Source of the DNA: Streptomyces sp. NBC_00433
Lineage (GTDB): Bacteria; Actinomycetota; Actinomycetes; Streptomycetales; Streptomycetaceae
Direction: 5' to 3'
Length of the DNA: 64,000 nt
Assembly: GCA_036015235.1 (NCBI GenBank)
Contig: CP107926.1
Coordinates: 4,917,501-4,981,500 of the forward strand
The position numbers and the translations under genes are program-made. The notes under the pieces are model-generated. The model had not been told where the DNA came from. It ran no database searches and was given only the letters and a program-made list of their open reading frames with translations. Below, piece by piece: positions 1 to 64,000 of this stretch; the first letter of the stretch is position 1; each line of letters begins with the position of its first letter.

Positions 1-500
1 GCCTGCGTGATCTTGTGACGACGCTGGAGGAGAGTGTCAGCCGGAATATCGAGGAGGTCGCCGACGTCGAGGCCGATCTCGGTGAGCACTTCATCACCGC
101 GCTCATGCTGGAGATCCCCGATCAGGGTGAGACCGCTGATCTGCTGAACTGCGGGCACCCGCCGCCCCTGCTGATCCACCGGAGCCGCGTCACCACCCTC
201 GACTTCGAGCACTCCTCGCCCCCACTGGGCATGGGCGGGCTGGCGGGTATGGGCCAGCGCATCGACTCGATCGCCTTCGAAGCGGGCGACATGCTGCTGC
301 TCTACACCGACGGCGTCATCGAGGCCCGTTCGCCGAGCGGGCAGTTCTACCCCCTCGCCGAGCGTCTGCGTTCCTTCTCCGGGTCCACCCCCGACGCCCT
401 GCTGCGGGAGATCCAAGGCGACCTGTTCGGCCACGTGGGAAGGGAACCCGGCGATGACGTCGCCCTCCTGGCGATCCAGCGCCTCCCGGCCAAGGCGTAG
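1..500 (+). CDS. SpoIIE/RsbU-type PP2C serine phosphatase, C-terminal part
   Basis: The frame is open from the first bases of the window, so the true start lies upstream and only about 166 C-terminal residues are visible. They match the SpoIIE/RsbU branch of PP2C phosphatases, which dephosphorylate anti-anti-sigma proteins in partner-switching pathways. Visible motifs are NCGHPPPLL, LLLYTDGVIEA and the metal-binding GDDVALLAI near the end. Sensor domains, if present (PAS or GAF is common in Streptomyces), are outside the window. It converges on the GNAT/membrane gene that ends at 586. Family confident, substrate unknown. Confidence 0.88.
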   Translation, partial: LRDLVTTLEESVSRNIEEVADVEADLGEHFITALMLEIPDQGETADLLNCGHPPPLLIHRSRVTTLDFEHSSPPLGMGGLAGMGQRIDSIAFEAGDMLLLYTDGVIEARSPSGQFYPLAERLRSFSGSTPDALLREIQGDLFGHVGREPGDDVALLAIQRLPAKA

Positions 501-585
501 CGCTCCTGGACTTGGCTGTTGCTGACGGCCACCTCGTAGCGCGCCGACCAGGACGGGGAGCGTCGTCGTGGTTCGCTGCGAGCCC

Positions 586-1578
586 TCAAGCGGCCAATAC
601 CACGGCCAGCATCGCCAGCCAGCCCAGCGAGACAAAGGCGGGAAGCAACACCATCACCAGCCCGGTCGGTGACGATTGCAGCCACGCTGTTCCCGGCTCG
701 GTGATCTGCCGCCCCACGATCCGCTGGCCGCCGTGCCAGGCCATGTGTTCTTCCAGTTCCACGACCGTGCTCTTGCGGGACTGCAAATACAGCCGCCCGT
801 AACGCAGCATGACGGCGAACGCCAGGCCCGACACAAAACCGATCACCGTGATGACCGCCCCGATGCCCTGCGCCACGCCCTGTGACTGTGCGCCCTCTTT
901 GCCGAGGGTGAATGCCAGTGTGGCTGCCAGGCCTGCCGTGATGTAGAGGAAGTTATTGAGTTTGTTCCAGTTGATGATGTCCTCGTGTTTGTACAGGTCC
1001 ACGGCGATCCCGTACTGCGTCTGCAGCATCGACTCGCGCGGCTTCCGCGACACCCACACCACGCGTAGCCGGCCGTCCGGTGGTCGCAACCGTGTCAGTT
1101 CCTCAAAGCCCATCTTTCGGTGAAACTGCGTCGACGCCTCGTTCTGTGGCTCGCTGACCACCGCCGCGATCACCGGGTTGGACGTCCACTGCTCCAGTAC
1201 GTGGTGGTACAGCCGCGATGCAACGCCCTGTCGCGCCGCGGCGCGGGCCACGCACACCTGTTTGATCACCAAAAAGCTGCCGAGGGTGGTCTTTATCCGG
1301 TGGTTCAGCCACTCATCAGGTTCGATCTGCTCGTCGCTGTACGCCAGCAGGAATCCCAGGACGTCGGTTCCCTTCACGGCCACGTAGAAGTGCTCCGCGC
1401 TCGCCAGTCGGCTCCGGTAGACCTCGTCTGTGTACTCCGACACCAGGAAACCGTCCCGGCCGGCGACAACGGGGTCAATTCCCTCCAGGCTCCTGGACTG
1501 CGCTAATTCGAAGATCATCGGGACGTGCTCCGGGGTCGCCCGCATGATCTCGATCTTCGCTTGAGCAGGCGTCGCCAC
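586..1578 (-). CDS. GNAT acetyltransferase domain fused to membrane segments
   Basis: 330 residues. The N-terminal half (about 10-185) reads as a GNAT N-acetyltransferase with the acetyl-CoA loop in AARQGVASRLYHHV and the usual late QFHRKMGFEEL element. The C-terminal half has hydrophobic segments at about 205-225, 235-260 and 310-330, so the acetyltransferase is probably tethered to the membrane. The GTG at 1578 is chosen because GGAGGTGAGG lies 5 to 7 bases upstream; a longer frame reaches 1662 but has no comparable site. The GNAT-plus-TM architecture is unusual; the acceptor substrate cannot be inferred. Confidence 0.75.
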   Translation of the reverse strand: MATPAQAKIEIMRATPEHVPMIFELAQSRSLEGIDPVVAGRDGFLVSEYTDEVYRSRLASAEHFYVAVKGTDVLGFLLAYSDEQIEPDEWLNHRIKTTLGSFLVIKQVCVARAAARQGVASRLYHHVLEQWTSNPVIAAVVSEPQNEASTQFHRKMGFEELTRLRPPDGRLRVVWVSRKPRESMLQTQYGIAVDLYKHEDIINWNKLNNFLYITAGLAATLAFTLGKEGAQSQGVAQGIGAVITVIGFVSGLAFAVMLRYGRLYLQSRKSTVVELEEHMAWHGGQRIVGRQITEPGTAWLQSSPTGLVMVLLPAFVSLGWLAMLAVVLAA

Positions 1579-1675
1579 GCCCTCACCTCCAACTGAACCA
1601 ATACACCAGGCCCTCATCAGAAGCCTGTCCTGACGGTCCATCGGACGCAAGGGCGTGTCCACTCAGGCCGCGGGG

Positions 1676-1750
1676 TGGTCAAGCGTGGGGTGGTCAGGCG
1701 CGGGTTGGTCAGGCGCGGGTTGGTCAGGCGTGGGTTGGTCAGGCGTGGGG
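1676..1750. repeat. Five tandem copies of a 15-bp unit
   Basis: Five head-to-tail copies of a unit of the form TGGTCAGGCGYGGGK run without interruption. The last copy overlaps the stop codon of the response regulator encoded on the minus strand. Read in that gene's frame, the units downstream of the stop each contribute a further TGA. Function unknown; it may simply be slippage-prone DNA at a gene end. Confidence 0.9.
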
Positions 1751-2386
1751 CGGGGTGCGGGGGGTGAGGAGGGCGCGGTTGAAGGCTTCGGCCACCGCGG
1801 CCGCGCGGTCGCTGACGTTGAGTTTGGCGTAGACGTTCAGCAGGTGGGTCTTCACCGTGGCCTCGCTGATCAGGAGGCGGGTCGCCACTTCGCGGTTGGT
1901 GGCTCCGGCCGCCACCCATTCGAGGACCTCGTGTTCGCGGGGGCTGAGCAGGGTGGGGGCGGGGGTGCGGACGTGGTTCATCAGGCGGGCCGCCACCGAG
2001 GGGGAGAGGACCGCTTCGTGGTTGGCGGCGGACTGGACGGCTCGGAGCAGTTCGGAGCGGGGGGCGTCCTTGAGGAGGTAGCCGGTCGCTCCCGCCTCGA
2101 TGGCGGGGAGGACGTAGGTGTCGGAGTCGTACGTGGTCAGGACCAGGATCCGGGCGGGGTTGCCTGACCTGGCCAGTGCGGTGATCGCGGTCACGCCGTC
2201 CATCGTGGGCATGCGGAGGTCCATCAGGATGACGTCCGGGGCGAGGTCGGCGGCCAGCCGGACGGCCTCGGCGCCGTCGGACGCCTCGCCGACCACTTCG
2301 AAGGCCGGGTCGGTGGCGAACATGCCGCTCAGGCCGTCACGGACGACGGGGTGGTCGTCGGCGATCAGCAGGCGGATGGGGCTCAT
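1739..2386 (-). CDS. NarL/LuxR-type response regulator
   Basis: 215 residues. The N-terminal receiver domain (about 1-120) shows the acidic pair in LLIADDHPVVRDG, the phosphoacceptor Asp in VILMDLRMPTMDG and the conserved Lys in YLLKDAP. The C-terminal LuxR-type helix-turn-helix (about 145-205) has LLSPREHEVLEWVAAG and ISEATVKTHLLNVYAKL. The ATG overlaps the stop of the upstream histidine kinase as ATGA, so the two are translationally coupled and almost certainly a cognate pair. Together with the two ABC genes upstream they form one operon, suggesting that the pair controls the exporter. Confidence 0.95.
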   Translation of the reverse strand: MSPIRLLIADDHPVVRDGLSGMFATDPAFEVVGEASDGAEAVRLAADLAPDVILMDLRMPTMDGVTAITALARSGNPARILVLTTYDSDTYVLPAIEAGATGYLLKDAPRSELLRAVQSAANHEAVLSPSVAARLMNHVRTPAPTLLSPREHEVLEWVAAGATNREVATRLLISEATVKTHLLNVYAKLNVSDRAAAVAEAFNRALLTPRTPPHA

Positions 2387-3639
2387 GCGGTGGCCTCGGC
2401 TGTTTCGTGCGGTACGCGGGCGGAGACGGTGGTGCCGGAACCCGGTCGGGACTGGACCCGCAGGGTGCCCGACAGCGCCTCTACGCGCTGGCGCATCGCC
2501 TGCAGGCCGAAGCCGCCGCCGGCCGGGGTCGGGTCGAAGCCGCGCCCGTCGTCGTGGACGTCCAGGGTGACCTCGTCGTCCTGGTAGGTGAGGGTCAGGG
2601 CGACGGCGGTGGCGCGGGCGTGCCGCGCCACGTTGGCCAGGGCTTCCTGGGCCGCGCGGAGCAGGGCCAGTTCGGCTTCCGGGCGCATGGGCCGGGACTT
2701 CCCCGTGGTGGTGACCTGGGCGGTCACGCCGTTCAGCGCCGACCAGCGGTCGGTGACGCCTGCGAGGGCCTCGCCGAGACCGGCGGTCTCCAGCGGCTGC
2801 GGCCGCAGCGCGTCCACGGAGCGCCGGGCCTCGGTCAGGCTCTCCCTGGCCAGACCGGTCGCCGCCGTGAAGTGCCGCCGCCACCTGTCCGGGTCGGCGC
2901 CGGCCTGCTCGGCGGCCTGCAACTGTGTGACGATCCCGGTCAGGCCCTGCGCCAGGGTGTCGTGGATCTCCCGCGCCATCCGCCGGCGTTCGTCGAGGAC
3001 CCCGGCTTCGCGGGCCTGGACCAGCAGCTGCCGGTGCAGCCCGGCGTTCTCGGCGAGCGTCGCCTGGAGCCGGCGGTTCGCCTCCCGTACCTGCTCCAGG
3101 GCCGCCTCCCTTTCCACGTTGTGCTGCTCGATGCCGTGCTCCCACCAGGCCGTACCGCACATGCAGACCACGTTGACGGCCAGCACCGCGGCGAAGGCGG
3201 TCAGGCCGACGGCGCTGTCCGTGGGGACGCCGGAGGCCTGGGCGCTCCCCGATTCCACGGCGACCGCGGCGATCGCGGGGAGTCGCCAGGGCCAGGGCAC
3301 GATGCCGAAGGCGTAGAAGTAGCAGGCGGGTGTGAAGAGGCCGAACCACGGGTCCCGGACGACGAGGACGCCGGTGAGCACGACCACCCCGGCGAAGAAC
3401 AGGCCCATCACCGCGGGCCGTTCCCACCAGCCGGGGTGCAGGGTGAACATGCACAGCATCCACAGGGCGGTCGCCGCGCACAGGCCGAGGTCGACGATCA
3501 GGGAACCGCCGGCCCGGTGCTCGATGATCACGGTCACGAGGGCGAGGGCGGCCAGGAGCGGATAGGGCACGACCGTCACCAGCGGAAGCAGCCGCTCGTC
3601 CTGGCCGCGGGTCGGGGCGGGTGGTTCCGGCCTGCTCAT
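2383..3639 (-). CDS. NarL-family sensor histidine kinase
   Basis: 418 residues. The N-terminus (about 20-165) holds several hydrophobic membrane segments. A coiled-coil stretch leads to a HisKA_3 dimerisation domain with ERRRMAREIHDTLAQGL (phosphoacceptor His), followed by a HATPase_c domain with HDDGRGFDP and a GGGFGLQAMRQRVEAL G2 box. The layout is that of DesK/LiaS-like sensors without a large extracytoplasmic domain, which often sense membrane or drug stress. The gene lies 19 bases after the ABC permease and overlaps the response regulator by 4 bases. Confidence 0.94.
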   Translation of the reverse strand: MSRPEPPAPTRGQDERLLPLVTVVPYPLLAALALVTVIIEHRAGGSLIVDLGLCAATALWMLCMFTLHPGWWERPAVMGLFFAGVVVLTGVLVVRDPWFGLFTPACYFYAFGIVPWPWRLPAIAAVAVESGSAQASGVPTDSAVGLTAFAAVLAVNVVCMCGTAWWEHGIEQHNVEREAALEQVREANRRLQATLAENAGLHRQLLVQAREAGVLDERRRMAREIHDTLAQGLTGIVTQLQAAEQAGADPDRWRRHFTAATGLARESLTEARRSVDALRPQPLETAGLGEALAGVTDRWSALNGVTAQVTTTGKSRPMRPEAELALLRAAQEALANVARHARATAVALTLTYQDDEVTLDVHDDGRGFDPTPAGGGFGLQAMRQRVEALSGTLRVQSRPGSGTTVSARVPHETAEATA

Positions 3640-3658
3640 GGGTGCCTCCTGCCTGAAG

Positions 3659-4465
3659 TCACTCCCAGCGGAACGATCTCACGGCGGCGGCGCCGAAGAC
3701 CACGGCGTACGCGGCGAGGGTGAGCAGCTGGAGGGGGTGGGGCGAGTGGCCCTCGGTCGCGTCGGTCAGCGCCTGCACGGCGGCGCCGAGGGGGGCGGCC
3801 CGGCTGATGTGCCGCAGGAGCGCGGGCATGGCGGCGATCGGCAGGAACAGCCCGGCGAAGAACATCATGACGTAGAAGAGGGTCGCGCCCGCGGCGTTGG
3901 CGATCCGGCCGTTGGGCGAGGCCGCGGCGACGAACAGGCCGATCGCGAGGAGGGCGAGCGCGGTCAGGGCGATGCTGATCAGGTATCCGCCGGGCCGGCG
4001 GGGCAGCGCCACCCCGAAGGCGAACCGGGCCACCAGGAGCAGCGCGGCCACCGAGACGGCCGCGGTGGCCAGGTTGACCAGCAGCTGGGCGGCCAGCACC
4101 CGGGCCGGGCCGACCGGGGTCGTCCGCAGGCGGCGCAGCACCCCCTTCTCCCGGTAGCCGGCCAGCACTTGGGGCATGACGCTGAAGGACAGCATGGCCA
4201 GGACGAAGGCGGACAGGATCGGGACGTAGACGTCGAGCAGGGTGTAGCCGTCGAGGTTCGCGCGGTGTTCGTTGTAGAAGGGCAGGTTGCCGAAGACGAC
4301 CAGCAGCGCCAGCGGCAGCCCGATGGCGAAGGCCGGGCCCACCCGCTCCCGTACGAAGAGCTTCAACTCGGTGAGGGCGAGGCGGCCCAGGACGGAGCCC
4401 CGGTCGGTGGCGGGCGGGACGGGCGCGACGGGCGGCGCGGGCGCGGTTGAGGGGCTGACGGGCAT
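3659..4465 (-). CDS. ABC-2 type transporter permease
   Basis: 268 residues with about six hydrophobic segments after a Pro/Ala-rich cytoplasmic N-terminus. The first TM region follows LTELKLFVRERVGPAFAIGL, and the GYREKGVLRRLRTTPVGP loop is typical of ABC-2 (DrrB-like) permeases, which export drugs or lipids. It sits between the ATPase and the kinase on the same strand. The substrate is unknown; this ABC plus NarL-type two-component arrangement is frequent in actinomycetes and commonly linked to antibiotic or membrane stress. Confidence 0.92.
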   Translation of the reverse strand: MPVSPSTAPAPPVAPVPPATDRGSVLGRLALTELKLFVRERVGPAFAIGLPLALLVVFGNLPFYNEHRANLDGYTLLDVYVPILSAFVLAMLSFSVMPQVLAGYREKGVLRRLRTTPVGPARVLAAQLLVNLATAAVSVAALLLVARFAFGVALPRRPGGYLISIALTALALLAIGLFVAAASPNGRIANAAGATLFYVMMFFAGLFLPIAAMPALLRHISRAAPLGAAVQALTDATEGHSPHPLQLLTLAAYAVVFGAAAVRSFRWE

Positions 4466-4518
4466 GGCGTGCTCCTGCTGCTCGATCGGCTAGCGCTGGG
4501 ACCTATGCGGTCACAGCA

Positions 4519-5499
4519 CTAGCTCTGGGCGGCGCGGGCCTCGGCGCCGCTCTGTCCGGTGGCGCCGGGAGCACCGGCGCCCGGCTCGGCGCCTGCGGCG
4601 TGCTTGCCGGTCAGCGCGACGAACGCGTCCTCCAGGCTGGGCTGGTCCACCCGGAGGTGCTCGGCCACGATGCTGTGGCGGGCCAGTACGGAGGTGACCG
4701 CGTTGAGGGCGTTGGCGGTGCCGGTGACCACGACGTGGTCGCCCTTGCGAGTGAGGCCGGTGACGTCCGGCAGGCCGGTCAGCAGGGCGTCCTCGAACGG
4801 TACGGACGGCCGGAAGCGGATCCGCTGGCCGTCCTGGAGCCCCTCGGTCAGGCCCGCCGGGCTGTCCACGGCGACGACGCGGCCCCGGTCGATCACCGCG
4901 ACCCGGTCGCAGAGCCGCTCGGCTTCCTCCATGAAGTGGGTGACCAGCATGATCGTCACCCCTCGGGAGCGGACGTCCTGGATCAGGCTCCAGGTGTCGC
5001 GCCGGGCCTGCGGGTCAAGGCCGGTGGTCAGCTCGTCCAGGACGGCCACCTCCGGGCTCCCGATCAGCGCGAGGGCGATCGAGAGCCGCTGCTGCTGGCC
5101 GCCGGACAGCTTGGCGTACGGGGTGTCCCGCTTGCCGGCCAGGCCGAGTGCGTCCATCAGGTCCCGCCGGTCGGCGGGCCTGCGGTAGAACGATCCGTAC
5201 AGCCGCAGCGCCTCACCGACCGTCAGCCGGTCGGGCAGCCGGCCGTCCTGGAGCTGTACGCCGAGCCGCTGCGTCAACTCGGCGCGATCGCGCGAGGGGT
5301 CGAGCCCGAGGACGCCGATCTCGCCCCGGTCGGCGGTCCGCAGGCCCTCGACGCATTCCACCGTGGTCGTCTTGCCCGCGCCGTTCGGGCCGAGGATCCC
5401 GAAAATCTCGCCCTCCTCGACGGTGAAGGAGACGTCGTCGACGGCCACGGTGGATCCGTAGGCCTTGTGCAGGTGCCGCACCTCGATGACCGCCGGCAT
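4519..5499 (-). CDS. ABC transporter ATP-binding protein (DrrA-like)
   Basis: 326 residues. Walker A is ILGPNGAGKTTTVE near residue 40, the signature is LSGGQQQRLSIAL near 135, Walker B is VAVLDELTTGLDP, and the switch His lies in MLVTHFMEEAERL. The C-terminal extension after about 220 matches the regulatory tail of the DrrA/CcmA-like exporter ATPases. The ATG at 5499 is preceded by AAGGA and starts exactly at the conserved PAVIEVRHLHKAYG; an upstream in-frame ATG would add an atypical tail. It is the first gene of the exporter/two-component operon. Confidence 0.94.
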   Translation of the reverse strand: MPAVIEVRHLHKAYGSTVAVDDVSFTVEEGEIFGILGPNGAGKTTTVECVEGLRTADRGEIGVLGLDPSRDRAELTQRLGVQLQDGRLPDRLTVGEALRLYGSFYRRPADRRDLMDALGLAGKRDTPYAKLSGGQQQRLSIALALIGSPEVAVLDELTTGLDPQARRDTWSLIQDVRSRGVTIMLVTHFMEEAERLCDRVAVIDRGRVVAVDSPAGLTEGLQDGQRIRFRPSVPFEDALLTGLPDVTGLTRKGDHVVVTGTANALNAVTSVLARHSIVAEHLRVDQPSLEDAFVALTGKHAAGAEPGAGAPGATGQSGAEARAAQS

Positions 5500-5744
5500 A
5501 CGGGCGTCCTTCCGTCCGGTTCCGGAGGGCCTCCGGTCGCTGATGCCAGCGTGGCAGCGGGGCTGCCCCGGCCACATCGACCGCCCGGTCCTCCTCCGCC
5601 GACACCGGCTGGTCGGCCGGACGGTTGAGCGTCATCAGCCGATCAGCTGATACGGCCGGTCCGGCGACCCGGAGTGGGGCAGGCGGCCGGTCCGGCGACC
5701 CGGAGTGGGGCAGGCGGTCGGGCCGGACGGTGCCGCGGGGTCGG

Positions 5745-6245
5745 TCAGGCGGTCGGGTCGGACAGGGCCGCCGGGTCGGTCAGCCAGGTCCTGATGGTCG
5801 CCATCGTGCCGGGACCGTTGTCGTCGGTGACGCTCGCGGCGAGGTCGGCGACGGATATCTCCGCGAGGGCCGCGCGCCAGGCGGCGTCGGCGGTCGCCAT
5901 CGCGCGGGAGATGGCGCAGGGGCGGGTGCAGGCCTCGGCGGGCGCCGCCAGGGGGCCGCGCCGGCGGATCTCGGTGCAGACGAACGCCGGCTGGGGGCCG
6001 TCGAGGGCCGTGACGACGTCGAGGACGGTGATCTGCGCGGGGGGCCTGGTCAGGACGTAGCCGCCCGCCTTGCCCTGGACGGAGCGCACGAGGTCGGCGC
6101 GGGAGAGCGCCTGGAGCTGTTTGGCCAGGTAGCTGCCGGAGACGTCGTGCAGCTCCGCGAGGCGGGCCGCGGGGACCGGCTCCGTCGCGGCGGTCAGGAC
6201 GACGCAGCAGTGCAGCGCCCACTCGACCCCGCCGGACAACTTCAT
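5745..6245 (-). CDS. Rrf2-family transcriptional regulator
   Basis: 166 residues. The N-terminal winged helix (MKLSGGVEWALHCCVVL, then VSGSYLAKQLQAL and KGGYVL-like wing residues) is diagnostic for Rrf2 proteins. Three cysteines in the middle (VCTEI, then EACTRPCAI) could bind an Fe-S cluster or sense redox, as in NsrR/IscR/RsrR relatives, though the spacing is not the classical one. The ATG at 6245 starts the family's usual MKLS. It is divergent from an NmrA-type NAD(P)-binding protein, and the shared region holds a dyad (6268-6317) that is the likely operator. Confidence 0.9.
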   Translation of the reverse strand: MKLSGGVEWALHCCVVLTAATEPVPAARLAELHDVSGSYLAKQLQALSRADLVRSVQGKAGGYVLTRPPAQITVLDVVTALDGPQPAFVCTEIRRRGPLAAPAEACTRPCAISRAMATADAAWRAALAEISVADLAASVTDDNGPGTMATIRTWLTDPAALSDPTA

Positions 6246-6267
6246 GGGCTCGCGCTCCCTCCGCTTG

Positions 6268-6317
6268 ACTCGGACAAAGACTATCCGACTATTATCCCGG
6301 ATAAGAAGTGTCCGAGT
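6268..6317. promoter_or_regulatory. Probable Rrf2 operator in the divergent promoter region
   Basis: Two nested symmetries are visible. The outer arms ACTCGGACA (6268-6276) and TGTCCGAGT (6309-6317) are perfect inverted repeats. Inside, TTATCC-C-GGATAA (6292-6304) is a perfect 13-base palindrome. This lies 23 bases upstream of the Rrf2 start and about 75 bases upstream of the NmrA start, where an autoregulated divergent operator is expected. Confidence 0.75.
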
Positions 6318-6392
6318 TAGGGAGCGCCTCCTCCCCGTGCGTCCTCCCTCGATCACGGGCGTGCCCTACGGCGTGCCCGAAAGGCGGCAGTC

Positions 6393-7133
6393 ATGAAGTT
6401 CACCGTTGTCGGCGGTACGGGTCTGATCGGTTCCCGGGTGGTCGGGCTGCTGACCGACGCCGGGCACGAGGCCGTGCCCGTGGCGCTGTCCACCGGAGTG
6501 GACCTGATCACCGGGAAGGGCCTGGACGAGGCGCTCCAGGGCGCCGACGTCGTGGTCAACCTGACGAATTCGCCCACCTTCGACGAGGCGTCCCTGGACT
6601 TCTTCCGCACCACGATGGGCAACCTGCTCGCCGCGGGCGGGAGGGCCGGGGTCGGGCACCAGGTCATCCTGTCGATCGTCGGCGTGGACCAGGTACCCGC
6701 GCTGGACTACTACCGGGCCAAGGCGCTCCAGGAGGAACTGCTCCGGCAGGGGCCGACGCCGTATTCGATCGTGCGTGCCACGCAGTTCTTCGAATTCATG
6801 GACGCGGCCCTGTCGTGGACCTCGGACGAGCGGACCGTGCGGCTGCCCGCGACCCCGATCCAGCCGATGGCCGCCGCGGATGTGGCAGCGGCGGTCGCCG
6901 AGGTCGCCGCCGGCTCGCCGCTGATGGGGATCCGCGACGTCGCCGGGCCCGACGTCTTCCGGCTGGACGCGCTGGGCAAGATCACGCTGGCCGCGAAGGG
7001 GGACGACCGGACCGTCGTCACGGACGACCAGGCCGGGATGTTCGCGGCCGTCGACGGCGACGTCCTCATCGCGGGACCCGACGCCCACCTGGCGCCCACG
7101 CATTACCAGGACTGGCTCGAGCAGGCCCGCTGA
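6393..7133 (+). CDS. NmrA-like NAD(P)-binding SDR-type protein
   Basis: 246 residues. The Rossmann glycine motif VVGGTGLIGSRVV is at residues 4-16, and the rest follows the atypical SDR/NmrA pattern (VVNLTNSPTFDEAS, SIVGVDQVPALDYYRAKALQEELL). Members act as NAD(P)H sensors or quinone/flavin-type reductases. It is divergent from the Rrf2 regulator, a pairing often seen in Streptomyces, which suggests a redox or electrophile response. Substrate not identifiable. Confidence 0.88.
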   Translation: MKFTVVGGTGLIGSRVVGLLTDAGHEAVPVALSTGVDLITGKGLDEALQGADVVVNLTNSPTFDEASLDFFRTTMGNLLAAGGRAGVGHQVILSIVGVDQVPALDYYRAKALQEELLRQGPTPYSIVRATQFFEFMDAALSWTSDERTVRLPATPIQPMAAADVAAAVAEVAAGSPLMGIRDVAGPDVFRLDALGKITLAAKGDDRTVVTDDQAGMFAAVDGDVLIAGPDAHLAPTHYQDWLEQAR

Positions 7134-7445
7134 CCGGGGCGGGCCGTCCGAAGTCGGGGCCGGGCCGGGACCGAGTAGGTGCCGGGTCGGGGCTGCTGGG
7201 CCCAGGCGGGCGCGCGGGGCGCACACCGACATGCCGGATGCCTCCAAAAGGGTCATCAAGGAGGTTTGTCGACAGACCGTCACGCGTGCGAGGGAAACGG
7301 ATCAAGTCGGCGCGTTCGGCGCGGGGGTGATGGGCAAGTCTGGGTTCGGCGACGCCGTCGGAAGGACAGGTGGAGCGGTCGGCCGGCCGCTCCACCGCAG
7401 ACAGCAGGTCCGAGTTCGGAATTCTGTCCCCTTGGAGGGAACACC
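7134..7445. other. Intergenic region, no gene seen
   Basis: 312 bases between the NmrA gene and the small secreted protein. Short frames here lack coding character. The 3' end carries the ribosome site of the next gene (GGAGGGAACACC before its ATG). I see no strong hairpin or repeat. Confidence 0.6.
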
Positions 7446-7751
7446 ATGGCAAGCATCCGTATCGTCCGTGTCCTGGCCGCCGTGGCCGCACTGCCCGTCG
7501 CGGCGTTGCTGTTCGCCGGCACCGCCGTGGCCGACGACGGCGCTTTCGCGGGTGGCAACTCGAACGCGACGGTGGTGAGCAATTCCGGCGGCAATGTCGG
7601 CGGCGGCAACCTCGGCAATGTGACGACGACGCAGCAGGCCGCCACCGGCGCCGGCGCGTCGAACCAGAACAACACGGCGAGCGTGGCCGGCTCCGGATTC
7701 ACCGCCATCGAACAGAACACCGCCAACATCCACTTCTCACCGCTCTGGTGA
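7446..7751 (+). CDS. Small secreted Asn/Gly-rich protein
   Basis: 101 residues. It starts with a Sec signal peptide (MASIRIVRVLAAVAALPVAAL, cleavage likely after AVA at about residue 29). The mature part is low in charge and rich in Gly, Asn, Thr and Ala with SNSGGNVGGGNLGNV and QQAATGAGASNQNNTAS, and ends in an aromatic NIHFSPLW. The composition recalls amyloid-like surface proteins, but it lacks the chaplin cysteines. GGAGGG is 5 bases before the ATG. No known family is recognised. Confidence 0.7.
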   Translation: MASIRIVRVLAAVAALPVAALLFAGTAVADDGAFAGGNSNATVVSNSGGNVGGGNLGNVTTTQQAATGAGASNQNNTASVAGSGFTAIEQNTANIHFSPLW

Positions 7752-7810
7752 CCCTCCGGGGGCTCCGGCGCCCGCGCGCCGAGGAAGCGCCGGCCGGCTG
7801 AACCCAGTCA

Positions 7811-7846
7811 GGGCGCGCGACGGTATCCCCGTGCCGTCGCGCGCCC
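7811..7846. terminator. Hairpin terminator
   Basis: Perfect 13-base stem: GGGCGCGCGACGG (7811-7823) pairs with CCGTCGCGCGCCC (7834-7846), loop of 10, followed by a T-containing stretch. It lies 60 bases after the small secreted protein. Confidence 0.75.
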
Positions 7847-7965
7847 GCCGTTGTTTGTCCACAGGCTGTGGACAGTCGCGGAGGCTGCTCCGGAAGGCCT
7901 CCGCAGACGGGTGGGCGGCGGCGTGTCTGCGCAATACGGGCGCGCTCGCCACGTTCACTCACGGA

Positions 7966-8826
7966 ATGACCGAAAAAAATACTCTTATCCTTTTTGCGCG
8001 TCGGTTGCTGGTCGGCACCCTCACCCTGACCGGTCTGCTCCTCCCCACCGCGAGTGCCACCGCCGAGCCCGGCGCCGGAGCCGCGAACCGCGGGGACACC
8101 GCACCCCGTATTTTCCAGGGCAGCGGGTTCGACACCTGCCAGGCCCCCGATCTGGCGACGATGCGGGCATGGCGGGAGTCCTCCACCTACCGCGCCGTCG
8201 GCATCTACTTCGGCGGGCGGGCCCGTGCCTGCAAGAGCCAGGCCAATCTGACCGCCGACTGGGTGCGGCAGACCACCGACGCGGGATGGAGCCTGCTGCC
8301 GATCTACGTCGGTTCGCAGAGCCCCTGCGTCGGCGGCTCCAACAAGAACCCCTACCGCATCGACCCCGAACAGGCGGCGACCCAGGGCGGCACCGAGGGC
8401 GAGGACGCGGTCGGCAGCGCCGAGGGGCTGGGCCTGGACGAGGGCAGCGCGCTCTACCTCGACATGGAGGCGTACGACATCGGCGATCCGGACTGCGCCG
8501 CCGCGACCCTGACCTTCCTGCGGGGCTGGGACCGCCAGGTACGGGCCGCGGGCTACCTGGCCGGCTTCTACAGCAGCGCCGACTCCGGCATCAAGCACAT
8601 CGAGACCGCCCGCAGGGCCGGCGTCACCGACCTGCCGGACGTCGTCTGGTACGCCCGCTGGGGCGTCAGCGCGACGCTGGCCGACGAGCCCGCCCTGAGC
8701 CCCGACGCGTGGGCCTCGCACGCCCGCATCCACCAGTACACCGGCAGCGTCACCGAGTCGCACGGCGGCAAGAAGCTCTCGATCGACCGCGACCTGATCG
8801 ACGCTCCGGTCGCCGTGGTCGGCTGA
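7966..8826 (+). CDS. Secreted DUF1906 glycoside hydrolase-like protein
   Basis: 286 residues. The signal peptide covers about residues 1-36 (LILFARRLLVGTLTLTGLLL ... SATA). The mature domain matches the DUF1906 (Rv2525c-like) TIM-barrel family: GFDTCQAPDLATMRAW, YRAVGIYFGGRARAC, LLPIYVGSQ, ALYLDMEAYD and a late VVWYARWG/IHQYTG. The Asp/Glu pair in LDMEAYD occupies the presumed active site at strand ends. Such proteins are thought to act on cell-wall polysaccharide. The ATG at 7966 begins the signal peptide. Confidence 0.88.
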   Translation: MTEKNTLILFARRLLVGTLTLTGLLLPTASATAEPGAGAANRGDTAPRIFQGSGFDTCQAPDLATMRAWRESSTYRAVGIYFGGRARACKSQANLTADWVRQTTDAGWSLLPIYVGSQSPCVGGSNKNPYRIDPEQAATQGGTEGEDAVGSAEGLGLDEGSALYLDMEAYDIGDPDCAAATLTFLRGWDRQVRAAGYLAGFYSSADSGIKHIETARRAGVTDLPDVVWYARWGVSATLADEPALSPDAWASHARIHQYTGSVTESHGGKKLSIDRDLIDAPVAVVG

Positions 8827-8984
8827 GGCCGGCGTACGCCCTCAGGTGCATCCCCTGCGGGTCGCGGGCGCGCGGCTCCCCCCTCGGGGGGTGGGGAGAG
8901 CCCCCGCCCTACGACCTGAGAGTGATCCGCTTTCGGCACCTGCGGCCGATCCGCGAAGGGCCCCGCGCCTCCTAGCGTGGAGCC

Positions 8985-9509
8985 ATGACCACGCCTGTGT
9001 GCACCAGCGCCAGCACGACGCAGTTCACGGCCTACGTACGCACCAAGGGCCCGACGCTGCTGCGCACCGCGCGCTCCCTGACCCCGAATCCCGCCGACGC
9101 GGAGGACCTGCTGCAGACCGCGCTGACCAAGACGTATCTCGCCTGGGACCGGATCGACGACCACCGGGCCGTCGACGGGTACGTCCGGCGCACCCTGGTC
9201 AACACCAGGACGTCGCAGTGGCGCAAGCGCAAGGTCGACGAGTTCAGCACCGACGAGCTGCCCGAGCCCACGGCCGGCGGCGCCCCCGACCTCACCGAGC
9301 AGCAGGCGCAGCGCGACGCCCTGCTGCGCGCGATAGCCCGGCTCCCCCCGCGCCAGCGCGCCATGGTGGTGCTCCGCTACTACGAGGACATGAGCGAGGC
9401 GCAGACCGCCGAGGCGATGGGCGTCTCGGTAGGCACCGTCAAGAGCGCGGTCTCGCGCGCGCTCGGCAAGCTGCGCGACGATCCCGAGCTGGAGCTGTGC
9501 GTGGCCTGA
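8985..9509 (+). CDS. SigE-family ECF sigma factor
   Basis: 174 residues, the normal length of the actinobacterial SigE-like subfamily of sigma-70 factors. Region 2 (about 12-80) has PADAEDLLQTALTKTYLAW, and region 4 (about 110-165) has the helix-turn-helix MSEAQTAEAMGVSVGTVKSA. The ATG follows a GCGTGGAGCC stretch. No anti-sigma gene is adjacent, unlike many ECF operons. Target promoters unknown. Confidence 0.9.
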   Translation: MTTPVCTSASTTQFTAYVRTKGPTLLRTARSLTPNPADAEDLLQTALTKTYLAWDRIDDHRAVDGYVRRTLVNTRTSQWRKRKVDEFSTDELPEPTAGGAPDLTEQQAQRDALLRAIARLPPRQRAMVVLRYYEDMSEAQTAEAMGVSVGTVKSAVSRALGKLRDDPELELCVA

Positions 9510-9653
9510 GCGCACCCGTGCGCGGCCCGAGCCCACCGCGGACCGGCGGGGTCGGGGCGGCCGGCGCGCGAGGTAGTGACATACCACCTGGTATGCCAGC
9601 ACAATCGCGGGATACCCCCCTCGCCGACCTCATGTAGCCGCCGGAGGCCCGCT

Positions 9654-11303
<1,650 letters not shown>

Positions 11304-11372
11304 CTAGGACCTGTCGTTCGGATCTCCGTGGAGGAAGGAGCGGTGTCCGGCACGCACATCTGCCGCGTACGG

Positions 11373-12833
11373 TCACGGCTCCGGCAGCACCCGGCACAGT
11401 GCCCCCAGGGCGGCCGTGAAGACGTTGTCCGGCGGCGCCGCGTAACCCACCACCAGGCCGTCCCGCCCGGTGTCGGGCGGCGCGTCCGGGTGCCGGAAGT
11501 CCGACAGCGCCTCGACGGCGAGCCCGTGGAAGGCCGCGGCCCGAGCCACCGCGGCCTCCGTGCCCGGCGGCAGGCGCAGCACGGCGTGCAGCCCCGCCGC
11601 GATGCCGGTCACCTCGACGCGCGGGGCCTTTTCCGCCAGCGCCGCGGCCAGCTGGTCGCGGCGCCGCCGGTAGCGCTGCCGCATCCCGCGCAGGTGCCGG
11701 TCGTAGCCGCCCGACTCGATGAAGTCGGCCAGCGTCAGCTGGTCGAGCGCGCTCACCGTCGGCTCCCGCTCGCCCTTGGCGGCCACGACGGCGTCCACCA
11801 GGTGCGCGGGCAGTGCCGTCCAGCCGAGCCGCAGCGCGGGAGACAGGCTCTTGCTCACCGAGCCCAGATACGCGACCCGCTCCGGGTCGAGCCCCTGCAC
11901 CGCGCCCACCGGCTGCCGGTCGTAGCGGAATTCGCCGTCGTAGTCGTCCTCCAGGACCAGCCCGCCGCCCGCCCGCGCCCAGCCGACCGCCGCCGCCCGC
12001 CGGTCGGGGTGCAGGGCGACCCCGGTCGGGAACTGGTGCGCGGGTGTGAGCAGGACGCTCGCCGCGCCGCCCGCCGCGAGCCCCGCCGGGTCGGCGCCGC
12101 GCCCGTCGACGGCCAGCGGGAGCGTACGCAGGCCCGCCGCCGTCAGGATGCGGCGGTGGTGCGGCAGCCCGTACGCCTCCACCGCGACCGGAGCGGAGCG
12201 CACCTGCGGGACCGTCGCCAGCAGCCGCAGAGCGCCCGCGACGCCCGAGCACACCACGATCCGCTCGGGCGAGGTCCGCACCCCGCGCGCCCTGGCCAGG
12301 TAGCCGGCCAGCGCCCGCCGCAGCTCGATCCGGCCGCGCGGGTCGCCGGGCCCGAAGGCGTCGTTCGGCGCGGCGGTCAGCGCCCGCCGGGAGGCGGCAA
12401 GCCAGCTCGTCCGGGGGAAGGACCCGGTGTGCGGCACGCCCTGCCGCAGGTCGTAGGCGGGCCGGGGGGCGGGCGCCGGCGCCGGGTCGGGGGCGGGCGC
12501 GGGCGCCGCCCGTTCGGCGACCCGGGTGCCCGAGCCCTGCCGGGCGGTCAGCCAGCCCTCGGCGACGAGTTCGGCGTAGGCGTCCGCGACCGCGTTCCTG
12601 GCCATGCCGAGGTCGGCGGCCAGCGAGCGGTAGGGCGGCAGCGGGGTGCCGGGCGGCAGCCGCCCGGAGCTGACCGCGTCCCGCAGCGCCCTGGCCAGCA
12701 CGGCCCGCCTGCCGCCCCGGCCGGCGCCGTCGTCCGCGGCCAGCTCCAGGTGCAGGTCCCGGCCGAGGCCCGCGGCCGCCTCCGCCCATGCCGCGCGCTC
12801 GGGCTCGGGTGAATTGACCCGTCGTTCCTTCAT
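11373..12833 (-). CDS. MocR/PdxR-type GntR regulator with aminotransferase domain
   Basis: 486 residues. The N-terminal GntR winged helix (about 40-105) has PLPPYRSLAADLGMARNAVADAY. The remainder is a fold-type I aminotransferase domain with the PLP Lys in LGSVSKSLSPALRLGW. MocR proteins usually sense PLP or an amino acid and control one neighbouring operon. It is divergent from the AhpD-like gene starting 42 bases away, the probable target. Confidence 0.92.
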   Translation of the reverse strand: MKERRVNSPEPERAAWAEAAAGLGRDLHLELAADDGAGRGGRRAVLARALRDAVSSGRLPPGTPLPPYRSLAADLGMARNAVADAYAELVAEGWLTARQGSGTRVAERAAPAPAPDPAPAPAPRPAYDLRQGVPHTGSFPRTSWLAASRRALTAAPNDAFGPGDPRGRIELRRALAGYLARARGVRTSPERIVVCSGVAGALRLLATVPQVRSAPVAVEAYGLPHHRRILTAAGLRTLPLAVDGRGADPAGLAAGGAASVLLTPAHQFPTGVALHPDRRAAAVGWARAGGGLVLEDDYDGEFRYDRQPVGAVQGLDPERVAYLGSVSKSLSPALRLGWTALPAHLVDAVVAAKGEREPTVSALDQLTLADFIESGGYDRHLRGMRQRYRRRRDQLAAALAEKAPRVEVTGIAAGLHAVLRLPPGTEAAVARAAAFHGLAVEALSDFRHPDAPPDTGRDGLVVGYAAPPDNVFTAALGALCRVLPEP

Positions 12834-12874
12834 GGAATTGCACTCTACGCCCGGTCACCGCCGCTTCTAGGCTG

Positions 12875-13378
12875 ATGATCATGACAACGACGACGCAGAC
12901 CGCGACGGCCACCACCCCGGGCCGTATCGACATCGCCACCGCCGCGCCCGCGGTCTTCAAGGCCCTCATCGGCTTCGACGCCGCCTCCCGGGCAGGCCTC
13001 GACCCGACCCTGGTCGAACTCGTGCAGACCCGCGCCTCCCAGATCAACGGCTGCGCCTACTGCCTCCACATGCACACCAAGGACGCGCGCGGGCGCGGCG
13101 AGACCGAGGAGCGGCTGTACCTGCTGCCGGCCTGGCGCGAGGCGCGGCACTTCTACACCGCCAAGGAGCAGGCCGCGCTGGCCTTCACCGAGGCCGTCAC
13201 CCTGGTCCCGCGGGCCGGGGTCCCCGACGACGTCTACGCCGAGGCCGCCGCGCACTTCGACGACGAGGAGCTGGCACGGCTGCTCGGCCTCGTCCTCACC
13301 ATCAACGCCTGGAATCGCATCGCGCTCACCAGCGGCCGGAGGGCCGGCACGGACGCGCGGGGCGCGGCGCACAGTTGA
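12875..13378 (+). CDS. AhpD-like carboxymuconolactone decarboxylase-family protein
   Basis: 167 residues. The motif NGCAYCLHMHTKDAR (CxxC followed three residues later by His) is the redox active site of the AhpD/CMD peroxidase-like family, where it reduces peroxides or recycles thiols. The start is ATG at 12875 or the second ATG at 12881. The divergent MocR regulator probably controls it; MocR-CMD pairs recur in actinomycetes. Confidence 0.9.
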   Translation: MIMTTTTQTATATTPGRIDIATAAPAVFKALIGFDAASRAGLDPTLVELVQTRASQINGCAYCLHMHTKDARGRGETEERLYLLPAWREARHFYTAKEQAALAFTEAVTLVPRAGVPDDVYAEAAAHFDDEELARLLGLVLTINAWNRIALTSGRRAGTDARGAAHS

Positions 13379-13419
13379 GCCGCGCAACCGCTCGCGTCAG
13401 CGTGGCCGCTGTCGGCGGC

Positions 13420-16400
13420 TCAGGTGCCGATCTTGCCGAGCAGGTCCACGATCCTGGACTGCACGTCCGCGCTCGTGGAGCGCTCGGCGAGGAAGAGCAC
13501 CGTCTCGCCGGACGCCAGCCTGGGCAGCTCGGCGGGGTCGATGTCCGCCGAGGTGTAGACGACCAGCGGGGTGTTGTTCAGCCGCGAGTGGCCGCGCAGC
13601 CAGTCCACGATGCCCTGCCTGCGGCGGCGGATCAGCATCAGGTCCATCACCACCAGATTCGGGTGGACCTGCGCGGCCTTCGTCATCGCCTCGGCCTCGG
13701 AGCCGGCGTGCGCGACCTGCATCCCGCGCCGCTCCAGCGTCGCCGCGAAGGCCTGCGCGATCGGCTCGTGGCCCTCCACCAGCAGCACCCGCGGCGGGTG
13801 CTGCTCGCTGTCCCGGGGCGCCAGCGCCTTGAGCAGCACGGCGGGGTCGGCGCCGTAGGCCGCCTCCCTGGTCGCCTGGCCGAGCCCGGCCGTCACCAGC
13901 ACCGGTACGTCCGCCGCCGCGGCGGCCTGCCGCAGCGCCTGGAGCGCGGTCCGGGTGATCGGGCCGGTCAGCGGGTCCACGAACAGCGCGGCCGGCGGCT
14001 CCGCGACCTGCGCGTCGACCTCCTCGCGCGACCGTACGATCACCGGACGATAGCCCCGGTCGGTCAGCGCCTGCCGGGTCGACACGTCGGGCTCCGGCCA
14101 CACCAGCAGCCGGCGCGGCTCGTCCAGCGGCTCCTCGATGCGGTCGTCGGCCACATCGGTGACGTCCACGGCGCCGTTCGGCCCGTCCAGCGGCTCGGGG
14201 CCCTCGTCGGCGCCTGCCGCGGGAGCGCCTATCGCGTACGACCTGCCGGGGGCCTGCGGCTGCGGGGGCGCGGGCGGCACCGGGCGCAGCAGGGCCGTCT
14301 CCTCCTCGGGGGCGGCCGGCGCCTCCGGGCGCTTCACCGGCAACTGGCCGCTGTCCGGGTCCGCCTGCGGGTGCTGGCGGGCCTGCGTCTCGCCGCCAGG
14401 GCCGTGCTGCGGCTGGCTCGGCACCTGCTGGATCAGGCTGCGGCTCGACGGCTCGCTGTCGAGGGCCGCCCGGTCCGGGTTGAGCCTGCGGCGGCGCCCG
14501 GAACCGCCCGCCGCGACCTGCGCGGGCAGGCCCTGCGGGCTGTGCGCCTCGACCGACTGCGTCTGGGTCTGCGGGTCCTGCGAGCCGTCGGGCCGGTGCG
14601 AATACGGCACGCTCTGGCCGAGGGTGCGGACGCTTATGGCACGGCCGTACGCGCTGTGGTCCTGGTGCGGGGCGGCCGGGGGCGCGGTGGCCGTCGGGAT
14701 CGCCGGGGCGGGCGGCGGTGGCGGCGGGGCCGGGCGGGTGCCCTGGGCCGCGGGCCAGTTGGTGGCCGGCGGGAGCGCGGCGCGCGCGGGGCCCGCGCCC
14801 GGGTCGGCGTCGGGCGGGGTCGGCGCCTGGGCAGGGGCCGCGGGCTGCGGCTGCGCCTGGGCTTGCGGCGGCTGTGCCGCGGACGCGTCAGGCCAGGACT
14901 GCGGGGTGGGCGGCGCCGTACGCCCGGCGTCCGGCCAGGACTGCGGCGCCGGCTGGGGCTGCGGCGGTACGGGGGCGGCCGGCGGCTCGACGGCGCGGCG
15001 GGCCGCACGGCGTCCGGTGCCCTCGGGGGCGACGGCGTCGGCGCCGCCCTGGCCGGCCGGCGGCAGGGCGTTGGGGATCGGTACGGCGGGCAGCTCGGCC
15101 CGCTCCGGTGACGGTGACGGCGACGCTTGCGCTTGCGGGGAGGGCGAGGGGGACGGGGGCTGGACCGGGGCCGGAGCCGGAATCTGCGTGTGCGCCTGGG
15201 AGGGGATCCGCGCCTGGCCCTGCGTCTCGTCGCTGCGGGCCCGGCGGCGGCCGGTCGGCTGCTGCGGCTCAGGCTGCGGCGCCGCGGGCGCGGCCTCCAC
15301 CGGCGCGGGCCGGCCCTCGGGCCTGCGCAGCGCACGGCGACGCCCGGTCGGCGCTCCGCCGTCCGGCGGGTTCTGGTCCGCGACCGGCACCGACCAGGCG
15401 GCGCCGTCACCGTCCGGCTTGTGGCCGCCGGGCGACTGCGGGCCCTGCGTCCCGCGGGCGGGCTCGGACGGCAGCGGCATCACGGTGGTGTCGGACTCGC
15501 GCGGCCGGTCGCCGTCGTCGGCCGTACGGGGACCGCCGCCCGTATGCGTAGCGCCCTGGTCGGCGGAGCCGTCGTCGTCGCGTGCCTGCCGCGTACCGCC
15601 GCCGCCCGCGCCATTGCCCTTGCCGGCCGGCACTTCGAGCACGTAGGCGCTGCCCTGGCCGGGCACTTCGTGGGTCTGCAGCACACCGCCGTGCCGCTCC
15701 ACGATGCCGCGGGCCAGCGGCAGGTGCACCGGGTCGCCGCCGGCGTGCGGGCCGCGGACGTCGATCCGTATCACGTCGCCGCGCTGGGCCGCGGCGACCA
15801 CGATCGTGGAGTCGCCGGTGTAGGCGATGGCATTGCCGGCCGAGTCGATGCCCGCGACGTCCGCGACGAGGTGGGCGAGGGCCTGTGCCATCCGCTCGCC
15901 GTCCACCGCCGCCTCGATCGGCGGCGCGTGCACCGCGAACTGCGCCCGGCCGGGGCCGATCAGCTCGGTCGCGCCGTCGATGGCCGCCGCGATCACCTGG
16001 TCGAGGCCGATGTCCTCGCGGCGCAGCTTGTCCTCGCCGCGGTCGAGCCGCTGGAAGGCCAGCACATTGTCGATGAGGGTGGTGATACGGGCGTAGCCGG
16101 CCGCCAGGTGGTGCAGGATCTGGTTGGCCTCCGGCCACAGCTGCCCCGCAGGGTCGGCGGCCAGCCCCGTCAGCTCGCCGCGCAGCTCGGCCAGCGGCCC
16201 GCGCAGCGAGGTGTCGAGCAGCGCGCTCAGCTGGCTGCTGCGCGCGGCCAGCGCGTCGTAGGCCGAGCGGTCGGTGAAGGTCATCACCGCGCCGACCAGC
16301 TGGTCGCCGTCCCGCACCGGCGCCGTCGTCAGGTCGACCGGCACCGGCCTGCCGTCCTTGCGCCACAGCGCCTGCCCGCGCACCCGGTGCTTGCGGCCGC

Positions 16401-17070
16401 TGCGCAGGGTGTCGGCGAGCGGGGTCTCCTCGTACGCCAGCGGGCTGCCGTCCGGGCGCGAGTGGTGCACCAGGGGGTGCAGCTCCTTGCCGCCCAGATC
16501 GGTGGCCCGATAGCCGAGGATCTGCGCCGCCGACGGATTGACCAGCACCACCTTGCCGGCCGTGTCGACGCCGACCACGCCCTCGGCGGCGGCCCGCAGG
16601 ATCATCTCGGTCTGCCGCTGCTGGCGGGCCAGTTCGGCCTCGGTGTCCATCGTCCCCGTGAGGTCCCGGACCACCAGCATGAGCAGCTCGTCGCCGGTGT
16701 AGTGCGGCACGCCGTCGCCGTACTCGGCATAGGGGGTGCGGCCGTTCTCCAGGTTGGCGCTGGTCACCTCGACGGGGAAGTCCGTGCCGTCGGTGCGCCG
16801 CGCCACCATCCTGGTCGGCTTCGTCCGGGTGTCCTCGGCCGCCTCGCGCGGGCTGCGCATCGAGCCGGGGATGCGCTTGGAGTCGAACGACGGCAGCAGG
16901 TCGAGCAGACCCCGCCCCACCAGGGCGGTCCCCGGCGACTCGAAGGTCTCCAGCGCTATCGCGTTGGCATTCACCACGGTGCCGTTGACGTCGACCAGCA
17001 GGAGGGCGTCGGGAAGGGCGTCCAGTATGGAGGCGAGGCGAGCAGCGCCTCTGGATGGCCTGCTGCTCAC
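13420..17070 (-). CDS. Large PAS protein with degenerate kinase core and two receiver-like domains
   Basis: 1216 residues from the GTG at 17070 (AGAGGA 8 bases upstream; the family begins SSRPSRGAARLASIL). Order: PAS1 (about 10-120), PAS2 (about 150-265), a region laid out like HisKA/HATPase (about 270-480), a Pro/Gln/Ala-rich linker of about 500 residues, then two receiver-like domains. The kinase core looks inactive: where SHELRTPL is expected it has DTSLRGPLAEL without His, and no N or G1 box is visible. The last receiver keeps the Asp in LVVMDLML but has EGHE for the acidic pair and FLAERS for the Lys site. It is probably a cytoplasmic signalling scaffold. The frame is open further upstream to 17307. 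Confidence 0.85.
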   Translation of the reverse strand: MSSRPSRGAARLASILDALPDALLLVDVNGTVVNANAIALETFESPGTALVGRGLLDLLPSFDSKRIPGSMRSPREAAEDTRTKPTRMVARRTDGTDFPVEVTSANLENGRTPYAEYGDGVPHYTGDELLMLVVRDLTGTMDTEAELARQQRQTEMILRAAAEGVVGVDTAGKVVLVNPSAAQILGYRATDLGGKELHPLVHHSRPDGSPLAYEETPLADTLRSGRKHRVRGQALWRKDGRPVPVDLTTAPVRDGDQLVGAVMTFTDRSAYDALAARSSQLSALLDTSLRGPLAELRGELTGLAADPAGQLWPEANQILHHLAAGYARITTLIDNVLAFQRLDRGEDKLRREDIGLDQVIAAAIDGATELIGPGRAQFAVHAPPIEAAVDGERMAQALAHLVADVAGIDSAGNAIAYTGDSTIVVAAAQRGDVIRIDVRGPHAGGDPVHLPLARGIVERHGGVLQTHEVPGQGSAYVLEVPAGKGNGAGGGGTRQARDDDGSADQGATHTGGGPRTADDGDRPRESDTTVMPLPSEPARGTQGPQSPGGHKPDGDGAAWSVPVADQNPPDGGAPTGRRRALRRPEGRPAPVEAAPAAPQPEPQQPTGRRRARSDETQGQARIPSQAHTQIPAPAPVQPPSPSPSPQAQASPSPSPERAELPAVPIPNALPPAGQGGADAVAPEGTGRRAARRAVEPPAAPVPPQPQPAPQSWPDAGRTAPPTPQSWPDASAAQPPQAQAQPQPAAPAQAPTPPDADPGAGPARAALPPATNWPAAQGTRPAPPPPPPAPAIPTATAPPAAPHQDHSAYGRAISVRTLGQSVPYSHRPDGSQDPQTQTQSVEAHSPQGLPAQVAAGGSGRRRRLNPDRAALDSEPSSRSLIQQVPSQPQHGPGGETQARQHPQADPDSGQLPVKRPEAPAAPEEETALLRPVPPAPPQPQAPGRSYAIGAPAAGADEGPEPLDGPNGAVDVTDVADDRIEEPLDEPRRLLVWPEPDVSTRQALTDRGYRPVIVRSREEVDAQVAEPPAALFVDPLTGPITRTALQALRQAAAAADVPVLVTAGLGQATREAAYGADPAVLLKALAPRDSEQHPPRVLLVEGHEPIAQAFAATLERRGMQVAHAGSEAEAMTKAAQVHPNLVVMDLMLIRRRRQGIVDWLRGHSRLNNTPLVVYTSADIDPAELPRLASGETVLFLAERSTSADVQSRIVDLLGKIGT

Positions 17071-17377
17071 GAGACGCGTCCTCTCTGGTTTCCGCTTCTG
17101 TTCTCGTCCTGGGTGGCTTGCCGCGCGCGGCGAACTCCCGCCGGCGTCGTCGGCTGTCTTTACGGGCGGCCCATCTTGCCGCCACCCCCGGGACATGTCA
17201 CTAGACCGAGTGTACGGGTCGGGCCCCCGCGCGTTGCTGCGGATGCCCATGTGGGGCTGTGCGTATAGAGGTTCGGATCTGTGGGGGGTTTGTGTGGTGT
17301 GCGTCACGGGCAGGACGGGGGCGCGCGCCGGCCCGGGTCGCTCGCGCCCCCGGGTCCCCCGCGGTCCCGCGGGTCAC
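17071..17377. other. Intergenic region upstream of the PAS protein
   Basis: 307 bases holding the promoter region of the PAS/receiver gene (minus strand) and the sequence downstream of the SSI-type gene. If the longer in-frame start at 17307 were used it would be mostly coding; I judge that unlikely. No clear hairpin seen. Confidence 0.5.
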
Positions 17378-17884
17378 TCAGGCCATCAGCAGCCGCGGGC
17401 CGTCGTCCATGCCGTCCATGCCGTTCGCGGGCGAGGGGAGCGCGGGCACCATCTGGTTCCAGCGGGAGACCTCGCAGCCGTCGGTCCTGCGGTAGGTCTC
17501 GTCGACGGGCATGCCGCCCCACACGCCCGTGACGCGGGCGGTCTGCGGACCGCCGTAGATCATCGAGCACATCTGCCCGGCCGGCACCGGCGCCAGCGGC
17601 CCGCCCAGCTCGTCCAGCCGGCGGCAGGCGTCCTGCCCCTCGGCGGTCGCGGCGTCGCCGCAGGTCAGCGTATGCGTGACGATACGGCCGCCGCCGTCGT
17701 CGTACGCGACGGTGAGCCGGTCCCCGAGGCCGGCGACGCCCGGCCGGGGCAGCCCCACGGCACCGGCCGGCTGGCCCACCGCGAACAGCGTCCCGACGGC
17801 CGCGGCGGCGAGGGCGTAACGGACGAGGCGGGGGCGGATCCGGGAGCCTGCCCGGGGACTGACACGCGTACTGGTCTGAGGCAT
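17378..17884 (-). CDS. Subtilisin-inhibitor-like (SSI family) secreted protease inhibitor
   Basis: 168 residues with a twin-Arg-rich signal segment (RPRLVRYALAAAAVGTLFAV, cleavage near AGA). The mature domain has the four SSI-family cysteines: TLTCGD, QDACRRL, GQMCSMIYGG and DGCEVSRW. The reactive site after the third Cys reads C-S-M-I-Y, so P1 is probably Met and P1' Ile, as in classical SSI (C-P-M-V-Y). The GVWGG and ETYRRTDGC stretches match DGVWxG...RVFxNxC. AAGGAGGGG directly precedes the ATG at 17884. The C-terminus is extended (NGMDGMDDGPRLLMA) beyond the usual VFAF end. Confidence 0.82.
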   Translation of the reverse strand: MPQTSTRVSPRAGSRIRPRLVRYALAAAAVGTLFAVGQPAGAVGLPRPGVAGLGDRLTVAYDDGGGRIVTHTLTCGDAATAEGQDACRRLDELGGPLAPVPAGQMCSMIYGGPQTARVTGVWGGMPVDETYRRTDGCEVSRWNQMVPALPSPANGMDGMDDGPRLLMA

Positions 17885-18096
17885 GCCCCTCCTTATCGCG
17901 TCGGAACCCCGCAAGCCGCCCATTCCACGCGTACGTGGGCGTGTCGCCCCCCATCCGCCCGCACTTGCGACGCCCCGCCGGGCCCAACCCCTTTGCCCTG
18001 CCGACCGGCGGCCTTGTACCGTAGTCTGCGATTGGTCGCGGCCCACGGGGCTGTGTCATCATCTGCACACGCGCCCGCTCACACGGGTCGCACCCA

Positions 18097-18190
18097 GGAG
18101 GCGTCGCCTAGTCCGGTCTATGGCGCCGCACTGCTAATGCGGTTTGGGCTTTACCGTCCATCGAGGGTTCAAATCCCTCCGCCTCCGCCA
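18097..18190 (+). tRNA. tRNA-Ser(GCT)
   Basis: Acceptor arms GGAGGCG (18097) and CGCCTCC (18180-18186), encoded discriminator G and CCA, long variable arm, T-loop GGTTCAAAT. The anticodon loop CTGCTAA gives anticodon GCT (codons AGC/AGU). Confidence 0.95.
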
Positions 18191-18350
18191 CCACCCAGGA
18201 ACCCCGCTCGTCCCCCCGGACGGCGGGGTTTCGCCGTTCCCGGCCCCCCTCTCCGCGCCCGCCCCCTTTACCGATTTCACCTCCCGCCCCACCTCATGTA
18301 ATGTTGTCACCGCAGCCGCCGACCGGCCCAAAACGCCGCGAAGCAGGCAA

Positions 18351-18426
18351 GCACTCGTAGCTCAACGGATAGAGCATCTGACTACGGATCAGAAGGTTGC
18401 AGGTTCGAATCCTGCCGAGTGCACCA
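18351..18426 (+). tRNA. tRNA-Arg(ACG), integration target
   Basis: 76 bases including CCA. Acceptor GCACTCG pairs with CGAGTGC (18416-18422), discriminator A. The anticodon stem CTGA/TCAG encloses CTACGGA, giving anticodon ACG (A34 is the TadA substrate; tadA is in this window). The 3' 43 bases (18382-18424) recur at 30799, and 41 of them recur at 34386, marking this gene as the attachment site of two elements. The tRNA stays intact because the incoming element supplies the 3' half. Confidence 0.96.
18382..18424 (+). repeat. att core, proximal copy (inside tRNA-Arg)
   Basis: 43 bases from the anticodon loop to the CCA, identical to 30799-30841. This is the left junction of the tandem array. 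Confidence 0.93.
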
Positions 18427-18432
18427 CAGGTC

Positions 18433-18468
18433 AGAGCCCCGCCCGGGTCACCCGGAGCGGGGCTCTTT
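18433..18468 (+). terminator. Hairpin after tRNA-Arg
   Basis: AGAGCCCCGC (18433-18442) pairs with GCGGGGCTCT (18457-18466), with an inner CCGGGT/CCCGG pairing, followed by TTTC. It was brought in with the first element and ends tRNA transcription before the convergent int gene. Confidence 0.8.
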
Positions 18469-18474
18469 CGTGCC

Positions 18475-18497
18475 GTACAGCAGCGAAGTACAGCAAC
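18475..18497. repeat. Putative integrase arm-type site, left arm
   Basis: 23 bases containing GTACAGCA and AGTACAGCAAC. The same 23-mer with one mismatch occurs at 30693-30715 near the other end. Placement just inside each att core is what is expected of integrase arm sites. Confidence 0.55.
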
Positions 18498-18519
18498 GGC
18501 TGATGTCAGCCGACTGATG

Positions 18520-19746
18520 TCACCCGGCACTGCCCATCGCTTCGGAGAGCTGCCGCAGCGCGGCGCGCACCTCTTCCTCGCTCGCCTCGGCGTAGACCTC
18601 CATCGTCATGGCGATCTGCGAGTGACGAAGGATGCGCTGGGCCACTTTCGGGTGGACCTTGAGCGCCACCAGGAGCGAACTGCACGTGTGCCGGGTGTTC
18701 CGCAGCGGGATCACGCGCAGGGCCGCGCGCCGGGCGCGGAGGGCGAACATCCGGGTGAGATTGCCCGGCTCGATCGGGGTGCCGTACTTGGTGGTGAACA
18801 CCAAGCCGTGGGCGTCCTGCCAGAGTTCCCCGGCCGCCTTCCGGTCGCCGTCCTGCTGGACCCTGCGCATGCGGAGTGCCCTCAGGCACAGTTCGGGCAG
18901 CGGCAGGAAGTCGTCCGACTCCTCCGTCTTGGTCTCGCGGTGCAGGATCTGCTTCCCCGCCCGCTGGATCTGGTGGTCCACGTACAACTCGCCGGAGTCG
19001 AAGTCGACGGACTTCCAGGTCAGGCCCAGTACTTCTCCGCGCCGCAGGCCGAGGCAGAGCACCAGCACCCAGGCGGCGAAGAGCGGATCTTCCCGGGTGA
19101 GCCCATCGGCGAGGAACCGGCCGGCCTCGGCGACGGACCACGGCTTGATCCGGCGGCGGCGCGGCTTGGGGACCTTCACGAGCGAGGCGACGTTCTTGCC
19201 GATCTCCTCCTCGGTGACCGCGTGCGTGAGCGCCGCACGAAGGGCATCCCGAGCCGCCTGGATCACCCGGCGCGACGGATACGACTCGCAGCACTCCCCC
19301 GCCGCGCAGCACCGCCTACGGGCGTTGAGGCGTTTGGCGTCCTTGCCCTGAGCGCAGCACTGGCAGATGGTCGCCAGCTTGGTCAGCCACTCGCGGACGT
19401 CCCGCACGGTGAGCTTGTCGAGTCGCTTGGTGCCGAGGTGCGGTGCGATGTAGAGCCGCACCGATCCCTCGTAGGACACGTACGTCAGCGGCGCCAGGTT
19501 GGGTCTGACGATCGACTCCAACCAGTAGGACAGGAAGGCGTCGAGAGTGCGGTGCCGGGTGGCTACGGGACCTTTGCGTGCCTCCGTGTGAAGCTTGATC
19601 CACTTCTCGTGGACCTCCTCCCGGGTCTTGCCGTACACGTACTTCCGCATGCGCCTGCCATCCGGGGTGTCCACCCAGGCGTACGCCGCATAGCCGTTCT
19701 TGTACGGGTAGATGGACCCTTCGCCGTTGCCCCGCTTGCCGCTCAC
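18520..19746 (-). CDS. int: Tyrosine site-specific integrase
   Basis: 408 residues. It has an N-terminal AP2-like arm-binding domain (GNGEGSIYPYKNGYAAY), a core-binding SAM-like domain (about 65-150) and a catalytic domain. Catalytic residues seen: Arg in CLGLRRGEVLGL, Arg and His in RNTRHTCSSLL, His in RILRHSQIAMT and the Tyr in MEVYAEAS. The His of the usual HxxR box is Arg here. A cysteine-rich insert (ICQCCAQGKD ... RRCCAAGECCES) lies between the two domains and may bind zinc. The GTG at 19746 overlaps the xis stop by 4 bases. It integrates into tRNA-Arg(ACG). Confidence 0.95.
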   Translation of the reverse strand: MSGKRGNGEGSIYPYKNGYAAYAWVDTPDGRRMRKYVYGKTREEVHEKWIKLHTEARKGPVATRHRTLDAFLSYWLESIVRPNLAPLTYVSYEGSVRLYIAPHLGTKRLDKLTVRDVREWLTKLATICQCCAQGKDAKRLNARRRCCAAGECCESYPSRRVIQAARDALRAALTHAVTEEEIGKNVASLVKVPKPRRRRIKPWSVAEAGRFLADGLTREDPLFAAWVLVLCLGLRRGEVLGLTWKSVDFDSGELYVDHQIQRAGKQILHRETKTEESDDFLPLPELCLRALRMRRVQQDGDRKAAGELWQDAHGLVFTTKYGTPIEPGNLTRMFALRARRAALRVIPLRNTRHTCSSLLVALKVHPKVAQRILRHSQIAMTMEVYAEASEEEVRAALRQLSEAMGSAG

Positions 19747-19958
19747 GCCGACCGCCTCTCGGGACCGACGGCGGTGACCGCCTGGACGTACTCGTCCACC
19801 CAGGCCGGGAGGATGCGCCGGTTGCGGCCGACCTTCACCGACCGGATCTCTCCGGTCAGGACCAGCATCTTGGTCTTGGACAGCCCGAAGCCCAGCATTA
19901 CAGCGACTTCGGCGACGGTGTGCCACTTGCGTTCGATGACGGTGGTCGTGGCTTTCAT
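19743..19958 (-). CDS. xis: Excisionase, MerR-type HTH
   Basis: 71 residues, a single winged-helix domain: WHTVAEVAVMLGFGLSKTKML followed by GEIRSVKVGRNRRILPAWVDEYV, the standard AICE Xis pattern (HTH_17). It directs the integrase towards excision. Start and stop overlap both neighbours by 4 bases (ATGA with repSA, GTGA with int), so rep, xis and int form one coupled unit. Confidence 0.93.
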   Translation of the reverse strand: MKATTTVIERKWHTVAEVAVMLGFGLSKTKMLVLTGEIRSVKVGRNRRILPAWVDEYVQAVTAVGPERRSA

Positions 19959-21280
19959 CGGGTGGGTTCTCCTTTCGTTCCGGGGGCGGGTTCGAGTGAT
20001 GCGGTGAGCCAGGCTTCGGCGGGCGTGAGTCCGGTGCCGGCGAAGACCCAGTGGGAGAGGACGTACGTCGTCTCTTCCGGGGTCTGTGGGGCCTGAGCGC
20101 GGCGGTACTCGGCGCGGGCGTCGCGGAGGGCGCCGAGGGTGGTGGAGTAGCGGCGGGTCTTGGTCGAGAAGTGGCCGCGGAAGCCGAGCATGTGCGCCCA
20201 GGCGCGCAGGCGGAGGTGTTCGAGGTCCTTGCGGGAGCCGAGGGTCCATGCGGTGCGGATCATGCGGTCGGCGTGGCCGGAGAGTTGGACGTGGGCGAGT
20301 TCGGCCAGGAAGCGGAGGGGGCGGTCGAGGGTGCCGGTGGCCGTCTCGGCGCCCTTGGTCGCGTATTTGGCGATGTACGCGGCCACCGCGCGGTCGGTGA
20401 GGTCCGGGCCGTGGAAGTCGTCGCTGCGGATTGTGCGGACGTCGAGTTGGCGGCCGAACACGAAGGTGTGAGCGCGACCGTCGACCACGGGTCCGGTGAC
20501 GCGTGCAGTGGAGGCGGCGGCGCGGATGGCGTCGGTGAGCAGGTCGGCTGTGGCCCAGGCGGGCGGCGGGGTGCTGCCGCCTTCGGGGCCGTCGAGGCGG
20601 ATGACGGCGTGGAAGTGGACGGCCCCGCGTCGCTGGTACTCGGCGACCTTGGCGAAGGAGACGCGGGCGTACTGGCGGAAGGCCCGTTGGCTGAGTCCGG
20701 CCCGCTTGGCGATCTCGCGGCGCAGGTAGATGGTGAACCGCCGCCACAGGGAACCGGCGTGGGCGTTCCAGAGCACGGCGGCTTCGTAGTCGTACGTGTC
20801 CGGGTTGAGCGGGGTGCCGAGTTCGGGGGAGTCGGCCGGGTGGGCGGTGCCGCAGCGGCAGTGGCCGGAGTCGGGGCGGTTGTGGACGGGGCCGAAGCCG
20901 GGTGCGGTGAAGGTGGCGAAGACGCGCGGGTGGTGGGCGACGTCCTCCGGGGTGCCCTTGCCGCCGCGCAGTCCGGCGGTGATGAGGTGGAAGGTGTCGC
21001 GGCGGTAGGTCTCGGCGCAGGCCGGGCAGCGGGTCGTACGGCGGTTGTTGCACCGTACGAGCAGGTGGCCGGCGGGCAGGGCCTCAGAGGTGAGGCGGTG
21101 GATGGCCGGGCCGATCTCGCCCGTTGTGGTGTCGAGGGTGTGTTCGGTGCGGTGGCCGTCGAGGCGGATCGGGTGGGTGCAGCCGCCGAGGCCGGAGAGC
21201 TGGCGGAAGAGCGCGGGCGTCGTGCCCAGAGCGGCCAGGGTGGCGAGTTCGGGCAGTGGAGGCGGGGTGGCGCGGGTAAT
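19955..21280 (-). CDS. repSA: RepSA-type replication initiator, apparently with an ATT start
   Basis: About 441 residues. A Cys-rich N-terminal segment (VRCNNRRTTRCPACAETYRR) leads to the HTAGLRGGKG-like region. A HUH-like motif is visible as GAVHFHAVIRLDG, and AVAAYIAKYATKGAE is typical of RepSA rolling-circle initiators. The frame is open from a TGA at 21293-21295, yet has no ATG, GTG or TTG before the GTG at 20776, which would delete the conserved first 168 residues. AAGGAG lies 7 bases before ATT at 21280 (ATC at 21283 is an alternative). It overlaps xis by ATGA. Confidence 0.85.
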   Translation of the reverse strand: MTRATPPPLPELATLAALGTTPALFRQLSGLGGCTHPIRLDGHRTEHTLDTTTGEIGPAIHRLTSEALPAGHLLVRCNNRRTTRCPACAETYRRDTFHLITAGLRGGKGTPEDVAHHPRVFATFTAPGFGPVHNRPDSGHCRCGTAHPADSPELGTPLNPDTYDYEAAVLWNAHAGSLWRRFTIYLRREIAKRAGLSQRAFRQYARVSFAKVAEYQRRGAVHFHAVIRLDGPEGGSTPPPAWATADLLTDAIRAAASTARVTGPVVDGRAHTFVFGRQLDVRTIRSDDFHGPDLTDRAVAAYIAKYATKGAETATGTLDRPLRFLAELAHVQLSGHADRMIRTAWTLGSRKDLEHLRLRAWAHMLGFRGHFSTKTRRYSTTLGALRDARAEYRRAQAPQTPEETTYVLSHWVFAGTGLTPAEAWLTASLEPAPGTKGEPTR

Positions 21281-21379
21281 GATGAGGCTCCTTCACGGGC
21301 TGCGGTTCGTGGAGTTGGGCTGCCGGGGCGGTGGGTGCTTGGCGGTATCGGTGCCGCCCCGGCAGTTCGGTGGAAGCGG

Positions 21380-21643
21380 TCAGGGCTGGCGCGGAGGCGT
21401 GAGCAGCGAGCGCAGGACCACGGCGACGACGGCGACCGAGACGGCCGCGACGGTGACGGCGACCAGGAGCGCGGTCAGGACAACGCCGACGGTGACGACG
21501 GCGGCCGAGCCCCCGGCTATCACGGCGACGGTCGGGGCGGTGCGGCGTGCGGGAGTGGTCGGCTGGCAGTGGCAGGCGGGCGGGTGAGGGGCGTACGGCT
21601 CCGGGACGGCCGGGGCCTGCGGGTACTTGGGGGTCAGGGACAC
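21380..21643 (-). CDS. SpdC/SpdD-like small membrane protein
   Basis: 87 residues. A Pro-rich N-terminus with ACHCQP precedes one long, or two short, Val/Ala-rich membrane segments (about 38-75). Such small proteins lie in the spd operon of AICEs and help spread the transferred DNA through the mycelium. GTG at 21643 with AGAGG 6 bases upstream. A KorSA-like half operator (21662-21671) lies just upstream. Confidence 0.75.
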   Translation of the reverse strand: MSLTPKYPQAPAVPEPYAPHPPACHCQPTTPARRTAPTVAVIAGGSAAVVTVGVVLTALLVAVTVAAVSVAVVAVVLRSLLTPPRQP

Positions 21644-21661
21644 GGCGAACCTCTCTTGACT

Positions 21662-21671
21662 ACTCGTCTAG
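21662..21671. promoter_or_regulatory. KorSA-type half operator before the spdC-like gene
   Basis: ACTCGTCTAG, identical to half of the palindrome found around the repressor gene. It is 19 bases upstream of the GTG at 21643. Confidence 0.45.
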
Positions 21672-21862
21672 GTGTGTGTGCCGTTGACGATCTCGACGCC
21701 GTTGCGCGTGCTGTCGTCGATGGCGGGCGCGAGGAAGGTGTGGGCGAGGTAGAAGCCGAACAGGGCGATGACGACGGCGACCCAGAGGCGGATGCCGAGG
21801 AACTTGATCGCGGCCCAGGCGATGATGCCGAGGACGGCGACGAGGGGCAGGCTGACGGTCAC
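21668..21862 (-). CDS. Small two-TM protein of the spd operon
   Basis: 64 residues, mostly hydrophobic: segment 1 VSLPLVAVLGIIAWAAIKFL and segment 2 IRLWVAVVIALFGFYLAHTF, then a polar tail. GTG at 21862 preceded by AAAGGA. Its place between the other spd genes suggests a role in intramycelial spread. It resembles small Spd-type proteins of pSAM2-like elements; exact family not certain. Confidence 0.7.
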   Translation of the reverse strand: MTVSLPLVAVLGIIAWAAIKFLGIRLWVAVVIALFGFYLAHTFLAPAIDDSTRNGVEIVNGTHT

Positions 21863-21878
21863 GGGCGAGCGGGTCCTT

Positions 21879-22070
21879 TCAGCGGGCGGGGCATTGGTGG
21901 GTGCGGGCGGCCAGTTCGGCGGCGGCTCGGGAGTCGTAGTCGGCGGAGAAGCCACAGCGCGGGGCGGTGCAGGCGGCGGTGTGCTTCTCGCGGCCGCGGG
22001 TGTCGTTGTAGGTGCCGACCTGGACGGGTCCGATGCGGACCAGATCGCGGAAGCGGCGGTTGGCGGACAC
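21879..22070 (-). CDS. SpdA-like mobile element transfer protein
   Basis: 63 residues: RRFRDLVRIGPVQVGTY, then HTAACTAPRCGFSADYDSR with a cysteine pair and a terminal HQC. This pattern is found in almost every Streptomyces AICE as a small transfer protein; the Cys/His residues could bind a metal. GTG at 22070 with AAGGAG 10 bases upstream. Confidence 0.8.
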   Translation of the reverse strand: MSANRRFRDLVRIGPVQVGTYNDTRGREKHTAACTAPRCGFSADYDSRAAAELAARTHQCPAR

Positions 22071-22187
22071 GATGAACTCTCCTTTTCCTGGGCTTGATTG
22101 CCCGGTGGGGGCGAGGGCTGGAAAGTAGATGGCGTGCCTGAGAACGTCCGGGGATGGCCCGGACGCTCGAACGGCCGGGGGGCTGGG

Positions 22188-22400
22188 ATGAGCGCGCGAG
22201 TGCGCCTGTTGCTGACGGTTGTCTTCTGGGGCGTGTGTGCCGCTCTCGGCATGGCGGCCTTCCACTGGTGGGGACACGCGGCGTGGCGTCAGGTGGCGCC
22301 CCTCCCTGTCGTCATGGTGTTGGCCGGGTTCTTCACGGAGCTGAGGTACCAGCGGCGGGAGAAGCGTTCGGTACCGCTGCCGCCGCCTCCACCTTTGTGA
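22188..22400 (+). CDS. Possible small membrane protein, opposite strand
   Basis: 70 residues with two hydrophobic stretches (RLLLTVVFWGVCAALGMAAF and APLPVVMVLAGFF) and a basic C-terminus ending in a proline run. It lies antisense in the gap between spdA and spdB, with a weak GGGGGG site. The composition is protein-like but I recognise no family. Confidence 0.45.
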   Translation: MSARVRLLLTVVFWGVCAALGMAAFHWWGHAAWRQVAPLPVVMVLAGFFTELRYQRREKRSVPLPPPPPL

Positions 22401-22409
22401 GTTCTCCTC

Positions 22410-23003
22410 TCAGAGCTGGGCCGCGATGGCGTCGGCGAGGGGCCCCGGGACGCCAAGGCGTGCGCGGAGAGTTGGGGCGTCGATCGGTGTGCCGGTACGG
22501 GTGCGGTGTTCGGCGGCGACCTTGCGGGCGTGCACGAGCAGGGCCGCCGGGACAGCGGGCTGAGCGGGCACGAGTAGGGCTTCGGGCACGGCGCCTGGTT
22601 CGACGGTGACCGCAACGGAGGAGAGTTCCCGCGCCTGTGGCTCCGCTCCGTGCGCGAGGAGCGTCCCGCCGAGGAAAGCCAATGCTGGCCATCCGGCTAC
22701 GAGGATGCGCAGCCACCCGGGTACGGAGGCGACGGTGAGGAGTCCGGCGGTGGCGACGTTGGCGCCGAGCGAGGCGACCAGCGCCACGACGAACCAGCAC
22801 CAGGCCGCCGCCTTCCCCGAACCGGAGCGCAGCCGCCGCCACGCCGCGACCAACAGCAGGTCGACGGAGATCGGGTAGGCCCACGCCTTCCACCCTTGCT
22901 GTCCTGCGGCGTCGGCGACGTCGTGCAGGTGGGCGAAGGACAGCGACGCGGCAATGAGCGCTTGCACGAGCACTGCGTCGACGCGAGCCAGGCGAGCACG
23001 CAT
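22410..23003 (-). CDS. SpdB-like DUF2637 membrane protein
   Basis: 197 residues. Four hydrophobic segments (about 10-30, 40-58, 66-85, 90-110), with LIAASLSFAHLHDVADAAG and AWAYPISVDLLLVAAW typical of DUF2637. The C-terminal soluble part reads like a small DNA-binding domain (APTLRARLGVPGPLADAI). In AICEs this protein is needed for spread of the element in the recipient mycelium. Preceded by AAGGAGACG. Confidence 0.88.
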   Translation of the reverse strand: MRARLARVDAVLVQALIAASLSFAHLHDVADAAGQQGWKAWAYPISVDLLLVAAWRRLRSGSGKAAAWCWFVVALVASLGANVATAGLLTVASVPGWLRILVAGWPALAFLGGTLLAHGAEPQARELSSVAVTVEPGAVPEALLVPAQPAVPAALLVHARKVAAEHRTRTGTPIDAPTLRARLGVPGPLADAIAAQL

Positions 23004-23029
23004 GGGGTTCGTCTCCTTCCGGCCTGATC

Positions 23030-23239
23030 TCAGCCCGCGGCCTTCAGGTCGTTGGCGCGGGCACGGGCGAGAGTGGCGGTCTGGGCCGCTTCCTCGTCGC
23101 CGGGCATGTCGGCGGCGATGCGTTCGAGGAGATCGGCCTTCCGGTTTATCAACGCGGCGTAGTCACCGCCCCCGCCCGTACGGAACGCGGCCAGGTCGGA
23201 GAGGAAGTCGGAGAGTTCACCAGCAGTGGGGCGGGACAT
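23030..23239 (-). CDS. Small conserved AICE protein
   Basis: 69 residues, soluble and mostly helical: LSDFLSDLAAFRTGGG, INRKADLLERIAADMPGD. It lies between spdB and the transfer ATPase in the same direction. Homologues are common at this place in AICEs; function unknown. Confidence 0.7.
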   Translation of the reverse strand: MSRPTAGELSDFLSDLAAFRTGGGGDYAALINRKADLLERIAADMPGDEEAAQTATLARARANDLKAAG

Positions 23240-23304
23240 GGGCCTGCCTTTTGGTTTCGGGCATGACGGGGTAGGGACGTGGCGCTGCACAGCAGGGGAG
23301 CGGG

Positions 23305-24681
23305 TCAGCCGCTGACGGGCCGCGGCTTGGTCAGAGGAACGGGCGTACCGGCAGGAAGCGCCGGGACGGCGGGCCGGAAAGGTGCGAGGGCCGGCAGGTC
23401 GGGTACGCAATCGGCGTTCGCGTCGCAGGTGGCTGCAGCGTCGGCGAGGGACAGATACGGCGTGCGGATGCGGGACCAGCCACCTGAGGTGTCCCCCGCG
23501 ACGGCGAGGCCCGGTCGTTCGGGTGCGATGGCGCAGGCGGCGCCCACGGCTTCCGGGGCGATGTCGCCGAGCGCCATCTTGGCGGAGGCTTCGTCGTTGA
23601 CCCGATGGCATACGCGCCCGGTGAGTTGAGCCCGGAGCATGGTCGCGCCCTTGCCGAGTTCGGCGCCGAAGCGCTGGCCGCAGACTTCCAGGTAGATGCC
23701 GGCGGCGCGTCCGAGCTGGGCGAGCCGGATGAGGTGGGTGACCATCTCGTCGCGCCTCTCCTCGTCCTTCTTGGACGCGACAAGGAAGAGTTCGGCCACC
23801 TCATCCACGAACAGGACGACAGGCACGGGTCTTTCGGCGTCGGGCAGGCCCCAGATGTCGGAGGTGATCTCCTCATCGGGGGTCGAGCGGGCGATGCCCT
23901 GCCGGGCCTTGATCAGGTCGTAGCGCTCCTCCATCAGCCCGACCAGGACGGGCAGCAGTGACGCCGCCTGCTCGGGGTTGGTGGCCAGGGCGGAGAGCCG
24001 GGCCGCGAACGGCGCCAGTTCCACGCCCCGCTTGCAGTCGATCCCGACCAGCGCGACAGGTTGAGGGGCGAGTCCCGCGATCAGGTGCCGCAGGTACATG
24101 GACTTGCCCGACAGGGTGGCGCCCAGGGTGAGTTGGTGGGGTATCGCGCGGTAGTCCCGTACGAACGCGGTCGCGTCCTCCCTCATCGCCACCGGGACCT
24201 TGAGGAAGCCGCCGGACGTCTTGCGGGGCATGCGGACCTTGCGCAGTACGTCGAAGCCGACGAGCCGCAGTTCGACCACGCCCGGCTTGACCACGGAGAC
24301 GTACACGGCGTGAACGTCCCACGCGTGCCGGAGCCGTTCGGCCGAGGCGGCAATGTCGGCCGGCTCCTGGCCCGGGGCGAGCCGCAGCCGTATCCGCATG
24401 CCCGTCGAGGTCGGGCGGATGATCCCCCGCCGTGGAGGAACTGGCCGCACCTCCCGCCGAGTCGTCGCCCGCACCGCCAACGCCCGGAAGCGCGACGGAG
24501 CCACGGTCAACCCGCAGGCGCCCATGACCGACCCGTAAGAACCGAGCAGGCGGGCGGTCGAGAGGGGCAGGCCGACCATGGACCAGTACGCGGCCGGTTG
24601 CTCGGCCCGGAGGTAGGCAGCTCCACCGCCAACCGCAGCGACGGGGCCACCCACCTCCATCAACGTCGTCAGGTCCGGCAT
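23305..24681 (-). CDS. tra: TraB/TraSA-type FtsK-like DNA transfer ATPase
   Basis: 458 residues. After a short hydrophobic N-terminus comes an FtsK/SpoIIIE motor with Walker A GATLSGKSMYLRHL and Walker B VPVVLFVDEVAELF. LGRAAGIYLEVCGQRFGAEL is the usual motif between Walker B and the C-terminus. A single protein of this type moves double-stranded DNA between Streptomyces hyphae. The ATG at 24681 is 5 bases after the previous stop. Expression should be repressed by the GntR protein. Confidence 0.92.
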   Translation of the reverse strand: MPDLTTLMEVGGPVAAVGGGAAYLRAEQPAAYWSMVGLPLSTARLLGSYGSVMGACGLTVAPSRFRALAVRATTRREVRPVPPRRGIIRPTSTGMRIRLRLAPGQEPADIAASAERLRHAWDVHAVYVSVVKPGVVELRLVGFDVLRKVRMPRKTSGGFLKVPVAMREDATAFVRDYRAIPHQLTLGATLSGKSMYLRHLIAGLAPQPVALVGIDCKRGVELAPFAARLSALATNPEQAASLLPVLVGLMEERYDLIKARQGIARSTPDEEITSDIWGLPDAERPVPVVLFVDEVAELFLVASKKDEERRDEMVTHLIRLAQLGRAAGIYLEVCGQRFGAELGKGATMLRAQLTGRVCHRVNDEASAKMALGDIAPEAVGAACAIAPERPGLAVAGDTSGGWSRIRTPYLSLADAAATCDANADCVPDLPALAPFRPAVPALPAGTPVPLTKPRPVSG

Positions 24682-24686
24682 CGGGG

Positions 24687-25037
24687 TCAGGCCCCCGCCT
24701 GGACCGGGAAGGCGGCCGGGGTGACGGCGGCGGCGCGGAAGGCGATCCCGTGCCGCTGCTGCCCGTTGAAGGTGCTCTCCCACGGGCGGGCCACCAGCCC
24801 CGGCAGGGCGACCGGGCCGCCGAGGGTCAGACCTTCGCTGACTCCGCTCTGCGGCACGGTGACCTTGAGGAGCGAGGACTCTCCGTCCTCGATGTGGACC
24901 ACGCCGAGGGTCATCAGCGGTTCGCCGCTGACGGTGTCGGTGGCGATCTCGCCGGTCTGCCGGTCCTTGATCTTCGTTTCCGGAGCCTCGGTCAGCAGGA
25001 TCGTCGCCGACGAGGTCTCCACGCGGATGGAACGCAA
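24687..25037 (-). CDS. SCO3933-type AICE regulatory/accessory protein
   Basis: 116 residues from the TTG at 25037, chosen because AAGGAG is 6 bases upstream; a GTG at 25052 would precede that site. It begins RSIRVETSSATILLTEAPE and is beta-rich (LMTLGVVHIEDGESSLLKVTV), with ARPWESTFNGQQRHGIAFRA near the end. I recognise the pattern as the SCO3933 family found just before the transfer ATPase. Its role is not established. It is the first gene after the operator region at 25064-25153. Confidence 0.75.
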   Translation of the reverse strand: MRSIRVETSSATILLTEAPETKIKDRQTGEIATDTVSGEPLMTLGVVHIEDGESSLLKVTVPQSGVSEGLTLGGPVALPGLVARPWESTFNGQQRHGIAFRAAAVTPAAFPVQAGA

Positions 25038-25063
25038 CGCTTTCTCCTTCACACATGACAGCT

Positions 25064-25079
25064 AGTCATCTAGACAAGT
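25064..25079. promoter_or_regulatory. KorSA-type operator copy
   Basis: AGTCATCTAGACAAGT, three differences from the ideal palindrome ACTCGTCTAGACGAGT. Located 27 bases upstream of the transfer-operon start. Confidence 0.55.
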
Positions 25080-25137
25080 GTCGTCCTGTGCACCCGAAGA
25101 ACCGGGTACGTGAACCACTGTGCCACAGTACCCAGCT

Positions 25138-25153
25138 ACTCGTCTATACGAGT
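25138..25153. promoter_or_regulatory. KorSA-type operator, near-perfect palindrome
   Basis: ACTCGTCTATACGAGT with perfect arms ACTCGT and ACGAGT. It is in the gap between the repressor gene and the transfer operon, about 100 bases before the first gene of that operon. Confidence 0.7.
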
Positions 25154-25224
25154 TTGCCCGTGAAGGCTTACGAGTCAAGGGAGTTGGCCTGCCGCCGCCC
25201 GTGTCGCGACACCATCCCCCCAGG

Positions 25225-26013
25225 TCACGTGGCCGGAAGCTGATACGCGAGGACGTACGCGTCTGCGGCCATCACCGTGTCGCAGACCTCGACGGCACGC
25301 CCCTCGGTGTCGAAGGCGGTGCGGACAAGGTGGATCACGGGCACACCGGACGCCAGTTGGAGCGTCTTGACCTCACTCGGTGCGGGCATGCGGGCGCGGA
25401 TCTCCTCCTCGAAGTGGTCGAGGCGGTGACCCAGTTCCTCCAGCCGGGCGTAGATGCCGCCAGGCCCCGGGTTCGGTTCGGCGATCGGTGTCCCGCGGGC
25501 CAGATCCAGCGGGAGGTAGGAGGTGGCGAACTCGACTGGGCGCCCGTCGAGGAGGTAGCGGCGGTGCCGGGCCAGTACGCGGCGCGGGCCGCCCAGGCGG
25601 GTGGCGATGTCCTGGCTCGGCCGCTCTTCCTTGATCTCCAGGTTGTCGACGGTGGGGTGGCTGCCTGCCGCGTCGGCCTCCACAGTGAACGCGGACTTGC
25701 CCTGCTCGCGGTGCCGGCGGGCGAAGCGATCCGATGCCAGGCGCCGCACGGGCGGCCGGGGCCGTACGAAGACGCCCTTGCCGTGCTCGGAGACGACCAG
25801 GCCCTCGCCCTGGAGGAGGGACAGGGAGTTGCGTACGGTCATCCGCGAGACGCCGTAGTGCTCGACCAGCTCCGTCTCGGAGGGCAGCTTGTCGCCCTCG
25901 GCGAACTTGCCCTTGTCGATCGCTTCGCGCAGCTGGTCGGCGATCTGGCGGAACACCGCTCGGTCGCTCGTCGGGTCCAGCGCCCCCAGGACGCCGGAGG
26001 GAAGAACGGGCAT
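25225..26013 (-). CDS. KorSA-type GntR/UTRA repressor of transfer
   Basis: 262 residues. The winged helix (about 20-85) has LPSETELVEHYGVSRMTVRNSL and GKGVFVRPRP. The UTRA ligand domain (about 100-255) ends in VIHLVRTAFDTEGRAVEVCDTV and YVLAYQL. In pSAM2 the equivalent KorSA represses pra and so replication, excision and transfer. AAGGAG precedes the ATG. A half operator lies 19 bases upstream (26032-26041), consistent with autoregulation. Confidence 0.9.
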   Translation of the reverse strand: MPVLPSGVLGALDPTSDRAVFRQIADQLREAIDKGKFAEGDKLPSETELVEHYGVSRMTVRNSLSLLQGEGLVVSEHGKGVFVRPRPPVRRLASDRFARRHREQGKSAFTVEADAAGSHPTVDNLEIKEERPSQDIATRLGGPRRVLARHRRYLLDGRPVEFATSYLPLDLARGTPIAEPNPGPGGIYARLEELGHRLDHFEEEIRARMPAPSEVKTLQLASGVPVIHLVRTAFDTEGRAVEVCDTVMAADAYVLAYQLPAT

Positions 26014-26031
26014 ACGTACTCCTTTGGATAT

Positions 26032-26041
26032 CTAGACGAGT
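26032..26041. promoter_or_regulatory. KorSA-type half operator before the repressor gene
   Basis: CTAGACGAGT, identical to half of the palindrome seen at 25138. It is between the divergent repressor and Nudix genes. Confidence 0.55.
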
Positions 26042-26095
26042 GGCCGACCTTTGTTGCTACGGTGGGCAGCCTAGCCACCCGAGAGGACCAGGCAC

Positions 26096-26527
26096 GTGCC
26101 GATCGAGCGCCCGCACTCCGTGAGCGTCGCCGGAGTCATCGTCGATGACGCCGGCCGCGCCCTGCTGATCAGGCGCCGAGACAACGGCCACTGGGAACCG
26201 CCCGGCGGAGTCCTGGAGGCGGGGGAGACCATCCCCGACGCACTCCAGCGCGAAGTCCTGGAGGAGACCGGCGTCAAGATCACTGCCCCTGCCACTCTCA
26301 CGGGTGTCTACAAGAACATGACCGGCCTGATCGTCTCCCTCGTCTTCCGCTGCGACGCGATCGACGGCCAGCCCTCCACCGGCACCGAGACCAGCGCCCT
26401 GCGCTGGGCCACCCGCGATGAAGTCTCCGAACTCGCGGACGAGGCGTACGCGATCCGCGTACTCGACGCCCTTGACGCAATGTCCCCGCCCGCCGTGCGC
26501 GCGCACGACGGCGTCAAACTCGTCTAG
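26096..26527 (+). CDS. Nudix hydrolase
   Basis: 143 residues, a single Nudix fold. The Nudix box GGVLEAGETIPDALQREVLE continues as ETGV and contains all the Gly, Glu and Arg residues needed for Mg-dependent nucleoside diphosphate cleavage. A Nudix gene divergent from the KorSA-type repressor is a conserved AICE feature (as in pSAM2); it may act in regulation or exclusion. GTG start at 26096. Confidence 0.9.
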   Translation: MPIERPHSVSVAGVIVDDAGRALLIRRRDNGHWEPPGGVLEAGETIPDALQREVLEETGVKITAPATLTGVYKNMTGLIVSLVFRCDAIDGQPSTGTETSALRWATRDEVSELADEAYAIRVLDALDAMSPPAVRAHDGVKLV

Positions 26528-26567
26528 CACCCACCATCGGTCCATGGCCGCCCACCAGCAGAAAGTA

Positions 26568-26602
26568 ACTTGTATGCACGAGTATACGAGTAGTCCACGA
26601 GT
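26568..26602. promoter_or_regulatory. Cluster of KorSA-type half operators over a start codon
   Basis: ACTTGTATGCACGAGT (26568-26583) has the operator arms with a different centre. Two more ACGAGT half sites follow at 26586-26591 and 26597-26602. The cluster overlaps the ATG at 26574 of the next gene, so a bound repressor would block its start. Confidence 0.5.
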
Positions 26603-27002
26603 CTGGGGACTCAGTTGCCCAGGTTCACCCGAAGAAGTTGGCCGCGTACGCCGCTGGACCCGCGATGTCCTGCGCGATTCCCCATGTGCGGACGACGCCG
26701 CCCTGATCGTCACGGAGCTGAGCGCGAACGCCGTGCTGCACACGACAAGCGGCGACGGGTGCGGTGCCGGGGGAGCGTTCCACGTCAGCCTCGCCGTCTC
26801 CGGCGTGGTCGTGTCCATCTCGGTGACCGACTCCGGCGGCACGAAGACCGCACCGACCGTCGAACACCCCGCCGACGAGGCCACCCACGGCCGCGGCCTG
26901 GCCATGGTCACCGCACTGGCCCACCACGTCGAGAGCCACGGCGACCAGCACGGCCACACCGTGACAGCCCACCTCACCCACGGCACCAAGGACCCGTCAT
27001 GA
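26574..27002 (+). CDS. HATPase_c anti-sigma-type ATP-binding protein
   Basis: 142 residues. This is a stand-alone GHKL ATPase domain: N box ELSANAVLHT, G1 box VTDSGG and G2 box HGRGLAMVTAL. Such RsbW-like proteins are abundant in Streptomyces as anti-sigma or signalling kinases. It heads a run of three overlapping genes ending in an XRE regulator. The second element in this window carries the same ATPase and XRE domains fused in one chain, which links the two functionally. Confidence 0.85.
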   Translation: MHEYTSSPRVWGLSCPGSPEEVGRVRRWTRDVLRDSPCADDAALIVTELSANAVLHTTSGDGCGAGGAFHVSLAVSGVVVSISVTDSGGTKTAPTVEHPADEATHGRGLAMVTALAHHVESHGDQHGHTVTAHLTHGTKDPS

Positions 27003-27355
27003 ACCCCCACTCGGCAACCACGCCACCCGTCGGTCAGGCCGTCCCGTGGACGATTGTCCGCATCCAGAACACCCTCACCAACGAGACGCTGATCCGCCGC
27101 TTCCTTTTGGACCTCACCCACGCCCCTGCATCCCGGGTGATGGAGGTCTTCACGGCCTGGCAGAAGGTCGCCGCAACGATCGAGGCCCATGCGGCACAGC
27201 AGGTCCCTGCCGCAATGGCCGGCTTACCCGACAACCCACAGAAAGGCCCCGCACCGAGCATCGGCCAGAGCGATGGGACGCCATCGCAAGGTGCCGACTG
27301 CCTGCAGGTTGGAAACCACGAGACCGCCGGGACAGACGATGACTCCCCCCTCTGA
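26999..27355 (+). CDS. Uncharacterised protein of the ATPase-XRE operon
   Basis: 118 residues. It begins at an ATGA overlap with the ATPase stop and overlaps the XRE gene by 17 bases. Helical N-terminal half (TLTNETLIRRFLLDLTHAPA, EVFTAWQKVAATIEAHAAQQ), then a low-complexity polar tail. No family recognised. The tight coupling implies joint function with its neighbours. Confidence 0.65.
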   Translation: MNPHSATTPPVGQAVPWTIVRIQNTLTNETLIRRFLLDLTHAPASRVMEVFTAWQKVAATIEAHAAQQVPAAMAGLPDNPQKGPAPSIGQSDGTPSQGADCLQVGNHETAGTDDDSPL

Positions 27356-27695
27356 GCGCGGACTACCGGCGGACGGCAGTCGCCGCAGGCGCGTACAGAC
27401 CCTGCACCACGAACCGGAAGCGGTGACCTGGGCACGGACAAAGGCCGGCCTGACGAAGCGTGCCCTGGCCCAGCAGATCGGGATATCCGAAGCACTGATG
27501 GGCGAGATCGAAAGCGGCTGGCGCAACGCCACACCCGCCAACCTGCTCAAGATCGCCGCCGCGCTCAACTGCCCCGTGGTCTTCCTCGAACGCAAACGCT
27601 CCTCAGAACACCGCCGCCATCAGCCCCGGGAGTCTCCACCGGGCAGCACCACCAGGACGGCGACATCACCACGAAGCGACGCCGAGGCTGAGTAA
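27339..27695 (+). CDS. XRE-family transcriptional regulator
   Basis: 118 residues. The helix-turn-helix (about 30-85) has EAVTWARTKAGLTKRALAQQ, ISEALMGEIESGWRNA and LLKIAAALNCPVVFLERKR. The C-terminus is short and basic. The HTH is closely similar to the C-terminal domain of the fusion protein at 31964-32800, including the phrase SGWRxATPANLxKIAxALNCP. The last gene of the + strand operon. Confidence 0.85.
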   Translation: MTPPSERGLPADGSRRRRVQTLHHEPEAVTWARTKAGLTKRALAQQIGISEALMGEIESGWRNATPANLLKIAAALNCPVVFLERKRSSEHRRHQPRESPPGSTTRTATSPRSDAEAE

Positions 27696-28229
27696 CAACC
27701 TTCTCTACGAGTTCAAGGCACCCGGCTGCGCTCCGCTCCGCCGGGCGCGCGTCCGGCGCTTGGCCGCGCCGTCGCTCCTGTCTCCGCCCCGCTCGGCACG
27801 GCCCGCGCCGCGCGCGCCCGCGAAGGGGGAGGCCTGCGGCATGAGGTGATACCGCACGGTCGAGGTCAAGACGATGCCTCCGGCGGGGGCGCTCCGGCTC
27901 CGCGATGGCCCCAACTCGCCAGCGTCTGCGCGCTCGTCGTGGTGAGCGGGGGTGCTCCCATCCCACCTGCCATCGACCCGGGCAAGCCGAGCAGTCGCGG
28001 CCCAGGGCGTCAAGGTCGTTCGTACAGTGGCGCGCTCCACCTTGACGCCCTGAACCACGCCCGCTCCACAAGAGTGCGGGCCGACGGCAGACGGGATGGG
28101 AGAAGCGGGTGGGTGTTCAAAAGTGGTTTCCCCAAGGGATGCAGGAGCCGGTTGCTAATTTTTGAGCGGGCGGGCGCACGCGTTTCAAGCCTCATAGCTA
28201 ACACTGAGACAAGTTGGCTAACCGATCCG
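27696..28229. other. Non-coding gap with a long inverted repeat
   Basis: 534 bases between the XRE gene and the RloB-like gene. The first part is very GC-rich, and the composition drops sharply from about 28140 onward. A 14-base perfect inverted repeat lies at 28003-28052. No convincing gene. Confidence 0.6.
28003..28052. repeat. 14-bp perfect inverted repeat
   Basis: CAGGGCGTCAAGGT (28003-28016) and ACCTTGACGCCCTG (28039-28052) around a 22-base loop. No T-run follows, so a terminator is not the obvious reading; it could be a transfer locus, replication hairpin or bidirectional terminator. Confidence 0.7.
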
Positions 28230-28850
28230 CTAAATTTTACGTTTGCAGGCATCGGCTAGAACACCCACAAGCGATGAGACTGAACTACTAGGATTAGGCG
28301 GCTTATGCTTCAATCGGATTTCAGTGCACTTCTCAGCGCGGAGCATGGCGCTTGAGTATTTATCGTACGGAAAAGTTAAGGGAAGATTCTTGCCATTGAC
28401 GCCAAACTTCTTCAATTTTACAGCGAGGGCTTCCGTCGATATCCAGGATGCATGATCTTGAAAATGCCAAAGCAGCCAAACCTCGAAACACGGGCTGCTG
28501 ACAGCTACGTCTAGATCGCTGCGCTTAGCGCGGAGACATGCATTCTCCAGTGTTGCGTGCTGATCAACGTCTACAACGCACCACACTGAGTCGTAAGGGT
28601 CGCCGTTTGACTCTTCTGTTTTCCGGCGGCTGAGGGCTTCCTCAACCACCCGAAGTGGATCACGCCCCAGCCCGATAGACCTCAGCGAAAGAACTTGCAC
28701 GGCTTGTGCGTTCAAATGAGCGGCGAGCCCCTCGAAGTACTGGGGCTCGGTTTTTTCACCCTCAGCCACGATCAGAATCTTCGCAGCTTCCCGCCTTACG
28801 CCCTGGGATTTTTTGATCTTCTGCGACCCTCTGATTTGCCGTCGACTCAC
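28230..28850 (-). CDS. rloB: RloB-like (AbiLii-type) TOPRIM-like protein
   Basis: 206 residues. The pattern KILIVAEGEKTEPQYFEGL near the N-terminus, VWCVVDVDQH in the middle and SSPCFEVWLLWHF further on is that of the RloB family. The acidic residues (Glu in AEGEKTE, Asp-x-Asp in VVDVDQH) fit a TOPRIM-like nuclease fold. RloB pairs with the RloA ATPase, as in the AbiL abortive-infection systems. The ATG overlaps the rloA stop (ATGA). Base composition is much less GC-rich than flanking genes, so it was acquired from elsewhere. Confidence 0.82.
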   Translation of the reverse strand: MSRRQIRGSQKIKKSQGVRREAAKILIVAEGEKTEPQYFEGLAAHLNAQAVQVLSLRSIGLGRDPLRVVEEALSRRKTEESNGDPYDSVWCVVDVDQHATLENACLRAKRSDLDVAVSSPCFEVWLLWHFQDHASWISTEALAVKLKKFGVNGKNLPLTFPYDKYSSAMLRAEKCTEIRLKHKPPNPSSSVSSLVGVLADACKRKI

Positions 28851-30181
28851 TCATGAACTCCAGCCACCAAGGATGCCCGTAGATCTTCCCAAGAGACGGC
28901 TGGTACAGCTCCATAGCGGCCACTGAGGTAGCGGCGCTCCAGGTTGTGGTCAGCCTTCACCGGGAAGTCAGTGAGAGGATAGTACTCGGAAGCCCCATCT
29001 GCAGCCTTTTCTGCAAACCACACGTCCTCCTTCTCCAGAGCACCACCGCCGAGGTGCCCCATGAGGGAGGTGTCGTGAGAGGCAAAGATCAGCTGGGCTC
29101 CCAGGAGGTTAATTTCCGGATCCTTGAATAGGGAAATGAACGCACTCGTCAGTCGCGGATGAAGGCTCGCGTCAATCTCGTCTACGACGAATATTGAACC
29201 ATTGTCTATCGCGCGCATCGCAGGGAGGGCCAAAGAAAGCCAGGCGACGGTTCCACTACTCTCATTTTCGATTTCGAGGACGTACTCGTCTTTTGTGCCG
29301 TCCCCGGTGTGCCAGAATTTAATATGTAGCCTCTGGCGCTCTGCGATCTCTTCGGCCAACTCGTCTGCGCTCTTTGTGTTGTTAGCCCCAGGCACGCTGT
29401 CGGCAACAGCCTTCGCGACACTCGCAATGATTCTGAGATTTTCCTCATCCATCGGCACATCCTCGACGGACAGTCGGGAAATGCCAAGGTCCGCGAATTT
29501 GAGAAGGCTCCCAGCTCGCTGCCTTACCTTATCAGTTTCCATCCAGCCCTTAATGGCTTGGATGCGATTTTGCTGCTGCGATTCAGAGTAGGCCGCATAC
29601 TCGATGTGCTTGGTGAGGTAGTGCTGAACCCGACCGAGTTCCCTGTGGCCCGATTTCGCCGCGAGTGAGATATACAGGTTCATCGCCCCCATGCGGCGGG
29701 CAATCCTCATGTTCTCACCCTTTAGGGTGCGGCCAAACGTAATGCCGTCGACAGTCGAATCATTTCTTTCGAAGAGGACGCGCTTACGCCCTTCCGGAAA
29801 TGAATTTAGCCATTCACTTTGAACTCCGGCTGAGTTGCTTTCGAAGCCGTAAATGTATCGTGTGCCTGACGCGATGAAGTCGAACTCATATGCTGAAGTC
29901 TCGGACGCCGAGCGGCCGTCAAGGATGAACGGACGGAAGGGGAAATTTTCTCGATCATCCCAATTCGCCGAGGAGTTAATCGCATTGATTGCAAAACTCA
30001 TAGCATTGAGAAGATTCGTCTTTCCTGAGGCATTTGATCCGAAGATACCGACTACCCGATTCGTCACGGATTTCCAGTTGCCGTCGACAGGCCGGATCCC
30101 CTCGAATGACGACTTGGCCAACACGAGCTCAACCGTGTCTCGGATGGATCGGTGGTTGGTCACGCGGAAGCGTAGCAGCAT
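28847..30181 (-). CDS. rloA: RloA-like (AbiLi-type) AAA/ABC-class ATPase
   Basis: 444 residues. Walker A is GIFGSNASGKTNLLNA at about residue 50. The signature-like AWLSLALPAMRAI is followed by Walker B SIFVVDEIDASLHPRL and the switch His in LIFASHDTSLMG. This is the AAA_21/AAA_15 (OLD-like) ATPase layout without its own nuclease domain; the nuclease is presumably supplied by RloB. Start is ATG at 30181 or GTG at 30187. In the bases 29401-29460 I count 31 G+C of 60, far below the host's roughly 70 percent. Likely a phage-defence cargo of the element. Confidence 0.85.
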   Translation of the reverse strand: MLLRFRVTNHRSIRDTVELVLAKSSFEGIRPVDGNWKSVTNRVVGIFGSNASGKTNLLNAMSFAINAINSSANWDDRENFPFRPFILDGRSASETSAYEFDFIASGTRYIYGFESNSAGVQSEWLNSFPEGRKRVLFERNDSTVDGITFGRTLKGENMRIARRMGAMNLYISLAAKSGHRELGRVQHYLTKHIEYAAYSESQQQNRIQAIKGWMETDKVRQRAGSLLKFADLGISRLSVEDVPMDEENLRIIASVAKAVADSVPGANNTKSADELAEEIAERQRLHIKFWHTGDGTKDEYVLEIENESSGTVAWLSLALPAMRAIDNGSIFVVDEIDASLHPRLTSAFISLFKDPEINLLGAQLIFASHDTSLMGHLGGGALEKEDVWFAEKAADGASEYYPLTDFPVKADHNLERRYLSGRYGAVPAVSWEDLRASLVAGVHE

Positions 30182-30187
30182 GATCAC

Positions 30188-30798
30188 ATCACCTAGGACG
30201 TCGTTTCAGTGGCTGTGAGGTTGGTTCTCACCCCAGAGGCTACTCAAACTGTACCCTCACATACACCAAAGTGAACCGATTGACGCGGACGCACGCGGCA
30301 TGTTCACTCGTGGCGGACTGGCTGGCTCTCACGCTCATGCGTCCGTCCACTGCCGGCAGCTACGAGCCGTGCAGGGAAGCTACGGGGGGATACGCCGATA
30401 GATCGAACTGGCTTCCACGCGCCTGGACGGCTGTCCGTCGCTCTGGCTTCGCCCACTCGCCCATCACGAGCGTTCGCTCGCCGAAGACACCGTTCGGGAT
30501 GAGACGGCCACCGCGCAATCGGCTTGGAGTTGGGGTAGCGACGGCCGTAGGGTCGCGGGGTCCTGACGACAGGTACCCGGGAGCGCCCGAGACGGACGCC
30601 AAACCGGTGGAAGTAAGAGGCGGCTCATGGGGCGGCCGCACGAGCGTGACGCGCGATCGGCGTCCTGAGTAGTCGCTGCCGGACCCCGGGCAGTACAGCA
30701 GGGAAGTACAGCAACCCCAGCAGCCGACCACGACCCTTAGCGTCGCCCTACCCCTCAGGGGCGACCTGTATGACCGCCTCCGACCGTTCCGGCTTGAG
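30188..30798. other. Right-end non-coding region of the first element
   Basis: About 610 bases between rloA and the second att core. Open frames here have no family resemblance. It holds the right arm-type repeat (30693-30715). Nothing else supported. Confidence 0.55.
30693..30715. repeat. Putative integrase arm-type site, right arm
   Basis: 23 bases matching 18475-18497 with one mismatch (GTACAGCAGG versus GTACAGCAGC). It lies 83 bases before the att core at 30799. Confidence 0.55.
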
Positions 30799-30841
30799 CT
30801 ACGGATCAGAAGGTTGCAGGTTCGAATCCTGCCGAGTGCAC
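30799..30841 (+). repeat. att core, middle copy (junction of two elements)
   Basis: 43 bases identical to the 3' part of tRNA-Arg(ACG). It lacks the 5' half and is therefore not a tRNA gene. It is the right end of the first element and the left end of the second. Confidence 0.93.
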
Positions 30842-30851
30842 AGCAGGTCAG

Positions 30852-30885
30852 AGTCCCTGTCGGAGATCACCGACAGGGACTTTTT
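30852..30885 (+). terminator. Hairpin after the middle att core
   Basis: AGTCCCTGTCGG (30852-30863) pairs perfectly with CCGACAGGGACT (30870-30881), loop of 6, followed by T5. It is the terminator that served the tRNA when the second element was the one next to it. Confidence 0.88.
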
Positions 30886-30893
30886 CATGTCGC

Positions 30894-30905
30894 TGACAGC
30901 AACCG
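30894..30905. repeat. Putative arm-type site of the second element, left
   Basis: TGACAGCAACCG, repeated twice in tandem at 34279-34302 near the other end of the second element. Confidence 0.45.
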
Positions 30906-30906
30906 C

Positions 30907-31257
30907 CTAGACCGCCGCGAGCACCCCCGCCGTGGTCTCGTCCGCATCCGGCCGGTTGCTGTCATCCGCCGCCAGAGCCTCGCCGACCCGGTCGAAGGCG
31001 GCGCGCTGCGTGTCCAGCCGCACGAAGGTGTAGATGTCCATCGTCACGCGGATCGAGCTGTGCCCCAGCACTTCCATGATCGTCCGGGCATCCGCGCCCT
31101 ACTCGTGGAGCAACGAGGCGCACGTCTGCCCCGGAGGTCATGGAAGCGCACCTTCCTGATGCCCGCCCGGCGGCTCAACGCCTCGAAAGCCCGGTTGAGG
31201 TTCCGGGGTTCGGTCGGAGTGCCATTGCGGGTGGTGAAGACCAGATATGACGCCTTA
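30907..31257 (-). pseudogene. Tyrosine integrase, C-terminal remnant
   Basis: Translating the minus strand gives an integrase C-terminal half: LVFTTRNGTPTEPRNLNRAF, then VRFHDLRG. After a frameshift it continues as TCASLLHE, an in-frame TAG and GADARTIMEVLGHS, then DIYTFVRLDTQRAAFDRV before the stop. The HDLR box, LGH and catalytic Tyr are all present, but the frameshift and stop break the gene and the N-terminal two thirds are missing. It sits beside the second att core, where int is expected. Confidence 0.85.
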
Positions 31258-31271
31258 CAGCGACCGCGCGC

Positions 31272-31410
31272 ATGCCGGTCGGGGACGAAGTCGCCGACTT
31301 GGACGCGCCCACCGGGACCGCCGTTGTCGAGGCCAGGCGGATCATGGTCGACGCTCGCGGCCACGCCCTGGAACTCACCACTGTCACAGCGCCCGCCGAC
31401 CGCTTCGAGG
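31272..31410 (+). pseudogene. Possible UTRA-domain tail of a GntR regulator
   Basis: About 46 residues: VGDEVADLDAPTGTAVVEARRI followed by DARGHALELTTVTAPADRFE. This is how the last strands of UTRA domains read (compare the intact KorSA-type repressor ending in FDTEGRAVEVCDTVMAADAY). No DNA-binding domain precedes it; it abuts the broken integrase, suggesting that an internal deletion fused the two ends. Confidence 0.4.
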
Positions 31411-31963
31411 CGGCCAGCGCACCCGGGTGGTTCTCCACCGCGCAGGCCACGGTGGGCAATTCGGCCGCCGTTCTGCGGCTGTAGGTCCCGCAGGGTTTCT
31501 TTACAAGATCAAGGGCGCGCCTGCGGCGTCTGCCGGGCGGCTTGGCCGCCCTCCTGCCGGGCATGCGGCCTTCGGCCGGTCCCGTCCGGAGCGGCAGCCG
31601 CCCGGCACCACGAGCGGCCCAGAGCTGATGGCTTTGGGAACCTTCATAGCGTGGCGGGCCGGAGTGTTGTGGCTGGGGGCGGACGGCCTACGGTTCTTGA
31701 GCCATCTCCCCGGGCGGGGACACCTCGCCGGGGAAGCCCAGGGGGCCACTCGGACACATCGCGGGCAGGCTCAACGACCTGCCCGGGTTTGCAGCGAGCA
31801 TACGGCCCCCTGGTCCTGCCCGGCCCCACCCGGGCAGGACACCGGCCCAACGCCTTCCGGCCGGCCGCAAGCCCACACTGCACCCGGACACTGGGCAGAC
31901 CCCGCCCGCCCGACCTGGGACAGGCGGAACGTAGGCCGCGTACCTGGGGGCGCAAGCGGGGCG
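31411..31963. other. Non-coding gap in the second element
   Basis: About 550 bases of GC-rich DNA with many short complementary runs. Frames on both strands are open but repetitive and match nothing known to me. Probably decayed element sequence. Confidence 0.5.
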
Positions 31964-32800
31964 TCAGGGCGAAGGCTGGCTGTGGGCAGCTGTGCCACTT
32001 GGGCGCTTGCGTTCCAGGACCACGATCGGGCAGTTCAACGCTTCGGCGATCTTCGCCAGATTCGCAGGAGTGGCGCTGCGCCAGCCGGACTCGACCTCCC
32101 CCATCAACTGCTCCGAGATGCCCACCAGCTCGGCGAGCCGCCGCTTCGTCAGACCGCTCTTCTCTCGCGCCCAGGTCACGGCTTCCGGCTCCTGGTGCAG
32201 CCTGCTCGGACGCTCCCGCCGACGCCCGCCCCTCACCTCAGCGGCTATCTCCCCGCGGCCGTTGTCTGCCCCGCATTCGGCCCACAAGAGTTTCCCGACC
32301 CCCTCACGGGCGCTCGCCCCCCAGCGGCCACCGGTGAGCGCGTCCACCAAGGCCAAGCCACGTCCCGACTCGGCGTCCGCAGACAGCTGACGAAGCTCCG
32401 GCTTGTTCTCGTTCGCGTCGTGCACTTCGATGCGCAGATCACCACCCGGCAGCCGCTCGAACCGCGTCTCGACAAGGGCATCTTCCGGTCCGTGGGCATG
32501 CTGCACGGCGTTGGTGACCAGCTCCGAGACCACCAGTTCGGCCACGCCGGCCAGCCCCTTCATGTCCCACGCGTCGAGGTGCCACACCAACAGCCGCCGC
32601 GCCCTGACCACGATGCTCGGGTCACGGCGCCACCGATACACCAGGGTCGACGGCAAGCCGCTCCCAGCCGCCTCAAGGCAGTCGGGCTCAAGGTCGTCGG
32701 CCAGGCCCGACAGAAATGAGTCTCCGCCATCGGTGCTCAAGTAGCAGGGCCTACCGCCCTCGCCTGTCCATGGAAGCAACCGCATCAGCCCACCACCCAC
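31964..32800 (-). CDS. Fusion of HATPase_c (anti-sigma type) and XRE HTH
   Basis: 278 residues. Residues about 60-180 are a GHKL ATPase domain: N box VSELVTNAVQHAHG, a G1-like VHDANEN and G2 SGRGLALVDAL. Residues about 200-265 are an XRE helix-turn-helix: EAVTWAREKSGLTKRRLAEL, ISEQLMGEVESGWRSA and NLAKIAEALNCPIVVLERKR. In the first element the same two domains are separate genes with one gene between them. GTG at 32800 or ATG at 32785 as start. It is divergent from the XRE-TPR gene. The G1 box lacks the normal DxGxG, so ATP binding is uncertain. Confidence 0.82.
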   Translation of the reverse strand: MGGGLMRLLPWTGEGGRPCYLSTDGGDSFLSGLADDLEPDCLEAAGSGLPSTLVYRWRRDPSIVVRARRLLVWHLDAWDMKGLAGVAELVVSELVTNAVQHAHGPEDALVETRFERLPGGDLRIEVHDANENKPELRQLSADAESGRGLALVDALTGGRWGASAREGVGKLLWAECGADNGRGEIAAEVRGGRRRERPSRLHQEPEAVTWAREKSGLTKRRLAELVGISEQLMGEVESGWRSATPANLAKIAEALNCPIVVLERKRPSGTAAHSQPSP

Positions 32801-32804
32801 ATGG

Positions 32805-32876
32805 GTGAACGGTCGATAAACTTGCGCATGCGCGACGCTCCTATTCAGCGTTGGGCCATGCCCCCGGACCGTTCAC
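32805..32876. promoter_or_regulatory. 10-bp perfect inverted repeat in a divergent promoter
   Basis: GTGAACGGTC (32805-32814) and GACCGTTCAC (32867-32876), 52 bases apart, in the gap between the divergent ATPase-XRE fusion and XRE-TPR genes. It may be two half sites for one of the two encoded XRE proteins. Confidence 0.5.
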
Positions 32877-32968
32877 GCGGTCGCGGGGGTCCTTGTCACC
32901 AAGACCTTTGCGTCGGCTACTCACCGTTTCCATCCCGTGGCGCTATGGGAGCGTCCTATATTTGAGCT

Positions 32969-34222
32969 ATGGGGGAAACTCCCGAGATCCTTTGGACCCA
33001 CCCGCAGTTGGCCGCAGCAGTCGCCCGTCGTGACTGGGCCACCGTCTTCCGTACGTACCGCAAGCTCGCCGGGCTGAGTCAAACCAAGCTGGGCGAACAA
33101 ATCGGTCTTGTGCAGCCCGACGTTTCCGACATCGAGCGGGGCCGTCGTCGCGTCACCTCCGTCGAGGTACAGCAACGCATCATCGCGGGACTCGGCGTCC
33201 CTCGCGCGCTCCAGGAAGCCGGAGCCGTCACCGCGGCGGGCCAAGCTCCGGTCTCGGGCCTTGCTCTGCCCGGTGCTATGCCGGACGGCGACTTGATGCT
33301 GCGTGTGGCGGGCGCGGTGGACAGCTCGCGCCGCGTGGATACCGCCACCCTCGATTGGCTCGACCGCTTACTCGCCGAACACCGCCGAGCCGAAGACCAG
33401 ATCGGCTCGCGCCCGCTGGTCAGCGTGATGCGCCAGCAGCTTGACACGGTCGTGGACCTGTACGCCGGAGCGCGCGGACCACTTGCCGACCGGGTCGTAC
33501 GGCTGGCCGCAGAGCACGCACAGTTCCTCGCGTGGATGGCGCAGGACCAGGACGACACGGCCTCAGCCCTGGCCTGGTACGACCGCTCCCACGAATGGGC
33601 GCTGGAGGCCGGAGATGCCAACATGGCCGCCACCACGCTCAACATGAAGGCCCACATGGCGTGGTCCAAAGGCCGCGCCGACCGGTGCGTACGGCTCGCC
33701 GAAGCGGCGCGCTGGTCAGCCCCAGGCGCATCACTCGGCGTCCAAGGTCATGCCGTGCAGATGGCAGCCCGCGGCCACGCGTTGGGCCGAGAGGGCGACG
33801 ACGCCCGCCGCCTGCTCGATGAAGCGCAGGACATCATCAGCCGCGCCGCCGAGCACCCCGAGGACGAACCCGTCTGGATGTACTTCTACGACGAGACGTG
33901 GTTCACCCTGCAACGCGGCATGGCCGCGATGCACCTCCGCGACTGGCAGACAGCCGTCGACCACCTCACGGTCGGACTCGACGCACTGCCGGACGACTAC
34001 CGCCGCGACAAGACCTGGTACCGCACCTGCCTCGCCCACGCCCTCGCCGCGTCCGGTGAGTCGGCACGCGCCGCAGCGGTGGCCGTGGCAAGCGTCCCCG
34101 ACGCAGCAGACATCGGACGCCCGCACTCCTGGAACGAACTCCACACCGCCGCCGCCGTGCTCATGCGCCAAGGAGCCAAGGAAGGCCGACTGCTGGTCGC
34201 CCTTCTCAAGGACCACGACTGA
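32969..34222 (+). CDS. XRE regulator with C-terminal TPR-like helices
   Basis: 417 residues. The N-terminal HTH (about 25-80) has YRKLAGLSQTKLGEQIGLVQPDVSDIERG. From about 130 on the protein is a row of helical repeats (LAWYDRSHEWALEAGDANMA, AKGRADRCVRLAEAAR-like stretches, WQTAVDHLTVGLDALP), as in the Streptomyces family of XRE-TPR regulators that bind a signal peptide or partner protein. Such genes are common on plasmids and element ends. It is the rightmost gene of the second element. Confidence 0.88.
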   Translation: MGETPEILWTHPQLAAAVARRDWATVFRTYRKLAGLSQTKLGEQIGLVQPDVSDIERGRRRVTSVEVQQRIIAGLGVPRALQEAGAVTAAGQAPVSGLALPGAMPDGDLMLRVAGAVDSSRRVDTATLDWLDRLLAEHRRAEDQIGSRPLVSVMRQQLDTVVDLYAGARGPLADRVVRLAAEHAQFLAWMAQDQDDTASALAWYDRSHEWALEAGDANMAATTLNMKAHMAWSKGRADRCVRLAEAARWSAPGASLGVQGHAVQMAARGHALGREGDDARRLLDEAQDIISRAAEHPEDEPVWMYFYDETWFTLQRGMAAMHLRDWQTAVDHLTVGLDALPDDYRRDKTWYRTCLAHALAASGESARAAAVAVASVPDAADIGRPHSWNELHTAAAVLMRQGAKEGRLLVALLKDHD

Positions 34223-34278
34223 GCCCCGCCGAACCAGCCCCGCAGGAGTACCGCGAACGCCCCTGCCTGGGGTGAATT

Positions 34279-34302
34279 TGACAGCAACCGTGACAGCAAC
34301 CG
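34279..34302. repeat. Tandem arm-type sites of the second element, right
   Basis: Two adjacent copies of TGACAGCAACCG, matching 30894-30905. They lie about 85 bases inside the distal att core. Confidence 0.5.
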
Positions 34303-34385
34303 CCCCGCACAACCGCCACCGCCAGCGCGCCCCAGCGCACGCGCCAGCAGGCCAGGAAGGCCCCCAGCAGGGGTCTGCCCGAACT

Positions 34386-34426
34386 TACGGATCAGAAGGT
34401 TGCAGGTTCGAATCCTGCCGAGTGCA
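34386..34426 (+). repeat. att core, distal copy (original chromosomal 3' end)
   Basis: 41 bases identical to the other two copies. With the 7 bases that follow it matches the middle copy for 48 bases (30800-30847). This should be the original tRNA-Arg 3' end displaced by both insertions. Confidence 0.92.
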
Positions 34427-34433
34427 CAGCAGG

Positions 34434-34470
34434 CCAGAGGCCCCTCGGGATCATCCCGAGGGGCCTCTGG
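34434..34470 (+). terminator. Original tRNA-Arg terminator
   Basis: A perfect 17-base stem: 34434-34450 (CCAGAGGCCCCTCGGGA) pairs with 34454-34470 around a TCA loop, followed by CTTT. It lies right behind the distal att core. Confidence 0.88.
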
Positions 34471-34845
34471 CTTTGGCCTTGCCGCAGCGTCCGACGGCAA
34501 CGTCCCCCCCCGCAACTTCCGGCGCCGCAGGGGCGATCAGGTTGTCGTCAACGTCCGCGTCCCCGGTGTGAAAGCTCGCGGCGCCCCTCCTGGAACCGTC
34601 GTCGCAGGGGCAACGGCAGCCTGGCCGCGACCCGTTCGCCGTGTGTGTCGGAAGGCCCGACGCGGCAGGTCAGGAGGCGTTGCGCCGCAGCCACTTCAGC
34701 CGTGAACCGCGGATCGGAGCCCCCGGGTGGGCCGGACCATACGGGGAGCAAAGGCACGGAATCCGGAAGTGGGGCTACTGTTAGCATTCAGCCACTCACG
34801 GTAGGTAACAGACCTCCGTTCGTAGACTGAAGGATCGAAGTCAAC
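34471..34845. other. Chromosomal gap after the elements
   Basis: 375 bases without a convincing gene. The last 60 bases before the ATG at 34846 are AT-richer and probably hold the promoter of the secreted protein. Confidence 0.5.
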
Positions 34846-35211
34846 ATGCGCAAGCTCCAGCAACTGGCAGTTGTGGCCATGGCGGTCGGCGGCCTCTCCG
34901 CCATCAGCGCGGGCGTCAGCTTCGCGGACGCACCGGCTGCCCCCCCGCAGGGCCAGTCGCAGGCTCCGGAGGGGACGGAGATCTCTCCGCAGGTGTCGCC
35001 GTCGGTCACTCTCCCGCAGGCTCCGCCGCTCGGGTCCGTCCTGCAGGCTCCTCAGACGGCGCCGGAGGTGCAGAACAACCTCTTCCGCCCTTACCAGGAG
35101 TGCAGCCCGCAGACGGTGCTCCAGGCCAACCTCCCGATCGCCGTCCTCGGCGGCGAGTCCAAGACCGCGGGTGACACCTGCACCCAGATCAACAACGCCT
35201 TCGAAGACTAG
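34846..35211 (+). CDS. Small secreted protein with two cysteines (1 of 4)
   Basis: 121 residues. Sec signal peptide MRKLQQLAVVAMAVGGLSAI with cleavage near SFA (about 27). A Pro/Gln-rich stretch (about 30-80) precedes a C-terminal part PYQECSPQTVLQANL and GDTCTQINNAF with two cysteines 33 residues apart. Layout resembles the next three genes. Rodlin-like size and cysteine count, but no clear rodlin motif. Function unknown. Confidence 0.75.
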   Translation: MRKLQQLAVVAMAVGGLSAISAGVSFADAPAAPPQGQSQAPEGTEISPQVSPSVTLPQAPPLGSVLQAPQTAPEVQNNLFRPYQECSPQTVLQANLPIAVLGGESKTAGDTCTQINNAFED

Positions 35212-35236
35212 AAAGAGACCGGACGGATGCGCCCGC

Positions 35237-35271
35237 CATGCCCCCGGGGTGTTGTCGCCCCCGGGGGCATG
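35237..35271 (+). terminator. Strong hairpin terminator
   Basis: CATGCCCCCGGGG (35237-35249) and CCCCGGGGGCATG (35259-35271), a perfect 13-base stem 25 bases after the secreted-protein stop. Confidence 0.85.
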
Positions 35272-35506
35272 CTGCTTCCCATTGGTCCGAACGGGTTGCT
35301 TTCCGGAGCGTCTTCGGCGTCGGGCGCACGGACCCGGAACCCCTTGCGGCGTGGGGTTTCAGGGGCCACACCAGCCACATGGCCCCTTTCGCACCGAGTT
35401 GCTAATGTGCGCGGCGTTTCTGGAGACACGCGCTGGCTTGAGTACATTTAGCCATGCCTGGGACTCTCTGTCACAGATGCAACTGATTCACCAACCGGAG
35501 GATGAA

Positions 35507-35782
35507 ATGCGCAAGATGCAGAAGGTGGCCCTCGTGGCGGCCATGCTCGGCAGCATCGGCTTCGCGGGCGCGGGCACTGCCTTCGCCGGGGAGCACGGCG
35601 GCGACTCGTTCCAGGTGTCGCAGAGCACCTCGTGCAAGTCGCACGACCTGAACGTCGACGTTCTGGGCGAGGTCGGCATCCTGAACGGCCTGCTGGGCAA
35701 CGCGCTCAACGGCGAGGGCAACCCCGGTGCCCAGGCCACCAGCCTCGGCTCCACCATGGGCTGCAACAACAGCGCCTTCTGA
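35507..35782 (+). CDS. Small secreted protein with two cysteines (2 of 4)
   Basis: 91 residues. Signal peptide MRKMQKVALVAAMLGSIGFA with cleavage near AFA. The mature part contains STSCKSHDLNVDVLGEVG, a GILNGLLGNALNGEGNPGAQ stretch and ends MGCNNSAF, giving two cysteines about 45 residues apart, likely a disulfide. CCGGAGG lies 5 bases before the ATG. It is a close paralogue of the gene at 36107. Probably a surface or aerial-hypha protein; family function unknown. Confidence 0.82.
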   Translation: MRKMQKVALVAAMLGSIGFAGAGTAFAGEHGGDSFQVSQSTSCKSHDLNVDVLGEVGILNGLLGNALNGEGNPGAQATSLGSTMGCNNSAF

Positions 35783-36106
35783 GCGCTGACGGTCAGTAAC
35801 TGACCTCGGGGACCACCGCGGCGAGCCGCTTCATCGCGGCCTGCGTCTCGATGGTCCCCGTCCGCCCTTCCGGTGCCGCCCGGGTCCCCGGGCGGCACGG
35901 CGGGCGAGCGGAAGCCGATCGGGTGTGGGTGACAGACCGGTCGCCCCGGAGACCACCGATTACGGGTCTCGCGGGAGACCGACACGGACGCCCGCGAGCG
36001 GCCCCCGCCACCACGAGCATCACGCGCACCCAGTCGCGGAACGGCCAGAGATCCATTCGACGGGACTGGTGCGCGCATCGCGTCACACTCAATCAGCGGA
36101 GGAAAA
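35783..36106. other. Intergenic region between the paralogous secreted proteins
   Basis: 324 bases, no gene seen. The end carries GCGGAGGAAAA, the ribosome site of the next gene. Confidence 0.55.
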
Positions 36107-36379
36107 ATGAACAAGTTCTACAAGGCCGCGGCCGTTGCCGCCATGCTCGGCAGCATCGGCTTCATCGGCATGGGCACCGCTTCCGCCAGCGACGGCGGCA
36201 GTGACTTCGCGGTGTCGCAGAGCACCTCGTGCAAGTCGCACGACCTGAACCTCGACGTGCTCGGCGAGGTCGGCGTCCTCAACGGCGTCCTGGGCGGCGC
36301 GCTCAACGGTGAGGGCAACCCGGGTGCCCAGGCCACGCACCTGGGCTCGGACATGGGTTGTAGCAACAGCGCCTTCTGA
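36107..36379 (+). CDS. Small secreted protein with two cysteines (3 of 4)
   Basis: 90 residues. Signal peptide MNKFYKAAAVAAMLGSIGFI, cleavage near ASA. The mature chain is almost the same as at 35507: STSCKSHDLNLDVLGEVG, GVLNGVLGGALNGEGNPGAQ and MGCSNSAF. The upstream regions differ, so this is an older duplication with separate promoters. Function unknown. Confidence 0.82.
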   Translation: MNKFYKAAAVAAMLGSIGFIGMGTASASDGGSDFAVSQSTSCKSHDLNLDVLGEVGVLNGVLGGALNGEGNPGAQATHLGSDMGCSNSAF

Positions 36380-36502
36380 GCTGACTACGGCCGCAGTTAG
36401 TACGGGGACGGGTCCCGGATCCATGCCGCACGCCGGCGCCGGGGCCTGTCTTCAGGGAATCCGTCAGGTCCGAGTCCGGCACCGACCGCGAAAGAACGGC
36501 AC

Positions 36503-36847
36503 ATGCTCACCACGAAGAAGATCGTCACCGTTTCCTGGATCCTGGGCGGCCTGTCCATGGCCGGCGTAGGCATCGGCCACGCCTACGCGTCAGCACCCAT
36601 GGACTGCACGCGCGACGCCCAGGGCGGCGTCACCTGCGTCTCCAAGACCGAGAAGGACTACACCACCGACGACGGCCGCTACCACCTGGAGCAGAGCCAG
36701 GAGTGCACCCATGACGGGCGGGACGTGGTGGACACGCCCCAGACCGGGACGGGACTGCCGGGGACCACGAAGATCGGGCCTGCCGTGGGCTGCTCCAACA
36801 CCGCGCCGGCGCCGGAGGGCTTCACGGCGCCCGACATCTCGCGCTGA
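36503..36847 (+). CDS. Small secreted protein with cysteine pairs (4 of 4)
   Basis: 114 residues. Signal peptide (KKIVTVSWILGGLSMAGVGI) with cleavage near AYA. The mature part has PMDCTRDAQGGVTCVSKTEK, then HLEQSQECTHDGRD and GPAVGCSNTAPAP. The last two cysteines are spaced and flanked as in the two paralogues upstream (QSxxC ... GCxN), so it is probably a divergent relative with an added N-terminal pair. Confidence 0.75.
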   Translation: MLTTKKIVTVSWILGGLSMAGVGIGHAYASAPMDCTRDAQGGVTCVSKTEKDYTTDDGRYHLEQSQECTHDGRDVVDTPQTGTGLPGTTKIGPAVGCSNTAPAPEGFTAPDISR

Positions 36848-37213
36848 GCCGCGCCGCCGTCAGTGCGGTCCGGGCCACCACGGGCGATCCGGGCCGGCGA
36901 ACAGGGTCAGCCACAGCCCCGGCCGACAGCGGGTCGGACCCGAGTCGCCCGGGGCTCGCGATCTCCTGTGCGGCGCCGGAACACCGCCCGCGCCGGTGCC
37001 CTCGCATGGCGGGGTCCACCCCATTCAGCCGGTCCCACGGGATCGGCCTTCACCCGTTCCCGTGGCCGATCGGCCCGTGCCCCCACACGCCCGGCAGTCG
37101 AGGGGCGTTGCCGACGTACGGAGCACGGACCGCTCCGGACCGTCGGCCCTGTCGCCACCTCGGAACCATCCCCCCGGCCCCGCCCTCCAGGCCCGCCCTC
37201 CCGGCGGCCCCGG
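36848..37213. other. Intergenic region
   Basis: 366 GC-rich bases between converging genes. No convincing gene; no strong hairpin found by eye. Confidence 0.5.
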
Positions 37214-38206
37214 TCACTCCGCGCCGACGAAGCTGCCTTGTGTCTCCGGGCGCCGGGCAGTGCCCATCCACTCGACCGGGTTGGTGTACGGCAGGTCGGT
37301 GAGCGGCTCACCGGTGCAGAACCGGGTGATCAAGTCGCAGAACTCCGGCATCCGTTCGACCGGGCTCAGGTGGTCGGCGTGCTTGATGGTCGTGAAGGCG
37401 GCAGCCGGAAGCACGGCGGCGACGTCGCGGCCCATCGCGGGCGTGCAGAGCGTGTCGTACTCACCTGTGAAGACCACCGAGGGCACGGCGGGCACCGGTA
37501 GGTCCCTGTACCAGTCGTGGCTCATCAGGCGGGCGTTGTGCTCCAGCGACTTCATGATGTCGCTCTCGGACTGCGCCATGAACTGCCCGTACAGCAGCCG
37601 GGAGACGACCTCGTGCTTGTGGACCAGGCCGGTACCGGCGGGAGACATGAACCGCTGGACGAGCTCGGACGCGATCTGCGCACGGTCGCCGAGTTCGAGC
37701 ATCCGGGCCCAGCGCGGTACCGCTGCGGCGTAGTCGTCGGGGATGACCTTCGTCATTCCCACCAGGCCCAACTTCGCCACATAGCCGGGGTGGTGCTGGG
37801 CGAAGCGCAAGGCGATGGCCCCGCCGAAGCAGCTGCCCACGAGGTTGGCCCGGGACACGCCCAGCTCATCCAGCATGTGGCGCACATTGGCGGAGAGGAA
37901 GTCCAGGTCGTGGACGGCGGGGAGGAAGTCCGCCTCGCCGTAGCCGGGAAGGTCGACGGTGATCATCGTGGCGTGCGCGGCCAGCCACTTCTGGTGCCGC
38001 AGCCACGCGTAGCGGTTCTGCGAGGAGCCGCCCAGGAGCACCAGCGGCTCGGTCCGAGGACTCTCCTGGCGCACCACGCGGCAGTGGTAGCCGAACCCCT
38101 CGAAGGTGAACCGCCGCTCCTCCACCCGCACTTCGGCCGGGTCCCTTTGGCCGGGGCAGGGCGCCAGCACCGAAGTGTCCTGTGCTGTGCTGATGTCAGA
38201 GCGCAT
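37214..38206 (-). CDS. Alpha/beta hydrolase with a Cys nucleophile elbow
   Basis: 330 residues. Alpha/beta hydrolase fold: LVLLGGSSQNRYAWL as oxyanion region, then ANLVGSCFGGAIALRFAQHH as nucleophile elbow, VVFTGEYDTLCTP with the acid and TIKHADHLSP with the His. The elbow reads G-S-C-F-G, so the nucleophile position is Cys rather than Ser. ATG at 38206 has GGAGA 5 bases upstream. Substrate unknown; the gene stands alone. Confidence 0.82.
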   Translation of the reverse strand: MRSDISTAQDTSVLAPCPGQRDPAEVRVEERRFTFEGFGYHCRVVRQESPRTEPLVLLGGSSQNRYAWLRHQKWLAAHATMITVDLPGYGEADFLPAVHDLDFLSANVRHMLDELGVSRANLVGSCFGGAIALRFAQHHPGYVAKLGLVGMTKVIPDDYAAAVPRWARMLELGDRAQIASELVQRFMSPAGTGLVHKHEVVSRLLYGQFMAQSESDIMKSLEHNARLMSHDWYRDLPVPAVPSVVFTGEYDTLCTPAMGRDVAAVLPAAAFTTIKHADHLSPVERMPEFCDLITRFCTGEPLTDLPYTNPVEWMGTARRPETQGSFVGAE

Positions 38207-38509
38207 AGTGTCTCCGAATGCGTGAGGGAGGTTGGGTAGAATGCCATAATCCTCCCCATAGGTGCATTTGGCCTCTAAATCTGCTCCCGGTGGCGTGTCG
38301 GGCATCACTTGTACACGATCGGGGACGCCGGCAGGGCTTTCCGGACGGTCGACGAGCCGTTTGCCGGGCTGGTGGCAGCGGTGGTGGCCGTGGTGGCCTA
38401 CGCGGGTTGAGCTGACCGAGTACCCCCGACTGCGGCGGCCGGAGAAGCGGCTGCGCCCGGGGGCCGCTCGGTGGGACGATGCGTTGGGATCGTCTCGTAG
38501 GGGGAGCCA
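38207..38509. other. Intergenic region
   Basis: 303 bases holding the promoter of the hydrolase on the minus strand and, at its right end, GGGGGAGCCA before the GTG of a small membrane protein. AT-richer around 38240-38280. Confidence 0.5.
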
Positions 38510-38683
38510 GTGGTCGCCGTGCGTGTGGTCAAGAATGTCGTCGCCAGCGTGCTCATGGTGGGCGGACTGGTGCTGAGCCGGCGGGAGTGGCGGCGGCGGA
38601 CGTCGTCGCGCAGCAGGCGTCTGGGGCTCTCCGGGCTGGGGCTGGTCCTGTGCTGGTGCGCTGTCATGGTCAGCCAGTCGTAG
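38510..38683 (+). CDS. Small single- or double-TM protein
   Basis: 57 residues: VVAVRVVKNVVASVLMVGGL as a first hydrophobic segment, a very basic middle (RREWRRRTSSRSRR), and LGLSGLGLVLCWCAVMV as a second. GGGGAG lies 4 bases before the GTG. Its 3' end overlaps the convergent lipase gene by 14 bases. No family recognised. Confidence 0.5.
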   Translation: MVAVRVVKNVVASVLMVGGLVLSRREWRRRTSSRSRRLGLSGLGLVLCWCAVMVSQS

Positions 38684-39761
38684 CGGTCGGCCGTGTCGTG
38701 AGGTGCGCGAAGCGCAGGACGGCGTCGGTCACGGCGTGGAACCGCACGGAGTGGAACTGGTCGAAGCTGTGCTGCGTGCCGGGCAGTTCGGCGTACGCGA
38801 CCGGCCGGCGGGAGGTCGCGCGGAGTCGGGCGGCGAAGCTCTGGGCGTCCTCGCGCAGGACCAGGGTGTCGAGGGAACCGTGGACGATGAGGAAGGGCGG
38901 GGCGTCGGGGTTGGCGCCGGCGTGCGGGGAGGCGGAGTCGGGGCCGGCGTCGCCGTAGTAGCCGTAGAGCCCGATGACGCCGGTGACTTCGGTGCCGGTG
39001 AGCGCGGCGGTCGCCGCCAGGTGGGCGCCCGCGGAGCCGCCGACCAGGAAGATGGTGTCGGAACTCCCTCCATAAGCAGGGGCGTTCGCGCGGGCCCAGG
39101 CGACGACGGTACGGGCGTCGGCGAGCTGTTCGGCGTAAGGGGTGCGCAGGAGGCGGTAGTCGGCGCTCACGCAGACCCATCCCTCGGCGGCCAGGCGGTA
39201 GATCAGGGAGCGGCAGCCGAGCATCTTGCTGCCGGTGCGGAAGCCGCCGCCGTGCAGGTAGACCATGACGGGGGCGTCGGTGCGCTGGGCCCGGCGGGAG
39301 ACGTAGACGTCGAGGCGGTTGCCGCGCCGGGCGGGGCCGTAGCGCTGGTTGCGTATCCGGCGGACGTCGGGGCGCCAGGAGATGAAGGGCAGCAGCACCG
39401 TCCGCCACCATGAAGCCCGGGTGTAGCGGGGGGCCGCGCCGGGCCCGAAGGCGTCTTCGAGTGCGGCCGACAGCACAGGGCGGGCGGTGCGGGCGCGGGA
39501 AGCGATCAGGGCGAGTTCGAGCACGGTGAGGGCGCTGAAGGCGGTGGCGAGCCACCACACCGGGCTGCCGAGGTCCGCGTCCGGCAGGACCGTGGCCGTG
39601 CGCGACAGCAGCCACCAAAGGAACAGGTAGGGCTGCTCGTTGACGAGGAAGCCGAGGGTGAACTGCGGATTCCACGGTGTGCTGCGGCGTGGCCGCGGCG
39701 GGCGCAGCGCGAGCAGTGCGCACAGCGCCAGCAGCAGTGCCGTACTCAGTGCCCCGGCCAT
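38670..39761 (-). CDS. HSL-type alpha/beta hydrolase with N-terminal membrane segments
   Basis: 363 residues. Hydrophobic segments at about 3-20, 40-60 and 65-90 anchor it to the membrane. The catalytic domain (about 130-355) has the HGGG oxyanion motif (VYLHGGGFRTGS), nucleophile elbow FLVGGSAGAHLA, acid in LIVHGSLDTLVL and His in PGTQHSFDQF: an esterase/lipase of the hormone-sensitive lipase family. A hypothetical gene lies 36 bases upstream on the same strand. Confidence 0.9.
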   Translation of the reverse strand: MAGALSTALLLALCALLALRPPRPRRSTPWNPQFTLGFLVNEQPYLFLWWLLSRTATVLPDADLGSPVWWLATAFSALTVLELALIASRARTARPVLSAALEDAFGPGAAPRYTRASWWRTVLLPFISWRPDVRRIRNQRYGPARRGNRLDVYVSRRAQRTDAPVMVYLHGGGFRTGSKMLGCRSLIYRLAAEGWVCVSADYRLLRTPYAEQLADARTVVAWARANAPAYGGSSDTIFLVGGSAGAHLAATAALTGTEVTGVIGLYGYYGDAGPDSASPHAGANPDAPPFLIVHGSLDTLVLREDAQSFAARLRATSRRPVAYAELPGTQHSFDQFHSVRFHAVTDAVLRFAHLTTRPTATTG

Positions 39762-39797
39762 GTGGTGCCCCCTCCGTCGTGGGTCTGCGGGCCGCGG

Positions 39798-40184
39798 TCA
39801 GGCCAGGGCGGGCAGGAAGCCGCCGCGGGCGGTGCCGGGGGCCAACAGGGCTGACCAGTCGATGACTTCGGGCAGCCGGTCCATGGAGAGGACGACCGCC
39901 CCGCCGGCGCCTTCCGCGTCCGTGCACCAGTCGGCCATCTCCCCGGGCCCGTCGGTGACGTCCAGGACGGGCGCGGCGAGTGCGGGGATGAGGACGCCGT
40001 GGTCGCCGGGGCCGTCCACGACGCAGAGGGTGGGCCGGGGCACGATGCTCCACCCTTCGCACAGGGGCACCGTCTCGCCGGGCGCCGCCAGCAGCGGCAG
40101 CGCGTCGTGGACCGGCGCGTCGGCCAGGAGCAGCAGCGGTGTGGCGCCGCGGACGAACAGGGTTTTCTCGGAAGCCAGAAGCAC
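39798..40184 (-). CDS. Hypothetical protein upstream of the lipase
   Basis: 128 residues from a GTG at 40184. Start uncertain because the frame is open to 40430 and no good ribosome site is visible. The chain has protein-like composition: TLFVRGATPLLLLADAPVHD, RPTLCVVDGPGDHGVLIPAL, VVLSMDRLPEVIDWSALL. It may form an operon with the HSL-type hydrolase. No family recognised. Confidence 0.55.
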   Translation of the reverse strand: MLLASEKTLFVRGATPLLLLADAPVHDALPLLAAPGETVPLCEGWSIVPRPTLCVVDGPGDHGVLIPALAAPVLDVTDGPGEMADWCTDAEGAGGAVVLSMDRLPEVIDWSALLAPGTARGGFLPALA

Positions 40185-40404
40185 AGCGCCACTGTCCCAG
40201 GCCGGGGCGGGCGGCGGCGCGCCGGGGCGGAGTTGACGCCACGGCGTCGGGCCGAGGTGCCGGGGCGGCAGTCCGGGGCCGAGCCGCCGACACGGCGGTG
40301 TGGGCGCCGAGTTGCCGACACGGCAACAGGAGTCGCCTGCCGTACGCGGCGCGCGGCATGATCGAAGCCGCTCGCCACCCACCGGGAGAACCGTGGAGGG
40401 AACC

Positions 40405-41385
40405 ATGCCGCCGTACGCCGCTGATGTCACGCACCGCCTTGTCGCCTCGCCCGCGGGGCGCGTCCACCTGGTCGAGCAGGGCTCGGGGCCCCTGGTGCTG
40501 CTCGTCCACGGCTTCCCCGAGTCCTGGTACGCCTGGCGGCACCAGCTGCCGGCGCTGGCCGCGGCCGGCTACCGGGCGGTGGCCGTCGATGTGCGCGGCT
40601 ACGGGCGGTCCTCGAAGCCCGAGGGCGTCGAGGCCTACCGGATGCGGGAGTTGGTGGCGGACGCCGTCGCAGTGGTGCACGGCCTCCGGGAGCGGGAGGC
40701 GGTGGTCGTCGGGCACGACTGGGGTGCGGGCGTGGCCGCGAACTCCGCGCTGCTCAGGCCGGACGTCTTCCGCGCGGTCGGGCTGCTGAGCGTCCCGTAC
40801 GCGCCGCGCGGCGGGCCGCGGCCCAGCGAGGTCTTCGCGGGGATGGGCGGGGACGAGGAATTCTATGTCTCGTACTTCCAGCGGCCGGGACGGGTCGAGG
40901 CGGAGATCGAGCCCGACGTACGCGGCTGGCTCGCGGGCCTGTACGCGTCGCTGTCCGCCGACACGATGCCCGCGCCCGGGGCGCCCGACCCGCATTTCGT
41001 CGGCCGGGGCGGCGAGTTGCGCGACCGCTTCCCCGCGGGGACGCTGCCCGGCTGGCTCGGCGAGGACGACCTCGACGTCTACGCCGAGGAGTTCGAGCGG
41101 ACCGGCCTGAGCGGGGCGCTGGCGCGCTACCGCGCCATGGACCGGGACTGGGAGGACCTCGCCGACGTGGACGGCGCCCCGATCACCCAGCCGTCCCTCT
41201 TCGTCGGCGGCGGCCTGGACGCCTCCACGACCTGGATGTCCGACGCGATCAAGGCCTATCCCGTGACGTTGCCCGGCCTGGTCTCCTCGCACATCCTTGA
41301 AGGCTGCGGCCACTGGATCCAGCAGGAGCGCCCCGCCGAGATCAACCGGCTGCTGATCGACTGGCTCGGTGCGCTGCCGCGCTGA
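40405..41385 (+). CDS. Epoxide hydrolase (alpha/beta fold)
   Basis: 326 residues. LLVHGFPESWYAWRHQL is the epoxide-hydrolase oxyanion motif, and VVGHDWGAGVAANSAL carries the Asp nucleophile. GGGLDASTTW should hold the charge-relay acid and LEGCGHWIQQERP the His. The ATG is preceded by GGAGGG. It acts in the cytoplasm on epoxides; the substrate is unknown. It is followed by the GGCT-like gene on the same strand. Confidence 0.92.
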   Translation: MPPYAADVTHRLVASPAGRVHLVEQGSGPLVLLVHGFPESWYAWRHQLPALAAAGYRAVAVDVRGYGRSSKPEGVEAYRMRELVADAVAVVHGLREREAVVVGHDWGAGVAANSALLRPDVFRAVGLLSVPYAPRGGPRPSEVFAGMGGDEEFYVSYFQRPGRVEAEIEPDVRGWLAGLYASLSADTMPAPGAPDPHFVGRGGELRDRFPAGTLPGWLGEDDLDVYAEEFERTGLSGALARYRAMDRDWEDLADVDGAPITQPSLFVGGGLDASTTWMSDAIKAYPVTLPGLVSSHILEGCGHWIQQERPAEINRLLIDWLGALPR

Positions 41386-41415
41386 TACGGCGGAGCGTGT
41401 CGATACGATCACGCC

Positions 41416-42063
41416 ATGCAGGCAAGCGGGCCGGTCGGCGCCGGGCGGGTCTGGTACGCGGCGTACGGCTCCAACATGGATACGGCACGGTTGCGTTGCT
41501 ATCTGGCGGGCGGCTGCCCGCCGGGCGGGAACCGTACGTATCCAGGGGCTCGGGACCGCAGCGTGCCGGTGCGGTCGGCGGCCGTCGAACTGCCCGGGGT
41601 GGTGTACTTCGCGGACCGGTCGCCGGTGTGGCTGGGCGGGCGCGCCTTCTACGACCCGGACGCGGACGGCACGGTGTGGGCGCGGGCGCATCTGGTGACC
41701 GCGGGGCAGTTCTCCGACATCGCCGCCCAGGAGATGTACCGGCCGCCCGGCCAGGACCTCGACTTCGGCGCGGTGCTCGCGGACGGCCGGGCGCGGCTCG
41801 GTCCGGGACGCTACGAGACGCTGGTCCATGCGGGCGACCTGGACGGCCTCCCCCTGCTGACGTTCACGGCGCCTTGGCGGCTCGACGACGTGGCATGGAC
41901 GAAGCCGTCGGCCGCGTACGTACGGCTGATGGCCGCAGGCCTGCTCGGCGCGGGCGCGTGGGAGGCGGGCGCGATCGCCCGCTATGTCGCGTCGCGGCCG
42001 GGCGCCGCGGGGCACTGGACGGCCGAGGAGGTCATGCGGCTGCTCGCCGACGCCGCCATCTGA
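41416..42063 (+). CDS. Gamma-glutamylcyclotransferase-like protein
   Basis: 215 residues. WYAAYGSNMDTARLRCYL is the substrate-loop motif of the GGCT/AIG2 fold, and GVVYFADRSPVWLGGRAFY fits its second strand. Members release 5-oxoproline from gamma-glutamyl peptides; the actual substrate of this long form is unknown. It lies 30 bases after the epoxide hydrolase and 20 before the PhzF gene, so the three may be co-transcribed. Confidence 0.82.
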   Translation: MQASGPVGAGRVWYAAYGSNMDTARLRCYLAGGCPPGGNRTYPGARDRSVPVRSAAVELPGVVYFADRSPVWLGGRAFYDPDADGTVWARAHLVTAGQFSDIAAQEMYRPPGQDLDFGAVLADGRARLGPGRYETLVHAGDLDGLPLLTFTAPWRLDDVAWTKPSAAYVRLMAAGLLGAGAWEAGAIARYVASRPGAAGHWTAEEVMRLLADAAI

Positions 42064-42083
42064 CGGGCGTCTACGCTCCCGGC

Positions 42084-42929
42084 ATGGGAATGCGCGAGCC
42101 GCTCGTCACGATGGTCCACGCGTGCCGGCGGGACGGGCGCGGCGGCAGCCCGACCGCGGTCCTCGCCGAGACGGGGCTGGGCGACGAGGAGCGGGCGGCG
42201 GTGGCCCGGCGGTCCGGCGCCTCGCACGCGGTCTTCGTGGCCGAGGGCGCTGTGGACGGCGAGGGCGCGGCGCTGCGGTTCTTCACCGCCGAGGGCGAAC
42301 TGCCGTCCTGCGGGCACGGGACGGTGGCGGCGCTGGCGTATCTGGCCGAACGGGCGGGGGGCGGGACGCGGCGGCCCTACGAGGCCACGCTGCGGGCCGG
42401 CGGCCGGGACTTCGCCGGGCGCGCGGCACGGGACGGCGGCGCCTACCTGGCCGAATTCCGCACCGGGAAGGTGGACTTGCGGGCGGCGGCGGAGGACGAG
42501 GCCGGGCCGGTGCGCGAGGCCTTCCGCCGTACGACAGAGGGCTTCCCGGACGGCGCGCTGATCGCCTCGCTCGGGCGGCCGCGGCTGCTGCTGCCGGTGG
42601 CGGACCGGGACGTCCTCGGCGCGCTCGACCCGGACCAGGAGCGGCTGCGCGCCGCCTGCGACCGGCTCGGCCTGCTGGGCTGTTACGCCTATACGCCGCC
42701 GGCGGAAGGCGGGCGTCTCGCGGCCCGGATGTTCGCACCGTCCATCGGGGTGCCCGAGGACATCGCCAACGCCAACAGCACGGCCTGCCTGGCCGCTTGG
42801 CTCGCCGGGCGGGGCGTGGCCGGTGTGACCGTCGAGACGGGTGACGCGCTGGGCGTGCCGTCCGCGGTCACGGCGGTCGCGGAGCCGGACCTGTCGGTGC
42901 GGGTCGGCGGGTGGGCGGCCGTGGGGTGA
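42084..42929 (+). CDS. PhzF-family isomerase-like protein
   Basis: 281 residues, two similar alpha/beta domains as in diaminopimelate epimerase folds. The first has RFFTAEGELPSCGHGTVAAL. The second has SIGVPEDIANANSTACLAAW, the counterpart of the EDPATGSA motif of PhzF proteins. PhzF itself isomerises a phenazine precursor; most homologues have unknown substrates, and no other phenazine gene is nearby. Confidence 0.88.
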   Translation: MGMREPLVTMVHACRRDGRGGSPTAVLAETGLGDEERAAVARRSGASHAVFVAEGAVDGEGAALRFFTAEGELPSCGHGTVAALAYLAERAGGGTRRPYEATLRAGGRDFAGRAARDGGAYLAEFRTGKVDLRAAAEDEAGPVREAFRRTTEGFPDGALIASLGRPRLLLPVADRDVLGALDPDQERLRAACDRLGLLGCYAYTPPAEGGRLAARMFAPSIGVPEDIANANSTACLAAWLAGRGVAGVTVETGDALGVPSAVTAVAEPDLSVRVGGWAAVG

Positions 42930-42984
42930 GCCGGGCCCGTCGGCTGCCAGGGCGGTGTCGGACCCCCGTTCTACGGTGGTGGGT

Positions 42985-43500
42985 ATGAACGACGTGCGCG
43001 GGGCAGTGGTGGAGCTGGTCGGCTGGGGGGAGGGGGATTTCTGGCTGCTGGAGCGGGTCAATGCCCCGGAGATGACGGAGCACCTCGGAGGGCCGGAGAG
43101 CGCGGAGCAGCTGGAGCGGCGGCACCAGCGGTATCTGGAGCTCGCGGCCGGGAGGATGTTCCGGGTGGTGCTCGCGGAGAGCGGGGAGACCGCGGGCTCC
43201 GTCGGGTACTGGGAGCGCGAGTGGCGGGACGGGACGGTGTGGGAGACCGGCTGGGGGGTGCTGCCGGAATTCCAGGGGCGGGGGCTGGCGGTGGCGGCGG
43301 CCAGGGCGGTGACCGTGGCGGCGCGTGAGGCGGGGACGCACCGGTATCTGCACGCGTTTCCCGGTGCCGACCACGCGGCGTCGAACGCGGTCTGCCGCAA
43401 GGCGGGGTTCGAGCTGCTGGGGGAGGTCGCGTTCGAGTACCCGAAGGGGAGCTGGATGACGTCGAACAACTGGCGGGTGGACCTGGCCGGCGGCGGGTAG
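42985..43500 (+). CDS. GNAT-family N-acetyltransferase (RimJ/RimL-like)
   Basis: 171 residues. VWETGWGVLPEFQGRGLAVA carries the acetyl-CoA binding QGRGLA loop, and NAVCRKAGFELLGEVAFEYP the late GNAT strand. The domain order resembles RimJ/RimL-type enzymes acting on ribosomal or other proteins or on small molecules. ATG at 42985; a weak upstream purine site. Confidence 0.88.
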   Translation: MNDVRGAVVELVGWGEGDFWLLERVNAPEMTEHLGGPESAEQLERRHQRYLELAAGRMFRVVLAESGETAGSVGYWEREWRDGTVWETGWGVLPEFQGRGLAVAAARAVTVAAREAGTHRYLHAFPGADHAASNAVCRKAGFELLGEVAFEYPKGSWMTSNNWRVDLAGGG

Positions 43501-43607
43501 GGGCGGGGCGGGCCGCGGCGGTCGGGGGCGGTCGGTGGCCCGTGGTGGGCGGTCGCCCGGGGGGAAATCGGGTCGCCGCGGCCGGCCGGGGCGGGGAGCA
43601 TGCCCTG

Positions 43608-44354
43608 ATGGACTACTCAGGACCGCCGCAAGGCGAAGTGCCGGTGCCCGCCCCGATCGCCGCTTTCGCGGGCGGGCGGCCGGTGCTGCCGGTGTGGGTC
43701 AACAGATCGGGCGGCGTGACCTTCCGGTTGGGGGACGGCGACGGCCGGCTGTTCGCCAAGTGGGCGCCCGCCGGGTCCGGTCTCGACCTCGGCGCGGAGG
43801 CGGCGCGGCTGCGCTGGGCCGTGGACTTCACGCCGGTGCCCCGGGTGGTGGGCCACGGCCTGGACGGTGCCGGGGGCGGCGAGTGGCTCGTCACGGAAGG
43901 TCTGCCGGGGGAAAGCGCGGTCAGCCCGCGCGGGAAGGCGGACCCGAAGGCCACCGTGCGGGCGCTGGGCGCGGGCCTGCGCGCGCTGCACGACCGGCTG
44001 CCGGTCGACGACTGCCCGTTCAGCTGGTCCGTGGAGCGCCGCCGGGCCAAGGCCCTCGCGGCGGGCGAGACCGTCCCGGCCGGGCCGCCGCCCCCGGTCG
44101 ACCGGCTGGTCGTCTGCCACGGCGACGCGTGCGCCCCCAACACCCTTCTGGACGAGAACGGTTCCTGGTCCGCCCACGTCGACCTCGGCGCGCTCGGTGT
44201 CGCCGACCGCTGGGCCGACCTCGCGGTCGGTGCCGGGAATCTGGACTTCAACTTCGGCCCCGGGTGGGAAGGGACGTACTACGACGCCTACGGCATCGCG
44301 CCCGACCCGGAGCGCATCGCCTTCTACCGCCTGCTGGGCGGCTTCAGCCGGTGA
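43608..44354 (+). CDS. Aminoglycoside 3'-phosphotransferase-like protein
   Basis: 248 residues. The kinase catalytic loop is LVVCHGDACAPNTLLD (HGDxxxxN), the metal-binding DxG is in HVDLGALGVADRWADLA, and GPGWEGTYYDAYGI matches the APH(3') C-terminus. The N-lobe has TFRLGDGDGRLFAKWAP with the ATP-binding Lys. APH(3') enzymes inactivate kanamycin/neomycin-type drugs; the true substrate here is unverified. GGGGAG precedes the ATG at 43608. Confidence 0.85.
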   Translation: MDYSGPPQGEVPVPAPIAAFAGGRPVLPVWVNRSGGVTFRLGDGDGRLFAKWAPAGSGLDLGAEAARLRWAVDFTPVPRVVGHGLDGAGGGEWLVTEGLPGESAVSPRGKADPKATVRALGAGLRALHDRLPVDDCPFSWSVERRRAKALAAGETVPAGPPPPVDRLVVCHGDACAPNTLLDENGSWSAHVDLGALGVADRWADLAVGAGNLDFNFGPGWEGTYYDAYGIAPDPERIAFYRLLGGFSR

Positions 44355-44369
44355 CGTGTCCCGGCGGCT

Positions 44370-45371
44370 TCAGCTCGTGACGCCCTCGGGCGCCGCCGGC
44401 GACCGGTGCCAGGCCGTGCGGTAGGCGGAGGGGGCCAGGCCGGTGCGGCGTGTGAGGTGGTGGCGCAGCGAGTCGGGGGTCGACAGGCCGCTCAGGTCGG
44501 CCACCCGGGGGATCGGCAGGTCGGTGGTCTCCAGCAGCTCCTGGGCGCGGTTGACGCGCTGGTGCAGCAGCCATTGCAGCGGGCTCAGGCCGGTCTCGGC
44601 GTGGAAGCGGCGGGTCAAGGTCCGCACGCTGGTGCGGGCGTGGGCGGCCAGGTCGGCGCGGGTGAGGGGCCGGTCGAGGCGGGTCAGCGCCCAGGCGCGG
44701 GTCGGGGCGAGCGACGTGCCGTTCTCCGGCGGCAGCGGGGTGTCGATGAACTGCGCCTGCCCACCCGGGCGTACGGGCGCGGCCACCACCAGCCGCGCGG
44801 TGGCATTCGCCGTCGCGGCGCCGTAGTCCTTGCGGATCAGGTGCAGGCACAGGTCGATCCCGGCGGACAGCCCGGCGGAGGTGAGGATGCCGCCGTCGTC
44901 GACGTAGAGCACACCGGGGCGCAGCTCCACCCGGGGGTGACGGGCGCTGAATTCGGCGGACTTCGCCCAGTAGGTGGTCGCGGGGCGGCCGTCGAGCAGG
45001 CCCGCCTCGGCCAGCACGAAGGCGCCGGTGCAGATCGACACGACCCGCCGCCCCGCGGCATGGGCGGTGCGCAGCAGGTCGAGCACCCGCGGGTCGACGT
45101 CGTCGCGGGCGCCGGTGCCGGTGACGATCACCGTGTCGGCGTCGGCGGCGGCGTCCAGGCCGTGCGCCACGGCGATCTCCAGGCCGCCGCCCGCGGTGAC
45201 CAGGCGGCCGGGCTCCGCGGTGCAGACCCGCACGTCGTAGCCGGGCCTGCCGCGTACGGCAAGTTCGCCGAGCACCAGGTCGGGGATCGTCAGGTCGAAG
45301 GCGGTGACCGGCGGCACCGCGATGACGGCCACCCGGATCGGGGCGGGCCCCTGCGGGGCGGGAACGGTCAT
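44370..45371 (-). CDS. GlxA-type AraC regulator with DJ-1/PfpI domain
   Basis: 333 residues. The N-terminal DJ-1/PfpI-like domain (about 10-185) has the elbow VVSICTGAFVLAEAGLLDG. The C-terminal AraC domain (about 215-325) has two HTHs, with HARTSVRTLTRRFHAETGLS and VADLSGLSTPDSLRHHLTRR. GlxA-like regulators in Streptomyces link amino-sugar or nitrogen state to development. It converges on the APH gene and is divergent from the epimerase 100 bases away, its possible target. Confidence 0.92.
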   Translation of the reverse strand: MTVPAPQGPAPIRVAVIAVPPVTAFDLTIPDLVLGELAVRGRPGYDVRVCTAEPGRLVTAGGGLEIAVAHGLDAAADADTVIVTGTGARDDVDPRVLDLLRTAHAAGRRVVSICTGAFVLAEAGLLDGRPATTYWAKSAEFSARHPRVELRPGVLYVDDGGILTSAGLSAGIDLCLHLIRKDYGAATANATARLVVAAPVRPGGQAQFIDTPLPPENGTSLAPTRAWALTRLDRPLTRADLAAHARTSVRTLTRRFHAETGLSPLQWLLHQRVNRAQELLETTDLPIPRVADLSGLSTPDSLRHHLTRRTGLAPSAYRTAWHRSPAAPEGVTS

Positions 45372-45471
45372 GGCCCGAACCTCCGTAGGTTTGGCATCCG
45401 GGCCACTACCCTACCGGCGGCCCCTCGCGGAGGGTTGAGGGCGGACCACCCGCCGAGAAGGAGCGAATCCC

Positions 45472-46401
45472 GTGTCGCAGCACGCCAACACCGCTGTCGT
45501 GGTCGGAGCCGGAGCCACCGGCTCAGCCGCCGCCGTCCTGCTCGCCGAGTCCGGCGACCGGGTCCTGCTGGTCACCCGCGGCGGCTCCGGCCCCGGCCAC
45601 CCCCGTATCGAACGCGTCGCCGCGGACGCGGGCGACCCCGTACGGCTCACCGCCATCGCCGCCGGCGCGGACGTGCTGATCAACTGCGCGATGCCGCCGT
45701 ACGACCGCTGGCCGGCCGAATTCCCGCCGCTGGCAGCCTCGTTGCTCAGCGCGGCGGAGGCGACCGGCGCCGGGTACGTGATGCTCGGCAACCTCTACGG
45801 CTACGGCCCGGTCGACGGGCCCTTCACCGACGACCTGCCGCTCGCGCCGAGCAGCGTCAAGGGCGAGGTGCGGGCCCGGATGTGGCAGGACGCGCTGGCG
45901 TCGTACGAGGCGGGGCGGGCACGCGTCACCGAGGTGCGGTCCAGCGACTTCCTCGGCGGCGGCGCCTACTCCCCCTTCACGATCCTGGTCGGCGACCAGG
46001 TGCTCGCCGGAAGGCCCGCCGCCTACCCCGGCGACCTCGACGCCCCGCACAGCTGGTGCTACGCCGGCGACGTGGCCCGCACGCTGGTGGCGGCGGCCCG
46101 GCACGAGGACTCCTGGGGGCGGGCCTGGCACGTGCCGCCCACCTCGGACCTCCCGGTCCGCGACCTCGCGGCCCGCCTCGCCGCCCGAGCCGGCGCCCCC
46201 GCGCCCCGACTTTTCCGCATGACGGCGGCGGAACTCGACGCTGCGGCCCGCGCCGACCCGATCACCGCGGAATTCCCCGAGGTGCTCTACCTGCTCGACC
46301 GCCCGCTGCTCCTCGACGCGACCCCGACCACCGAGAAGCTGGGCGTGACGGCGACCCCGCTGGACGAGGTCCTCGACAGCATGGCGACGCGGACGCCCTG
46401 A
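45472..46401 (+). CDS. NAD-dependent epimerase/dehydratase-like protein
   Basis: 309 residues. Rossmann motif VVGAGATGSAAAVLLAESG at the N-terminus; the remainder follows the extended SDR pattern (LGNLYGYGPVDGPF, EVRSSDFLGGGAYSPF, HSWCYAGDVARTLVAAA). The catalytic YxxxK is not evident, so it is an atypical member. GTG start; divergent from the GlxA-type regulator. Confidence 0.87.
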   Translation: MSQHANTAVVVGAGATGSAAAVLLAESGDRVLLVTRGGSGPGHPRIERVAADAGDPVRLTAIAAGADVLINCAMPPYDRWPAEFPPLAASLLSAAEATGAGYVMLGNLYGYGPVDGPFTDDLPLAPSSVKGEVRARMWQDALASYEAGRARVTEVRSSDFLGGGAYSPFTILVGDQVLAGRPAAYPGDLDAPHSWCYAGDVARTLVAAARHEDSWGRAWHVPPTSDLPVRDLAARLAARAGAPAPRLFRMTAAELDAAARADPITAEFPEVLYLLDRPLLLDATPTTEKLGVTATPLDEVLDSMATRTP

Positions 46402-46423
46402 GCCGGGCGGCTGTGGGGGCCGG

Positions 46424-46490
46424 GCCCGGCGGGAGCTGTGCGAGTGCGATGAAGGGGCGGAGCCCGGCGGGTGCTATGCAGGTGCGGTGA
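46424..46490. repeat. Duplicated 29-bp segment over a gene start
   Basis: 46424-46452 and 46462-46490 match at 24 of 29 positions. The second copy contains the GTG start of the HAD hydrolase; the first carries an ATG at the equivalent place. Confidence 0.7.
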
Positions 46491-47149
46491 CCGAGACCCC
46501 GCTGCCGCGCCCCTTCGACGCCGTCCTGTGCGACATCGACAACGTCATCCGCCACTACGACCCGTCCCCGCTCACCGCGCTGGAGCGTGCCGTCGGCCTG
46601 GCCGAGGGGACCACGGCGCGGATCGCGTTCGCGCCCGAGGTCGACATGCCGCTGCTGCTGGGGGAGATCACCCCGCGTGAGTGGGTGGAGTCGATCGCGG
46701 CGGCCTTCGCCCGGCAGGGGGTGCTCGGCGCGGCGGACGCGCGGCCGCTGGCCGCCACGCTGGCCGCGTCGCCCTTCGCCGCCGACCAGGCGGTCGTCGG
46801 GCTGCTGCGCCGGATACGCGGCGAGGCCGGGCTGCCGCTGGTCCTGGTCAGCAACGCGTCCGTCGACCTGGAGGACGACCTCGCGGCGCTGGGGCTCATC
46901 GATCTGGCCGACCACGTGGTCAGCAGCGCGCGGGTCGGGGTGGCCAAGCCCGACCCGCGCATATACGCCATCGCCGTGGACCACGCGGGAGTGGCGGCGG
47001 AGCGCTGCCTGTTCGTGGACGACTCGCGGGAGAACGTCGACGCGGCCCTCGCCCTGGGCATGAGCGCGCTGCACTACCGCGAGCCCGACGACCTGCGGGA
47101 CGCGCTCGCACCGGCCTTCACGACCACCCAACTGCGCCCGGCCCCCTGA
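46487..47149 (+). CDS. HAD-superfamily hydrolase
   Basis: 220 residues. Motif I DAVLCDIDNVIRHY (nucleophile Asp and DxD), motif II LVLVSNASVDLED, motif III Lys in VGVAKPDPRIYAI and motif IV CLFVDDSRENVDAAL are all present, with an alpha-helical cap after motif I. A phosphatase of the HAD class on an unknown small phosphate ester. GTG start at 46487 in a duplicated sequence. Confidence 0.9.
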   Translation: MTETPLPRPFDAVLCDIDNVIRHYDPSPLTALERAVGLAEGTTARIAFAPEVDMPLLLGEITPREWVESIAAAFARQGVLGAADARPLAATLAASPFAADQAVVGLLRRIRGEAGLPLVLVSNASVDLEDDLAALGLIDLADHVVSSARVGVAKPDPRIYAIAVDHAGVAAERCLFVDDSRENVDAALALGMSALHYREPDDLRDALAPAFTTTQLRPAP

Positions 47150-47441
47150 GTACCCGGCCAGGGGACATCCGCGGGCCCCGCGTATCCGTTTCCGCCGACG
47201 TCCCCGGGGTGGAGGGCCCCGCGCACACGTCCCCCGCTCCCGGGGGCAGCCCGGCCCGCGGGTGTCCGCGAGCCCCATGTCCCCGCCGCGCCCCGTAGCG
47301 TCGTGCGTCCGCGCCGGACGCGCCCCGCCGCCCGCCGCACCGGGGCCGGGACCTTTTCTGCAAGCCGCGCGCCGCGCTTTCTCAGACGATTCACAGAATC
47401 GGCCAAGACTGCTCTCATAGCGCGCGCACAGGCTATTGCGC

Positions 47442-48230
47442 ATGACGACGACACCCATCGCTCCCGCCGCGGCCTACCCCGCCGCGAAGCCCGCCGCGGG
47501 CACCGCGCCCGCCGCTGACCTGGCACGTCCCGACGGCTCGCCGGTGCGCGTGCTCGTCGTGGACGACGAGACACCGCTCGCCGACCTGCTGTCGATGGCC
47601 CTGCGTTACGAGGGCTGGCAGGTGCACACCGAGGGCGACGGCGCCGGGGCGCTGCGTGCCGCGCGGGAGTCGCGGCCCGACGCGGTCGTGCTCGACGTGA
47701 TGCTGCCGGACATGGACGGCCTCGAAGTGCTGGCCAGGCTGCGCCGCGAGACGCCGGACGTGCCGGTGCTGTTCCTGACCGCGAAGGACGCCGTCGAGGA
47801 CCGCATCGCGGGCCTGACGGCGGGCGGCGACGACTACGTCACCAAGCCCTTCAGCCTGGAGGAGGTCGTCGCCCGGCTGCGCGGCCTGCTGCGCCGCTCC
47901 GGCGCGGCCGCCGTACGCAACGAGTCGCTGCTGACGGTAGGCGACCTGGTCCTGAACGAGGACAGCCACGAGGTCAGCCGCGGCGGCCTCAACATCCACC
48001 TGACCGCGACCGAGTTCGAGCTGCTGCGCTACCTGATGCGCAACCCCCGCCGGGTGTTGAGCAAGGCGCAGATCCTGGACCGCGTGTGGTCGTACGACTT
48101 CGGCGGCCAGGCCAACGTCGTCGAGCTGTACATCTCCTACCTCCGCCGCAAGATCGACGTCGGACGCCCGCCGATGATCCACACCCGGCGCGGCGCCGGC
48201 TATCTGATCAAGCCGGGCGAACCGGCGTGA
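47442..48230 (+). CDS. OmpR/PhoB-type response regulator
   Basis: 262 residues. An Ala/Pro-rich N-terminus of about 35 residues precedes the receiver: VRVLVVDDETPLADLL, phosphoacceptor in VVLDVMLPDMDG, Lys in DDYVTKPF. The C-terminal winged helix has LTATEFELLRYLMRNP and VVELYISYLRRKID. It overlaps the kinase by GTGA and so is the cognate regulator. No ribosome site is visible before the ATG, so it may be leaderless. Confidence 0.94.
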   Translation: MTTTPIAPAAAYPAAKPAAGTAPAADLARPDGSPVRVLVVDDETPLADLLSMALRYEGWQVHTEGDGAGALRAARESRPDAVVLDVMLPDMDGLEVLARLRRETPDVPVLFLTAKDAVEDRIAGLTAGGDDYVTKPFSLEEVVARLRGLLRRSGAAAVRNESLLTVGDLVLNEDSHEVSRGGLNIHLTATEFELLRYLMRNPRRVLSKAQILDRVWSYDFGGQANVVELYISYLRRKIDVGRPPMIHTRRGAGYLIKPGEPA

Positions 48231-49810
48231 CGCTGCCGCGCAGGCGGCGGGGGCGCGGCGGACGCACGCGCGGCACATGGTCGCTGCGCCGCCGGCTCGT
48301 CGCGTCCTGCGTGGCGCTCGTCGCCGTGGTCTGCACGGTGATCGGCGCGGTCACCATCTTCGCGCTGCACGACTTCCTCTACGGCCAGCTCGACGGCAAG
48401 GTGCGCGACCTGGCGGTCCGCGCGTCCGGACCGCACGGCGGCCCCGGCGGGCCCGGCTCCGGCGCACCCCGGGCCGACCGGCCCGACGGCATACCCCTGG
48501 CCTTCCTGATCGGCGGCGGGCAGCCCGGCGAGACCGTCGGCGCCGTCGTCAGCGCGTCCGGTCACGTCACGCAGGCCGCGGTCAGCGCCACCGGGTCCAC
48601 CGGCTCCGGCGGCCTGGTCGCGGAAGGGCTCACCGCGGCCCAGGCCGCCGTCTTCGCGCACGTCCCGCTGGACGGCAGCCCGCACTCCCTCGGCGTGCCG
48701 GGCCTCGGCGGCTTCCGGGTGGAGGCCGCGCAGCCCTCCGCCGACGGCAGCACCGTGCTGGTCGGACTGTCCACGAAGGGCACCGAGGACACCCTGTCGA
48801 CCCTGATGTGGGTCGAGGTGTCGGTGTCGGCGGCCGGCCTGGTCGCCGCGGGGCTCGCGGGCACCGCGCTGATCCGTATCTCCCTGCACCCGCTGCGCCG
48901 GGTCGCCGCGACCGCCACCCGTGTCTCCGAACTCCCTCTGGACCGCGGCGAGGTGGCCCTGCACGAGCGGGTGGCCGAGGCCGACACCGACCCGCGCACC
49001 GAGGTCGGCCAGGTCGGCGCCGCGCTGAACCGCATGCTGGGGCACGTGAGTTCCGCGCTGCATGCCCGGCAGGAGAGCGAGACCCGGGTGAGGCGCTTCG
49101 TCGCCGACGCCAGCCACGAGCTGCGCACCCCGCTCGCCTCGATCCGCGGCTACGCCGAACTCACCCGCCGCGGCCGCGAGTCCGTCGGCCCTGACACCCA
49201 ACACGCCCTGGGCCGCATCGAGTCCGAGGCCGCCAGGATGACCACCCTGGTCGAGGACCTGCTGCTGCTCGCCCGCCTCGACGCGGGCCGCCCGCTGTCC
49301 CCCGTGCCGACCGACCTGTCGCCGCTGGTCGTCGACGCGGTCAGCGACGCGCGCGCGGCCGGCGGCGGCCATGTGTGGCGGCTCGACCTGCCGGACGCCC
49401 CGGCCGTCGTGCACGGCGACCCGCAGCGCCTGCACCAGGTGCTGACCAACCTGCTGGCCAACGCCCGTACGCACACCCCGGCCGGCACCACCGTGACCGC
49501 CCGGGTCGCCGCGGACCCGGCGGGGGGCGTACGGCTCCAGGTCGAGGACGAAGGCCCCGGCATCCCCGCCGACTTGCAGCCGGTGGTCTTCGAGCGCTTC
49601 GCCCGCGGCGACGCCTCCCGCACCCGCAACGCACCCGCGGGCTCGGGCTCCGGCGGCAGTACGGGCCTGGGCCTGGCGATCGTGCAGTCCGTCGTGGCCG
49701 CGCACGGCGGCACCGTGGGGCTGGCCAGCCGGCCGGGGCGCACTGTCTTCACCGTCACCCTGCCCTCCGCACACTCACAGGCCTTCCCCAGCCTCAGCAC
49801 ATCGTCATGA
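48227..49810 (+). CDS. OmpR-type sensor histidine kinase
   Basis: 527 residues. TM1 at about 20-45, an extracytoplasmic domain of about 150 residues that begins Gly/Pro-rich, TM2 at about 200-222, a HAMP, HisKA with VADASHELRTPLASIRGYAE, and HATPase_c with N box NLLANARTHT, G1 VEDEGPGIP and G2 GSTGLGLAIVQSVV. GTG at 48227 is coupled to the regulator. Probably senses the cell envelope and regulates the glycosyltransferases downstream. Confidence 0.94.
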   Translation: MTLPRRRRGRGGRTRGTWSLRRRLVASCVALVAVVCTVIGAVTIFALHDFLYGQLDGKVRDLAVRASGPHGGPGGPGSGAPRADRPDGIPLAFLIGGGQPGETVGAVVSASGHVTQAAVSATGSTGSGGLVAEGLTAAQAAVFAHVPLDGSPHSLGVPGLGGFRVEAAQPSADGSTVLVGLSTKGTEDTLSTLMWVEVSVSAAGLVAAGLAGTALIRISLHPLRRVAATATRVSELPLDRGEVALHERVAEADTDPRTEVGQVGAALNRMLGHVSSALHARQESETRVRRFVADASHELRTPLASIRGYAELTRRGRESVGPDTQHALGRIESEAARMTTLVEDLLLLARLDAGRPLSPVPTDLSPLVVDAVSDARAAGGGHVWRLDLPDAPAVVHGDPQRLHQVLTNLLANARTHTPAGTTVTARVAADPAGGVRLQVEDEGPGIPADLQPVVFERFARGDASRTRNAPAGSGSGGSTGLGLAIVQSVVAAHGGTVGLASRPGRTVFTVTLPSAHSQAFPSLSTSS

Positions 49811-49835
49811 CAGGGCACTTGCCGAGTGTCGGGGT

Positions 49836-51131
49836 ATGCGAACCCCACTCGGCGATCTGCCCGCCCGGCAGCACCTGCCGGTCGCGGACGCGGCGCCCAC
49901 GACCGGCACCCCGGTGCTGGACGTCGTCATTCCCGTGTACAACGAGGAGGACGACCTGGGCACTTGCGTCCGCCGCCTGCACGCGCACCTGTCGGGCACC
50001 TTCCCGTACCCCTTCCGCATCACCGTCGCGGACAACGCCAGCACCGACCTGACCTCCGCCGTCGCCAAGTCGCTGGCCGACGAGCTGCCCGAGGTGGTCT
50101 CCTTCCGGCTGGAGCAGAAGGGCCGCGGACGCGCCCTGCGCACGGTCTGGACGGCCTCGGCGGCGCCCGTACTGGCCTACATGGACGTGGACTTGTCCAC
50201 CGACCTCAACGCGCTGCTGCCACTGGTCGCCCCGCTCATCTCCGGCCACTCCGACCTGGCGATCGGCTCGCGCCTGGCCCGCTCCTCGCGGGTGGTGCGC
50301 GGCGCGAAGCGCGAGTTCATCTCGCGGGCCTACAACCTGATCCTTCGCGGCTCGCTCGCCGCCCGCTTCTCCGACGCCCAGTGCGGATTCAAGGCGATCC
50401 GCGGCGACGTGGCGCAGCGGCTGCTGCCGATGGTCGAGGACACCGGCTGGTTCTTCGACACCGAGATGCTGGTGCTCGCGGAACGCGCGGGCCTGCGCAT
50501 CCACGAGGTGCCGGTGGACTGGGTCGACGACCCCGACAGCAGCGTCGAGCTGGTGCGTACCGCGAGCGACGACCTGCGGGGCGTCTGGCGGGTCGGACGG
50601 GCCCTGGCCACCGGCCAGTTGGCGCTCGACCGGCTGCGCCGCCCCTTCGGCGACGACCCGCGCGACCGCGAGCTGTCCGGTGTGCCCGCGGGACTCGCCC
50701 GCCAGCTCGTCGGCTTCTGCGTCGTCGGCGTGCTGAGCACCCTGGTCTACCTCGCGCTCTTCTCGCTCTTCCGGCTCGGCGCCGGCTCCCAGGTCGCCAA
50801 CGCGCCGGCCCTGCTGCTGTCCGCGCTGGGCAATACCGCGGCCAACCGGCGGCTCACCTTCGGGGTGCGCGGCCGCGACCGCGCCATGCGCCACCAGGCG
50901 CAGGGACTGGTGGTCTTCGCCATCGGCCTCGCCCTGACCAGCGGTTCGCTCGCCGCGCTGCACACCGCGACCGCCGAGCCGTCGCACGGCAGCGAGTTGG
51001 CGGTGCTGGTCGCGGCCAACCTCGCGGCCACCGTGCTGCGCTTCCTGCTCTTCCGGGCCTGGGTCTTCCCCGAGCCGTCCCCCACCTCTGCCCCTCCGTC
51101 CTCCCCCACGTCCGACAGGAGTGCGCGATGA
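49836..51131 (+). CDS. GT2 glycosyltransferase fused to a GtrA-like domain
   Basis: 431 residues. N-terminal GT2 domain (about 25-260) of the dolichol-phosphate mannose synthase type: LDVVIPVYNEEDDLG, ADNASTDLT, YMDVDLSTDL and AQCGFKAIRGDV. C-terminal GtrA-like membrane domain (about 285-410) with four hydrophobic segments. It should make or flip a polyprenyl-phosphate sugar for the transferase encoded next, with which it overlaps by ATGA. Confidence 0.92.
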   Translation: MRTPLGDLPARQHLPVADAAPTTGTPVLDVVIPVYNEEDDLGTCVRRLHAHLSGTFPYPFRITVADNASTDLTSAVAKSLADELPEVVSFRLEQKGRGRALRTVWTASAAPVLAYMDVDLSTDLNALLPLVAPLISGHSDLAIGSRLARSSRVVRGAKREFISRAYNLILRGSLAARFSDAQCGFKAIRGDVAQRLLPMVEDTGWFFDTEMLVLAERAGLRIHEVPVDWVDDPDSSVELVRTASDDLRGVWRVGRALATGQLALDRLRRPFGDDPRDRELSGVPAGLARQLVGFCVVGVLSTLVYLALFSLFRLGAGSQVANAPALLLSALGNTAANRRLTFGVRGRDRAMRHQAQGLVVFAIGLALTSGSLAALHTATAEPSHGSELAVLVAANLAATVLRFLLFRAWVFPEPSPTSAPPSSPTSDRSAR

Positions 51132-53194
51132 CCGCGCCGACCCATCCGGCGGCCGCCCCCGCCGCCCCCATGCCGATCGGGCGGCGCACCTGGCGCGGCC
51201 GCCCGGACGACCCCGCCTGGGCGCGGCCGGCCCTGCTGGCCCTGCTGCTCGGCACGCTGGTCCTCTACCTCTACGACCTCGGCGCGTCCGGCTACGCCAA
51301 CTCCTTCTACTCCGCCGCCGTCCAGGCCGGCAGTGAGAGCTGGAAAGCCTTCTTCTTCGGCTCCTCCGACGCCGCCAACTCCATCACCGTCGACAAGCCC
51401 CCGGCCGCGCTGTGGCCGATGGCACTGTCGGTACGGCTGTTCGGCCTCGGCTCCTGGCAGATCCTGGTGCCCGAGGCCCTGATGGGCGCCGGCACGGTCG
51501 CGCTGCTCTACGCGGCCGTACGCCGCCGCTTCGGCGCCGCCGCCGGGCTCGTCGCCGGCGCGGTCCTCGCGGTGACACCGGTCGCCGCGCTGATGTTCCG
51601 CTTCAACAACCCCGACGCGCTGCTGGCCCTGCTCATGGTCGGGACGATCTACGGCGTGCAGCGCGCCCTGGAGGACGCCCGCACCAAGTGGCTGCTGGCC
51701 GCCGGCGGGCTGCTCGGCCTGGCCTTCCTCACCAAGACCCTGCAGGCCTGGCTGATCGTCCCGGCGCTCACCGTCGTCTACGCGGTCTGCGCCCCCACCC
51801 GGCTGCGCCGCCGCCTGCTGCAACTCCTCTACGCCGGCGGCGCGATGCTGCTGGCCGGCGGGTGGTGGGTGGCGATCGTCGAGCTGTGGCCCGCGTCCTC
51901 CCGCCCCTACATCGGCGGCTCCCAGGACAACAGCTTCCTCGGCCTGACCTTCGGCTACAACGGCTTCGGCCGCATCACCGGCAATGAGACCGGCAGCGTC
52001 GGCGGCGGGGGCGGCCCCGGCGGCGGCATGTGGGGCGAGACCGGCATCGGCCGGCTCTTCGACCCGGAGATGGGCGGCCAGATCGCCTGGCTGCTGCCGG
52101 CCGCGTTCGCGCTGCTGCTGGCCGGGCTGTGGTTCACCCGCCGCGCCCCGCGCACCGACCTCGAACGCGCCGCGTTCCTGGTCTGGGGCGGTGCGCTGCT
52201 CAGCACCTTCGTGACCTTCAGCTTCATGTCCGGGATCTTCCACCAGTACTACAACATCGCCCTGGCGCCCTACGTCGCGGCGGTCACCGGCATGGGCGCG
52301 GTGCTGCTCTGGCGCCGCCGCGCCACTCTCCCCGCCGCTGCCGTGCTCGCCGCCACCGCCGCCGGCACCGGGGCGGTCTCCTACGTCCTCCTCGACCGCT
52401 CCCCGTCCTGGCACCCCTGGCTGCGCTACGCCGTCCTGACCGCGGGCATCCTCGCCGCCGTCGCCCTGCTGGCGGCGCCCTACGCGCGGTTCGCCGCGCT
52501 GACCCGCACGGCGGCCGTCGTCGGCCTCGCCGCATCCCTCGGCGGGCCCGCCGCCTACACGCTCGACACGGTGGCGACCCCGCACCAGGGCTCCATCGTC
52601 ACGGCCGGGCCGGCTGTCGCCGGCGGCGGCTTCCCGGGTGGCGGTGGCCCGCGCGGCGGCATGGGCGGCGGCATGGGTGGGCCGCCCACCGGTACGTTTC
52701 CGGGTGGCCCCGGGGGTGGGGGAGCGCAGGCCCCTGCGCCAGGGCAGGGGCAGCCGGGCCAGGGGCGGGCCCAGGGCGGCTTCCCGGGCGGCCGGGGCGC
52801 CGGGGCCGCCGGGGGCGGCGGTATGGGCGGGCTGCTCAACGGCACGCAGGTCAGCTCGGCGATGACGTCCCTGCTCAAGGCCGGTGCCGGCCACTACACG
52901 TGGGCCGCCGCCGCGGTCGGCTCCCAGAACCAGGCCAGTTACCAGCTGGCCAGTGGTGTGCCCGTCATGTCCATCGGCGGCTTCAACGGCAGCGATCCGT
53001 CTCCGACGCCGGCGCAGTTCAAGCAGTACGTCGCCGACGGGCGCATCCACTACTTCATCGCCTCGGGCGGCGGGGGAATGGGGGGCGGCGGAGGCATGGG
53101 CGGCTCCGGGGCCGCCTCCCAGATCAGCTCCTGGGTCGAGTCCACGTACACGGCCAAGGCCGTGGGTTCGACGACCGTCTACGACCTGTCGTAG
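51128..53194 (+). CDS. ArnT/PMT-type membrane glycosyltransferase with Gly-rich tail
   Basis: 688 residues. Residues about 30-470 form a multi-spanning GT-C (GT39/PMT_2-like) core with the first-loop region YANSFYSAAVQAGSESW and the SITVDKPPAALWPMALSV motif. After the last TM comes a Gly-rich stretch (about 495-575) and then a small extracytoplasmic domain (HYTWAAAAVGSQNQASYQLA, VPVMSIGGFNGSDPSPT). A second Gly run is near 650. It transfers a sugar from a polyprenyl carrier to an envelope acceptor; which one is unknown. Confidence 0.9.
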   Translation: MTAPTHPAAAPAAPMPIGRRTWRGRPDDPAWARPALLALLLGTLVLYLYDLGASGYANSFYSAAVQAGSESWKAFFFGSSDAANSITVDKPPAALWPMALSVRLFGLGSWQILVPEALMGAGTVALLYAAVRRRFGAAAGLVAGAVLAVTPVAALMFRFNNPDALLALLMVGTIYGVQRALEDARTKWLLAAGGLLGLAFLTKTLQAWLIVPALTVVYAVCAPTRLRRRLLQLLYAGGAMLLAGGWWVAIVELWPASSRPYIGGSQDNSFLGLTFGYNGFGRITGNETGSVGGGGGPGGGMWGETGIGRLFDPEMGGQIAWLLPAAFALLLAGLWFTRRAPRTDLERAAFLVWGGALLSTFVTFSFMSGIFHQYYNIALAPYVAAVTGMGAVLLWRRRATLPAAAVLAATAAGTGAVSYVLLDRSPSWHPWLRYAVLTAGILAAVALLAAPYARFAALTRTAAVVGLAASLGGPAAYTLDTVATPHQGSIVTAGPAVAGGGFPGGGGPRGGMGGGMGGPPTGTFPGGPGGGGAQAPAPGQGQPGQGRAQGGFPGGRGAGAAGGGGMGGLLNGTQVSSAMTSLLKAGAGHYTWAAAAVGSQNQASYQLASGVPVMSIGGFNGSDPSPTPAQFKQYVADGRIHYFIASGGGGMGGGGGMGGSGAASQISSWVESTYTAKAVGSTTVYDLS

Positions 53195-53252
53195 CCCCGG
53201 GGGTTCGGGTGCGGCCACCCGATCCCTCGGCTTGGCAGCGGCGCTCCGCTGT

Positions 53253-53305
53253 GGCTTGTCGCGCTTCTCCCTGCGGCCCGGTGGGGGAGAACTGCGCGAC
53301 AAGCC
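53253..53305. terminator. Large intergenic hairpin between convergent genes
   Basis: GGCTTGTCGCGC (53253-53264) pairs with GCGCGACAAGCC (53294-53305), and an inner TTCTCCC/GGGAGAA pairing extends it. It resembles a palindromic intergenic sequence that I recall as frequent in Streptomyces genomes. Probably a bidirectional terminator for 53194(+) and 53358(-). Confidence 0.65.
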
Positions 53306-53357
53306 CCCACCGGGGGAAGGTCCCGGGAGCCGGGGACGGGGGGACCCCGGGGGGAGG

Positions 53358-53819
53358 TCAGGCCAGGCGGGCCGGGAAGCCGCCCGTGGCCAGGGGGCCC
53401 CACCGTTCCGGGGTGACCCGGATGAGTGACTTGCCCTGGCGGAGCATCGCTTCGCGATACTCCGCCCAGTCGGGGTGCTCACCGCTGATGGTGCGGAAGT
53501 ATTCGACCAGCGGCTCGACGGACTCCGGCACGTCGATGACTTCCGCGGTGCCGTCGATCTGGACCCACGGCCCGTCCCACTCGTCCGACAGGACGATGAC
53601 GCTGACCCGGGGGTCGCGCCGCGCGTTGCGCGTCTTGGCCCGTTCGGGGTAGGTCGAGACGACGACGCGCCCGGCGTCGTCCACGCCGCACGTGAGCGGC
53701 GACCCCTGCGGGCGCCCGTCCGCACGGGTGGTGAGGAGGATCGCCCGGTGCCTGGGGCGTACGAAGTCGAGAAGCTCTTCCCGCGATACCGCGGTGTTCG
53801 TGGCGATGTTGGGGGCCAT
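53358..53819 (-). CDS. PPOX-class F420/FMN-binding protein
   Basis: 153 residues, the size of actinobacterial F420-dependent split-barrel (PNPOx-like) proteins. RHRAILLTTRADGRPQGSPL is the first strand pair with the cofactor phosphate site, RVVVSTYPERAKTRNARRDP the second, and VQIDGTAEVIDVPE the third. Family members reduce small molecules with F420H2 or FMN; substrate unknown. Confidence 0.88.
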   Translation of the reverse strand: MAPNIATNTAVSREELLDFVRPRHRAILLTTRADGRPQGSPLTCGVDDAGRVVVSTYPERAKTRNARRDPRVSVIVLSDEWDGPWVQIDGTAEVIDVPESVEPLVEYFRTISGEHPDWAEYREAMLRQGKSLIRVTPERWGPLATGGFPARLA

Positions 53820-54070
53820 GCCCGCACTCTACGTCGCGCGCCCGCGCACCTCCCGCTGGAGCCCGCCGACGGGGCATGCGCGGGGCCCCCGCGTGCGCGC
53901 GCCGTCCGGCGGACGGCGTGTGCGGGTCCCGGCGGGCGGCTTCGGCCGTCCCCTGCCTCGGCCGCCGCCGGGACCCAGGACCTGGTGTCCAGGCCCTACC
54001 CGCACCTCCGTGCCTGGACCTCTCCGCTGCGGGCACAGGCCGGGTGGACGGGAGTCTCGGTGACCGGCCG

Positions 54071-55660
54071 TCACTCCTTCGCCGACGCCGTGCCCGGCGC
54101 GGTCTGCTGCAAACCGCTGCGGGTGCGCAGGGCCACTTCCTTGACGAAGACGACCAGCAGGAAGGACAGCAGCGCGAAGGGTGCCGCGTAGAGGAAGACG
54201 TCGCCGATGCCGTGCCCGTAGGCGCTCTCGACGACGCCGCGGACCGGCGGCGGCAGGGTCGCGACGTCGGGGATGCCGCCGCTGTCGCCGGCCGAGGCCT
54301 TGACGTGGAGCGCGGACAGGCCGTCGGAGACGAAGTGGGTGACGCGGTTGCCGAGGACGGCGCCGAGCGCGGTGACGCCGACGGCGCCGCCGAGCGAGCG
54401 GAAGAAGGTCACCAGGGAGCTGGCGGCGCCGAGGTCGGCGGCGGAGACCTGGTTCTGCACGGCGAGGACGAGGTTCTGCATCATCATGCCGACGCCGAGG
54501 CCGAGCAGCGCCATGTAGACGGCGACCTGCCAGTAGGGGGTGTCGTAGCGGAGCAGGCCGAGGGTCGCGGAGCCGGCGGTGAGCAGCAGGCCGCCGGCGA
54601 CCAGGAAGGCCTTCCAGCGCCCGGTGCGGGTGATGACCTGGCCGGTGACGGTCGAGGCGGCGAACAGCCCGGCGATCATCGGGATGGTCATGATGCCGGA
54701 CATCGTGGGGGTGCGGCCGCGGGCCAGCTGGAAGTACTGGCTGAGGAAGACCGTGCCGGCGAACATCGCGACGCCGACGAAGAGGCTGGCCAGCGAGGTG
54801 AGGGTGATCGTCTTGTTGCGGAAGAGCCGCAGCGGCACGATCGGCTGCGAGGCCCGCGACTCGACCCGGAGGAAGACGGCGCCGAGCAGGACCGCGGCGG
54901 CCACCATGGCGTACGACTGCCAGGACAGCCAGGCGTAGTTCTGGCCGGCCAGCGAGACCCAGACCATCACGAGGGAGACGGCCGCGGTGATGAAGAAGGC
55001 GCCGGCCCAGTCGATGGTGACCTTCCGCTTGACCACCGGCAGGTGCAGCGTCTTCTGCAGCACGATCAGCGCGATGACCGCGAAGGGCACGCCGACGTAG
55101 AAGCACCAGCGCCAGCCGAGGGCGGAGTCGACGATGACGCCGCCGACCAGCGGGCCGCCGACGGTGGCGACGGCGAAGGTGGCGCCGAGGTAGCCGCTGT
55201 AGCGGCCGCGCTCGCGGGGCGAGATCATCGCGGCCATGATCACCTGGGTGAGCGCGGACAGGCCGCCCGCGCCGACGCCCTGGATCAGCCGGCAGCCGAT
55301 GAGCATCCCGGGGCTGGTGGAGAAGCCGGCCACGACGGAGCCGGCGACGTAGATCACCAGCGCCAGCTGGATCAGCAGCTTCTTGCTGAAGAGGTCGGAG
55401 AGCTTGCCCCAGATCGGGGTGGTGGCGGTGACGGCGAGCAGCGAGGCCGTGACGACCCAGGTGTACGCGCTCTGGCCGCCGCCGATGTCGGAGAGGATCC
55501 GCGGCAGGGCGTTGGAGACGATGGTGGACGACAGGATCGCCACGAAGAGCCCGAGCAGCAGCCCGGAGAGGGCCTCCATGATCTGCCGGTGCGACATCGG
55601 CGCCCCGCCCGGGGTGTCGAGCGGGGTGGTGGTGCGTGCGGTTGTCGACGGGGTCGCCAT
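54071..55660 (-). CDS. DHA2-family MFS multidrug exporter
   Basis: 529 residues with about 14 TM segments, as in the EmrB/QacA (DHA2) family. Motif A appears as IWGKLSDLFSKK, motif C as VGGPLVGGVIVDSALGWRW. ATG at 55660 with GGAGG 6 bases upstream; a longer frame to 55762 crosses the operator and is rejected. The promoter carries a strong dyad (55676-55717), so the gene is very likely repressor-controlled, but no TetR or MarR gene is adjacent. Confidence 0.93.
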   Translation of the reverse strand: MATPSTTARTTTPLDTPGGAPMSHRQIMEALSGLLLGLFVAILSSTIVSNALPRILSDIGGGQSAYTWVVTASLLAVTATTPIWGKLSDLFSKKLLIQLALVIYVAGSVVAGFSTSPGMLIGCRLIQGVGAGGLSALTQVIMAAMISPRERGRYSGYLGATFAVATVGGPLVGGVIVDSALGWRWCFYVGVPFAVIALIVLQKTLHLPVVKRKVTIDWAGAFFITAAVSLVMVWVSLAGQNYAWLSWQSYAMVAAAVLLGAVFLRVESRASQPIVPLRLFRNKTITLTSLASLFVGVAMFAGTVFLSQYFQLARGRTPTMSGIMTIPMIAGLFAASTVTGQVITRTGRWKAFLVAGGLLLTAGSATLGLLRYDTPYWQVAVYMALLGLGVGMMMQNLVLAVQNQVSAADLGAASSLVTFFRSLGGAVGVTALGAVLGNRVTHFVSDGLSALHVKASAGDSGGIPDVATLPPPVRGVVESAYGHGIGDVFLYAAPFALLSFLLVVFVKEVALRTRSGLQQTAPGTASAKE

Positions 55661-55675
55661 CAGGCCTCCACTTGA

Positions 55676-55717
55676 TTGCCTGAAGCAACCATAAGAGGAG
55701 ATGGTTGTATAGGGCAA
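55676..55717. promoter_or_regulatory. Operator dyad of the MFS exporter
   Basis: A fully symmetric arrangement: TTGCC (55676-55680) with GGCAA (55713-55717) and CAACCAT (55686-55692) with ATGGTTG (55701-55707), with 5-base spacers on each side and an 8-base centre. On the minus strand TTGCCC and TATACA near its right side could be promoter elements. Confidence 0.75.
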
Positions 55718-55877
55718 GTTCTGTGGGCCTGCTGTGGCGTACGCCACGAAGCGTTCACTCACTCGTCACCCACCGCTGCCGGACCGTCGCCGAGGTGCGA
55801 AAATTGCCCGATCAGGCGCAGATGAGGGGCCTGCGGGGGGTGCGGGGGATTCCGCCGACACGCTAGGGTCAGGCGGC

Positions 55878-56066
55878 ATGTCGAACAACCCTGAGAACAA
55901 CTACGATCCGGCCGGCAGCACCCAGATGTTCCGTGCCTTCGTGGACGAGCAGCCGGCCCCCGTCGAGGTGCAGCGGGCGCAGGCCCGACCCCGCACGGGG
56001 CTGATCATCGGACTGGTCGTCGCGGTGGTCGTCATTGTCGGAGTGGTCGCACTCGCCATGAAGTGA
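55878..56066 (+). CDS. Small protein with one C-terminal TM
   Basis: 62 residues: a polar N-terminus (NNPENNYDPAGSTQMFRAF) and one TM at the C-terminus (GLIIGLVVAVVVIVGVVALA). A tail-anchored layout. It converges on the sigma factor gene. Conserved-looking but unnamed. Confidence 0.65.
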   Translation: MSNNPENNYDPAGSTQMFRAFVDEQPAPVEVQRAQARPRTGLIIGLVVAVVVIVGVVALAMK

Positions 56067-56091
56067 GGCGCCCGACCACTCCGTCCCGTCC

Positions 56092-56928
56092 TCACGCCTC
56101 CGCGGTCAGGCCCTCGCGCAACTGGGCCAGTGTGCGGGTCAGCAACCGGGAGACGTGCATCTGGGAGATGCCGACCTCCTCGCCGATCTGCGACTGCGTC
56201 ATGTTCGCGAAGAAGCGCAGCATGATGATCTGGCGCTCGCGCGGCGGCAGCTGGGCGAGCAGCGGCTTGAGCGACTCGCGGTATTCGACGCCTTCGAGCG
56301 CGGCGTCCTCGTAGCCGAGGCGGTCGGCCAGTGTGCCCTCGCCGCCGTCGTCCTCGGGCGGCGGGGAGTCCAGCGAGCTGGCCGTGTAGGCGTTGCCGAC
56401 CGCGAGGCCGTCGACGACGTCCTCCTCGGACACGCCCAGGCACAGGGCGAGTTCCGCCACGGTCGGCGAGCGGTCGAGCCGCTGGGACAGCTCGTCGCTG
56501 GCCTTGGTGAGGGCCAGCCGCAGCTCCTGGAGCCGCCGCGGCACCCGCACCGACCAGGAGGTGTCACGGAAGAACCGCTTCACCTCGCCGACGATGGTCG
56601 GCATCGCGAACGTGGGGAATTCCACCCCGCGCTCGCAGTCGAAGCGGTCGATCGCCTTGATCAGGCCGATCGTGCCGACCTGGACGATGTCCTCCATCGG
56701 CTCGTTGCGGCTGCGGAAGCGGGCCGCCGCGTAACGCACGAGCGGGAGGTTCAGCTCGATCAGCGTGTCGCGTACGTAGGTGCGTTCCGGGCTGTCCACC
56801 GGCACTTCCGCAAGGCGCAGGAAGAGCGAGCGGGACAGCGTACGGGTGTCGATGGCCTCGCCGTGAAGAGCATCGTGCGGTGCGTCGGTGGTACGGAGCA
56901 CCTTGGGACTGCCCACCTGTACGGACAT
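56092..56928 (-). CDS. SigF/SigB-type sigma factor (first of two)
   Basis: 278 residues. Region 2 includes [20 protein letters not shown] and [20 protein letters not shown]; region 3 follows EVKRFFRDTSWSVRVPRRL; region 4 has [20 protein letters not shown]. This is the group 3 SigB/SigF class that acts in stress and spore development, normally held by an RsbW-like anti-sigma. No anti-sigma gene is adjacent. Together with the next gene it corresponds in position to sigN/sigF of S. coelicolor (recall only; I do not assign which is which). Confidence 0.93.
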   Translation of the reverse strand: MSVQVGSPKVLRTTDAPHDALHGEAIDTRTLSRSLFLRLAEVPVDSPERTYVRDTLIELNLPLVRYAAARFRSRNEPMEDIVQVGTIGLIKAIDRFDCERGVEFPTFAMPTIVGEVKRFFRDTSWSVRVPRRLQELRLALTKASDELSQRLDRSPTVAELALCLGVSEEDVVDGLAVGNAYTASSLDSPPPEDDGGEGTLADRLGYEDAALEGVEYRESLKPLLAQLPPRERQIIMLRFFANMTQSQIGEEVGISQMHVSRLLTRTLAQLREGLTAEA

Positions 56929-57094
56929 GCCACCCCCTTGAGGTCGCGGACGGGTGTCGCGAGCGACGTTGTTCCTCCACTGGAATACCGGAGGTGCGCT
57001 CGCGACAAACGCGGTATCCGCAGAATGTCACATGTCGGCAACACGCTGTAGCGCCAAGTCGACATATCTGTGCAGGTGGCTTAATCCCTTTCGG

Positions 57095-57955
57095 TTACGC
57101 TTCGAGCTGGTTTGCGGACCTCAGCCTGGCGAAGCTGCGGGACAGCAGCCGGGACACGTGCATCTGGGAAACTCCCAGCTCGGCGCTGATCTGGGACTGC
57201 GTCAGGTTGCCGAAGTAGCGCAGCAGCAGGATCCGGCGCTCCCGCTCGGGAAGCTGCACCAGAAGATGCCGGACCAGGTCGCGGTGCTCGACGCCGGACA
57301 GCGCCGGGTCCTCGTAGCCGAGCCGGTCGAGCAGCCCCGGGGCCCCGTCGCCCTCCTGTGCCGCCTCCAGCGAGGTCGCGTGGTAGGCACGGCCCGCCTC
57401 CAGGCAGGCCAGCACCTCGTCCTCCGACAGCTTCAGCCGCTCGGCGATCTCCGCGGTGGTGGGCGACCTGCCGTGCAGCACGGTCAGGTCCTCGATCGCG
57501 CCGCTGACCTGCACCCACAGCTCGTGCAGCCGGCGCGGTACGTGCACGGTCCTGACGTTGTCGCGGAAGTAACGTTTGATCTCGCCGACCACGGTCGGCA
57601 TCGCGAAGGTCGGGAACTGCACCCCGCGCTCCGGGTCGAACCGGTCGATCGCGTTGATCAGCCCGATGGTGCCGACCTGGACCACGTCCTCCATCGGCTC
57701 GTTGCGGCTGCGGAAGCGGGCCGCGGCGTAGCGCACCAGCGGCAGGTTGACCTCGATCAGTGCCGCGCGGACCCTGGTGTGCTCGGGTGTGCCGGGATCC
57801 AGTGTGCGAATCTGTTCGAACAGCACCTGGGTGAGTGCCCGTGCGTCCGCCGCGTTGGTGCTCGGGGTACGCGTCCTGCCGCGGGGATAGGTCGTTGACG
57901 CCGTACGGGCCGGCACCGGCACATCACACCCCACACTGGTCGACTCATCCGGCAA
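57095..57955 (-). CDS. SigF/SigB-type sigma factor (second of two)
   Basis: 286 residues. The region 2 core is the same as in the neighbour ([20 protein letters not shown]), with region 3 [19 protein letters not shown] and region 4 [20 protein letters not shown]. The N-terminal 50 residues are unlike the other protein. A tandem duplicate 166 bases upstream on the same strand, each with its own promoter region. Probably developmental. Confidence 0.93.
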
Positions 57956-58044
57956 AAGCGGTCATAGCATCACAATTCATGTGCGGGGTGCGCAAGCACC
58001 GCATATTGCCGTGTTGTACAACCGCAGTGCGCCCGAGCACGAAG

Positions 58045-58074
58045 AAGCCCCCCGCCGTACCCGGCGGGGGGCTT
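58045..58074. terminator. Hairpin terminator
   Basis: AAGCCCCCCGCCG (58045-58057) pairs with CGGCGGGGGGCTT (58062-58074), loop of 4. It lies behind the Dabb gene (minus strand). Confidence 0.85.
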
Positions 58075-58095
58075 GCCGCGGAGATTCCGTGCGGC

Positions 58096-58389
58096 TCAGA
58101 TCTCGTAGTCGGCGATCACCCAGGTGGCGAATTCCGCCCAGGGCGCCACCGCGGCCTGGTGCGCAGGGTGCTCGATGTAGCGCGTCAGCGCGTCGCCGTC
58201 GGCGACGGAGGAGTTGATCGCGAAGTCGTACGCGACGGGCCGGTCGCTCACGTTCCAGCCGGTCTCCCAGGACGCCACCTCCGGCACCTGCGCCCCCAAC
58301 TCGGCGAACCCCCGGGCCCCCGCCACGACCCGCGGCTCGTCCCGCGAGACGCCCTCGTTGAGCTTGAACAGCACCAGATGCCGGATCAT
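58096..58389 (-). CDS. Dabb-domain (stress-responsive A/B barrel) protein
   Basis: 97 residues, the exact size of a single Dabb domain. MIRHLVLFKLNEGVS is the usual opening, and YDFAINSSVADGDALTRYIE and HPAHQAAV are the other family hallmarks. ATG at 58389 with GAGG upstream. These dimeric barrels are stress proteins or small enzymes; role unknown. Confidence 0.9.
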   Translation of the reverse strand: MIRHLVLFKLNEGVSRDEPRVVAGARGFAELGAQVPEVASWETGWNVSDRPVAYDFAINSSVADGDALTRYIEHPAHQAAVAPWAEFATWVIADYEI

Positions 58390-58424
58390 CCAAATACCTC
58401 GCTCGCTACGTGCTGGCTGTCGTG

Positions 58425-58589
58425 CTAGTTGGCAAGGTCGTGCATGAACTTGCCGATGCTCTTGGCCGCGTTCGATATCCCGACGAAGCCTACTTGCACA
58501 AGATCGGCTGCCCTGGCCGGCTGGTTGATGATCGTGTAGAGCACGAAGATCACCAGCACGTACGTGGCGACCTTCCTCGCCTGCGCCAT
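58425..58589 (-). CDS. Small single-TM protein
   Basis: 54 residues. One TM near the N-terminus (VATYVLVIFVLYTIINQPA), then an amphipathic tail (GFVGISNAAKSIGKFMHDLAN). AAGGAGC directly precedes the ATG. Similar short membrane proteins recur in Streptomyces; function unknown. Confidence 0.72.
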   Translation of the reverse strand: MAQARKVATYVLVIFVLYTIINQPARAADLVQVGFVGISNAAKSIGKFMHDLAN

Positions 58590-58744
58590 GCTCCTTGCCC
58601 TCCCCAGCCGAAGCCCCGCACCAACGGTCACAAGTGTGCAATCAGCGAAGTCTATCCATCACTTGGCGCCACCAGACGCCCGCCCGGCCCTCTGATCCTA
58701 TGAACGCCATCGGCGTCCGGGTGCGGGCGGGGTCTGCGCCGCCG

Positions 58745-59611
58745 TCAGGTGAGGACGCGCCCGAGGAAGCCGTGGATGTAGCCGCTGATGGCGTCCAGGT
58801 GGGTCTCCAGGGCGAAGTGCCCGGCGGGCAGCAGATGGACCTCCGCGTCCGGCAGGTCGCGGGAGAAGGCCCGTGCGCCGTCCGGCCCGAAGATCTCGTC
58901 CCGCTCGCCCCATACCGCGAGCAGCGGCACCTGGCTGGTGCGGAAGTATTCCTGCAGCTGCGGGTATCCGTCGATGTTCGTCGGATAGTCGCGGAAGAGC
59001 GCGAGCTGGACCTCGTCATTGCCGGGCCGCTCCAGCAGGAGCTGGTCGAGGGTCCAGGTGTCGGGGCTCACCAGGCTGGTGTCGCTGGCGCCGTTCTCGT
59101 ACTGCCAGCGGGTCGTGCTGGGGCTGAACTTGGCCCGTGCGCCCGGCTCGGTGTCGCGGCTCGGCTCGGTGGCGTAGGCGAACAGGTCGTCCCAGAAGGG
59201 CTTGGCGAAGCCCTCCATGTAGGCGTTGCCGCTCTGCGAGATGATCGCGGTGACGTCGAAGGCCGGGTCGAGCGCCAGGCGCCAGCCGATCGGTGCCCCG
59301 TAGTCGTGCACGTAGATGGCGAAGCGCTGGACGTCCAGCTCCCGCAGGAGCCCGGCGGTGACGGCGGCGAGGCTGTCGAAGGTGTAGTCGAACGCGTCGA
59401 CCTTGGGCATGGCGGAGTGGCCGTATCCGATGTGGTCGGGCGCGATCACGTGGTAATCGTCCGCCAGCGCGGGGACGAGATGGCGGAACATGTGCGAGCT
59501 GCTGGGGAATCCGTGCAGCAGCACCACGACGGGTGCGTCACTGGGCCCGGCCTCGCGGTAGAAGACTTCCTGGCCGTTCACGGTCGCTGTCTTGTGTCGC
59601 GTGGGTAGCAC
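58745..59611 (-). CDS. Haloalkane dehalogenase/epoxide hydrolase-like alpha/beta hydrolase
   Basis: 288 residues. VVLLHGFPSSSHMFRHLVPA is the oxyanion region, YVHDYGAPIGWRLAL has an Asp nucleophile, AVWGERDEIFGPDGA the acid and LPAGHFALETH the His. Asp as nucleophile places it with dehalogenases and epoxide hydrolases rather than lipases. GTG at 59611 with GGAGG 5 bases upstream. Confidence 0.88.
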   Translation of the reverse strand: MLPTRHKTATVNGQEVFYREAGPSDAPVVVLLHGFPSSSHMFRHLVPALADDYHVIAPDHIGYGHSAMPKVDAFDYTFDSLAAVTAGLLRELDVQRFAIYVHDYGAPIGWRLALDPAFDVTAIISQSGNAYMEGFAKPFWDDLFAYATEPSRDTEPGARAKFSPSTTRWQYENGASDTSLVSPDTWTLDQLLLERPGNDEVQLALFRDYPTNIDGYPQLQEYFRTSQVPLLAVWGERDEIFGPDGARAFSRDLPDAEVHLLPAGHFALETHLDAISGYIHGFLGRVLT

Positions 59612-59861
59612 ATCGACCTCCGCGCGCCCCTCGGGGCGCGAACGGCGCCAGATCCGCCTGTGCACAACCGAGTCGAGTCATCGGATGGAGCGGTCGCCGC
59701 GAAGGCTGGGGAGTCGTCTCTCCCTGGGCGGCACGGGGCCTCGCGACAAATGACGCCTGCTGCCACTCATTCCACGCTAGACCCGCCCCGCGGACACGGC
59801 AAAGGCGCACAGCCGCCGCGCCGCCGCTCCCACCGGGCCGCGCTCCTCCGCCGACGCAGAA

Positions 59862-59891
59862 CGCCCGCCCACTCGACCGAGTGGGCGGGCG
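59862..59891 (-). terminator. Terminator of tRNA-Ser(CGA)
   Basis: CGCCCGCCCACTCG (59862-59875) and CGAGTGGGCGGGCG (59878-59891) form a 14-base stem just beyond the tRNA 3' end. Confidence 0.85.
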
Positions 59892-59907
59892 CTCTCGCAG
59901 TTCAGAG

Positions 59908-59994
59908 CGGTAGCGGTGGGATTTGAACCCACGGAGGAGTTGCCCCCTCACACGCTTTCGAGGCGTGCTCCTTAGGCCGCTCGGACACGCTACC
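59908..59994 (-). tRNA. tRNA-Ser(CGA)
   Basis: 87 bases on the minus strand. Acceptor GGTAGCG/CGCTACC, anticodon loop CTCGAAA (anticodon CGA, codon UCG), long variable arm, T-loop GGTTCAAAT. No encoded CCA. Confidence 0.95.
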
Positions 59995-60035
59995 GAGACA
60001 GATCCTAGCCCACCCGGAGGCGTGCTCCGAAATCC

Positions 60036-60473
60036 TTAAGGGCCTGCTGTCCGGAAGAAGTGGGTCAGCAGGGCGGACGCGGGGGCCGGGAGGACGCCGG
60101 CGATGACCTCGGGGCGGTGGTTGAGGCGGCGGTCGCGGATCAGGTCCCACAGGGACCCGGCCGCGCCTGCCTTGGTGTCGGTGGCCGCGTAGACGACCCG
60201 GTCGAGGCGGGACTGGACGATGGCACCGGCGCACATCGTGCAGGGTTCGAGGGTGACCACCAGGGTGCAGCCGGTCAGCCGCCACCGGCCGGTGGCCTCG
60301 GCGGCGCGGCGGATGGCCAGGATCTCGGCGTGTCCGGTCGGGTCGCCGGTGGCCTCGCGCTCGTTGCGGGCGCGGGCCAGCACGGTCGTACCGTCCGGGG
60401 ACAGCACGACCGCGCCCACCGGGACGTCGCCGGTGAGCGGGGCCTGTTCCGCCTCCGCCAGGGCCAGCCGCAT
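60036..60473 (-). CDS. tadA: tRNA adenosine(34) deaminase
   Basis: 145 residues. Zinc-site motifs HAEILAIRRAAE (His ligand and catalytic Glu) and PCTMCAGAIV (two Cys ligands). TadA converts A34 to inosine in tRNA-Arg(ACG), the tRNA present at 18351. The ATG at 60473 may not be the full start: in-frame coding-like sequence (DPVRDPWAAA) precedes it, but without a standard start codon. It lies next to tRNA-Ser(CGA) and behind its associated protein gene. Confidence 0.93.
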   Translation of the reverse strand: MRLALAEAEQAPLTGDVPVGAVVLSPDGTTVLARARNEREATGDPTGHAEILAIRRAAEATGRWRLTGCTLVVTLEPCTMCAGAIVQSRLDRVVYAATDTKAGAAGSLWDLIRDRRLNHRPEVIAGVLPAPASALLTHFFRTAGP

Positions 60474-60565
60474 GGCGGCGGCCCACGGGTCGCGTACCGG
60501 GTCGGCCTGGTCGGCCGGATCCGCGGCATTCCCTGGCGGAGGCTCCGGTGGCGGTGGGTGTGCTG

Positions 60566-61105
60566 TCAGCGGACCGCCTCCAGTACGTCGGCACAGCCGA
60601 GCGCCTCGGCGATCTCGCCCAGCGCCTCCCCGGTGAGCGCGCCGTCGCCGCTGAGTGCCAGCAGCTCCTTGGTGCTCATGCCCAGGTCGACCAGCAGGTC
60701 GGTCTCCCCGAGCGGGCCGGTCGGCACATGGTCTTCCGAGAGGCCCGCCACGGCGTCCTCGGCATCGTCGGTTTCGCCGTCCTCGGTGCCGTCGAGGTCG
60801 ACCAGGTCGTCGAGGTCCTCCGGGTCGCGGCCCAGCACCTCGTCCGTGAGCAGGATCTCTCCGTACGAGCTGCGGGCGGCGGCTGCCGCGTCGGACACGT
60901 AGATCCTGGGATCCTCTTCACCGTCCACCCGGATGACGCCGAACCAGGCGTCCTCCTGCTCGATGAAGACCAGAACCGTTTCCTCCTCGTCGCCGGCCGC
61001 GCGGGCCAGATCGCTCAGATCGGCGAGGGTTTCCACATTGTCGAGATCGGGTTCGCTCGCGTGCCAACCGTCCTCGGTGCGCGCGAGCAGTGCGGCGAAG
61101 TACAC
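60566..61105 (-). CDS. tRNA adenosine deaminase-associated protein
   Basis: 179 residues, strongly acidic in the middle (DPEDLDDLVDLDGTEDGETD). The opening VYFAALLARTEDGWHASEPD and VLVFIEQEDAWFGVIRVD match the actinobacterial family always encoded next to tadA. The C-terminus has GMSTKELLALSGDGALTGEA. GTG at 61105 with GGGAGA 6 bases upstream. Its biochemical role is not known to me. Confidence 0.87.
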   Translation of the reverse strand: MYFAALLARTEDGWHASEPDLDNVETLADLSDLARAAGDEEETVLVFIEQEDAWFGVIRVDGEEDPRIYVSDAAAAARSSYGEILLTDEVLGRDPEDLDDLVDLDGTEDGETDDAEDAVAGLSEDHVPTGPLGETDLLVDLGMSTKELLALSGDGALTGEALGEIAEALGCADVLEAVR

Positions 61106-61358
61106 CGTGACTCTCCCACTGGTCTCAGGCCGTCCGGACCGGGAGGGGCCGCTTTCGACTTCTGTCGGCCCCACCCATCGGCATCGTGGCAGAAACCAGG
61201 CCTTTGCGAAGGGTCTTCGGCACTGCGACGTGCCAGGTCTTCGTCACTTCTGCGAGATTCGGCGATCTTGTACGGCCATTGTGGGGGTGCGGAGGTCACC
61301 CGGAGCCGGTGAAGCGGTCACGCTGCGCTCACGGGCGCACATCGGAGATCACGGACAT

Positions 61359-61523
61359 TCACCAACGGAAGGTCCGCATCCGCATCTGCTGCCGCATCCG
61401 TGCGGCGCGTGCCTTGCGGGGCTGGACCCGCTCGCGCAGCTCCTTCGCCTCGTTGAGCTCCCTGAGGAACGAGGCGCGCTTGCGTCGGCGCTCCAGATCG
61501 CGGTCGTCGTCGTGGTCCGCCAT
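61359..61523 (-). CDS. Small basic conserved protein
   Basis: 54 residues, very rich in Arg and Glu: DLERRRKRASFLRELNEAKE and RKARAARMRQQMRMRTFRW. Mostly one long helix. It lies alone between the tadA-associated gene and upp. Appears conserved in Streptomyces; possibly nucleic-acid binding. Confidence 0.7.
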   Translation of the reverse strand: MADHDDDRDLERRRKRASFLRELNEAKELRERVQPRKARAARMRQQMRMRTFRW

Positions 61524-61681
61524 CGGCGCCCACCATCCCTGGACTCGGTTCACCCGGGTGACGCACCGGGCGTACAGAGCCAGTTTCCCTCTTACGGGCG
61601 GTTTACCCCACCGGCCGCGCACGAGCCGCGGGTGAAGCGGGGCTGGCGGGGGCCCCCGGGGCGGCGGATACAGTCATCCGT

Positions 61682-62317
61682 ATGCGTCTCCACGTTGTCG
61701 ACCACCCGCTGGTCGCGCACAAGCTCACCACCCTGCGCGACGAGCGCACCGACTCCCCGACCTTCCGGCGGCTCGCCGACGAGCTGGTCACCCTGCTCGC
61801 CTACGAGGCAACCCGCGACGTCAGGACCGAGCAGGTCGACATCCGCACGCCTGTCGCGCCCACCACCGGGGTGCGGCTGTCGTATCCGCGGCCCCTGGTG
61901 GTGCCGATCCTGCGGGCCGGCCTCGGCATGCTCGACGGCATGGTCCGGCTGCTCCCCACGGCCGAGGTCGGCTTCCTCGGCATGGTCCGCGACGAGCAGA
62001 CCCTGGAGGCGACGACATACGCCACCCGGATGCCCGACGACCTGTCCGGCCGGCAGGTCTACGTGGTCGACCCGATGCTGGCCACCGGCGGCACCCTGGT
62101 CGCCGCGATCAACCTGCTCATCGACCTGGGCGCCGACGACGTCACGGCCCTGTGCCTGCTCGCCGCCCCCGAGGGTGTCGAGCTGATGGAGCGGGAGCTG
62201 GCGGGCAAGCCGGTGACCGTGGTCACCGCGGCGGTCGACGACCACCTCAATGACCGCGGCTTCATCGTCCCGGGCCTCGGCGACGCGGGCGACCGCCTCT
62301 ACGGCACGGTCGGCTAG
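61682..62317 (+). CDS. upp: Uracil phosphoribosyltransferase
   Basis: 211 residues, the normal length. The PRPP loop is [18 protein letters not shown], the substrate region [20 protein letters not shown], and the uracil-binding end [16 protein letters not shown]. It salvages uracil to UMP with PRPP. The neighbourhood (tadA, tRNA-Ser) matches the S. coelicolor upp region as I recall it. Confidence 0.96.
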
Positions 62318-62328
62318 GACCTCGCGGT

Positions 62329-62346
62329 GATGCCCGGGAGGGCATC
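62329..62346. terminator. Short hairpin between convergent genes
   Basis: GATGCCC (62329-62335) and GGGCATC (62340-62346), loop of 4, just behind upp and before the end of the convergent LytR_C gene. Confidence 0.6.
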
Positions 62347-62350
62347 CCCG

Positions 62351-63016
62351 TCAGTGGCGGACTGCCGCCGCTGACGGGGTCGGGGCGGCGCAGGCGGGCT
62401 TGGGCGCGGGCGGGTTGGCGGCCACGATGCGGGCCTTGGTCGCGTCCGCCGGGCTCGCCAGCGCGGTGAAGCCCGCGCCGATCATCAGATCGACACTCTT
62501 GTCCTTACGCGTCGGATCGATTTTCACCGACGATCCCGCCACCTGGGTGCCGGCCTCCCGGGCGGCGGCCTCCGCGGCGGGGCCCGCCACGATCAGCGCC
62601 GTCTGGGTGACCTTCTTGTCGTAAGGCGCCGGCGCATTGCCGAACTTGTTCACCTTGAAGCCGCGTTTGGCCAGCACGTCGGCGGTGGACTTGGCCAGGC
62701 CGCCCCTCGGTGTGGCGTTGTACACATTTATCGTCACGCCGGCGGGCTGCGGCAGCGCCATCGGCTTCAGCGCGGGCACAGGCGTCGCGGTGCAGGGGCG
62801 GCTCTGCGGGGCGGCATTCGCCTTGGTGTCGCCATCGTCACCCCTGAAGGCGTGAAAGAGCTGCAGCGCGCCCCAGCCGAACAGGCCCAGCACGACGACC
62901 GAGGCGACGAGCGCGGCCACCACACGGCCGCGCTTTCTGGGTCGCCGCATCCGCGGATACGTGTCCCCGGTGACTCGGTACTTCCCGCCCATCCCAGAGG
63001 GCGTCAGCATGCTCAT
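62351..63016 (-). CDS. LytR_C domain membrane protein
   Basis: 221 residues. A basic cytoplasmic segment (RMRRPRKRGR), one TM (VVAALVASVVVLGLFGWGAL, about 32-52), then an extracytoplasmic LytR C-terminal domain (about 90-185) with VTINVYNATPRGGLAKSTAD and IVAGPAAEAAAREAG. It lacks the LytR-CpsA-Psr catalytic domain, so it is not a ligase itself. Role in the envelope unknown. Confidence 0.9.
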   Translation of the reverse strand: MSMLTPSGMGGKYRVTGDTYPRMRRPRKRGRVVAALVASVVVLGLFGWGALQLFHAFRGDDGDTKANAAPQSRPCTATPVPALKPMALPQPAGVTINVYNATPRGGLAKSTADVLAKRGFKVNKFGNAPAPYDKKVTQTALIVAGPAAEAAAREAGTQVAGSSVKIDPTRKDKSVDLMIGAGFTALASPADATKARIVAANPPAPKPACAAPTPSAAAVRH

Positions 63017-63037
63017 GAGCGCAGCGTAAGCGGATTG

Positions 63038-63334
63038 TCAGTCCATCTCCAGGACCCGGGCGTGGAGCACTTGACGCTGCTGCAGCGCGGCGCGTACCGC
63101 CCGGTGCAGGCCGTCTTCCAGATAGAGATCACCCTGCCATTTGACGACATGTGCGAAGAGGTCGCCATAGAAGGTGGAGTCCTCGGCGAGCAGCGTCTCC
63201 AGGTCGAGCTGTCCCTTGGTGGTCACCAACTGGTCCAGCCGCACGGGTCGGGGGGCGACGTCCGCCCACTCACGCGTACTCACCCGGCCGTGGTCCGGGT
63301 ACGGCCGAGTGCTTCCGATGCGCTTGAAGATCAC
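63038..63334 (-). CDS. Small conserved protein with a DGLHR motif
   Basis: 98 residues. KWQGDLYLEDGLHRAVRAAL resembles the DGxHR phosphate-binding motif of the ParB/sulfiredoxin-like fold. The N-terminal half is RIGSTRPYPDHGRVSTREWA. It lies 21 bases behind the LytR_C stop region on the same strand, upstream of it in transcription. Conserved in Streptomyces; not assigned. Confidence 0.75.
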   Translation of the reverse strand: MIFKRIGSTRPYPDHGRVSTREWADVAPRPVRLDQLVTTKGQLDLETLLAEDSTFYGDLFAHVVKWQGDLYLEDGLHRAVRAALQQRQVLHARVLEMD

Positions 63335-63474
63335 ACGGAAAGCCTACCGGTCCGGCTTGCGCGGGCGCAGCAGTGGCGGCGCGGTACGAGGGCGGCAAAC
63401 GCCGCATATCCGGATGGGACGGGAGCATGTCATGTCGGAAGGTCGACATGACGGGGTGTTCGCCGCCCGGCGGC

Positions 63475-64000
63475 TCAGGCGCCGGCCGCGTAGAGGAGGG
63501 CCCGGGTGGCGGGGTGATCGGGAGTGGAGGGGGGCCAGACGAGGCGGAGGCGGAGGGTGGGGAGCGGGAGCGGCAGGGCGACCAGTGTGCCGGCGGCGAG
63601 GTCGGGGGTCACCGCGAAGGCCGGCAGCAGGGCCATTCCCACGCCCTGCCTGGCCCAGGCCCGCATGACGGCGACACTGCCGGCCTGGACGCGCTCGACC
63701 GCCGGCCCGAAGAGCCGGGCCGCGGCGAGCGCGAAGGAGCAGGACGACGCCGTGTTGACCAGCAGCCGCTGCCCGTCGAAGTCCGCCGGGGCCAGGCCGC
63801 GGGCCCCGGCGTGCGGATGGGCGGGGGAGCCGACCAGCACCAGCGGGACCGGGTCGAGGTCGAGGAAGTCCAGCGGGCCGGCGGCGGGCACCGGAAAGCC
63901 CAGGGTGCCCAGGGCCTCCCCGGTGTCGAGCACCAGCGCCGCGTCCAGCTCCCCGGCGACCACCGCGGAGAGCAGCGCGTCGCGCGACGGCTCGGAGCGC
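63475..64000 (-). CDS. LysR-family regulator, C-terminal part
   Basis: About 175 residues of a LysR substrate-binding domain; the DNA-binding N-terminus lies beyond the window. Features are the inter-domain crossing VPLVLVGSPAHPHAGARGLA, RVQAGSVAVMRAWARQGVGM and LLPAFAV. The frame stays open to base 64000 (SEPSRDALLSAVVAGELDAA). Confidence 0.88.
   Translation of the reverse strand, partial: RSEPSRDALLSAVVAGELDAALVLDTGEALGTLGFPVPAAGPLDFLDLDPVPLVLVGSPAHPHAGARGLAPADFDGQRLLVNTASSCSFALAAARLFGPAVERVQAGSVAVMRAWARQGVGMALLPAFAVTPDLAAGTLVALPLPLPTLRLRLVWPPSTPDHPATRALLYAAGA

Follow-up and report, generated by a model that had tools for sequence, protein, structure and literature searches.

A GHKL ATPase fused to a Cro-type XRE domain in Actinacidiphila and its possible link to a phage-type repressor/Cro switch

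Introduction

The nearest described relatives of an ATPase-XRE gene pair are the WhiJ-BldB-AbaA clusters, in which, according to the parts of the two accounts considered here, HATPase_c proteins are encoded beside XRE and DUF397 genes (PMC10294661, PMC4255298). In AICEs, small XRE proteins near pra and NsdA-like XRE proteins have been described (PMC3218068, in the part considered), as have Pif-type Nudix proteins and decayed tandem elements (PMC3218068, PMC9513070, likewise in part). A further point of comparison is Streptomyces phage TurkishDelight, in which gp55, annotated as 'Cro', lies divergent from gp54, annotated as 'immunity repressor'. The open-licence literature yielded no description of a Cro link or of an ATPase-XRE fusion, and nothing on DUF6907 or on Actinacidiphila in connection with XRE. 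The ATPase-XRE neighbourhood as such was known before, from the WhiJ-BldB-AbaA clusters as covered in part of PMC10294661, although the XRE there is of a different type and a DUF397 protein accompanies it; the term 'undescribed', applied to an ATPase-controlled XRE switch in the initial annotation of the DNA analysed here, is to that extent too sweeping.

This DNA, hereafter the window, is a stretch of 64,000 nucleotides from the 8.99-Mb, single-contig genome of Streptomyces sp. NBC_00433; coordinates are window positions unless a locus or genome is named. By inference, this genome belongs to Actinacidiphila, referred to below as the genus. The window carries two ATPase-XRE loci, one fused and one split. 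We tentatively read the XRE as a phage-type Cro and the fusion as an ATP-gated Cro, perhaps acting in trans on a chromosomal repressor/Cro locus, and give this reading a probability of roughly 0.35.

Two elements at a tRNA-Arg gene

The 3' end of a tRNA-Arg(acg) gene is repeated twice and delimits two adjoining elements (Table 1). By its content, i.e., integrase, RepSA, FtsK/Tra, GntR, Nudix, and att repeats at a tRNA, element 1 (18.4-30.8 kb) is an AICE; its RepSA frame is open further upstream, to ~21.3 kb. At the same tRNA, A. paucisporea has a related element that carries the same genes (97% identity for the Nudix protein, 96% for the ATPase, 75% for the middle gene, and 92% for the XRE), and the Rep of element 1 has a 94% match over 273 aa in this locus (L116). 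Past the AICE att repeat of L116, at 12741-17145, lie fragments of the NsdA-like gene; the element-2 block may have decayed at this place in A. paucisporea. Element 1 also contains, in a low-GC stretch (54.5% in 28-30 kb), an RloB-like gene beside an AAA_21 ATPase gene (28230-30187, minus strand), which PADLOC assigns to AbiLii (E 6e-25) and AbiLi (E 7e-84), making them a candidate anti-phage pair.

Element 2 (30.8-34.4 kb) yielded no recognisable genes beyond the fusion, its NsdA-like neighbour, and a remnant of an integrase, and Rep and Tra were not found between the att repeats; element 2 therefore looks like a remnant rather than an AICE. The fusion and its divergent NsdA-like neighbour recur as a pair in two other genomes (G004 and G030). 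At the DNA level, A. bryophytorum (G004) has the block at 90% identity along 2266 nt, next to the same tRNA-Arg repeats, and G030 has it in pieces that are 90-94% identical, with no tRNA-Arg repeat found within the 19 kb examined. Just outside element 2, at 34846-36400 on the plus strand, are genes for small proteins that look secreted and may be rodlin-like; repeats found in this stretch, at 35595 and 36192, are 85% alike.

Table 1. Features of the two elements and domains of the fusion gene (window coordinates)
Feature	Coordinates	Strand	Evidence and remarks
tRNA-Arg(acg), integration site	18351..18426	+	tRNA found; 3' end repeated twice
Tyrosine integrase, element 1	18520..19926	-	Pfam E 2e-12
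RepSA-type replication initiator, element 1 (C-terminal 273 aa)	19955..20776	-	Pfam E 4e-95
FtsK/SpoIIIE-type transfer protein, element 1	23305..25056	-	Pfam E 3e-34
GntR/UTRA regulator, element 1	25225..26013	-	Pfam
Nudix gene upstream of split operon, same strand	26096..26527	+	Pfam E 5e-20
Split ATPase (HATPase_c_2)	26574..27002	+	Pfam E 8e-14
Middle gene	26999..27355	+	No Pfam, no PHROG match; relative (75%) in A. paucisporea
Split Cro-type XRE (HTH_3)	27339..27695	+	Pfam E 2e-9; recognition helix ISEALMGEIESG
att-type repeat of tRNA-Arg 3' end, element 1/element 2 border	30799..30892	+	Repeat search
Integrase remnant, element 2, C-terminal part only	31044..31364	-	Pfam Phage_integrase E 5e-4, below family cut-off
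Fusion gene: N-terminal module + GHKL ATPase + Cro-type XRE	31964..32785	-	ORF, Pfam, alignment of relatives
XRE (Cro-type) domain, residues 196-262	32000..32200	-	Pfam; 53% identity to phage Cro
Linker, residues 175-195	32201..32263	-	Alignment; length constant in five intact copies
HATPase_c_2 (GHKL) domain, residues 46-174	32264..32650	-	Pfam; fold match SpoIIAB 1th8; pN/pS 0.28
N-terminal module, residues 1-33 (LRLLPWTGEGG...)	32687..32785	-	Alignment; elsewhere separate gene or fused
NsdA-family TPR/XRE regulator, divergent from fusion	32969..34222	+	NCBIfam NF053720 E 9e-46
att-type repeat of tRNA-Arg 3' end, distal border of element 2	34385..34478	+	Repeat search

A fused and a split ATPase-XRE pair

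As initially annotated, one chain encoded at 31964-32800 on the minus strand combines a GHKL ATPase with an XRE domain: the reading frame is open throughout, and Pfam places HATPase_c_2 (residues 86-156, E 7e-9) and HTH_3 (residues 211-261, E 3.2e-9) in the same 278-aa frame. The frame is open from a GTG at 32800, and an ATG at 32785 (MRLLPWTGEGG...) is the likelier start because the alignment with relatives begins there. A third conserved stretch, LRLLPWTGEGGKPCYLSTDGG in the alignment of the fused copies, occupies the N-terminus; the stand-alone form of this module has no Pfam match. In element 1, Pfam finds the same two domains in separate genes flanking a middle gene (26574-27695), again as annotated, and these genes overlap, by an ATGA at 26999-27002 and by 17 nt at 27339-27355. 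HATPase_c_2 scores exceed the cut-off of 27.4 bits in both the fused (36.2) and the split (52.2) form, and the two XRE domains, noted earlier for their shared phrases, are 77% identical over 69 columns.

Like the WhiJ-BldB-AbaA clusters of Streptomyces, these loci combine a HATPase_c protein with an adjacent XRE regulator and belong to sets of many paralogues per genome in streptomycetes. Unlike in those clusters, the XRE is Cro-type and devoid of DUF5753, the operon has no DUF397 protein, and fused forms exist; since Pfam detects neither DUF5753 nor DUF397 in the fusion, the split ATPase, the middle gene, or the split XRE, the window loci stand outside these clusters. As to the AICE regulators in the part of PMC3218068 considered here, the NsdA-like gene divergent from the fusion and the RepSA-type element 1, with its Nudix and GntR genes, are familiar constituents; that part names no ATPase partner or fusion, and for most of the loci described below, no relative of the window's AICE core genes was found within about 5 kb.

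The ATPase part of the fusion carries what we take to be an N-box (E88/N92) and a G2 motif (GRG, 141-143). In a model with pLDDT 58, the ATPase part matches SpoIIAB (1th8, E 8e-5), and the XRE part matches HipB (8e-4), C.BclI (3e-3), and, weakly, 434 Cro (1e-2). In keeping with SpoIIAB/RsbW anti-sigma kinases, which provide the best fold match, N-box and G2 are retained: the N-box E and N and the G2 glycines are invariant in five fusions, and among neighbouring ATPases, the N-box E/N is present in 23 of 24 (18 by pattern, five by eye) and G2 in all 24. In contrast to those kinases, the ATPase is joined to a DNA-binding domain, and no sigma or STAS gene was recognised among the scanned window proteins. 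AlphaFold models were too poor (pLDDT 54 and 58, pTM about 0.5) to be informative on contact between the domains.

Five intact fused copies were identified in four Actinacidiphila species (the window, L053, L054, and both L088 and L091 in A. cocklensis), the others being 73-87% identical to the window protein. A scan of a collection of 84,980 species, in which hits had to contain either of two peptide patterns and from which records near the window's genome may be missing, found the fused form at four loci, all in Actinacidiphila; among plasmid and phage records, no single place covered 80% of the fusion. Mean pN/pS, from ten pairs that are not independent, is 0.22 in the N-terminal module, 1.03 in the spacer, 0.28 in the ATPase, 0.55 in the linker, 0.17 in the XRE, and 0.94 in the tail, a pattern that marks the ATPase and XRE domains as evolving under purifying selection. 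Chance read-through in a decaying element, yielding a chain without function, would agree with the lone integrase remnant of element 2, with the broken sixth copy in the window's own genome (L009/L106), and with L047 in G030. The latter is an element-2 block in which the ATPase domain is deleted in frame (414 nt, 138 codons, about residues 18-155, the size being taken from alignment ends) and the XRE is intact; it constitutes a natural test allele. Nevertheless, with five intact copies in four species and pN/pS well below 1 in both domains, read-through is very improbable.

The codon that opens the XRE part bears on a different alternative, namely that the genes form a co-expressed cluster whose products do not touch, with an anti-sigma-like ATPase acting on its own target, the XRE acting as a separate regulator, and the fusion merely fixing co-expression. 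In the window this codon is a GTG, which may formerly have been a start codon. However, although retained in L091 and in the broken copy, it is replaced by GCG, GTA, and GGT in L053, L054, and L088, respectively, with both domains conserved, so that the fusion is probably the sole product, and the XRE present only as part of it, in at least two species. For the fusion group, an internal start codon was accordingly rejected as a demonstration that ATPase and XRE are made separately.

Kinship with a phage repressor/Cro pair

The XRE part of the window's fusion is 53% identical to TurkishDelight gp55 (E 3e-14) and, judged by sequence, is a homologue of Cro, a name taken from the annotation of gp55. 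With a profile built from ten XRE domains of the window's genome, we searched 35 genomes of the genus and obtained 88 copies in 17 of them. One truncated copy (G000 6858390, in the window's genome) was dropped; 15 copies, one per genome, stand beside a divergent repressor homologue and are referred to as core, and the remaining 72 as non-core. The core partner is a small HTH protein, 51% identical to gp54 over 76 aa, and the pair is thus present in 15 of the 35 Actinacidiphila genomes. In the window's genome it lies at about 5180623-5181500 of G000 (L104), the two genes being separated by intergenic DNA at about 5181094-5181257. The repressor has 19 matches in the genus, namely the 15 core partners and four others with no XRE copy anywhere near (G015 and G027 have one each and G024 has two).

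Eleven of the 15 core loci share neighbour gene families on reading of the maps, the exceptions being L033, L036, L042, and L045, and the three core neighbours scanned encode a peroxidase, DoxX, and an amidohydrolase rather than phage proteins; the core pair is possibly a domesticated phage switch. Relatives of the AbiLii and AbiLi genes of element 1 also occur near the core pair in L042. The same repressor/Cro pair is found in four of six IMG/VR contigs (L120-L123) and in all five genome matches outside the genus, every one of which is thus of the repressor-linked form. A widespread Streptomycetaceae distribution of the XRE was considered and rejected: one of 115 non-genus genomes had a match (E 1e-20, 40 candidates scored per genome), as did four non-genus genomes in an order-wide draw of 391 (E 1e-12, 15 candidates per genome). 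Trees of the XRE copies had too few columns to decide whether the non-core copies branch from within the core ones.

Sites of the form ACTACGC/GCGTAGT occur within 300 nt upstream of the XRE in all 15 core loci and in all 10 repressor-linked loci outside the genus, which are not all independent (L123/L124 and L122/L126 are near-identical pairs), vs 1 of 72 non-core copies and 81 of 2319 background windows. Two viral contigs with no repressor partner, L118 and L119, have none. In the repressor-linked loci, the sites fall in the space separating the two genes. By eye, the core sites overlap an apparent -35/-10 pair, and they could be read mainly by the repressor. Core loci thus resemble TurkishDelight gp54/gp55 in both proteins, in the divergent layout, and in the ACTACGC sites, whereas a repressor partner and the sites are both missing from the ATPase-linked copies. 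As the window copies likewise lack a divergent repressor partner and operator-like sites, they are Cro homologues but not members of a Cro switch.

The DNA-reading helix was assigned by analogy with 434 Cro, a correspondence that we assume. It reads ISEQLMGEIESG in all 15 core copies and in 26 of the 65 non-core copies compared (of the full 72, seven that were incomplete or misaligned were omitted). Compared with this core helix, that of the fusion, ISEQLMGEVESG in the alignment, differs by one I to V change and that of the split copy by one Q to A change. Of the 15 genomes that have the core pair, 14 also carry non-core copies, vs 2 of the 20 that lack it (Fisher p 7e-7, genome kinship not being controlled).

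As to the DNA sites themselves, the exact 12-mer CGCTACTACGCG occurs twice in the window's genome, at the core locus and in an apparent coding stretch; with one mismatch it is not enriched there (76 matches vs 206 for the reversed control). The paired site GCGTAGTNNGNGCGTA is found once in that genome, at the core locus. A search of the whole genus gave ten matches, spread over 8 of 35 genomes (reversed control, six), including two genomes without the core pair, G029 and G031; four matches fall at core loci and six elsewhere, for which reason the paired site cannot serve as a clean genus-wide marker.

The core operator was also examined as a possible autoregulatory site of the ATPase-XRE operons and rejected: a weight matrix derived from the 15 core loci gave no convincing site near the 72 non-core copies. 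Three of these, L048, L074, and L075, exceeded the flag with scores of 6.4-6.7, against 6.7 for the highest shuffled score and 28-48 for the core loci. When the regions upstream of 55 non-redundant operons were searched for k-mers, no dominant motif emerged either. These results bear on a proposed local role for the XRE, which would repress its own operon or regulate it in the manner of an antitoxin, with cargo or a toxin encoded upstream. The end of a compact operon is a place typical of autoregulators, and it is there, after other modules, that the XRE usually lies; the similarity to HipB and C-proteins points the same way, as do matches to antitoxin-type models, all of them below cut-off. 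However, with no common motif standing out upstream, the ancestral sites absent, and the upstream partner varying between unrelated modules, we consider such local control unlikely.

Distribution of ATPase-XRE loci

The initial annotation named a lack of co-occurrence of the two domains in other elements as grounds for refuting its proposal. This refutation did not materialise, and the proposal finds support across the genus, where the domains co-occur far beyond chance: an ATPase gene lies upstream within 4 kb on the same strand at 54 of the 72 non-core loci and on the opposite strand at none. At core loci, a same-strand ATPase is absent (0 of 15), and an opposite-strand ATPase is nearby at one. 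No ATPase was detected upstream at 18 of the 72; five loci offered only 2-3 kb of upstream sequence (L010, L013, L014, L017, and L046), and all five have the ATPase. The other same-strand upstream modules are DUF6907 (20 loci), the N-terminal module (12), module P (10), a Zn-like module (6), and Nudix (4), as counted with domain profiles built from few members of the same loci. Modules P, Zn-like, and N-terminal are working labels for stretches in which Pfam had no match in the one or two examples of each that were searched.

The assignment of the pair to AICEs fared less well. Integrase, Rep, or Tra proteins related to those of the window are encoded near only 5 of the 72 loci, both window loci included, a lower bound that covers about 5 kb and relatives of these three proteins only, and a relative of the element-1 Rep accompanies none of 87 loci. 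The ATPase-XRE pair is common in the genus and not an AICE speciality. The NsdA-like gene, whole or in pieces, has matches at 20 of the 72 non-core loci.

In-frame joining of the XRE to another module is likewise not confined to the ATPase. Besides the nine loci where XRE and ATPase share one open frame (six of the fusion group, L086, L102, and L089, the last with a frame-broken ATPase), the XRE is in one frame with DUF6907 at eight loci (first in L077, L079, and L084, last in L060, L066, L072, L082, and L089), with the N-terminal module at six (five fusions and L047), with the Zn-like module in L074, and with Nudix in L065 (Pfam NUDIX E 2e-10). The fusion therefore does not single out the ATPase as a binding partner, which weakens the original prediction that the split proteins bind each other. 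The DUF6907-XRE fusions, occurring in both orders, point to a putative working link between these two as well. In L086 and L102, an internal methionine precedes the XRE part, and a separate XRE product is possible there.

Distances between ATPases are not correlated with those between their XREs (rho 0.07 for 24 pairs and -0.02 for 14 non-redundant ones), a weak test given that the XRE hardly varies. Absence of co-variation is what co-expressed genes with non-contacting products would be expected to display; the many module combinations of the same XRE and the AbaA-WhiJ neighbourhood, as described in the parts of PMC10294661 and PMC4255298 considered, also favour that alternative. Together with the loss of the internal GTG, which speaks for a single functional chain, this leaves mere co-expression a serious contender, although we would not give it an even chance.

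Discussion

The reading of the fusion as an ATP-gated Cro starts from the conservation of the ATPase-Cro chain, the simplest interpretation of which is that the nucleotide state controls Cro. The ATPase would likely serve as a SpoIIAB/RsbW-like nucleotide-dependent switch that alters Cro dimerisation or DNA binding, and this control would likely be intramolecular in the fusion and exerted through contact of co-expressed chains in the split operon. With less assurance, we suggest that the ATPase-linked copies may have a trans-acting role, with the operator array of the chromosomal repressor/Cro locus, or related incoming phages, as the target. Action in trans is suggested by the combination of own promoters without operators, a core locus with operators, and a nearly ancestral recognition helix.

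In favour of a gated Cro, we count the maintenance of the fusion in four species, the frequent same-strand ATPase, the additional in-frame ORFs of L086 and L102, the retained N-box and G2, the fold matches, the identity to a phage Cro, the sites at repressor-linked loci, and the joint occurrence of core pair and non-core copies. Against it, we count the lack of co-variation, the ATPase-less L047, the other fusion partners, the 18 loci without an ATPase, the Q to A change in the split helix, the limited share of non-core copies that keep the exact core helix, the possibility that the sites are read mainly by the repressor, and the six paired-site matches outside core loci.

A broader view, more doubtful than the gated Cro itself, is that Actinacidiphila has domesticated a phage repressor/Cro switch and that mobile elements bearing operator-less Cro copies, wired to ATPase, DUF6907, and Nudix sensors, may feed their own signals through one shared DNA site into this switch or into related incoming phages, the ATP-gated Cro of the fusion being the simplest case. 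The kinship of the XRE with a phage switch was unexpected and makes the DNA target testable. If the broader view is true, a single host switch of phage origin would receive input from different sensors brought in by many mobile elements, a modular, trans-acting form of control that would be easy to test, given that the predicted DNA site is known.
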